Program-made: the position numbers and the translations under genes
The notes under the pieces: generated by a model
Told to the model about the DNA's origin: nothing
Seen by the model: only the letters and a program-made list of their open reading frames with translations
Databases searched by the model: none
In this document: positions 1-34,209 of the stretch, in pieces
Layout: every line of letters begins with the position of its first letter
Numbering within the stretch: position 1 is the first letter of the stretch
Origin: an uncultured Desulfosporosinus sp.
GTDB lineage: Bacteria > Bacillota > Desulfitobacteriia > Desulfitobacteriales > Desulfitobacteriaceae
Length of the DNA stretch: 34,209 nt
Direction of reading: 5' to 3'
Assembly (NCBI GenBank): GCA_927405585.1
Contig: CAKMJS010000095.1
Location: forward strand, 1 to 34,209

Positions 1-3000
1 CCGCAGCGCTTCCGCAACGGCCGTCAAGGTGCCGTCATAAACCTTTGCTGAGCTGCGCTTTACAGTGGTCATGGTCTTTTCTGTGGTGTTACCATTTCGG
101 TCGCTTATCACTGCTGTGATGATATAGGTACCGTCAGGCAAAGCTGAAGTATCCCAGGCCTGTGAAACTGTAACGCTCTTCCCTCTTCCACTTGCGGGAT
201 TCTGCTCGGTGCCGATGGTTCCGCTCATAGAATTATCTTCCGTTGTATAGCTAAAGGCTGCCTTAACTACGCCTACATTATCAGCAACCAGTGCATATAA
301 CGTCAATATGGCGGCATTGCGGAGGCTAGTGAGGGTAACTGAAGGGGACTGGGTATCCTGGGTTGGCACAAGGCCGAGGCTTTCGGTCTGTGAACCGGCA
401 TTTCCATAAGCATCAAGGGCTTCTACCGAATAGTAGTAGGTTTTATTGTTATTGACGGTAAGATCGGTATAGGTTAAAGTTTTTAGGTTGCCAACGAGCA
501 GCTCTGCAGCTTCATCATCGCCGGATTCCAGAGTTTTGGTCGCACGACGGTAAATGTTATAAGCTGTCGCTCCGTTAACACCGTAACCAGCTATCTGCAG
601 AGAAAGAGTCCCAGTGTTGGTCAGATTTACTGCTGCAGGTGCAACCGGAAGGGTCGAGGGAGCATGCGTTGTAAAGATCTCCGTATCCAACGTCCCGCTG
701 GTTTGACCTTTCAGGGTCAGGCTATGTGCTCCTGCGGTGGTATTAACCACATAGCGCCAGGAAATGGCTACCGCTCCGCTCGGGTCCGCCCAGCGGTTTA
801 AGAGGACTGTATTTGTTCCAGATGCATTATAATCCAGGTACATCGATACCATCTCATTAGGCTTAAAGCCTGTCGCCTTGATGGTCAGGGTATCTCCTGC
901 ATAGATGGTTAAGGGACTGGTTCCGTTACTTAACTCAGTGATTTGAGGGGTGAAATCGGAGGCTGAGGTAACGCTGCTATCCAAACGGGCACTTTCATTG
1001 TACAGATTATCTCGAGAGATGATGCCATATTTGTAAGACTTGCCTGTTTCAACGGCGAAGTCCGTGAAGCTACACACCTCGCTCTTATTTTTGCTTCCTA
1101 TATATACGAAAGCTGGAGCTGGATCGTCTCCGGTCGGTTGGAGCTGACGATAAATATAGTAGCCCCAGAGATCGCTATCTGCATCAGTTACAGCATCCCA
1201 AGTAACGGTAATGCTACCACCAGCCCCGATGGCAATTACATTGGCAGGCACTGCCGGCGCGGTCTTATCCAGACGGTAGGTGGCAACCATATAGTCCGAA
1301 CTGTTACTACTGTAATCCACGGCCTTGACTCTGATCTCGTAGGTACCGGAAAGACCGGTAGTATCCCAGGAGTACCAAGCGTATTGCTCTAGACCTGTTG
1401 CAGCTGAGGAAAAGTCATCGCCTGCCTGAAGGGTCTTGAGGACACTAAATCCGGCAGCACCCGACTGCTTGTATTCCAAAGCAAATTCCTTGATACGGAA
1501 ATTGTCCTGGCCGCGTAGTCCGAAATAAACCCAAGGATTGCGTGACGCATAGCCGTTAACGGGGCTGAGTGAAGTCATGACTGGGTTGATCGTGTCCGCC
1601 GTAGCGGTTGCCGAGGTTACTGGGGTGAAAGCGCTGCGATTGCCCGCGCTGTCGTTTGCCCTAAGTCGGAAATACATGGAGGTATCCGCAGCCGTCTCAA
1701 AATTTGAGGTAGCAACAGCACCGACTGTTCTGGTTGGTACGGTCTGAGCATCAAGTCCGCTCTCGGTTTCAGAGCTGAAGAGTTCATATCCTACTACATC
1801 TGAACTGGTGCTGCCCGTCCAGGTGAGTGCGATGCTCCCAGCCGTGCCTGTTGCTGCAAGAGCCGTAGGTGCTGCGGGTGCGGTGGTGTCGATATAGTAA
1901 GTTGCTGGGAAGGAATACGTGTTTCCAGCAAAATCTGTAATCGTCAGGGTATAGATATATTCTCCGTCCATCCCTCCGCCGGGTTCTATAGTTTTGTTGA
2001 AGGTTGGATAATAGTAGACCACGTTAGCGTACGAAGAAGAAGCTGTAGGATTTACTGAACTCCACATAGTCTGCTCTTCACCGTAAATTTTATTGCCTGA
2101 GGAATCCATGGTCCCGGTGTATTTTTGGGAAGTCAGGGTAAATTCGCCCACGCCCTGATTGTCATTGCCATAGACATTAAAAGTATAGTCGCCTGCTTTC
2201 AGGCGGGTCACAGAGTTCTGGACATAGAAGCTACCGCTGGGCTTGACTGTATCAGACAGCAAGGCAGCGGTGACTGTTCCTTTTAAGCTCTCGTTACTTA
2301 GCCGGTCATAAGCGCTGACACCGTAGGTGTAGGTCGCTCCCAGCTCGATACCCTGCCCGAGGGTTTGAGTATAAGCGGTCACTGCTTTCCCCAGAGCAGC
2401 AAGCTCAACCCAAGGATCTGCTGCCAAGATTTTACGGTAAACCTTGTAACCGGCTAGGTCAGTATCGGCTGAAGCCGTCCAGCTAACAACGATCGTACGA
2501 ACTGTCGGGGCGACGGTCGGCGACGGGATGGCAGGAGCGGTGCTGTCGACACGGAAACCGGCACTGGCCTCTTCCTGCTCGGAGGTAGTCACTTTAATAA
2601 TATAATTACCGTCAATCAGCTCGACGGGTATGGTATAGCTGACTGAGAAGCTTCCGCTTTGCACTAGTGCAGCAGCTGCCACTACTAGGTTTCCGAATTC
2701 CACTTTGGCAGTGGTATTGCCGGTAAGAGCCATGACATAATTGCTACCGCTGATGGTGATGCTCTGCCCGCCCTTGCCTTCAGTGGCAGATAGTTTTAAG
2801 ACACTGGTTTGGGCTTCCACCTCGATGTCGACGGTATCTGAAGAGCCGCCGCCCGAGGCCAGGAGCCGATGAGTCCCACTGGCCGTTGAAACCGGCAGTT
2901 TATAGCTTACCGTCAACCCACCTATGCTGTTGGTCTTGACTGAACCTTCCACGGATATCTTAACTGCGTCAAAGGTGAAGGTCAGGTCTGTATAAGATGG

Positions 3001-6000
3001 GAAACCAGTCACACTTATGTCAATGTATTCCCCACCCCTGATCGTGTCTCCTGGAAAAGGTACCGCTGATAGGTCTGGAGCCAGCGCTGAAACAACCAGC
3101 TCTGCCGAGGCCGATTTGCCTGAGGTGAGTCCAACCGCGCTAACAGCAATGGTGGCCGCTGTTTGTTTGGAGGCTACAGTTATGTCTACCGTTGCCGTAC
3201 CGCTAGCGTCTGCCACTATAGGAGACGGAGTTACTATTTCTGAGCTTCCAAAGTATAACTTGATGGTCTCACCGGCGCTATAGTTGGACATCGTTAAATT
3301 GACGACTGCACCGGCGCGGGTCGAGGTCGGGTCGATCGTAATAGAAGCAGCGGAGACTGACACAGCTAGAGTGCCAGTTGCATAGAAGTTGCTGGTGCTC
3401 CCCTGAGCGGTGATCAAATATTCACCAGCTCCCAACAAAGCTGACGGCGTATATGACGCAGCACCTGTGCTATCCGTGATGATTCCACTAATTGCCTGAC
3501 CATTTTGCCTCAGGTCAAGGGCTTCATTGGGTGCGAAGCCGCTGAGGCTTATTACTTGGGTCGTTTGGTCCACAACGACTTGAGCAGTGGGCGCTGAAAC
3601 TGTAACCGGTAAATTGTAATACTGACCGCCGGCTGTAAGGAAGCTCAAGTTATGACTGCCGATCACGGTATTGTAGGGTAGCGGATAAGAGAACAAGGTG
3701 GTTGCACCGGGGTCCCCGAAGCTCCCTACATCACTGATATTCCTGCCATCCAGATAAATCTTACAGTTCGTTGCAGTATAAGCACCGGTAATAGTTGCGC
3801 TCAAGGTCTCTCCGGGTTTGGGACTGCCGCTCTGCGAAACGCCCAAAGACCCTGTGACCTGCTCGACTGTAGCGACTGCGGTCAGGCCGGAACTTTGCCC
3901 TGTGGCGGTAAAGACAAATTGAGTGCCAACGGGTGTACCCGGGGGAATAGTATAAGAGAGCGAACAGGCTCCGCCTGCATCCGCGGTTAGAGGTGCAATA
4001 TCAGCTGTGTTGACATAGAATTTCACAGACTCTGCCGACTTGAATCCTGTGGCATTCAACGTAACTGCGCTGCCTGCCGTATAGGACTCAGCGATCGCTA
4101 CCAGTACAGGTGCCAAGGCAGCCGGATTTTTCACCTCGCAGATCAATGAAGCGGTCATTCCTGACGTATAACCTACAACAGTTATTAGGGCATTGCCCGT
4201 CTCATTTATATTTAGGCTCCGGCTAACGGTGGCGCCTGCGTATCCCCAGTTGCTCCCCGACTGTATCCCGTTGATATAGAAAACTACATATTCACCCTGA
4301 TTAAATCCGGTAACCGAGAAGGTAGCGGCTGATCCGGCATAAATACTTGCTGGCCCGGTAATGACCAGCCTAGCCGGGAGGACATCGTATATCGCGCCCC
4401 TGTTCAGCATACTTGTTTGACCCTTAGCTTCGAAGAAGATACTGCCCGTATCGGCAACTCCTAGCTGAACATTTTTGGTGGCACTTCCTTCAGCATTGGT
4501 GGAGACGTAAGTGAAATAAGTACCTGCTTTATAGAAGTAGACACTCTCATTCGGCGCAAAGCCGGAAACCGAGATGACTACTGAGTCTCCACTTCGTTGG
4601 CCTGCTGGTGTCACAGTGATTGCTGCTGCGGACGGAGTCACGGTGATATTAGTCACCGCCGTGTATCCGTCGGTACTTTCAGCACGAATCTGCACCACTC
4701 CGGAGGCAGTATAGGGGATTTGAATTACTTTGCTGCCTGAGGCCGCAACACCGGTTGAGCCATTGTTGTATATATAGATTGAATCTTTTTCTATACCGTC
4801 TAAAAATAGTTTGACTGTTTTGCTATTATACGCGTTGAGCCATCCAAATTGATTAACGCTGATCGAGATGCTTTCCCCTGCAATAGCAGTTTCAGGGGCG
4901 GTCACAGTGGGTAAATAATCGCCAATGGTGTAAGTTTTTATGACTTTGGCATTGGACGTGGAGCCTTCAAAGCGGAAACGGTGAGCTCCGGTAAGTCCGT
5001 TGGCAATATTATAGGTAAAGGTTGCTTTGCCGTCATTGTCGGTTTGCCTATAGCTTGTATAACTAGTTTCTACGTCAAGGTAAAAGTAGACATACTCCTG
5101 CCCGAAGAAGCCTTCTGCCGTTATATTCAGCGTCTCGCCAGGCATTGACGAATCGGGGACGATAGAAAGGGTGGGGCTGAATCCTTGTACCGTTGCAGAC
5201 ACAATGGCGGAAGCTGTGCTTTCATTTCCAGCTCGATCAAATGCCACGATTTTATAGTCATAGGTCGAGCCGATGGCGCTCCTAAGATCATGATAGTAAG
5301 CAGAATTATCAGAACGATAAATAGAATTCGAGAATTCAGAGGCCTCGTGTAATTTGAAATAGACATAATAGTACGATATATCCTCAGCACTTGAATTAAA
5401 GGTCAGTTTAATGCTGCCCGGTCGAGCTTCAGCCTGGAGGACAGGTGCCGGAGCCGCTGTGTTATCTAAGGTAAAGGGTTCTAACTGCGTGGCGGTATTA
5501 TCGTAATAATCAGTAACCGTCACCTTAAGGTCGTACTCTCCATCCGTCAGTGCTGGTAGGTTAGAAAGATCAAAGGAGTAATAGGTCAAGTCGATTCCGC
5601 TTGTAATCCCAGCCGTCTGCCAGGTGTTTTGATCTTTCAGGGAAACTTCCGCCTTTATTTCCTTCAGGCCGGTGTTGTCTGAAGCAGATACATAGAAGGT
5701 GTAGTTGGTCTTGACGAAGCCTCCATTGGGAATGGAAACATCGGATATAGTTGGCGCAGTTGTGTCTTCAATGGCTGCTGACGATACAATATTCGAAAAA
5801 GCACTGATGCGCCCGCCCCCATAGCTAGTGGTATCAGCCTTAACGCCGTAATAATAAATGAGGCCAGCGGGATCGTTAATAATATCTGTATAGGTCGTGC
5901 CAGAGGTGGAGAGAACATAGCCAATGCGTTCTGTAAGCTGATCCGTAGCTATACCCCGATAAATCAAGTAATAAAAGTCCGAGGGGTAGGTGGAAGGGTC

Positions 6001-9000
6001 CCAATTCAGTTGCACTGCTCCCTGAAGAGGCGTTGCAGTCAGGTTTTGGGGTGCAGTCGGCGACGACATCAATATCTTGATCGGAATTTCGTAGCGGAAG
6101 GTATTGCCAGCAACATCCGATGAGGTTGCTCTCAAGGTTGCATTTCCGGCAAAGGGAGTTTGTGTCCGGCTCCAATTCACCGTTTTATTATAAGTATAGT
6201 CATTTGAAACTGCAGACCCGGTGATCGTGCCTAGAGAAATCCATTCATCGCTCCCGTTATCCAGCTTAATTTCAAAATCAATCTCCGATATGGCATGCCC
6301 AGAATAAGAGTCGCCAGGTACAGCTGCTTTGATATCATAGCTATCCCACGAATAGACGTCGGTTTGATTAAATGGATAATATCCGTTAGTATATTTTATC
6401 CCTGTCAAATCCAAGCCATGTGGTATGACCTTGTAATTAAAGGTCTTTACTTCACTGGCGCTGGCTGTTCCTGCATTAATAACCGTGATGGCTTTGACCG
6501 TTATATCCTGGTAAGCCTCCGTTGTAGTAAGGGCTATGGTCTGGCCGGAGGTGAATTCGGAGGTAGTGCCTGTCGCACTCATCTCTGGCTGGCTTCCGTC
6601 CGTGGTATAGAATATCCGTCCACCCGCTTCGGTGGTAGAAAGGGTCAGTGCCCCCTCCTTGATGTAGGCCATGGAGTAGCTGCTGTCGACAGGAATGCTG
6701 GGTACTGGGGCTTTGATGCCCTGAACTATTTTTAATGAAAACAAGTCATCGGTATATATTCTTGAACTAATGCGTAGCTTGTAGGTGCCGGCAGCGGTGA
6801 AATTGTATTTCATATTATCCGTGTTGTCGATCGGGTAAAAACTGTTCGAGAGCTGGCCTCCTGATTCATTATACAGAATGGCAGGATAGTGGGTTGAATA
6901 GTTAACGAATCCATGCGTTGTAGCGTTGTCGGGTGTAAGCTCAAACGTGTAGCTGCCTGGGTCAGTGATACTGAAGGTGAACCATTCAGCGCCATAGTAG
7001 CTTGACATTCCCTGTACAGTCTCTCCTACCGAAATGGTTCTTGGTGGGTTAATGATATTCAGGAACTGATTCATTTCCGCTGAAGTGATTCCGTCCTCTA
7101 CTGCGATCGCTCTAATCCTGGTATTTTTATCGACCGGGATAGGTTCAGTATACAGGGTGCTAGAGGTGGTCGCTGTCGTTCCGTTGAGGGTGTAATATAT
7201 TGAGGCACCGGCGGACGAGGCAAGGACAGCGTCAAACGAATCTCCATACGTCCCGGGGTTGATACCACTACCCGGAATATTGGATATGTAAGGCTGAACG
7301 GTTCCACGCACATACTTACTCCAATTTGCATCGCCAAAGACCCCGTTAGCATTTTTTATGATCGCTCTTAATTCCAGACCGGACGTATCAACCGTGATTG
7401 CCGAGGGTTCGTCGTAAACCTGCCTGGTGGCACTGTTGTAGGGGTTCGTTCCATCGGTGGTATAGTAAACGATATCCCCCTCAGCAGCTCCCGTGATTGA
7501 AATGACGGTACCTGCGGGCTGGGTAGTTATGGACGGACTGAACTGAGGATACTTTGTATTACTAAACCAGTACCTCCCTGTGGCAGCTGCACTGTATATC
7601 CCATCCTTAACAGTGTAGGCTACCATAAAGGTTCCTATATCCAGTGAGAAGGGAGCACTATAAGGATATCTTGTGTCGTCGATATTTGAAAACGTGTAAA
7701 AAATTGGGTTGTTTCCCGTTGAGGTCATAGTGATCGTAGCCGGCGTTGTAGAACTTCCGGACGGGGTAGATGGCGAGATGATTGGAGCGTCCGGCGTATT
7801 GCTGTATATTTTTATAATGTAAGAACCGTCTTGACCACTCCAATTTTGAACATTTAAATAATGTGTTCCACTTGTTTCTGCATCATAAACGGCGGATGGG
7901 ACTCCTTCTTCCGAATTAGAGAATTCCCCAAAAAATTCTACCGTTCCTGCATCAAAGGCATCCGAAAAGCTGCACATCAGCTGTGCATATTCAACTCCGG
8001 AAACTTTGTAAATAACGGCACTGTATCGTTTTCCCGCCACAGCCGCAAAGGAATATATCTTAACTGCATAATCACTGGAAGTAACACCCAATGATAAGCC
8101 GTCTGCGTCTGATGTTCCCGGGGTAGTAGAAGATGTAATGGTGCCGTTAACAGCCACCTCCGGCGGAGTTGTCGCCTCCTGGACGGAGAAGGTCACACTG
8201 CCGCTGGTGCCATTGTTGCTTAAGCTCAGAGCGTAAGTACCTGCCTGAGTAAACTTATAAGAGAGAACCCCATTGGTATCTGTTTTTAGGTATGAGAAGT
8301 CGGAACCTGAAAGTTGGCCGAATATTAAAGAAAGGTCAACTCCTACCGCAGCTTGGCTGGTGACCATATAGGCTCCGGGTGAAGGTATTACAAATGTAAA
8401 ATATTGATCGCTGTAATCCAGGGGATCAACAATATATGTTGTACCCAGCATCAGCGAGCCTGGTACCCAAAACGTACCTGAAATGGGAGTGGGTGTCGTT
8501 GCAACCGCTTCTGTGACAAGCAGACCCACTCCGCTAGAAGTACCGGTGTTAACTACTTTCAGATAATAGGTGCCAGGTGCTTCAAATGTATAGTCGATAG
8601 TCCCGGAGGTGTCTGTCCTAAGACTGGTGAAGATTTCTCCCGACACCGTGCCTAACTCCATGGTCAATACAGGGCCAGATGGCGGCACGGAATATACAGC
8701 TTTATACGAACCTACCGCGGTGACGTTGAAAGAGAAATATTGAGTGGAAGCTCCGGGGAATGAGGAAATTGTAGACATTGTCCCCAATGTCAGCAGTCCG
8801 GGACTTGTTATCGTGTTTTGTTCTACGGGCACTTCATCCGCTGCCTTAACTAACAAACCTACCCCGCCGTCTGTTCCTGAGTTTACAACTTTCAGATAAT
8901 AGGTGCCTGCAGCGGTGAAATTGTATTCGACTGTCCCGGAGGTGTCTGTCGCAAGACGGGTGAAGATTTCTCCCGACACCGCGCCTAACTCCATTGTCAA

Positions 9001-9735
9001 TACAGGACTGCCTCCCATGATATTATAGGTTGCCGTGTATGCGCCGACAGCGGGTATGGTAAAATTGAAATACTGGGTGGAGACTGTAAAGGGTGTCACT
9101 GGGAAAATAGCGCCTAATGTTAGCGTTCCTGGATCTGCAATCGTGTTTTGTACGGCAAGTGGCACAAGTGCGGCTGGTGCAGCAAGTAATACAGGTGCTT
9201 CAGGTGCTTCAGGCTCTGCAGCCACTTCTGTGATAAGCAGACCTACCCCACCGTCTGTTCCAGAGTTTGCTACTTTCAGATAGTACGTTCCTGGTGCGTC
9301 AAGAGTATATTCAATTGTACCTGAAGTGTCTGGCGCAAGGCTGGTGAAGGTTTCTCCCGATACTGTGCCCAACTCCATTGTCAATTCAGGACCGTCTCCC
9401 ATGATGGTATAGGTCGCCGCATAAGGACCGGCAGCGGTTATGGTGAAGTCGAAATACTGGGTGGTACTTGCAGAGAATTGTTCCACTGCGAAATTAGTCC
9501 CTAAGGTGAGTGCTCCAGACGATGTTATCGTCGACGCGGGTGTTTCCGAAGCAGGTATCACCTCTGTCAGGGTACCACCAGATAGTTCTGAATCCGTTTG
9601 GGCATAGGACGACAACGGCGGAAGTGTGGTGAATATCATTAAGACAGTCATAGCAAGGGCTATAAGCTTTCTGCAACTCACCTTTCCTCCTCGTTGGTTA
9701 TAACTGATTGAATTTTCATTCGTTTTTCTTTTCAT
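1..9735 (-). CDS. Giant secreted modular surface protein, C-terminus beyond window
   Basis: This frame is open from the ATG at 9735 to the window edge, giving 3245 codons and no stop, so the protein is incomplete. Residues 1-46 form a signal peptide (basic start, hydrophobic LIALAMTVLMIF, cleavage near SYA-Q). In order I see: four or five beta modules of about 115 residues ending in GTYYLKV-type strands, like pre-peptidase C-terminal (PPC) domains (about 55-645); chitobiase C-terminal-like modules with YYTTDGT motifs (about 650-890 and 1007-1100) with a PPC-like module between; fibronectin III and Ig-like modules (about 1220-1515); ten Ig/IPT-like repeats with GF-x-x-x-E-x-V-x-FY motifs (about 1519-2385); then alternating FnIII and Ig-like modules to the edge. 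No catalytic domain is visible. It is probably a cell-surface or extracellular adhesin or matrix protein; an S-layer or sortase anchor, if any, lies outside the window. The ATG has AGAGAGG seven bases upstream. A GTG at 9681 behind GAGGAGG is an alternative start that would give a shorter, more typical signal peptide. Confidence 0.85.
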   Translation of the reverse strand, partial: MKRKTNENSISYNQRGGKVSCRKLIALAMTVLMIFTTLPPLSSYAQTDSELSGGTLTEVIPASETPASTITSSGALTLGTNFAVEQFSASTTQYFDFTITAAGPYAATYTIMGDGPELTMELGTVSGETFTSLAPDTSGTIEYTLDAPGTYYLKVANSGTDGGVGLLITEVAAEPEAPEAPVLLAAPAALVPLAVQNTIADPGTLTLGAIFPVTPFTVSTQYFNFTIPAVGAYTATYNIMGGSPVLTMELGAVSGEIFTRLATDTSGTVEYNFTAAGTYYLKVVNSGTDGGVGLLVKAADEVPVEQNTITSPGLLTLGTMSTISSFPGASTQYFSFNVTAVGSYKAVYSVPPSGPVLTMELGTVSGEIFTSLRTDTSGTIDYTFEAPGTYYLKVVNTGTSSGVGLLVTEAVATTPTPISGTFWVPGSLMLGTTYIVDPLDYSDQYFTFVIPSPGAYMVTSQAAVGVDLSLIFGQLSGSDFSYLKTDTNGVLSYKFTQAGTYALSLSNNGTSGSVTFSVQEATTPPEVAVNGTITSSTTPGTSDADGLSLGVTSSDYAVKIYSFAAVAGKRYSAVIYKVSGVEYAQLMCSFSDAFDAGTVEFFGEFSNSEEGVPSAVYDAETSGTHYLNVQNWSGQDGSYIIKIYSNTPDAPIISPSTPSGSSTTPATITMTSTGNNPIFYTFSNIDDTRYPYSAPFSLDIGTFMVAYTVKDGIYSAAATGRYWFSNTKYPQFSPSITTQPAGTVISITGAAEGDIVYYTTDGTNPYNSATRQVYDEPSAITVDTSGLELRAIIKNANGVFGDANWSKYVRGTVQPYISNIPGSGINPGTYGDSFDAVLASSAGASIYYTLNGTTATTSSTLYTEPIPVDKNTRIRAIAVEDGITSAEMNQFLNIINPPRTISVGETVQGMSSYYGAEWFTFSITDPGSYTFELTPDNATTHGFVNYSTHYPAILYNESGGQLSNSFYPIDNTDNMKYNFTAAGTYKLRISSRIYTDDLFSLKIVQGIKAPVPSIPVDSSYSMAYIKEGALTLSTTEAGGRIFYTTDGSQPEMSATGTTSEFTSGQTIALTTTEAYQDITVKAITVINAGTASASEVKTFNYKVIPHGLDLTGIKYTNGYYPFNQTDVYSWDSYDIKAAVPGDSYSGHAISEIDFEIKLDNGSDEWISLGTITGSAVSNDYTYNKTVNWSRTQTPFAGNATLRATSSDVAGNTFRYEIPIKILMSSPTAPQNLTATPLQGAVQLNWDPSTYPSDFYYLIYRGIATDQLTERIGYVLSTSGTTYTDIINDPAGLIYYYGVKADTTSYGGGRISAFSNIVSSAAIEDTTAPTISDVSIPNGGFVKTNYTFYVSASDNTGLKEIKAEVSLKDQNTWQTAGITSGIDLTYYSFDLSNLPALTDGEYDLKVTVTDYYDNTATQLEPFTLDNTAAPAPVLQAEARPGSIKLTFNSSAEDISYYYVYFKLHEASEFSNSIYRSDNSAYYHDLRSAIGSTYDYKIVAFDRAGNESTASAIVSATVQGFSPTLSIVPDSSMPGETLNITAEGFFGQEYVYFYLDVETSYTSYRQTDNDGKATFTYNIANGLTGAHRFRFEGSTSNAKVIKTYTIGDYLPTVTAPETAIAGESISISVNQFGWLNAYNSKTVKLFLDGIEKDSIYIYNNGSTGVAASGSKVIQIPYTASGVVQIRAESTDGYTAVTNITVTPSAAAITVTPAGQRSGDSVVISVSGFAPNESVYFYKAGTYFTYVSTNAEGSATKNVQLGVADTGSIFFEAKGQTSMLNRGAIYDVLPARLVITGPASIYAGSAATFSVTGFNQGEYVVFYINGIQSGSNWGYAGATVSRSLNINETGNALITVVGYTSGMTASLICEVKNPAALAPVLVAIAESYTAGSAVTLNATGFKSAESVKFYVNTADIAPLTADAGGACSLSYTIPPGTPVGTQFVFTATGQSSGLTAVATVEQVTGSLGVSQSGSPKPGETLSATITGAYTATNCKIYLDGRNISDVGSFGDPGATTLFSYPLPYNTVIGSHNLSFLTAGGQYYNLPVTVSAPTAQVVVDQTTQVISLSGFAPNEALDLRQNGQAISGIITDSTGAASYTPSALLGAGEYLITAQGSTSNFYATGTLAVSVSAASITIDPTSTRAGAVVNLTMSNYSAGETIKLYFGSSEIVTPSPIVADASGTATVDITVASKQTAATIAVSAVGLTSGKSASAELVVSALAPDLSAVPFPGDTIRGGEYIDISVTGFPSYTDLTFTFDAVKISVEGSVKTNSIGGLTVSYKLPVSTASGTHRLLASGGGSSDTVDIEVEAQTSVLKLSATEGKGGQSITISGSNYVMALTGNTTAKVEFGNLVVAAAALVQSGSFSVSYTIPVELIDGNYIIKVTTSEQEEASAGFRVDSTAPAIPSPTVAPTVRTIVVSWTASADTDLAGYKVYRKILAADPWVELAALGKAVTAYTQTLGQGIELGATYTYGVSAYDRLSNESLKGTVTAALLSDTVKPSGSFYVQNSVTRLKAGDYTFNVYGNDNQGVGEFTLTSQKYTGTMDSSGNKIYGEEQTMWSSVNPTASSSYANVVYYYPTFNKTIEPGGGMDGEYIYTLTITDFAGNTYSFPATYYIDTTAPAAPTALAATGTAGSIALTWTGSTSSDVVGYELFSSETESGLDAQTVPTRTVGAVATSNFETAADTSMYFRLRANDSAGNRSAFTPVTSATATADTINPVMTSLSPVNGYASRNPWVYFGLRGQDNFRIKEFALEYKQSGAAGFSVLKTLQAGDDFSSAATGLEQYAWYSWDTTGLSGTYEIRVKAVDYSSNSSDYMVATYRLDKTAPAVPANVIAIGAGGSITVTWDAVTDADSDLWGYYIYRQLQPTGDDPAPAFVYIGSKNKSEVCSFTDFAVETGKSYKYGIISRDNLYNESARLDSSVTSASDFTPQITELSNGTSPLTIYAGDTLTIKATGFKPNEMVSMYLDYNASGTNTVLLNRWADPSGAVAISWRYVVNTTAGAHSLTLKGQTSGTLDTEIFTTHAPSTLPVAPAAVNLTNTGTLSLQIAGYGVNGATAYNIYRRATKTLESGDDEAAELLVGNLKTLTYTDLTVNNNKTYYYSVEALDAYGNAGSQTESLGLVPTQDTQSPSVTLTSLRNAAILTLYALVADNVGVVKAAFSYTTEDNSMSGTIGTEQNPASGRGKSVTVSQAWDTSALPDGTYIITAVISDRNGNTTEKTMTTVKRSSAKVYDGTLTAVAEALR
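8508..9396 (-). repeat. Tandem near-identical PPC-like module repeats at DNA level
   Basis: Three copies of the same segment of the giant surface gene begin (plus-strand view) near 8508, 8844 and 9225, so they lie about 336 and 381 bases apart. They share long runs of nearly identical DNA, for example around TTTCAGATA and TTTCTCCCGA. Each encodes the end of one PPC-like module, with GTVSGE-x-FTSL, DTSGTI, GTYYLKV and SGTDGGVGLL. A fourth, more diverged copy lies at about 8180-8500. The similarity indicates recent duplication inside the gene. Confidence 0.8.
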
Positions 9736-10084
9736 TTCAATACCTCTCTCTTCCCTAAATCAAAGCCTATGAGTCTACTTCGATATCAATAATACCAATG
9801 GAAAATAGTGTAAATACGCACATCCAAGTGAACTCGTGTATACCACTCCCGCTTCCCGAAGTTAGAGCCTTATGATAGGATCAACCAAAAAAGAGGTGTT
9901 ATCATGCTTTCGGGGTATAATTCTACTGCAACGCAGCTACCTCGACAGTGAGTTTAGGATCCCAAAATTATTAAAAAGTAAAAGGAACTTTCTTTGAATT
10001 ATATGTTAAAATTAAGTAATAAAAATCACCCCTCCGGGGTGATTTGCTGGGTGATTCACATACGCGTTGTAAGGAGACCAAATT
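9736..10084. other. Intergenic region with a possible structured leader
   Basis: This 349-base region separates the minus-strand surface gene from the plus-strand LuxR-type gene. On the minus strand, about 9848-9922 can fold into a long stem: CCCGAAAG near 9916 pairs with CTTCGGG near 9853, and inside it CATGATAA pairs with the TTATGATA region across a T-rich loop. It lies some 110-190 bases upstream of the surface-gene start, so it could be a 5' leader structure. I could not match it to a known riboswitch consensus. No ORF or RNA gene is apparent here. Confidence 0.3.
10023..10045 (-). terminator. Perfect 10-bp hairpin with T-tract on the minus strand
   Basis: AAATCACCCC pairs perfectly with GGGGTGATTT around a three-base loop. 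On the minus strand it is followed by TTATTACTTAATTTT, which looks like an intrinsic terminator. On the plus strand no T-run follows, and it sits 39 bases before the ATG of the LuxR-type gene. No minus-strand gene ends here, so its role is unclear; it may stop readthrough or antisense transcription toward the surface gene. Confidence 0.45.
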
Positions 10085-11557
10085 ATGAACTATGCATTTT
10101 TAGGGTTAGGTTTCGTACAAGGCTGGTTATGGCTTTTTTTCCTGAATGGTCCTTTACTGTTATCCGAAGCTGCAGGTTGGAGTATTCATAACGAAATTAT
10201 CTTACTTGCCTTTTTGTTGGCTAACTCGCTTTCCTATCTCTGGGTTGCCAAAAAGTCTTTCGGACCGACCCCACTTTATTCTAAAACTCTAATCTTAGTG
10301 ACAAGCGCCTTACTAATGGCCGCTGGAGTCCTGATGGTTAAGTTGACTGCAGGCCAGATAGGAGAAATTCCGTATGTCGTTTTAGCTCTTCTTGGGGCAG
10401 TCGTGGCTGGGTTTGGATCAGCAATTATAATTGTAGCTTTAGGAGAGCTTTTTAGCCTCTTTTCAGTGACTATAGCTGGGTTATCGTTTGCAGGTTCTGT
10501 GACAGTTGGTACGGTACTCTTCTTTGGAGCGCTTAAGTTAACGATCTCTACTGCTTTTCTGTTGATTGCGGTTAGCCCGATGATTGCCTTACTCTTTATT
10601 GTCTTGGGCAGGCGGCAGCTTCCCAAAACTGACTTGAACGTAGTCAAGAGCCCATTAGCTACGTTTCCTTTTCCACGCAAGCTTGTCTTTTTATTAATTC
10701 TATTTTATCTAGCTGGTGGGATTTTCTATAAGCTGATTTTATTGTCTTCGGCTTCGCTTCTTCAAGAATCTTATTGGTTAACGAACGTCATCTATTGTCT
10801 TGTTATTGTTGTTGCTGGAAGTTGCCTCTCTCGATTCCCCAATTTAGACCTTAGTGTCTTATATCGGCCCGTTCTTCCTCTCTTAGGTGCGGGATTTGTA
10901 CTTATTCCCTTTTTTCATGAGTTATCTGTTTTCCTGCCGTTAACCTTGCTCCAAGCAGGCTTCGCACTCTTTGATCTGTATACTTGGTTGTTATTTGCTT
11001 ATATTGCTAAGTACTATCAACGACCATCCTACGTTTTCGGCTGGGGTATGTTCTTAATAACGATCTCAATCTTTGCCGGGGAAACCTTATTCTCTACACT
11101 CATCACTAAGTTAACCTTCTCTATGGAAGGAATCGAAAAAGTATCCTTAGGTGCAGCCTTGCTGATGATGGCAGGAACGATGCTCTTCCAGGGCAAACGT
11201 GATAGTTATGCGGGATGGGAAGCGCCTGCAGATATAATGACACAAATCCTCATTACTGAAACAGCGTGTACCTATGAAGCAGAACTAGACGACATGAACC
11301 GTGAATCTACAAGCGAACACACTACGGAAACCCTCAGGATTGACGATCTCAGAGAGCAATTCTTCCTGTCTCTAGAACTAACGAAACGCGAAAAAGAGGT
11401 CGCGCTCTTAATTCTTGAAGGCCGGAACAATCCCTATATCCGAGGAAGCTTGAATATTTCTAATAACACCTTGAAAACACATCTCAAAAATATCTATCGC
11501 AAGGCGATGGTTAATGACCGGCAAAGGCTTTTGGATCTCTATAGGGGACTTGGGTGA
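10085..11557 (+). CDS. MFS-like membrane sensor fused to LuxR-type DNA-binding domain
   Basis: This 490-residue protein has about twelve hydrophobic segments over residues 1-380, arranged like a major facilitator transporter. An acidic linker (about 385-425) leads to a LuxR/GerE helix-turn-helix (about 430-488), with LTKREKEVALLILEG and the recognition-helix part NNTLKTHLKNIYRKA. The architecture is a membrane-bound one-component regulator in which the transporter-like part probably senses a ligand at the membrane. Such MFS-LuxR fusions are known to be abundant in Eggerthellaceae and in Desulfitobacterium-like Firmicutes. The start is well supported by AAGGAGA eight bases before the ATG. It stands alone. 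The nearest possible targets are its own promoter and the divergent surface-protein gene, which is inference only. Confidence 0.85.
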   Translation: MNYAFLGLGFVQGWLWLFFLNGPLLLSEAAGWSIHNEIILLAFLLANSLSYLWVAKKSFGPTPLYSKTLILVTSALLMAAGVLMVKLTAGQIGEIPYVVLALLGAVVAGFGSAIIIVALGELFSLFSVTIAGLSFAGSVTVGTVLFFGALKLTISTAFLLIAVSPMIALLFIVLGRRQLPKTDLNVVKSPLATFPFPRKLVFLLILFYLAGGIFYKLILLSSASLLQESYWLTNVIYCLVIVVAGSCLSRFPNLDLSVLYRPVLPLLGAGFVLIPFFHELSVFLPLTLLQAGFALFDLYTWLLFAYIAKYYQRPSYVFGWGMFLITISIFAGETLFSTLITKLTFSMEGIEKVSLGAALLMMAGTMLFQGKRDSYAGWEAPADIMTQILITETACTYEAELDDMNRESTSEHTTETLRIDDLREQFFLSLELTKREKEVALLILEGRNNPYIRGSLNISNNTLKTHLKNIYRKAMVNDRQRLLDLYRGLG

Positions 11558-11593
11558 GGAACTTGCGTTACAACGTTCACTTACTTGCTCTCG

Positions 11594-11740
11594 CAGATCA
11601 AACTAAGATTTAAGAGCTTGCTCAGTGAGAGGGCGGGGTTCCCGCCAGACTCGCCATCCTTGGCTCGGTTGGCAGCCATGTACATCCTTGTACACGGCCC
11701 CGCCGTATGAAAGCGCTCTTAAGTCAAGTTTGATTACTGC
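11594..11740. repeat. Compact palindromic element with terminal inverted repeats
   Basis: The outer arms at 11594-11617 and 11713-11740 are imperfect inverted repeats of about 25 bases sharing ATCAAACT and TTAAGAGC. Inside, GGCGGGG (about 11632-11638) pairs with CCCCGCC (11698-11704). There are also smaller palindromes: GGCGGG/CCCGCC, and TGTACA twice around a short spacer. The core is G+C-rich while both flanks are A+T-rich. No protein is encoded. It resembles a miniature inverted-repeat or REP-like intergenic element. The right arm runs straight into the frame of the broken GGDEF gene. No second copy was noticed in this window. Confidence 0.6.
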
Positions 11741-12238
11741 TCTATCAAAGAAGATTCCAGAAAAGACCACCTTACTGGTCTAAATAATGTCAGACAATTT
11801 GATAGCGAATTAAATAGAGTTTCTAACAATTTATCAATAAATAATTTCGTTGCATTACTATTTATCGATATTGATTTTTTTAAAAAAGTTAATGATAAAT
11901 ATGGACATCAAAATGGTGATAAAGTTCTGTCGGATTTAGGGAAAATATTACTAAGTGCGACCAATCATACTGATATAGTATCAAGAAATGGTGGAGAAGA
12001 ATTTTCGATATTAATTACAGAGTGCCCGAAGGAAAATGTGTTGGAGGTTGCAGAGAGGATTAGGAGAATAGTTGCGGAACATAAATTTTGTTTAATGGAC
12101 AGTCAAACGATTAATATTACAGTATCTATAGGTATCGCGATTTACCCGAATATTGATATTGACAAAATAATGGAAGCTGCAGATTCTGCATTATATAAAG
12201 CAAAACAAACAGGAAGAAATAAAGTTATTATTGCTTAA
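11723..12238 (+). pseudogene. Truncated GGDEF (diguanylate cyclase) gene remnant
   Basis: The frame opens after a TAA at 11720 inside the palindromic element and encodes about 171 codons forming a nearly whole GGDEF domain: KDHLTGLNNVRQFD, LLFIDIDFFKKVNDKYGHQNGD, the active-site variant GGEEF (about 11991-12005), and the C-terminal LYKAKQTGRNKV. No ATG, GTG or TTG occurs in frame before the GTG at 12038, which lies beyond the GGEEF motif. The domain therefore lacks a standard start codon and any sensor or membrane part. The inhibitory RxxD site is also absent (NHTD at that place). It is best read as the tail of a longer cyclase cut off at its junction with the palindromic element. Base composition is strongly A+T-rich. 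A terminator follows directly. Confidence 0.8.
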
Positions 12239-12251
12239 TAAAAGATAAATT

Positions 12252-12297
12252 AAAAACAGCCTACAGTTCTCGATAATCAGAGAATGTAGGCTGTTTT
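12252..12297. terminator. Bidirectional intrinsic terminator
   Basis: AAAACAGCCTACA pairs with TGTAGGCTGTTTT around a central region that can itself pair (TTCTC/GAGAA). A- and T-runs on the two sides suit both strands. It separates the GGDEF remnant (plus) from the convergent cupin gene (minus). Confidence 0.85.
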
Positions 12298-12308
12298 GTC
12301 TTCCCCTT

Positions 12309-12644
12309 CTACGGCAAAAATTCTTCTCGTACAGGACTGAAAACTTCCACTACAAGTGATTCCTCGATAGCTTCTACACCGTGTTCTAAATCTGTAGGGA
12401 TACAATAACTATCTCCGGGACGTATTTCAACTTTTTCTCCATCAATGTTAAATATAAGATGTCCTGAAATTAGATAGCCCGCCTGTTCCTGCGGATGTTT
12501 GTGTGGAGCAAGAGATTTCCCTTTTTCCAGCTTAACTTCAATCATTAAAGTGTTACTTCCAAATACAAGTGTTCTACGCTTTATACCTTCGACTGGACTA
12601 ATATAACCATCTTCAGATTTTTTACAAACTACTCTTTTCTTCAT
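12309..12644 (-). CDS. Small single-domain cupin protein
   Basis: This protein of 111 residues is a cupin_2 type beta-barrel. Motif 1 is HKHPQEQAGYLISG, with the usual metal-binding HxH and a Gln where many cupins have the Glu ligand. Motif 2 is GDSYCIPTDLEHGVEA. Cupins of this size bind a metal and a small ligand, and the specific function cannot be deduced. I chose the ATG at 12644, eight bases after AAAGGG. An in-frame GTG at 12653 would overlap the ribosome binding site. The gene is convergent with the GGDEF remnant and lies downstream of the VWA gene on the same strand, about 85 bases away, so cotranscription is possible but not shown. Confidence 0.8.
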   Translation of the reverse strand: MKKRVVCKKSEDGYISPVEGIKRRTLVFGSNTLMIEVKLEKGKSLAPHKHPQEQAGYLISGHLIFNIDGEKVEIRPGDSYCIPTDLEHGVEAIEESLVVEVFSPVREEFLP

Positions 12645-12728
12645 TGGAAACACCCTTTCTATATTTGGTTCACTTCAATATTTTACCATGTCATATATCT
12701 AATAATCTATAAAGGAGATACAAATTCC

Positions 12729-14054
12729 TCACAATCTTCTGCAAGCTACCATTAAACGCTCCAAAGTACTACAGTCCAGCATTGTACAATACTTTGTAAA
12801 ATCCTCCAGACCTTTAATTCCTGTCCAATTCTTTTCCGGTACAGGATTTAGCCACAGAACACGTTTGACCCTTTTTGAGAGTTCTTTCAGATTATTTGCA
12901 GCAAGATTGTAATCCAGTGTCTTGGCATCACTTACAATTAAAAATACTGTGGATGAGCTGATAATTACCGAATTATTGTGCAGGATTCCGTCCAGTGATA
13001 CGCCTATATTTGTCCCTTTGCCCCAAATAGGGCTCGATTTGACCTGCGTTTCAAAATCTGAAAGGTCATAGTATAATTTATTGTTCATTCGTATTGCATT
13101 GTCTGAAAATAGATAACTCTCAGTAGTTGTAAATTTTTTTCCAATACCTGCTAAAAACTGAAGCACAAAGCTTGAAAACTGGAGCATCGATGCCGAAACA
13201 TCACAAAACAGGAAGAGTTTACTTTTGGAATGAAAACGGTTTTTGTATTTTAATTTAAACAGTACTGTGCCGGTACTCAAATTACTTTGAATCGTTTTTT
13301 TAAAATCTAGTCTCCTTTTTTTGCCAGTTTTGCGGTATTTTCTGGAAAGTTCTCTATTTAAATTCTCTATAAGCTCAGAAATCAATCTTACAGCAGCAGG
13401 CACGTCCTCGCTGTTGATTTCGCCTATGTTTCTGTGAAGCAGATCGTTTGCTTTCAAAATTTCATCCGAAACCTCAGCAGCAATTATACCGGCCTCTGAA
13501 GTATCCTGCACAAGAACTCCCCTGGTCTGTATCAGTTGTTGTGCATACTTCTGCTTCAGACTTGTCAGTTTGCCTTTTATAGTACCTTCAGCAAGCTGCT
13601 TGAATTCCGTTCTTACATTTTTCCCTGCAGAAGTTGTATTGAGGAAACTCTCCAAATTTATTTTCTCAGATTCGGGGAGTCCGGCAAAGATTTCTTTATA
13701 CTCATCGGTTAATTCAACCTGTGTATCTTGAAAGTTCAGGCTTTTAACAGATTCTTCAATTTCCATTTTTAATGTCTCAATCGTCTCTGCTCTATTGGTG
13801 ACATATTCATTCCTGACTGCCGGAGGAACAAAGTATAAGTCGAATACTTTTGAGAAAATTTCTTTTCCCGTTTCGTCTTTAACGAGACATGCTTGCAGGG
13901 CAGCTTTGACTTGAACTTTATTAAAAATTTCAACAAATTCAAGAGATTTAAATGCAGTGATGCAATCTGAAACACTAAAACTCATACCCGCCATTCTTAA
14001 TATCTTAAAAAACTCAACGAGGTTTTTTGTCAAGTAATTCACTAAACCCCTCAT
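12729..14054 (-). CDS. VWA-domain protein, CoxE-like
   Basis: This protein of up to 441 residues has a helical N-terminal half and a C-terminal von Willebrand A domain. The metal-ion-dependent adhesion site is visible: FCDVSASM gives DxSxS (near residue 281), GKGTNIG carries the Thr, and VSDAKTLD carries the distal Asp. This matches the CoxE/VWA_CoxE family, which works with a MoxR-type ATPase as a chaperone-like pair inserting or activating metal cofactors or remodelling partner complexes. It follows the MoxR gene and overlaps it by 41 bases, so the two are translationally coupled. The start is uncertain: the ATG at 14054 has GGAAGG directly against it, while a GTG at 14042 sits four bases after GAGGGG. 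No CO dehydrogenase or other obvious client gene is nearby. Confidence 0.8.
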   Translation of the reverse strand: MRGLVNYLTKNLVEFFKILRMAGMSFSVSDCITAFKSLEFVEIFNKVQVKAALQACLVKDETGKEIFSKVFDLYFVPPAVRNEYVTNRAETIETLKMEIEESVKSLNFQDTQVELTDEYKEIFAGLPESEKINLESFLNTTSAGKNVRTEFKQLAEGTIKGKLTSLKQKYAQQLIQTRGVLVQDTSEAGIIAAEVSDEILKANDLLHRNIGEINSEDVPAAVRLISELIENLNRELSRKYRKTGKKRRLDFKKTIQSNLSTGTVLFKLKYKNRFHSKSKLFLFCDVSASMLQFSSFVLQFLAGIGKKFTTTESYLFSDNAIRMNNKLYYDLSDFETQVKSSPIWGKGTNIGVSLDGILHNNSVIISSSTVFLIVSDAKTLDYNLAANNLKELSKRVKRVLWLNPVPEKNWTGIKGLEDFTKYCTMLDCSTLERLMVACRRL

Positions 14055-14880
14055 CCTTCCGTATCTCCAGCATATCTTCCCTATTCTTTATGATAAGTCC
14101 AAGCGTCTTTGATATACCATCTTCATCAAGCCTGTTTTTGTCCATAGCCAGCAGGGAAGAAACCCAATCCAGAGTTTCCGCAACGGAGGGTTTTTTGTAA
14201 ATCCTGCTGTTCTGCCTCAGGTAGGAAACTGCATTCGCTGCATCCTTGGCAAGCCTCTCCGGAACACCGGGCAATCTGGCGTTAATTATTCTTATTTCCT
14301 TCTCCACATCCGGATAGTTAAGAAAAAGATATATACATCTTCTTTTCAGGGCATCTGATAATTGCCTTGTATTATTACTGGTAAGTATAACAACCGGTCT
14401 GCTCTTTGCTTTAATAGTGCCAAGCTCGGGTATAGATACTTGAAAATCTGAGAGCACTTCTAATAAAAATGCTTCAAACTCCTCATCCGACTTGTCTATC
14501 TCATCAATTAGAAGTACGTTACTATTTTCACTGTTAATTGCCTTGAGCAAAGGCCTTTCAAGCAGATATTCCTTTGAATAAAGATTGCTTAAGTTCGCTT
14601 CTGAGGCAAGTCCCGCCTGGATGGACAGTAGTTGCTTCTGATAATTCCATTCATACAGAGCTTTGGATTCATCGAGGCCTTCATAACACTGAAGCCTGAT
14701 CAATTCAACTCCAAGAGCGGAGGCCAGCACTTTTGCAACCTCTGTCTTACCCACTCCGGCTGCTCCTTCAACCAATAATGGTTTGCCAAGTTTTAAAGCA
14801 ATATGGACAGTAATCAGGAATTCTTCATCAAAAATATAATTTTCAGCTTCCAAAGACCGCCTTAATGTTATCAAATTCAT
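14014..14880 (-). CDS. MoxR-family AAA+ ATPase
   Basis: This is a 288-residue AAA+ protein. Walker A is GAAGVGKTE (about 39-47), Walker B is LLIDEIDKSDEEFEAFLLEVLSD (residues about 122-144, in two halves LLIDEID and KSDEEFEAFLLEVLSD), and sensor 1 is VILTSNNTRQLSDALKRRC with an arginine-finger region. The length and the N-terminal LEAENYIFDEEFLITVHIALKLG are typical of MoxR/CoxD ATPases. These couple ATP hydrolysis to maturation of a client enzyme together with a VWA protein, which is the next gene. The start is supported by AAGGAG eight bases before the ATG. The client is unknown. Confidence 0.88.
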   Translation of the reverse strand: MNLITLRRSLEAENYIFDEEFLITVHIALKLGKPLLVEGAAGVGKTEVAKVLASALGVELIRLQCYEGLDESKALYEWNYQKQLLSIQAGLASEANLSNLYSKEYLLERPLLKAINSENSNVLLIDEIDKSDEEFEAFLLEVLSDFQVSIPELGTIKAKSRPVVILTSNNTRQLSDALKRRCIYLFLNYPDVEKEIRIINARLPGVPERLAKDAANAVSYLRQNSRIYKKPSVAETLDWVSSLLAMDKNRLDEDGISKTLGLIIKNREDMLEIRKDEGFSELLDKKPR

Positions 14881-14988
14881 TGAAAAAACTCCTTCATACG
14901 GGCAGACAATGCCACGACATTTTTTACCAGTATAGCATCAGGAGGTTACACCGACAAGAGATTGGGAAATCAGGTGACTCTGATAGAC

Positions 14989-15038
14989 ACAGGGAGCATC
15001 GCAAGCTACTTAAAAAGTAGCTTAGCGACACTCCCTGT
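14989..15038. repeat. Long imperfect hairpin without T-tract
   Basis: ACAGGGAG pairs with CTCCCTGT. Inside, TCGC pairs with GCGA and AAGCTACTT pairs with AAGTAGCTT around an AAA loop; one three-base internal loop and one bulge interrupt the stem. It lies between the stop of the second ferritin-like gene and the start of the moxR gene (both minus strand). Neither strand has a T-run after it, so it is not a standard terminator. It could be a mobile-element remnant or an RNA processing site. The rest of 14881-15068 shows nothing recognisable. Confidence 0.6.
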
Positions 15039-15068
15039 TCAACGCGTAAGACGATATATTGTGTTGGG

Positions 15069-15518
15069 TTACGTTGATTGGATCAGAGATGTGACATGTT
15101 TAAGGTTATCCTTAAACCATAATAAGTGGAATTCCTCATCGGTCATATTATGCCAGAGTCTTTTGCATATATCTGGATGTTTCCACGCTTCCATAATAAA
15201 TACTCTATTCATTTCTATGGCCTTATTTTCTACAGCTATGCCCATCTTATATCGGTTCTCAGCTGAGGTCAAATCAAGTGTTTCACCCATGAAATGACCG
15301 GCAAGTGCAAACAACCCACCGCTAATTTTAGGAACATCTTCTCCCATTTCCTGAAGTGTGGATTTGAAATAATCAACATGGTGTTTTTCTAATTCGATAA
15401 TGCGCTCATATACATGAGAGATATATTGATTTTGAATTGAATCCATTTGGGATTGGTACAAAGTAAGTTGAAACATTTCGAGTAAGTAGAACTCTTTAAG
15501 TCTAAGGACCAGATCCAT
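15069..15518 (-). CDS. Ferritin-like diiron-type protein (second of pair)
   Basis: This 149-residue protein has four helices and the complete ferritin-like/COQ7-like ligand set: Glu14 (FYLLEMFQ), Glu44-x-x-His47 (ELEKHH), Glu97 (AVENKA) and Glu128-x-x-His131 (DEEFHLLW). Between helices 2 and 3 is a glycine-rich hydrophobic stretch (GGLFALAGHFMGE), resembling the membrane-contacting part of demethoxyubiquinone hydroxylase-type proteins. It is a paralogue of the 166-residue protein two genes upstream; both begin with an RL-x-x-FY-x-LE pattern. It follows the four-TM gene after 12 bases. The start is supported by GAGGAAGA. A diiron oxidase, peroxide-reducing or iron-handling role is plausible for the family, but the substrate is unknown. 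Confidence 0.75.
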   Translation of the reverse strand: MDLVLRLKEFYLLEMFQLTLYQSQMDSIQNQYISHVYERIIELEKHHVDYFKSTLQEMGEDVPKISGGLFALAGHFMGETLDLTSAENRYKMGIAVENKAIEMNRVFIMEAWKHPDICKRLWHNMTDEEFHLLWFKDNLKHVTSLIQST

Positions 15519-15530
15519 TCTCTATCTTCC

Positions 15531-16016
15531 TCACCTTCTGAATTTAAATACAAATACATTTTTGGTTGATTTCTTATTCAAGTTTATACTAATGAACCAT
15601 GCTGCTATAACACCCCATACGAGATGACTCACTAAATCGATAATTGCTTCATTAAAAGTTCTAAATATATACGGCCTGGGGGCAATCAGGTTCGGAATTA
15701 TTGCCACATGAACTATCCACATAATTACTCCAAACCCGCCGCCTTTTATAACTAAATAATCATACCCCGATATCTCGAGGATAAAAAATACTACTATCCC
15801 TAAAGTTCCTCCAGCCAGGATATGTGTAAACTCACCCATTAAAAGTTTTGGTAAAGTCACATGCTGATGAGGAAAAATTAACTGTGAAAGATAATGTCCT
15901 GTTGTACTCTGAGTAAATTTTAACCATACGGCTATCCAATGAACTACTTCATCACCGAGTGTTCCCAAGACGCCTCCTGTAAATGAAAGAAGAAGTGGGT
16001 CCTTCAATACTATCAA
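15531..16016 (-). CDS. Four-TM membrane protein with buried acidic and His residues
   Basis: I do not recognise this family. The 161-residue protein has four hydrophobic segments (about 8-32, 58-82, 92-112, 122-147) and a basic C-terminus. Within or beside the segments are Asp22/Glu23/His26 (GDEVVHW), Glu62/His65 (GEFTHIL), His103 (WIVHVAI) and Glu123/Asp127/His131 (EAIIDLVSH), plus a loop PHQH at 49-52. Such spaced acid/His sets can bind metal or carry protons, which is an inference. It lies between two ferritin-like genes on the same strand, 92 bases after the first and 12 bases before the second, suggesting joint function. The start is uncertain: the frame begins at TTG 16016, with a second TTG at 16007 and no strong ribosome binding site. 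Confidence 0.6.
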   Translation of the reverse strand: MIVLKDPLLLSFTGGVLGTLGDEVVHWIAVWLKFTQSTTGHYLSQLIFPHQHVTLPKLLMGEFTHILAGGTLGIVVFFILEISGYDYLVIKGGGFGVIMWIVHVAIIPNLIAPRPYIFRTFNEAIIDLVSHLVWGVIAAWFISINLNKKSTKNVFVFKFRR

Positions 16017-16108
16017 CTCGCTTAAGTTTTTTAAAAGAGTAATAACTCGTCTCTAATTATGAAGCTTAGAAATATCAAAAATGATTTATTGTCTGAGAAA
16101 AGTAAACC

Positions 16109-16609
16109 TTAAGGCTTGATAGAAAACTCCAAAGTCTGAATCTCAGAGAGTTTAGTTTTAAACCATTCTGTATGGAGGTTTTCGTCAATGAAGTTTTGGG
16201 TGAGGAGTTTTATTAAGTCATCACTGCCATATTGTTGGCTGTATTTCACGTTATTAATGAGTTCCTTGTAATCCTTCATCGCCTTTTGTTCTATCATAAT
16301 GTTAATCTTCAATACATCATGCAGCTCATTCATGCCAATGATTTTACCTGCGATACTACCAATGATGGGAGAGATGACATCCCCAATTTTGGTTGGAGTA
16401 GTACCTAGCTCCGAAATTTTAGCAAAGATATTATCTACATGAAGTTGTTCAATTTCGGCGAGCTTATCAAATACTAACCCAGCGTATTCATCAGCAAAAG
16501 CTTTGCTTTGGGATTTATATAGATCAACTTGGTTTAATTCAAGGCTGTAGAACCAATTTAGTCTGGAAATCAATTTCTCTTTATCCAATATAGAACAGTC
16601 CTTTTGCAT
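16109..16609 (-). CDS. Ferritin-like diiron-type protein (first of pair)
   Basis: This protein of up to 166 residues has the ferritin-like ligand pattern Glu24, Glu54-x-x-His57, Glu107 and Glu143-x-x-His146. A glycine- and isoleucine-rich stretch (SPIIGSIAGKIIG) lies between helices 2 and 3. It is the diverged paralogue of the protein encoded at 15069-15518. Start choice matters: the ATG at 16609 has no Shine-Dalgarno sequence. A TTG at 16588 (codon 8) has AAAAGGA ten bases upstream and would make the N-terminus match the paralogue, so TTG is a real alternative. It is the first gene of the cassette and is transcribed divergently from the aconitase-family gene. Confidence 0.72.
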   Translation of the reverse strand: MQKDCSILDKEKLISRLNWFYSLELNQVDLYKSQSKAFADEYAGLVFDKLAEIEQLHVDNIFAKISELGTTPTKIGDVISPIIGSIAGKIIGMNELHDVLKINIMIEQKAMKDYKELINNVKYSQQYGSDDLIKLLTQNFIDENLHTEWFKTKLSEIQTLEFSIKP

Positions 16610-16828
16610 AGTTTTTGATATGTATACTATTTGCTTTTTGTTAGCTTTAATACATTTATGTAATGTTAATTCTAAAATTTTAAAGTATCCCTGATTAACA
16701 TACTTGAGTCTAAAACATGATTTTAACGCCTGAATATGATAGAATATGAAATTATAGATTGTCTTTAGGAGTATTTCGAATTTTATATTTAGATGTTTAA
16801 AATTCTTGGCAATTGGAGTGAAATATCA

Positions 16829-19156
16829 ATGATTAAAATAATAGATAATGGGGTTTATCTACTTTCTGGACAAACTATCGTCAATCAAAAAGGTGACGTC
16901 ATAGTTAGCAATAATACTAAAACAGCCATTATTCAGGAAATGAATTCGCACACTGCCCATCAAGAGACTATGGCTTATAAAATATTATCTCAACACAATA
17001 CTTCCGGAAGTACAGAACAACTGAAAATTCGTTTTGACAGTTTAGCTTCCCACGATATCACATATGTAGGGATTATTCAGACAGCAAGAGCCAGTGGCTT
17101 AGAACAATTTCCGGTGCCTTATGTACTCACTAATTGCCATAATAGTCTTTGTGCCGTAGGTGGTACTATTAATGAGGATGATCATGTATTTGGCCTTTCA
17201 GCTGCTCAAAAATATGGCGGGATATTTGTACCTGCTCACCAGGCAGTTATTCATCAGTATGTAAGGGAGACCATGACGGGTTGCGGCAGAATGATTATTG
17301 GCTCAGACAGTCATACCAGGTATGGTGCCCTTGGGACTATGGGAATCGGTGAGGGTGGGCCGGAGTTGGTTAAACAGCTGTTGGAGAAAACTTATGATAT
17401 TGCCTATCCTGATATTGTTGGTGTATACATGCAAGGTAAACCGCGCCCTGGTGTTGGACCCCAGGATGTCGCTTTAGCCATTGTTGGGGCAGTATTCGAA
17501 AAAGGCATCGTAACTAACAAGGTTCTAGAATTCGTCGGTCCGGGGATAGCTAACTTATCGGTGGATTATCGTAACGGAATCGATGTGATGACCACAGAAA
17601 CAACTTGTCTAAGTTCTATTTGGCAGACAGATGACAAGGTTAAAGAATATTTTGCGATTCATGGAAGACCTGAAGCTTACTCTAAACTGGAACCTGGAGA
17701 AGTAGCTTATTATGATGGAATGATTATTGTTGATCTTGATAAAATAGAGCCGATGATTGCTTTGCCTTTCCATCCAAGCAATGTCTATACTATTTCTGAC
17801 CTCAATGAAAATGCTCAGGACATTTTACACATAGTAGAAGAAGAAGGTAAGCATCAAATTGGCAATCCTAACTTAAAGTTTTCTTTAACGGATAAGATTG
17901 TAAACGGTAGGTTACAGGTAGATCAGGCTATTGTTGCTGGTTGCGCCGGAGGTACTTTTGAAAACATGGTAGAGGTTGCTCAGATTATCAATCGGCGTTC
18001 CGTTGGGAATGATCAATTGTCACTAAGCATGTATCCTGCAAGTCAACCAATATATCTAGAACTGGTCAAAAACGGTGCTATTGCTAAGATGATGAGCGCA
18101 GGGGCAGTTATTAAAACAGCTTTCTGTGGACCATGTTTTGGAGCTGGGGATGTACCAGCCCATGGAGGACTTAGCATTAGGCATACTACTCGAAACTTTT
18201 CGAACAGGGAAGGCTCAAGACCGGGCGAAGGACAAATATCATCCGTAGCTCTAATGGATGCTAGGTCGATTGCTGCCACAGCTCGAAACGGTGGGAAATT
18301 GACTTCTGCAACTGAGATAGAATACGATAATCCACTGGTACCTTATCAATTTGACCAAGGAATCTATACCAATAGAGTATATAATGGATATAGCCTTCCT
18401 AAAAAAGAGAAAGAATTACAATATGGACCGAATATCGCAGATTGGCCGGACATGATTGCCTTGACAGATAATCTAATTCTTAAGGTTGCAGCAGTTATCA
18501 TGGATTCAGTAACGACAACCGATGAATTAATACCATCAGGAGAAACATCCTCTTATCGTTCCAATCCTTTGAAGCTTGCTGAATTTACTTTGTCGAGGAA
18601 AGAACCTAGGTATGTAGGTAGAGCCAAACAAATACAATCCCTAGAACTAGAAAGAAAAGAGTTACTTGCTGCTAATGGTGGTGAATTTGTCCTATCTGAC
18701 GCTCTAAGGGAATTAAGCCAAAAAGTATTAAAGTCAGACACACCAACTGATGCTGATATAAAGAATTTGCTTCAGACCACTGGGATTGGCTCAGTTATCT
18801 ATGCTGTAAAACCTGGAGATGGCTCTGCAAGGGAGCAGGCAGCTTCTTGTCAAAAGGTTTTGGGAGGCTGGGCGAATATTGCTACGGAATATGCCACTAA
18901 ACGCTACAGGAGTAATTTGATTAACTGGGGAATGCTGCCGTTCACTGTCTCTAAGGAAGTCGTTTTTGGAACTGATGATATAATTTACGTATCTGGGCTC
19001 AAAAAGAAGATTATTGATAGTGAGGATCTCTTTCCTGCTGTATTAATTACTCCTAAAGGAACCAAAGAGATAGAGCTTAAATTAGAGAATATTACCAAGG
19101 ACCAAAGGGATATTATACTAAAGGGAAGTCTGATTAATTACTATACGGTGTCTTAA
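16829..19156 (+). CDS. Aconitase-family hydratase, [4Fe-4S] type
   Basis: This 775-residue protein contains the aconitase core with [20 protein letters not shown], cluster cysteines Cys372 (AGCAGG) and Cys433/Cys436 (FCGPCFG), an active-site-like NFSNREGS, and a C-terminal swivel domain with [10 protein letters not shown] and [13 protein letters not shown]. The first cluster motif reads [11 protein letters not shown] where citrate-cycle aconitases have a CTNSS-type motif. This points to a divergent subgroup resembling the YbhJ-type hydratases, and citrate may not be its substrate. I chose the ATG at 16829, which has GGAGTG eight bases upstream; an earlier in-frame ATG at 16793 lacks one. It is monocistronic, closed by a strong terminator, and has no citrate-cycle neighbours. 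Confidence 0.85.
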
Positions 19157-19232
19157 AATAAGTAAAAAATTAAATCTTAAAAGTGAGTTCTTAAAAATAA
19201 GTCTTGAAATAATGTAAGGGTAGTAAAACTTT

Positions 19233-19271
19233 AAGGAGTCTCCGGAAAAATCTCTGGAGGCTCCTTTTTTT
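19233..19271 (+). terminator. Intrinsic terminator after the hydratase gene
   Basis: AAGGAGTCTCCGGA pairs with TCTGGAGGCTCCTT (two G-U pairs) around a short A-rich loop and is followed by a run of seven T. It lies 76 bases after the hydratase stop. Confidence 0.92.
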
Positions 19272-19380
19272 GCTTTAAGGAATCTAAAATAGGACTTTAT
19301 TTTTTGGAGTTATACCCTGATAATAGTAAAAGGGAAAGTGCCATTATTTACAAAGTACAGTGTTGAAAGGAATAAATTAT

Positions 19381-20586
19381 ATGTTATCAATATCTTTGGC
19401 AGAGCAAGCAGCTCTTCTTATCACTATTTGCTTTTCATTTTTAATATTAGGCCTTACCCAAGTTATAAATAAAGAGAGAAGTATCCTAAAAATAATTGGA
19501 CTTAGTTTTTTTGTTCCGTTTTTTCTTTGTCTTTTTGTAGTTTTTAATCAAAGCATTATAGTTCCTGCAACGATGCTTCTTTACATAGATTTATCCTTAC
19601 TCGGAATAATATTTTTGGTGGTAGTATTTTGGTACTCTAAAAGAAGCTATGTAATTTGTGTAATGCTTATTATGATTTTCTCTGTAACAGTTATCCTGAC
19701 TAGTTCGTATGCTAAGGCTTTACCAAGCTTGTTTCTTCTGTATCATGTTCAGGGGATAATCGTAGGATTACTAACTATATCAATAATTTTAATGTTAAAG
19801 AAATATACCGAGCAAAATGATCCGAGATTTGTCGGGGGTATTTTATTACTAGGTACAGCTCAAATAATGAATTTGGTCATAACGCAGGAAATGATATTTA
19901 TAGGATTAGCGGTTAAGTTCTTGGCTTATCTGCTGCTTACTTATTATGTTATTAATACTATGCAGTCTTCTTTGATGAAAAGACTGACTAAAGCAGAATC
20001 AAAGCTTCTTGACCTGGATAAAACCATAAATATTGAGGTTAAGAAGAAAATGATTCCTATAGTACAGCATAATGAACATCTGCAGAATATGGTTATGATA
20101 GATAATCTGACTAATGCCTATACCAAGAAATTTATCCTAGATACTATTGAAAAGAGGATAGAAGCTCCTAGTAAGGAAGGTTTCACTGTTATTATGTTCG
20201 ATGTCGACAATTTTAAAATACTCAACGATACCCAGGGGCACTTAGCAGGTGACGTTATCTTAAAAAAGATTGCAACCATTGCCAGAGCCAGTATCAGGAA
20301 CTTGGATATTCTAGGACGTTATGGAGGAGACGAATTCATCATCGTTCTTCCAGGTATAAATGCCTCAGAGGCCATATTCGTAGCTGAAAGATTTAGGAAG
20401 AAGGTAAGGGAAGCAGACCTAAATATATCTGTATCTGTTGGAGTGGCTTCTTATCCGGAAGATGGGAAAACAAGAGAGGAACTTATACAGATAGCAGATG
20501 CAGGACTTTATCATTCAAAAAAACTTGGTAGGGATACCGTTACTTACTATTCGCAAATGTTTTCTACATCTTCTTCTATAAAATAA
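19381..20586 (+). CDS. Membrane-bound diguanylate cyclase (GGDEF)
   Basis: This 401-residue protein has about six or seven hydrophobic segments in its first 200 residues, a short linker helix, and an intact GGDEF domain: DNLTNAYTKKF, VIMFDVDNFKILNDTQGHLAGD, GRYGGDEF and YHSKKLGRDTV. Arg-Asn-Leu-Asp lies five residues before GGDEF, the RxxD product-inhibition site. It should make cyclic di-GMP at the membrane in response to an unknown signal. The N-terminal membrane part does not match a named sensor that I can recall. The start at 19381 is preferred because AAAGGA lies nine bases upstream; an in-frame TTG at 19360 is weaker. A separate promoter for the next gene lies just downstream. Confidence 0.88.
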   Translation: MLSISLAEQAALLITICFSFLILGLTQVINKERSILKIIGLSFFVPFFLCLFVVFNQSIIVPATMLLYIDLSLLGIIFLVVVFWYSKRSYVICVMLIMIFSVTVILTSSYAKALPSLFLLYHVQGIIVGLLTISIILMLKKYTEQNDPRFVGGILLLGTAQIMNLVITQEMIFIGLAVKFLAYLLLTYYVINTMQSSLMKRLTKAESKLLDLDKTINIEVKKKMIPIVQHNEHLQNMVMIDNLTNAYTKKFILDTIEKRIEAPSKEGFTVIMFDVDNFKILNDTQGHLAGDVILKKIATIARASIRNLDILGRYGGDEFIIVLPGINASEAIFVAERFRKKVREADLNISVSVGVASYPEDGKTREELIQIADAGLYHSKKLGRDTVTYYSQMFSTSSSIK

Positions 20587-20603
20587 CTAATGTGAAGAAT
20601 AGC

Positions 20604-20631
20604 TTGTTCAAGAATTATTGTACACTATAGT
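20604..20631 (+). promoter_or_regulatory. Possible sigma-A promoter for the sigma-54 activator
   Basis: TTGTTC and TATAGT are separated by 16 bases, 30 bases before the likely TTG start of the activator gene. The -10 box matches well and the -35 box is partial. Confidence 0.4.
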
Positions 20632-20660
20632 CAAAGACTTATTGGCGGGGAGTGACTGTT

Positions 20661-22499
20661 TTGAGACCAAAGTTACTTATTGTTGCCCCTAATGAAAATA
20701 TTGCCCAGTCAGCACGAGAGGTAGCTGTGGAAGGCGGTTTTAATTGTCGTATTGTAGTAGGAAACCTGCAAAATAATATAACGAAGTTTGCTCGGGAGGC
20801 AGAAAAAGACGGGACAGAAGCAATCATAAGCAGGGGGGGGACCTTTTTATTTATTAAGGAATTGATTGAGGGTATTCCCTGTGTTCCCATCAGTGTGTCG
20901 ACGTTAGATTTGCTTCAGGCTCTTAAATCTGTGTCTCATAAGTATAAAAAAATCGGAGTGATGGGTTTTCCTAATACGATATATGAAGCGTCATCTATAG
21001 GGAAGTTTCTAGATTTAAATATTGTAGAAATTCCCTTGCAGGATCTTACTTCTCTTAAGCATAGAATTGAAGAGCTGAAGGCGAAAGGGCTTGAGGTTAT
21101 TGTTGGCGATACAGTCTCTTTTTTTATTGCTTCCGAGATTGGAGTGGAAGGGGTTCTTATCAATTCTGGGAAGAGATCTATCTTTCATGCCATGGATAGA
21201 GCTGAAGAGCTTGCATATCTGCGACGAAAGGAGGCCTTTGTCCAGCAACGTGTTCGAGCAATTCTAGACAGCGTTACTGAAGGGATTATTGCATTGGATC
21301 ACCAGCATATGATTATAGATATTAATCCAGCAGTAGAACGTTATTTTGGATTAAGGCGTCACCATTTACTCGGGAAATCAATAAAAGAATCATTGCCACA
21401 ATATGTATCTACAAATGATGAACTGTTAACGATTAAGAATCAAAAATATCTTATAGTTACTCAGCGAATACATCATGAGGGAATCGAGGGTGGATGCATT
21501 CTCACTGTAAAACCTTTAAAACAGATCCAAGATCTGGAGAAGAAGGCTCGTAAGAAGCTTCACGCACAGGGATTGGTTGCGAAACATACATTCGAGGATA
21601 TCATGGGGAAAAGTGAAGCTATCTTAAAAGCTGTGGAATGGGCTAAAAGAATTAGTAAATCGAATTCCACAGTAATTATTGACGGAAGAACAGGTACCGG
21701 TAAAGAAATGTTTGCCCAAAGTATTCACAATGAGAGTCTACGTGAGAATGAACCGTTTGTTGCTGTCAACTGTGCTTCCCTACCTGAATCTCTATTAGAA
21801 AGTGAACTTTTTGGTTATGTGGAAGGAAGTTTTACAGATGCGCGGAAGGGTGGAAAGGCTGGATTATTTGAGCTTGCCCATCAAGGAACGATTTTCTTAG
21901 ACGAAATTGGTGATATGAGTATAGCGGTTCAGGCTAAGGTTCTGCGCGTGCTGCAAGAGAAAGAGGTTATACGTTTAGGGGATAATAAAGTAATCCCTGT
22001 TGATATCCGGATTATCGCTGCAACACATGTAGATCTCAGAGAAGCTGTAAAGGAAGGGAAATTTAGAGAGGATTTATTCTATAGAGTGAATGTGTTAAAG
22101 CTTACAATGCCCACTTTGGTAGAACGTAAAGAGGACATTTGCCTTTTAGCTGAACATTTTTTACATAAACTAAACGTCTCTCTTACTTTCGAACCTGATG
22201 CTTTACTAGCACTTCTTGAATATGAATGGCCAGGGAATATCAGAGAACTACATAATTTTATTGAGAGACTATTAGTGTTAAGTGATGGGTCTAAGATAGT
22301 TAGTAAAGATGTATTATCGCTTCTTCCTGACAAGAAGACAGAAATGAATATAGATGGGATAAGTCACTCACGACGTTTAAAAGACGATGAACTACTCGAA
22401 GCATTGCGAAAGACTGGTGGGAACCAAACCCATGCTTGTGAAATGCTCGGGATAAATCGGTCTACTCTCTGGAGGAGATTACAGAAGATTGATGGATAG
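20661..22499 (+). CDS. PrpR-type sigma-54-dependent transcriptional activator
   Basis: This 612-residue protein has an N-terminal PrpR_N ligand-sensing domain (about 1-165, with ISRGGT), a PAS-like domain (about 195-290, ILDSVTEGIIALD), the sigma-54-interacting AAA+ domain (about 310-545) and a Fis-type helix-turn-helix (about 570-610, GGNQTHACEMLGINRSTLWRRLQ). Walker A is GRTGTGKE and Walker B is GTIFLDEIGD. The loop contacting sigma-54, normally GAFTGA, reads GSFTDA (21825-21842). I chose the TTG at 20661, eight bases after GGGGAG; the GTG at 20652 is too close to that site. The gene lies directly before a sigma-54 promoter driving a TTT transporter and a UxaA-type enzyme, which are its probable targets. 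Confidence 0.9.
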   Translation: MRPKLLIVAPNENIAQSAREVAVEGGFNCRIVVGNLQNNITKFAREAEKDGTEAIISRGGTFLFIKELIEGIPCVPISVSTLDLLQALKSVSHKYKKIGVMGFPNTIYEASSIGKFLDLNIVEIPLQDLTSLKHRIEELKAKGLEVIVGDTVSFFIASEIGVEGVLINSGKRSIFHAMDRAEELAYLRRKEAFVQQRVRAILDSVTEGIIALDHQHMIIDINPAVERYFGLRRHHLLGKSIKESLPQYVSTNDELLTIKNQKYLIVTQRIHHEGIEGGCILTVKPLKQIQDLEKKARKKLHAQGLVAKHTFEDIMGKSEAILKAVEWAKRISKSNSTVIIDGRTGTGKEMFAQSIHNESLRENEPFVAVNCASLPESLLESELFGYVEGSFTDARKGGKAGLFELAHQGTIFLDEIGDMSIAVQAKVLRVLQEKEVIRLGDNKVIPVDIRIIAATHVDLREAVKEGKFREDLFYRVNVLKLTMPTLVERKEDICLLAEHFLHKLNVSLTFEPDALLALLEYEWPGNIRELHNFIERLLVLSDGSKIVSKDVLSLLPDKKTEMNIDGISHSRRLKDDELLEALRKTGGNQTHACEMLGINRSTLWRRLQKIDG

Positions 22500-22512
22500 T
22501 TTATTGGAACCG

Positions 22513-22559
22513 TTGCAAATGTTGCAAAAACGTTGCTCTGATGTTGCGTAAGTGTTGCT
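22513..22559 (+). promoter_or_regulatory. Five phased GTTGC repeats, likely upstream activator sites
   Basis: GTTGC occurs at 22513, 22522, 22533, 22544 and 22555. The last four steps start at 22522 and are exactly 11 bases each, close to one helical turn. The array lies about 75-120 bases upstream of the -24/-12 promoter, the usual place for enhancer sites of a sigma-54 activator. The first two also form TTGCAA palindromes. Confidence 0.7.
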
Positions 22560-22630
22560 GGCGTTCGAAGATATCAGAAAAGTCTGTCAAAAAAGCCTGT
22601 ATTAGAACAGTATTTGCTTAATTGCGAAGT

Positions 22631-22646
22631 TGGCATGGTACTTGCG
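22631..22646 (+). promoter_or_regulatory. Sigma-54 (-24/-12) promoter
   Basis: TGGCAT, five bases, then TTGCG matches the consensus TGGCAC-N5-TTGCA with the invariant GG and GC and correct spacing. Transcription would begin near 22657, about 48 bases before the TctC start. Confidence 0.85.
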
Positions 22647-22704
22647 TTATATAACAATGTAACGAAGACCTAATAATAGGGGAGTAAAAAAAGGAGGAAT
22701 TTTA

Positions 22705-23715
22705 GTGTCAAAAAAAAGAAACCACATCTTAGTAGTTGTACTCATAGTTGCCCTTATGCTTACTTTTACAGCTTGTGCAAGTCAGACAGCAGCGCCAGCA
22801 CCAGCACCAGAAGAAAGTAAATATCCTGAGAAAGCGATTTCAGTCCTAATTGGTTTTAACCCAGGTGGCGGAAGTGACCAACTCGCTCAGCTTGCTAACC
22901 CATTTTTGTACAAGTATCTGGAGGTATCTGTTTCGAATATTTATAAACCCGGAGCAACAGGTGCGATTGCTTGGACTGAATTGGCAAAGCAAAGCAAGAA
23001 TGACGGCTATACAATCAGTGTGACAAATACACCTATGCTAATGACAAACTACATTATGAATGATGATATTACCTATAACATCGATGAATTAACTCCACTT
23101 GTCAATGTTTTAACAGACCCTGGAGTTATCGTTGTTGGTAAAGACAGCCCTTTTAAAACGTATGAGGATTTCGCCAAGGCAGTAGAAGAAAACCCTGGTA
23201 CAGTAACCGTTGGAAACTCCGGAACCGGTGGAGATGATTTCTTTACAACTTTAATCTGGGAAAAAGCTTCCGGACTGAAAGTTCAAATGGTACCTTTCCA
23301 AGGAGATGGTCCTTCCTACCAGGCGGCTCAGGGTGGAAAAATCGATGCTAGTTTCACCAACCTTGGTGTTGTCTACGGCCAAGTGCAGGCTGGAAATGTC
23401 CGTATTCTTGCTACATTCACAAACGAAAGATCCGGACTAGTTCCTGATGTGCCTACTATGAAAGAACTAGGTTTTGATGTTGTAGCGGGATCTTCCCGTG
23501 GTTATAGTGCACCCAAGGGGATTCCAGATGATGCAAAGGCTGCATTGATTGAAGCATTTGAAAAGACTTTCAAAGACCCTGAATTCCTTGCCAACATTGC
23601 AAAGTTAGGTCAAGAACCCGATATTATGATTGGTGATGATTATGCCAAATATCTCAAAGATAGTGAAACAGAATTCATAAACATTTGGAATGAGGTTAAA
23701 GACCAAGTAAAATAA
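22705..23715 (+). CDS. TctC-type solute-binding lipoprotein of TTT transporter
   Basis: This 336-residue protein has a lipoprotein signal with lipobox FTAC (Cys24) and a short Ala-Pro linker. The Bug/TctC fold follows: KAISVLIGFNPGGGSDQLAQ near the start, GATGAIAWTELAK, VTVGNSGTGGDDFFTTLIW, and VPTMKELGFDVVAGSSRGYSAPKGIPDD. Outside the membrane it should capture a small carboxylate for the TctAB permease. The ligand is not predictable from sequence. The GTG start is well supported by AAGGAGG seven bases upstream. It is the first gene after the sigma-54 promoter, and a hairpin separates it from tctB. Confidence 0.9.
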   Translation: MSKKRNHILVVVLIVALMLTFTACASQTAAPAPAPEESKYPEKAISVLIGFNPGGGSDQLAQLANPFLYKYLEVSVSNIYKPGATGAIAWTELAKQSKNDGYTISVTNTPMLMTNYIMNDDITYNIDELTPLVNVLTDPGVIVVGKDSPFKTYEDFAKAVEENPGTVTVGNSGTGGDDFFTTLIWEKASGLKVQMVPFQGDGPSYQAAQGGKIDASFTNLGVVYGQVQAGNVRILATFTNERSGLVPDVPTMKELGFDVVAGSSRGYSAPKGIPDDAKAALIEAFEKTFKDPEFLANIAKLGQEPDIMIGDDYAKYLKDSETEFINIWNEVKDQVK

Positions 23716-23772
23716 ATACTTTTTAAATGGTAGAACTTACTCGAAATCATAAAAACTCTCAGAATAATTTCG

Positions 23773-23807
23773 AAGGGAGAGAACGATGGATTCGTTCTCT
23801 CCCTTTT
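23773..23807 (+). terminator. Intercistronic hairpin between tctC and tctB
   Basis: AAGGGAGAGAACGA pairs perfectly with TCGTTCTCTCCCTT around five bases and is followed by TTATA. It is a strong stem with a short T-run. It would protect or end the tctC message and so raise binding protein over permease while allowing partial readthrough. Confidence 0.75.
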
Positions 23808-23893
23808 ATACAAGATCTATCCCGAAAATATCCAGACTCATTGTAAACGGGTATGGTATGAAGGAAGGAACAACCTGTAGAGGAGGGGAGTAA

Positions 23894-24337
23894 ATGAAGA
23901 AACAATTCATATATAATTTGGTGGCGGCAACAGTAGCGATTCTCTTTGCCTGGATATTTTATTATGAATCCCTAGATTTACCCAGAGTAGCCTATCTATT
24001 CCCGAGGCGGCTAACCTATGTCATTACAATTCTTGCCATTGCCTTGGTGATTGAAGCGTATTATAAGTATCGTAAAGCTACCCTAGAAGAGCAAGAAGAA
24101 GGAATTAAGGTGCTACGAGCTAGTATTTTCACAGTCTCAATTGCTCTGTATGTTTTTTCCATCAATATAGTTGGTTATTTTATTACGACCCCTTTATTTA
24201 TATTTGGTACGATGTATTTCCTTAAGTCAACAAAAACACGGAATATACTTCTTATCACCATAGCATTTACTTTATTTGTCTATCTGCTATTTGTAAGGTT
24301 TCTTAATTTACCGATACCACTTGGATCATTTTCTTGA
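23894..24337 (+). CDS. TctB-type small permease subunit of TTT transporter
   Basis: This 147-residue membrane protein has four hydrophobic segments (about 5-23, 42-58, 75-100, 105-140) and the short charged loop after segment 2 typical of TctB. It lies 14 bases before tctA and should form the permease with it. The start has GAGGAGGGGA upstream. TctB proteins are poorly conserved, so the call rests on size, topology and position between tctC and tctA. Confidence 0.85.
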   Translation: MKKQFIYNLVAATVAILFAWIFYYESLDLPRVAYLFPRRLTYVITILAIALVIEAYYKYRKATLEEQEEGIKVLRASIFTVSIALYVFSINIVGYFITTPLFIFGTMYFLKSTKTRNILLITIAFTLFVYLLFVRFLNLPIPLGSFS

Positions 24338-24351
24338 GAGGAGGCTAAGGT

Positions 24352-25845
24352 ATGGATAATATTTTACTGGGCTTAACTAATGTACTCACCTTGATGAATA
24401 TTTTGGCGATTATTGGCGGAACTGCTATTGGCTTATTTGTAGGAGCGATGCCTGGGCTCTCAGCAACGATGGCTATAGCCATTCTCTTGCCGCTTACCTT
24501 CGGACTTCCTCCGGCTACCGGTATCAGTATGTTGGCTTCATTATATCTGGCTGCAATGTACGGAGGTTCGATTGCAGCAATCCTTATTAGAACTCCAGGA
24601 ACTCCTGCAGCTGCGGCAACTGTTTTAGATGGTTATCCTATGTCTCAAAAAGGGCAAGCAGGAAAAGCGTTAGGTTTTTCTTTGGTAGCCTCTCTCGTGG
24701 GTGGCTTGATAAGCAGCATAGCCTTGCTGACGGTAGCACCAATTCTGGGCGGTATTGCACTCAAGTTTGGTCCTGTAGAGTTATTTGCTGTTGCCGTACT
24801 CGGACTAACTATGATTGGTTCCTTATCCCAGGGATCACCAATCAAAGGACTTTTAGCAGGTGTAGTGGGAGTTATGATTGCAATGGTTGGCATGGATGCT
24901 ATCTCAGGTGCACCAAGATTTACTTTTGGAAATATTCAATTATATTCAGGTATTCCTTTCGTAGTAGCCCTCATTGGCCTTTTTTCAATTCCTCAAGCTA
25001 TTAGGCTGATAGAGAAAGACCAAGAGCTTATAAAACCAGGATCAATTAAAGATAAGATGCTTCCTAGTTTTAAAGAATTAAAATCAATGTGGGTCACAAT
25101 GATTCGCTCCAGTTTTATTGGGATTTTCACCGGATTAATCCCCGGAACAGGCGGAGATACTGCTTGCTGGTTTGGATATAATGAAGCTAAACGCTTCTCG
25201 AAACATAAAGAAAAATTCGGAACCGGTTATCCAGAAGGGATTGTAGCTGCTGAAGCTGCCAATAATGCAGTAGTAGGCGGAGCACTTATTCCAACGCTTG
25301 CCTTAGGTATCCCTGGAAGTTCAGCAACAGCCATTCTGATGGGAGGGCTAATGGTTCACGGGATTATGCCCGGTCCGACCTTGATGACACAATATGCGGA
25401 TGTAACTTATACTTTGATATGGGCGCTTTTCCTGGCAAATTTTGCTATGTTTGGAGTAGGATTGCTCTTTACCAGAGTCAGCGTATCGGTAACCAAGGTT
25501 CCCAACAAAGTTCTTGGTCCAATTATAATTATTCTTAGTGTTATAGGTGCTTTTAGTATCAATAATAATATATTCAATGTTTACCAGATGTTGGGATTTG
25601 GTCTTTTAGGATACTTTATGGATAAGGTTAAAATTCCGAGTGCTCCAATGATAATTGGTATGATTCTGGGAATGATGCTGGATAATTCCTTTAATCAATC
25701 ACTCATGATGAGCCAAGGCGATTACTTTGTATTCTTTAAGAATCCTATTTCGGCTACGTTACTAGCCATTGCAGCTTTCTCTTTACTTCAAGCCACACCA
25801 TTATTTAGATTTATTAGACGTAAGATAAAAAATAAAGTTGCATAA
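24352..25845 (+). CDS. TctA-type large permease subunit of TTT transporter
   Basis: This 497-residue protein has about twelve membrane segments and the duplicated TctA signature: GAMPGLSATMAIAILLPLTF with YGGSIAAILIRTPGTPAA in the first half, and GLIPGTGGDTACWFGY with ALGIPGSSATAILMGGLMVHG in the second. It is the ion-coupled transport subunit, driven by a cation gradient in characterised members. The ribosome binding site GAGAGGAGG precedes the ATG. Confidence 0.93.
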   Translation: MDNILLGLTNVLTLMNILAIIGGTAIGLFVGAMPGLSATMAIAILLPLTFGLPPATGISMLASLYLAAMYGGSIAAILIRTPGTPAAAATVLDGYPMSQKGQAGKALGFSLVASLVGGLISSIALLTVAPILGGIALKFGPVELFAVAVLGLTMIGSLSQGSPIKGLLAGVVGVMIAMVGMDAISGAPRFTFGNIQLYSGIPFVVALIGLFSIPQAIRLIEKDQELIKPGSIKDKMLPSFKELKSMWVTMIRSSFIGIFTGLIPGTGGDTACWFGYNEAKRFSKHKEKFGTGYPEGIVAAEAANNAVVGGALIPTLALGIPGSSATAILMGGLMVHGIMPGPTLMTQYADVTYTLIWALFLANFAMFGVGLLFTRVSVSVTKVPNKVLGPIIIILSVIGAFSINNNIFNVYQMLGFGLLGYFMDKVKIPSAPMIIGMILGMMLDNSFNQSLMMSQGDYFVFFKNPISATLLAIAAFSLLQATPLFRFIRRKIKNKVA

Positions 25846-25927
25846 ATGGATGAGGTGGATGATTTTCATCAAAGATGAAGGCAAACCTCAAATAAAGTAA
25901 GTTGATAGTCTCATAAGGGGGATAACA

Positions 25928-26212
25928 ATGAATAATTCTAAAGCAGTACAAATAGACCCTCGTGATAACGTTGCAGTGGCTTTATCTGATGTAAAGGCAG
26001 GAGATAAAGTGGTTGTTGTCACAGAAACAGAAATGATTGAAATCATTGCCAAATCAGATATTACATTTGGCCACAAGATAGCTTTGTTAGAGTTTAAACC
26101 AAAAAGGCCTATTATTAAATATGGGGAAGAAATCGGTAAAAGTCGGGATGCGATTGCGGCAGGGGAATGGGTACACCTGCATAATGTTTATTGTGAACGC
26201 GGAAGACAATAA
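25928..26212 (+). CDS. Small subunit of UxaA/SuyA-type lyase (SAF domain)
   Basis: This 94-residue protein corresponds to the N-terminal SAF domain of altronate and galactarate dehydratases and to SuyA, the small subunit of (2R)-3-sulfolactate sulfo-lyase. Visible family marks are PRDNVAVALSDVKAGD, ITFGHKIAL, IIKYGEEIG and GEWVHLHNVYCERG. It acts with the large subunit encoded 46 bases downstream. GGGGG lies six bases before the ATG. The two-gene arrangement occurs both in SuyAB and in other split UxaA-type enzymes, so the substrate stays open. Confidence 0.85.
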   Translation: MNNSKAVQIDPRDNVAVALSDVKAGDKVVVVTETEMIEIIAKSDITFGHKIALLEFKPKRPIIKYGEEIGKSRDAIAAGEWVHLHNVYCERGRQ

Positions 26213-26258
26213 AGTAAATTTTGTATTTGTAAAAGGCAAAGGGAGGAAAGGGGTTTTT

Positions 26259-27428
26259 ATGAAAACATTTATGGGGTACCGCAGACCCAAAGGCCTGCCT
26301 GGAGTAAGGAACATGGTTGCGATCATTCCTTCGGTTTTTTGTGCAAACACTGTTGTGCAACGGATTTGTGATCAAGTTACTGGAACGGTTTGCTTTCCGC
26401 ATCCAGTAGGTTGTTCTCAGGTAGGAAATGATCTAGAACTTACAGCTAAAACTTTAAAAGGGCTTGGAAGACATCCTAATTTTTACGGAGTAGTTATTAT
26501 TGGGCTTGGTTGTGAACGTTTTAAGCCTGAAGAACTTGAAGCTAGCATTAAAGAATGGGATAAACCTGTGGAAAGTGTAGTTATTCAGGAGGCAGGGGAT
26601 ACCCTTAAAACTATAGAACAAGGTGTTAGAATTGCTCAAAGAATGGTTGCGGAAGCTGCCAAACAACAGCAAGAAGAGTTTCCGATTTCAGAAATCTGTC
26701 TGGGTCTAAAATGTGGAGGGACAGATGCCACATCCGGAATCGCAGCCAATCCTGCCTTGGGTTGGGTGGCTGACCAGATTGTCACAGCAGGAGGCAGGGC
26801 TATCTTAACCGAAGTCACTGAACTTATTGGGGCAGAGCACGTTCTCGCTAAAAGAGCGGTGGACGAACAAGTCGCCAAAGATATTCTAGAGACAATAACC
26901 AGAATGGAAGAAAAGCTTAAATTAGGAACAGTCCATAATGATTTACAGAATCGCTCCCAGTTGATCTCGCCAGGAAATGAAGATGGCGGGGTAACGACTG
27001 TGTCAGAAAAAGCCTTGGGAGGAATCCACAAAGGTGGAACAGCACCAATAAGCGGTGTACTCAAATACGGAGAGGCCATCAGCAAACGGGGGTTGCATAT
27101 TCTGGATTGCCCGGGGCATGACGGAGAAGCGGTGACTGGTCTTATTGCTTCGGGCTGCCAGATTGTCGGATTCACCTCAGGTAGGGGAACGCCAACAGGT
27201 TTTGCAGGGGTCCCGGTAGTCAAGATTACAGGCAATAACAGAACATACGAACGTATGAAGTTCAACTTAGATTTCAATGCCGGTGGAGTCATTGATGGGA
27301 AAAGTATTCCTGAAGTCGGGGCGGATCTGCTAGAAATATTTATAAAAACTGCTTCGGGTGAGCCTACCAAAGCCGAAATGATTAGAGGCAATGAGTTATT
27401 CTGTGTCACCAGAAGTTATGGTGGATAG
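26259..27428 (+). CDS. Large subunit of UxaA/SuyB-type lyase
   Basis: This 389-residue protein matches the C-terminal catalytic part of altronate/galactarate dehydratases and SuyB: GYRRPKGLPGVRN, FCANTV, HPVGCSQ, GLGCERF, LKCGGTDATSG, LDCPGHDGEAVTG and SGCQIVGFTSGRGTPTG. The conserved Cys and His residues fit an iron-dependent lyase that removes water or sulfite from a 2-hydroxy-acid. I chose the ATG at 26259 with AAAGGGG five bases upstream; the frame is open back to 26121 but overlaps the small subunit and adds residues the family lacks. Together with the TTT transporter and activator this suggests a dedicated import-and-lyase route. In known sulfolactate utilisers, suyAB can sit beside a TTT importer. 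Confidence 0.85.
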   Translation: MKTFMGYRRPKGLPGVRNMVAIIPSVFCANTVVQRICDQVTGTVCFPHPVGCSQVGNDLELTAKTLKGLGRHPNFYGVVIIGLGCERFKPEELEASIKEWDKPVESVVIQEAGDTLKTIEQGVRIAQRMVAEAAKQQQEEFPISEICLGLKCGGTDATSGIAANPALGWVADQIVTAGGRAILTEVTELIGAEHVLAKRAVDEQVAKDILETITRMEEKLKLGTVHNDLQNRSQLISPGNEDGGVTTVSEKALGGIHKGGTAPISGVLKYGEAISKRGLHILDCPGHDGEAVTGLIASGCQIVGFTSGRGTPTGFAGVPVVKITGNNRTYERMKFNLDFNAGGVIDGKSIPEVGADLLEIFIKTASGEPTKAEMIRGNELFCVTRSYGG

Positions 27429-27483
27429 ACCCTTGTATCGAAGAACAATCACTTGTTAATTGCTTTCCTTAACCTCCTTCTTA

Positions 27484-27508
27484 TAGGCTGTCGCAGTGCG
27501 ACAGCCTA
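27484..27508. terminator. Hairpin between convergent genes
   Basis: TAGGCTGTCGC pairs with GCGACAGCCTA around a three-base turn. It ends two bases before the stop of the minus-strand small gene and about 55 bases after the large lyase subunit. T-runs are short, so it is a moderate shared terminator. Confidence 0.65.
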
Positions 27509-27510
27509 AT

Positions 27511-27774
27511 TTATATCTTGTAAAGATACCATTTACAAGTATTAAGCTCATATTTCAGCTCAAATATCTTAAGAATGCCGTTAACTTCTCCCTGACAACG
27601 AAAAAGCAGCATGCGATTACCTGCAATATTTTCCTCGGTTCTAAAAAGTATCTGACTTACTTTTATAGTTTTATAAGTTTTATCTTCAGTTAGAATTCTG
27701 TACCTCAAAGGGTGAGGGATTCCATCCTTGGTGAACCAGGCTATAGATTCTATGGGTTGCATGCAAATTTTCAT
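27511..27774 (-). CDS. Small conserved-looking protein downstream of Y-family polymerase
   Basis: This 87-residue, mostly beta protein starts with MQPIESIAWFTKDG. It contains a paired pattern IKVSQILFRTEENIAGNRMLLFRCQ and FELKYELNTCKWYL, and has no membrane segment or signal peptide. I cannot assign a named family. It is cotranscribed with the polymerase gene 26 bases upstream and has a strong GAGGGGGA ribosome binding site, so it is a real gene and probably part of the damage-induced unit. It does not look like the YolD proteins that often accompany Firmicute polymerases. Confidence 0.75.
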   Translation of the reverse strand: MKICMQPIESIAWFTKDGIPHPLRYRILTEDKTYKTIKVSQILFRTEENIAGNRMLLFRCQGEVNGILKIFELKYELNTCKWYLYKI

Positions 27775-27800
27775 GATGTATCCCCCTCGATTAAATTAAG

Positions 27801-29054
27801 TTAGAGAATACTAGACATCATAGGGTATTCTTCTGTTTCGATAACCCCGCCGCTTAGGGGCTTTAAGCCACTGCAAAGAAAGGCAGAGCGGAAGACTGAA
27901 TGAGAACCGTATCTTAAACGGATAGTATCTATGGCCTGATCGATAAGCTTTTGTTTCTCGATGTCTTTCTCAAAGAGTGAAGGTTGGAAGAGAGTATTGC
28001 TGCTAAGCTCTGAAACACGTAGCCCTAGATGACGGATAGGTTCACCCTGCCATAGTTCGGTGAGTAGTTGACAGGCTATTTGATGAATTACAGAGGTACA
28101 ATCGGTAGGAATATTAAGTTTCCTTTGATGGGAATAATAGAAAAATTCCTTAGTTTTTAGGGAGACTGAGATTAAGCTAGTACAAAAAGCATCCTGTCTA
28201 AGTCGCATCCCAACAGTCTCGGCAAGTGATAATAGGACAAGCTGGGCAGTGCTTTTGTCTTCGACATCAAAGGATATGGTGGTAGAGTTACCCATCCCTT
28301 TAACAGGGATTGAGTCATTATATCTGACAGGGGAATCATCCCGGCCATTAGCGTAGTTCCATAGCAAGAGACCATAGCTCTTGAGATACCTTCTAAGGTC
28401 ATCAGGATTTTCAGAAGCGAGATCCCCTATAGTATGTATCCCTCTATCCCAGAGTTTACGAGAAGTGGCTCTACCTACCCCAAACAGCTCCCCTACAGGG
28501 AGAGGCCACATTTTAGAAGAGATTTCGTCTGGAAAAATAGTATGAACTCTATCAGGTTTTTGTAGTTCTGACGCCATCTTAGCTAATAACTTATTAGAGG
28601 ATATCCCTATATTGACGGTGAAGCCCAATTTTTCCTTGACTTCGTCTTTTATTCTATAAGATGCTTCTAATGGATCTCCCAGAAGCTTCTCCATGCCGGT
28701 AAAGTCCAAAAAGAATTCATCAACTGAATATTGCTGAAGTAGAGGTGAATATTCTTGGAGCAACTCTTTAAGTGCCATGCTGCATTGTCGATAAAGGCTG
28801 TAATTAGGGCTAACTATTAGAAGGTTGGGACATTTATTTCTAGCAGAAAATAAAGTCTCACCAGTTTGAATCATAAACTTTTTAGCAGGAATGGATTTAG
28901 CTAGAATTATCCCATGACGCGTCTCTGGATCTCCTCCTATTGCTGAGGGAACGGTACGTAAGTCTAAGGAATCTCCGTGCTGTATTCTATGACAAGCCTC
29001 CCAAGAGAGATAGGCTGAGTTTACATCTATATGGAAGATGAGGCGCTTATTCAT
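27801..29054 (-). CDS. Y-family translesion DNA polymerase (DinB/UvrX-like)
   Basis: This 417-residue Y-family polymerase has catalytic acids in FHIDVNSAYLSWE (Asp10) and YSVDEFFLDF (Asp112-Glu113), a fingers motif with KSIPAKKFMIQTGE, a helix-hairpin-helix-like FGVGRATSRKLWDRGIHTIGDLA, and a little-finger domain. The C-terminus lacks an obvious beta-clamp motif at the extreme end, though SLFEKD near residue 367 may serve. DVNSAYLSWE in place of the DinB-type DMDAFFASVE places it nearer the UvrX/YqjW branch. The ATG at 29054, nine bases after AAAGGA, is preferred to TTG 29063. A LexA-type box lies upstream, indicating SOS control. Confidence 0.9.
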   Translation of the reverse strand: MNKRLIFHIDVNSAYLSWEACHRIQHGDSLDLRTVPSAIGGDPETRHGIILAKSIPAKKFMIQTGETLFSARNKCPNLLIVSPNYSLYRQCSMALKELLQEYSPLLQQYSVDEFFLDFTGMEKLLGDPLEASYRIKDEVKEKLGFTVNIGISSNKLLAKMASELQKPDRVHTIFPDEISSKMWPLPVGELFGVGRATSRKLWDRGIHTIGDLASENPDDLRRYLKSYGLLLWNYANGRDDSPVRYNDSIPVKGMGNSTTISFDVEDKSTAQLVLLSLAETVGMRLRQDAFCTSLISVSLKTKEFFYYSHQRKLNIPTDCTSVIHQIACQLLTELWQGEPIRHLGLRVSELSSNTLFQPSLFEKDIEKQKLIDQAIDTIRLRYGSHSVFRSAFLCSGLKPLSGGVIETEEYPMMSSIL

Positions 29055-29092
29055 AACATTCAATCCTTTTGAATTAGATTCTTAAGTGAACT

Positions 29093-29126
29093 TATTATAT
29101 CAGAACATATGTTCGATGGGAAGGAG
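29093..29126 (-). promoter_or_regulatory. SOS-controlled promoter with LexA (DinR) box
   Basis: GAACATATGTTC at 29103-29114 matches the Firmicute LexA box CGAACNNNNGTTCG, with the outer G on one side. On the minus strand a TATAAT lies three bases after it and a weak TTCCCA at the right distance before it. The operator therefore sits between -35 and -10 of the polymerase promoter and would block it when bound. Confidence 0.85.
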
Positions 29127-29245
29127 ATAAGACTAGGGAATTTTTAGCATTGATATGGATATGATATGCTTGATGCAACATTCGTCAGACTGGCAGTACA
29201 ATAACCGTCAATAATAATGTTATCGACTACAAGGAGAGAATAAAA

Positions 29246-30376
29246 ATGACAAAAAAAACATTGGGAAAATCTTTAATTGGGGTATCGTTAATATGTTTGC
29301 TAGTATTTTTAACAGGATGTACACCTACTCCAAGCGAACCGGGTAACCAGAACGAAGAAGAATTTACTAAAGAAGAAATCCAATCAGCATTATCTTCCAA
29401 AGGAGATGAAGTTTTTCAAATTACTTGGTCTACAGAGGAGAAAATGGTCGTCTATATCCAAGCAGGTAAGCCTGAAAAAGAAGGGCTGGATGAAGCATAT
29501 CTCTGGAAAGTTGGCGAAGAAGAAGCCAAGTTTGTTAGAGACGTTTCTCCAACTACCCATGGGTTTGCTTGGTCGCCTGACAGCAAATACTTTCTAATCA
29601 GTGAGAAGCTGGGTGAAGGTGGAATTAATAGTATTGTTAAAGCCGATACTCTACAAGAAGAAACCTATAAGCCTAAAAGTTTTGGAATTCCTGTCTGGAG
29701 TCCAGACAGCTCAGCAATTGCTTATGGGAATGAGTTCCATGAGTATGGAGAGAGTTGGGGGTTTTTAGAAGTATATGAGCTAGGTCAAGAGGAAAGTGAG
29801 TATGTCTGGAAAACACGGGGTTACCTATATAAAGTAGAATCCTGGGATAAAGAAGGGAACATAGGTTACACGGAAATAAACGACCAAGGTAAGGAAACCA
29901 AGAAGACTACTAAAAATATTAAACCAAGTATCTCTGGCGTCCATCTCGGAGACAGTAAAGCACAAGTAGAAGCAGCCTTGGGTAAGGATTACAAGGAGAC
30001 TTCCCCCGGTGAAGAGGTTGGACATTTTCCTGAACAAGTATTTAGATGGGATTATGATGGATACACGATATTTATCGGTGCTGAATCGGGAGGAGTGTTA
30101 GAATTAAATGCAACCTCTCCTCAGGCTGAAACCAATTTAGGCATAAAAATGGGAGATACGGCCTCTAAGGTGTTTGAGGTTTATCGACCTAGATATATTG
30201 AGCCTGAGAGTATCCACGGTGGTAAGCTCTATGGTGTGTTTAAGGTCGAGGGTGCTGCAGCTTTGTTCTTTAGCTTTGATTTAAAGGAAGGGCAGACACT
30301 TGAGAATATTAAGCCAGAGAATAAGGTTGAAAGGATAATGTTAACTTATCCGGAAATAATGGATGATTCATTTTAA
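29246..30376 (+). CDS. Lipoprotein with partial beta-propeller and C-terminal repeat domain
   Basis: This 376-residue protein has a lipobox LTGC (Cys25) and an acidic linker. It contains two or three propeller-like blades (ITWSTEEKMVVYI, FAWSPDSKYFLIS, PVWSPDSSAIAYG; about 55-200). From about 227 there is a domain ISGVHLGDSKAQVEAALGKDY with a second related element LGIKMGDTASKVFEVYRPRY near 300, as in other Firmicute surface lipoproteins. It is anchored outside the membrane and the function is unknown. AAGGAGAG precedes the ATG. It is monocistronic and ends at a terminator. Confidence 0.8.
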   Translation: MTKKTLGKSLIGVSLICLLVFLTGCTPTPSEPGNQNEEEFTKEEIQSALSSKGDEVFQITWSTEEKMVVYIQAGKPEKEGLDEAYLWKVGEEEAKFVRDVSPTTHGFAWSPDSKYFLISEKLGEGGINSIVKADTLQEETYKPKSFGIPVWSPDSSAIAYGNEFHEYGESWGFLEVYELGQEESEYVWKTRGYLYKVESWDKEGNIGYTEINDQGKETKKTTKNIKPSISGVHLGDSKAQVEAALGKDYKETSPGEEVGHFPEQVFRWDYDGYTIFIGAESGGVLELNATSPQAETNLGIKMGDTASKVFEVYRPRYIEPESIHGGKLYGVFKVEGAAALFFSFDLKEGQTLENIKPENKVERIMLTYPEIMDDSF

Positions 30377-30401
30377 GAGTAGAGTCTTGGTATTAAAGAG
30401 T

Positions 30402-30443
30402 AACCCGGGAGCAATATTAAAAAAGCTTCCGGGTTTTATCTTT
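30402..30443 (+). terminator. Intrinsic terminator after the lipoprotein gene
   Basis: AACCCGGGAGC pairs with GCTTCCGGGTT (one G-U pair) around a 12-base A-rich loop, then TTTATCTTT. Confidence 0.85.
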
Positions 30444-30500
30444 ACCTTATTTATATTTCATTTTCTAATGGCATCTAGCCGATACTGAGTGTTGCAAAGT

Positions 30501-30540
30501 AAAGAACCGTCCCCTACTTTAAAGAACCGTCCCCTACTTT
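30501..30540. repeat. Two tandem copies of a 20-bp GAACCGTCCCC motif
   Basis: AAAGAACCGTCCCC followed by TACTTT occurs twice back to back with no mismatch. It lies 6 bases from the cheR stop codon, between convergent genes. Flanking AGTAAAG and CTTTACT are inverted. It encodes nothing obvious. From memory, similar GAACCGTCCCC motifs recur in intergenic DNA of several Clostridia-class genomes, and no function is established. Confidence 0.85.
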
Positions 30541-30546
30541 ACTACT

Positions 30547-31341
30547 TTACTGTTTCTGATAGAAAAAGGAGGAAACTGGTTTCAAGCCCAGATGGTTTTT
30601 GCCAAATAAGTGTTCCGTACTGCCAGTAAAGAGTATGCCACCGGGGTTTAGGGAATCGGCAAATTTTTTATAGAGCAGATCTTTAGCATCATCAGTAAAG
30701 TAAATAACTACATTGCGACAGGCAATAAAGTCAAATCCTTGTTCAAAGCTATCAGTTAACAGGTTATGTTCACGGAAAGAGATATTCTTCTTCAAGTTGT
30801 CCTTTACCTGATATCGCCTGTCTTCAAGTGTAAAGTATTTTTGCAGAATATGTTCAGGAGTGCTAGCAAAATCTCTTTCATCATAACTGCCAAGTTGAGC
30901 TTGTTTTAAGACGTTGATATCAATGTCTGATCCTGAGATGTTATACTTAGCGCTGGGAAAGTGTTCATTCATAATAATTGCCATGGTATATGCTTCCTGG
31001 CCAGCAGAACAACCAGCGCTCCAGAGTTTAAGCATATGTTTGTTTTGAACAAGATCAGGAATAATCTTGCTTTGGAAAACATCCCACAACTTAACATCTC
31101 GAAAAAACTGAGTGACGTTAATTGTCAGATGTTTGAAGAAAGCATCGTACAGTTTAGGATCTCGACTGAGGGCTTTAAGAAAGCTCGTATAGTCATCTTT
31201 ATGATTATGAGTATTCATAAAGTTGTTTATCCTGCGTTTCATCTGGTTTTCTTTATAGAAATTCAAATCAAGGCCGCTTAAAGTATGAAAATCCTTAACA
31301 AATTTCTCATAACAGTCGATATTAATAAAGTGATGACTCAA
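30547..31341 (-). CDS. cheR: Chemotaxis protein methyltransferase
   Basis: This 264-residue protein is CheR, which uses S-adenosylmethionine to methylate glutamates on chemoreceptors. It has the N-terminal helical domain (about 5-75, LDLNFYKENQMKRRINNFM) and LTINVTQFFRD. The SAM-binding segment is LKLWSAGCSAGQEAYTMAI, and FDFIACRNVVIYFTDDAK and GGILFTGSTEHL follow. The C-terminal NWETF-type pentapeptide-binding tail is not expected. The TTG start is supported by GGAGG seven bases upstream. It follows yaaR after 13 bases and fits the flagellar genes at the window end. Confidence 0.93.
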   Translation of the reverse strand: MSHHFINIDCYEKFVKDFHTLSGLDLNFYKENQMKRRINNFMNTHNHKDDYTSFLKALSRDPKLYDAFFKHLTINVTQFFRDVKLWDVFQSKIIPDLVQNKHMLKLWSAGCSAGQEAYTMAIIMNEHFPSAKYNISGSDIDINVLKQAQLGSYDERDFASTPEHILQKYFTLEDRRYQVKDNLKKNISFREHNLLTDSFEQGFDFIACRNVVIYFTDDAKDLLYKKFADSLNPGGILFTGSTEHLFGKNHLGLKPVSSFFYQKQ

Positions 31342-31354
31342 GGTGTTACCTCCA

Positions 31355-31798
31355 TTATGCTAATAAGTCTATAATCAGACCTTTGATTTCATCTATTTTA
31401 GCTAGTATTTTTAAGGGTTCGGCTTGTGAAGATAGTACTTGCTCTCCAAGTTGTTCCAAGGCACGATTGATTTTAGTTACCCTAGCCATAACTTTAGGTT
31501 GGCCACGATAGTCCCAAAAAGTTTCTTCCTGCATAGTGCGAGCCTGACCCAAAGTGGATTTGAGAAAACTTTTAACCATCTTCTTAAATTCCAGCAGATC
31601 TTGTAGAGAAAGGCTTTCTGCGAGTTTTTTCCCCTGATTTTCTAATTTATTTAGAAAAAGTTGAAGTTCTTTACTCTCAAGCTGACGGGTATGTGATAAG
31701 ATATTGCTAAAATTAGCTTCTCTTTTCTCCGTCTGAGACTGAGGAGCAATAGTTAAGGATTTAGTTTGCTCAGAATTATTTATTCTAAGTGGTGACAT
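31355..31798 (-). CDS. yaaR: YaaR family (DUF327) protein
   Basis: This 147-residue, mostly alpha-helical protein has the DUF327 pattern: FSNILSHTRQLESKELQLFLNKLENQGKKLAES in the first half, LLEFKKMVKSFLKST, and RVTKINRALEQLGEQVL near the end (each part quoted in short form from residues about 30-125). The function is unknown in the family. It lies in flagellar or chemotaxis neighbourhoods in several Firmicutes, as here beside cheR. GGAGG is seven bases before the ATG. It is divergent from the M28 peptidase with only 27 bases between start codons. Confidence 0.8.
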   Translation of the reverse strand: MSPLRINNSEQTKSLTIAPQSQTEKREANFSNILSHTRQLESKELQLFLNKLENQGKKLAESLSLQDLLEFKKMVKSFLKSTLGQARTMQEETFWDYRGQPKVMARVTKINRALEQLGEQVLSSQAEPLKILAKIDEIKGLIIDLLA

Positions 31799-31825
31799 AG
31801 ATTTTCCTCCTAGAAAGGGTCTAAG

Positions 31826-32869
31826 ATGAATACAAGACGTACATTTATAAAATTTCTATCTTTTTTTGGAGCATTGATTGTTCCCTGGACTATCCTGCCC
31901 CAAAAGTGGTCCCAAAGTCTTAGCCTCTTGGCCGGCAAACCTTCGATTAAGCTTGATATAGCTCAAGCTGAAGGAGCGGATGGCTCCGATAGGATTGCTA
32001 CCGAGATTTTAGGAAAAAAGGGGTTTGAGGATATCCAGGCCCTTTGCCAGGTTGATATGCAAGGACGCAGAGCTGGTACAATCGGACAAACTAGAGCCCT
32101 TGTCTACCTTGGAGAGCAGGTTAGGGAACTCCAACTTGAGTCTTTCGGAGACGAAAACTATCTACAGACTTTTGCTATCCCAGTAATGGAGGAAAGAGTG
32201 ATTAATGGCAGAGCACTTTTCCGCCCCAAACAAGTGAATGCTGCATCTGTTTTAGCTGCTAATCTTCTAGCGGGAATTAAGGGGATGAACCAAAATGAAA
32301 CTATTATTATTTCGGCTCATTATGATCACTTAGGTATGTATCAGGGAGAGCTTCACAGAGGAGCTAATGATAACGCCTCCGGTGTAGGTTGCATCCTAGA
32401 AGTGATGAGGCGTTTGGTCCAAGAGAGCTTGGCAGGTGCTACACCGAGGGTCAATGTTGTAGCAGCATTTTGGGGTGCTGAAGAAATGGGATTTCTAGGT
32501 TCTAAATATTTCGTCAAAAATCCCACAATTCCTCTTTCAAATATCAAAACAGTGATTAATTTCGACACTATAGCCGCTGGCTCGAAAGAAGAATTTATTT
32601 TCTGGACTCCGAAGGATAATCCGCTAACAGAAATTATAAATAATGTCGTACAAAGGAATGGAGCTAAGATAGAAAAAGACGATGGTAAGGGTCATAAGAG
32701 TGACGACTCATCTTTCTTAGACACTCAGATTTCAGCCATTACCGTTCTAAGTCGAGAGTGGCTTTGGAACAATCATACCCCAGAAGATGATATAACCGTT
32801 ATCAACCAAGAAAAACTTGAACTCGCATGTGATATTCTTTATGATGTAGTTAAAGAATTGGCATACTAG
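31826..32869 (+). CDS. Tat-exported M28-family zinc aminopeptidase
   Basis: This 347-residue protein has a twin-arginine signal (TRRTFIKFLSFFGALIV) followed by an M28 peptidase domain. The co-catalytic zinc ligands are visible: His in SAHYDHLG, bridging Asp in GANDNASG, catalytic Glu-Glu in WGAEEMGFLGS, Asp in INFDTIA and His in NNHTPEDD. It should cleave N-terminal residues from peptides outside the membrane. The short N-terminal part before the catalytic core (about 55-145) fits the M28 lid/PA-like region in reduced form. AAAGGG lies before the ATG. It is monocistronic. Confidence 0.87.
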   Translation: MNTRRTFIKFLSFFGALIVPWTILPQKWSQSLSLLAGKPSIKLDIAQAEGADGSDRIATEILGKKGFEDIQALCQVDMQGRRAGTIGQTRALVYLGEQVRELQLESFGDENYLQTFAIPVMEERVINGRALFRPKQVNAASVLAANLLAGIKGMNQNETIIISAHYDHLGMYQGELHRGANDNASGVGCILEVMRRLVQESLAGATPRVNVVAAFWGAEEMGFLGSKYFVKNPTIPLSNIKTVINFDTIAAGSKEEFIFWTPKDNPLTEIINNVVQRNGAKIEKDDGKGHKSDDSSFLDTQISAITVLSREWLWNNHTPEDDITVINQEKLELACDILYDVVKELAY

Positions 32870-33023
32870 GTAATATTTAAAGGTATTAGAAGCATAATAG
32901 AGATAGTGGACAATAATTAGCTATAATCATTGTTTTTGAGTTTATAGTTGTGCTGGGTGATTTTCGATAAATCTAATGTATACAGATAGAAAATAAAAAT
33001 AATTTTTCAGGTTGGTGAGTGTT

Positions 33024-33302
33024 ATGAAAATTGATGGAATTTCTCCCGTAAGCGGTTTACATCCTATTAGCAAAACTTCTCCAGTAAGCCGCGAAAATAA
33101 AAGCTCTGAGCAAGATAAAGTCGCTGTATCTGACAATGCTCAAGTTTTTCAAAAGCTTATCCAGAAAGCGAAGGAATTACCAGATATTAGAGAAGATAGG
33201 GTTAAAGCAATAACTGAACAGATTGCTCGTGGAGACTTCAGTCTCGACAGTGATTCTATTGCAGAGAGCATGCTCTCCTCCGATGAGACGGAGGGAAAGT
33301 AA
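33024..33302 (+). CDS. flgM: Anti-sigma-28 factor FlgM
   Basis: This 92-residue protein starts MKIDGISPVSGL, the usual FlgM N-terminus, with a disordered Ser/Lys-rich middle. The C-terminal sigma-binding helices are VSDNAQVFQKLIQKAKELPDIREDRVKAITEQIARGDF (residues about 38-75), followed by SIAESML. It holds the flagellar sigma factor inactive until the hook is complete. ATG 33024 is preferred to the in-frame TTG at 33012. It abuts flgN with no gap. Confidence 0.88.
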   Translation: MKIDGISPVSGLHPISKTSPVSRENKSSEQDKVAVSDNAQVFQKLIQKAKELPDIREDRVKAITEQIARGDFSLDSDSIAESMLSSDETEGK

Positions 33303-33788
33303 GTGCTCGAAATAAATAATTTAGATATCAACCTGAAAAAACAGACTCAGCTTTATAAGGAACTAATAGAATTTGAAATACAAAAGCAGGAGTCCCTTGT
33401 CAACAACAACATTCAGAAAATAGAAGAGATAACCGTTCAAGAGGAAAAGATTCTGCTCCAACTCAGTCGCTTGGAAGATGAGCGACTCCACTGGGCAGAA
33501 TTTTTTGGCAAAGAGATTGGAAAAAGAGCGGAAGAAATTACTTTAGCTGACTTAGTCGAAAGTTTTCCTGCTCTAAAAGATGTACGTACAGATTTGGAAA
33601 AGGAAATAGTTAAGTTAAAGGATCTGCATGAAACTAATACAAAATTATTAGAAAATGCTGTAAACATAGTCAACGTTACTATCCAGTCTTTAACTAATGA
33701 AAGACAGACAACTTATTCTAATCCTAACAATAAAGCTAAGAAAAAAGAAGAAAAGCGTAATGTAAGTTTAATAGATAGAAGTATTTAA
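33303..33788 (+). CDS. flgN: Flagellar chaperone FlgN
   Basis: This 161-residue coiled-coil protein has long helices over about 10-60 and 75-130, matching the FlgN chaperone that delivers FlgK and FlgL to the export gate. Its GTG start directly follows the flgM stop, indicating translational coupling. flgK begins 33 bases downstream, the classic order. Confidence 0.85.
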   Translation: MLEINNLDINLKKQTQLYKELIEFEIQKQESLVNNNIQKIEEITVQEEKILLQLSRLEDERLHWAEFFGKEIGKRAEEITLADLVESFPALKDVRTDLEKEIVKLKDLHETNTKLLENAVNIVNVTIQSLTNERQTTYSNPNNKAKKKEEKRNVSLIDRSI

Positions 33789-33821
33789 GCGTAATACTAT
33801 ATATTCAAAGGGAGAAAAGAT

Positions 33822-34209
33822 ATGTACTCCACATTCTTCGGTCTACAAATAGCTAGTCGGGCCCTTGCCACTCAACAAGCTGCTTTGGATGTGACAGGAC
33901 ACAACATAGCCAATGCAAATAATAAGGGATACACCAGACAGTTACCCAATATTCAAGCTGCTAACCCTTTGACCCTCAATGCCGCAGGGAAACCCATTAC
34001 CATTGGTGCGGGTGCCACTATGGACAGCATTATTCGTGCTAGAGATTCTTATGTTGACCGTCAATTTCGATGGGAGACTTCCAAATATGAATACTGGGCA
34101 GGCAAGGAGCAAACTCTCGATATGGTAGAAGGTTTATTAAATGAGCCTTCAGACTACAGTTTTAGTAGCGATCTGGACCATTTCTGGAATTCCTGGAGTG
34201 AGCTAGCCA
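33822..34209 (+). CDS. flgK: Flagellar hook-associated protein 1 FlgK, N-terminal part
   Basis: The first 129 residues are present before the window edge. They show the FlgK/rod-family N-terminus: FFGLQIASRALATQQAALDVTGHNIANANNKGYTRQ (in short, ALDVTGHNIANANNKGYTRQ), then GAGATMDSIIRARDSYVDRQFR and WNSWSELA. It forms the hook-filament junction. GGGAGAAA precedes the ATG. Confidence 0.93.
   Translation, partial: MYSTFFGLQIASRALATQQAALDVTGHNIANANNKGYTRQLPNIQAANPLTLNAAGKPITIGAGATMDSIIRARDSYVDRQFRWETSKYEYWAGKEQTLDMVEGLLNEPSDYSFSSDLDHFWNSWSELA

Follow-up and report, generated by a model that had tools for sequence, protein, structure and literature searches.

A short intergenic region in the genome of an uncultured Desulfosporosinus sp. 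harbours five copies of the pentamer GTTGC, placed between the gene of a sigma-54 activator and a sigma-54 promoter that precedes a set of tricarboxylate transporter genes (tctCBA). This raises the question of whether the repeats constitute the enhancer (UAS) through which the adjacent activator drives these genes, and, if so, which of their features define the element and whether it represents a new type of operator. The window considered here, this being the whole stretch of DNA that was analysed, comprises 34,209 nt, and its relevant features are collected in Table 1.

Table 1. Position of the GTTGC half-sites, the promoter element and neighbouring genes within the window
Feature	Position	Strand	Remarks
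Sigma-54 activator gene, proposed array binder	20652..22499	+	PrpR_N, PAS, AAA+, Fis-type HTH (Pfam)
Half-site 1 GTTGC	22512..22516	+	First of 9-bp pair; identical across three aligned orthologues
Half-site 2 GTTGC	22521..22525	+	Second of 9-bp pair
Half-site 3 GTTGC	22532..22536	+	Spaced 11 bp from site 2, but 12 bp in the two close orthologues
Half-site 4 GTTGC	22543..22547	+	ATTGC in both close orthologues
Half-site 5 GTTGC, promoter-proximal	22554..22558	+	
Sigma-54 -24/-12 element TTGGCAT-N5-TTGCG	22630..22646	+	GG-N10-GC; 15/17 bases invariant, three orthologues
tctC, tripartite tricarboxylate transporter substrate-binding protein, proposed target operon	22705..23715	+	PF03401
tctB	23894..24337	+	PF07331
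tctA	24352..25845	+	PF01970
Altronate/galactarate dehydratase-like gene (GD_AH), conserved neighbour	26121..27428	+	

The GTTGC array and its sigma-54 promoter

The five half-sites follow one another at 9, 11, 11 and 11 bp, in agreement with a sequence-only reading of this DNA that had described five GTTGC with four of them exactly 11 bases apart; the start given there for each copy was one base too high, and the correct positions are those of Table 1. The array is beyond chance. Neither five GTTGC nor four GTTGC in constant spacing were recovered when the intergenic stretch (22500-22704) was dinucleotide-shuffled 5000 times (0/5000 for each), and the same is true of any 5-mer with at least three different letters occurring four times at a constant spacing of 6-25 (0/5000; threefold occurrences arose in 25/5000). 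It is also the only evenly spaced 5-mer array of at least four copies in the window, with none appearing in 20 whole-window shuffles, and GTTGC as such is commoner than chance across the window (78 observed vs 51 expected). Throughout the 4.48-Mb genome, GTTGC-N6-GTTGC-N6-GTTGC is present only at this array (two overlapping matches; control 0). The looser form GTTGC-N4-8-GTTGC-N4-8-GTTGC is unspecific, with 26 matches in the same genome and five for the reversed control.

The sigma-54 element is made up of TTGGCAT (22630-22636) and TTGCG (22642-22646), and is separated from the last GTTGC by 71 bases. A promoter of this kind about 75 bases beyond the array had been described in the sequence-only reading; the element is indeed present, and the distance is slightly shorter than stated there.

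Close orthologues of the activator are found in two genomes of another family, G058 (91 % identity) and G057 (87 %). In an alignment of the window with both, 24 of the 25 GTTGC bases are invariant, vs 49 of the 105 other upstream bases, i.e. those between the activator gene and the promoter (p 2.4e-6). The spacer DNA between the sites is non-repetitive, and varies while the sites are kept. Conservation of the repeats in orthologous promoters, which the sequence-only reading had offered as a check on itself, is therefore observed in the three orthologues, and the reading is not refuted. A potential sixth half-site, GTTCG at 22563, is kept in neither G058 nor G057 and was rejected.

The surroundings of the array display two further features. 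Gene order in the block 16793-29063 (aconitase-like, GGDEF, activator, tctCBA, GD_AH, Y-family polymerase) is shared with G058 and G057, the encoded proteins being 69-95 % identical. Due to this collinearity in another family, and to a best activator match of only 58 % when 28 further genomes of its own genus are considered, horizontal transfer of the block is probable. At the other end of the window, a single reading frame, 3245 codons or longer and open at the window start, occupies positions 1-9735 of the reverse strand and matches Fn3-associated, CHB_HEX_C_1 and Ig-like domains; its giant product is probably a surface protein.

An activator clade that co-occurs with the array

The activator matches the AAA+ (PF00158, 1.2e-68) and Fis HTH (PF02954, 7.5e-13) families of Pfam. 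When compared with the NCBIfam PrpR equivalogs it scores 397.6 for TIGR02329 (cut-off 499.2) and 376.6 for NF011953 (cut-off 703). Since both cut-offs are missed, the protein is PrpR-like in build rather than a demonstrated PrpR; no prp genes are present among the neighbours scanned (12 of the window's gene products).

Within the order, 73 genomes were searched at E ≤ 1e-140, with no more than 17 candidates being scored in each, and the activator clade was detected in seven. Beyond the two close orthologues, it contains five relatives of 56-58 % identity, one of which is a paralogue in the own genome. In the activator tree the eight direct-repeat members form one clade with support of 100/100. 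All eight possess an identical recognition helix, LGINRSTLWRRL, and all eight have GSFT[DN]A as their sigma-54-contact loop; the other 21 aligned activators carry GAFTGA or a one-change form. The form in the window, GSFTDA (activator residues 392-397, window 21825-21842), differs from GAFTGA by two changes. Each of these changes alone, as GSFTGA and GAFTDA, is listed as keeping activity in the available sections of PMC4641369, in which the double form GSFTDA was not found. The promoters of the clade carry sigma-54 elements which, although the promoters were picked by that element, argues that the clade still uses sigma-54. The second residue of Walker A also varies, being R, N, Q or K in the clade and E in 19 of the 21 other aligned activators.

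Presence of the array coincides with presence of this clade. Patterns consisting of GTTGC-N4-GTTGC followed by TGGCAY-N5-TTGC, either 60-90 or 91-121 bases on, match exactly the seven clade genomes (11 matches, representing nine promoters), with every match located inside the activator's own gene cluster and none obtained for the reversed-pattern control. Similarly, direct GTTGC repeats 9-12 bp apart are found no more than 500 bp after the activator match at 8/8 clade loci, and same-direction repeats under these limits at one of 37 other activator loci (L167). The corresponding p values, 6e-10 (Fisher) for the patterns across 73 genomes and 7.6e-8 for the repeats (8/8 clade vs 1/34 other loci), are overstated by kinship, as the eight clade loci share descent and are not eight independent events. 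In 398 genomes of the phylum, the direct form with a sigma-54 element, at N60-90 only, matches the own genome only.

In the five paralogue clusters, another array stands ahead of a further sigma-54 element, that of an IlvD/Edd-type dehydratase gene (assigned by Pfam in G000, and by like protein starts in the other clusters). The GTTGC copies are spaced 9-9 in G000 and G012, whilst G006 possesses a spacing of 9 together with ATTGC. In G011, three of the four GTTGC lie on the opposite strand; G018 has a 9-bp NTTGC run, without an exact direct pair, in which two of three GTTGC are on the opposite strand. A majority on the opposite strand, as in G011 and G018, is something that an enhancer allows. 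The elements of G006 and G012 were missed by the strict patterns because AGGCAT replaces TGGCAT in both.

Spacing and polarity of the half-sites

Exact phasing at 11 bp was considered as the defining trait of the array, yet this is not upheld by its relatives. Both G058 and G057 display spacings of 9-12-11-11, the window copy being without one base between sites 2 and 3; as both orthologues have this extra base, the 11-11-11 run is partly peculiar to the window, and it is sites 3-4-5 that keep 11-11 in all three. The paralogue tct promoters are mostly spaced at 12 and 9, with values of 12-9 (G000b, G006 and G012), 9-13-9 (G011) and 9 (G018). More generally, neighbouring exact GTTGC copies in clade promoters are 9-13 bp apart (8 with ATTGC), and due to this variation a strict lattice is excluded. 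The view that all sites occupy one face of the helix fails as a rule too, because the 9-bp run of G018 drifts. At 10.5 bp/turn, the helical resultant is 0.86-0.94 for the eight tct promoters and 0.75 for the two dehydratase promoters with three GTTGC, although high values come easily with 2-5 sites at 9-13 bp.

A 9-bp direct pair of exact GTTGC, on the other hand, is present in 12 of the 13 clade promoters compared, all of which were chosen for carrying a sigma-54 element. In addition, GTTGC is situated 75-78 bases before TGGCA in all eight tct promoters of the clade. A single array-to-promoter distance was considered for every target; it holds for tct (8/8) and fails for the dehydratase promoters. 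What is kept is a half-site read as polar, [TC]GTTGCR, together with the 9-bp direct pair and the proximal GTTGC at 75-78 bp from TGGCA. In five paralogue-type tct promoters (L145, L148, L149, L150 and L151), a terminator-like hairpin, ACCCCTT..AAGGGGT, with T-rich DNA lies between the array and the -24 region, filling part of the 75-78-base gap (from the alignment; two folded), and perhaps shields tctC from transcription continuing out of the activator gene.

The polarity of the half-site was assessed on 28 9-bp pairs read on both strands, of which 21 were kept, 20 being distinct. G occupies p1 in 18/20 and p10 in 16/20 of the distinct pairs, with the qualification that the strand kept per promoter was the one with more GTTGC, which favours G at p1 and hence a polar result. 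Over the 13 promoters, the promoter strand carries 38 GTTGC and eight GCAAC, and GTTGC-N5-GCAAC, this being the inverted spacing counted, is absent (0 in 13). Such counts point to [TC]GTTGCR in direct repeat as the half-site, its polarity supported but not settled.

The appearance of a direct repeat could nevertheless derive from the self-complementarity of TGCA, due to which many pairs, e.g. GTTGCAA, are readable as inverted. The true operator may then be a dyad, TTGCA-N5-TGCAA, that is read by a dimer, with the other GTTGC acting as weaker half-sites. Such a dyad is perfect at 22513-22527 (sites 1-2), the repeat search reports an imperfect palindrome across the same two sites, and a few relatives do use true inverted repeats. 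The inner positions are slightly better mirrored than directly repeated within the 20 pairs (p6/p12 18 vs p6/p15 15; p7/p11 14 vs p7/p16 11), but the mirror partners p11 and p12 were fixed by the pattern used for pair selection. At the outer bases mirror agreement is low (3/20 for p1/p17, 8/20 for p2/p16 and 4/20 for p8/p10), whilst direct agreement reaches 16/20 at p1/p10. The 38 to eight excess on the promoter strand likewise disfavours a dyad, and sites 3-5 (GTTGCT, GTTGCG and GTTGCT) do not fit TTGCA. A dyadic operator is consequently considered unlikely, and the direct repeat of a polar half-site is the interpretation preferred here.

Genuinely inverted sites occur in more distant relatives. 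Among 12 activators of 42-47 % identity, three (L167, L168 and L169) have GTTGC-N5-GCAAC downstream, and the 500 bp examined for the other nine contain no GTTGC repeats, direct or inverted; L033 (43 % identity) also has neither form. By eye, L171-L174 contain TTTCA/TGAAA-like words instead. In 398 phylum genomes, the inverted GTTGC-N5-GCAAC combined with a sigma-54 element (N80-110) yields four matches, with none for the control. In G183 and G119 the site, TGTTGC-N5-GCAACA and hence of the TGT-N11-ACA form, separates a homologous activator from a GD_AH gene; we infer that the activators of these two genomes belong to XduR. The site in G257 follows an activator that matches from residue 310 on (46 %), and that of G217 has no activator in the 3.1 kb examined. 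The recognition helix LGINRSTLWRRL is shared by L167, one of the inverted cases, is near-identical in L169, and is replaced by LGIDRSTLWRKL in L168. The half-site seems to be common to both groups, with its arrangement having changed.

Proposed function and relation to known enhancers

It is very probable that the array is the UAS to which the adjacent activator, as predicted here, binds and from which it drives tctCBA. The sequence-only reading had called it an enhancer for a PrpR-type activator; in this, a UAS at a sigma-54 promoter is supported, whilst the PrpR label applies to the domain build alone. In the proposed mechanism, the Fis-type HTH domains of several protomers would bind head-to-tail half-sites [TC]GTTGCR, these being the 9-bp pair and the further sites at 11-12 bp, in an array that starts 77-119 bases ahead of TGGCAT. 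The PrpR_N/PAS part would sense a ligand, probably some organic or sugar acid that TctCBA transports, upon which the AAA+ domains would assemble into a ring. With the short DNA between array and promoter bending, ATP hydrolysis would open the sigma-54 polymerase complex and so turn tctCBA on.

That a different regulator, be it a repressor or a global factor, binds the array in place of the adjacent activator is improbable, even though two regulators could share the promoter: the array co-occurs with the activator clade, does so with two unlike target genes in paralogue clusters, and its direct repeats are seen at just one of 37 other activator loci. A functionless minisatellite or chance repeat, or an element acting at the RNA level, can hardly be credited, for although loose GTTGC triples elsewhere are mostly of the period-9 GTTGCTCC type (20 of the 26 in the own genome, and also most genus triples among the matches listed), the sites are kept here while non-repeat spacers vary, no Rfam match is obtained at gathering score, and the array precedes the sigma-54 element.

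Long period-9 runs of the GTTGCTCC type are present in many genomes of the genus (G000:C84, G004:C57, G005:C239 and others), among the matches listed, and presumably encode short-residue protein repeats. A GTTGC triple (9, 12) with a further GTTGC is situated at G006:C5:73175 (L152 about 7165-7201, reverse strand), by eye within an ABC-transporter-like frame; the 14 kb examined contain no sigma-54 match, and the distance to an activator with 39 % identity is about 5 kb. Another loose triple occurs at G000:C125:33290.

With regard to novelty, the notion of a new operator type does not stand as worded; what can be retained is a new direct-repeat arrangement of a half-site that is inverted in a few relatives. 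A possible, albeit tentative, account is that the clade turned the inverted TGT-N11-ACA half-site into head-to-tail arrays on which protomers would dock one way, and may build the ring on a directional strip, not from symmetric dimers, a change that would go with the GSFT[DN]A loop. The array overturns nothing known. It does, however, provide a concrete candidate operator for a clade of PrpR_N-domain activators that has been little studied, and the existence of direct and inverted forms with identical or nearly identical recognition helices poses the question of whether sigma-54 activators need symmetric dimer sites.

Several described systems can be set beside this locus. PrpR, the propionate regulator, has the PrpR_N, AAA+ and Fis HTH architecture of the window activator, which in turn differs by falling below the PrpR cut-offs and by having tct transporter genes next to it, not prpBCDE. 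In Pseudomonas aeruginosa, PilR employs direct TGTC-type elements before a sigma-54 promoter. TGT-N11-AGA and nearby GTCT elements are mentioned in the available text of PMC6058289. PilR is unlike the window system in the sequence of its sites and in being a response regulator.

The TGT-N10-12-ACA UAS of NifA/FhlA-like activators, found in 15 of 39 Clostridiales groups with XduR (kdgT-uxaA) included (Nie et al. 2019, PMC6615313, in the sections available), resembles the array, as predicted here, in being a sigma-54 UAS bound by a Fis-type HTH near its target operon. That class is inverted, whereas the [TC]GTTGC half-sites of the window stand head to tail, 9-12 bp apart. No description of a GTTGC direct-repeat UAS was met in the passages of the literature that the search covered.

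Closer in layout is Nla28 of Myxococcus xanthus, for which the available portion of PMC9765219 describes imperfect 8-bp half-sites in tandem ahead of sigma-54 promoters, often numbering 3-5 at a promoter, with binding needing two half-sites in the two promoters tested by EMSA mutants. The window displays the same arrangement, with at least two half-sites of like orientation lying within about 25 bp, upstream of a sigma-54 promoter; Nla28 differs in its half-site (CT[C/G]CG[C/G]AG), in being a response regulator and in its wider spacing (mean 25 bp) (PMC9765219). GcsR of P. aeruginosa, according to the accessible sections of PMC4894688, likewise has three tandem sites before an RpoN site, giving three shifted complexes, although its unit is an 18-bp palindrome and not a polar half-site of 5-6 bp as here. 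In view of the tandem half-sites of Nla28 and the tandem palindromes of GcsR, as presented in those sections, the kind of enhancer is already known. Judged from its sequence, the array is a direct-repeat variant of that kind, and its novelty lies in the arrangement.
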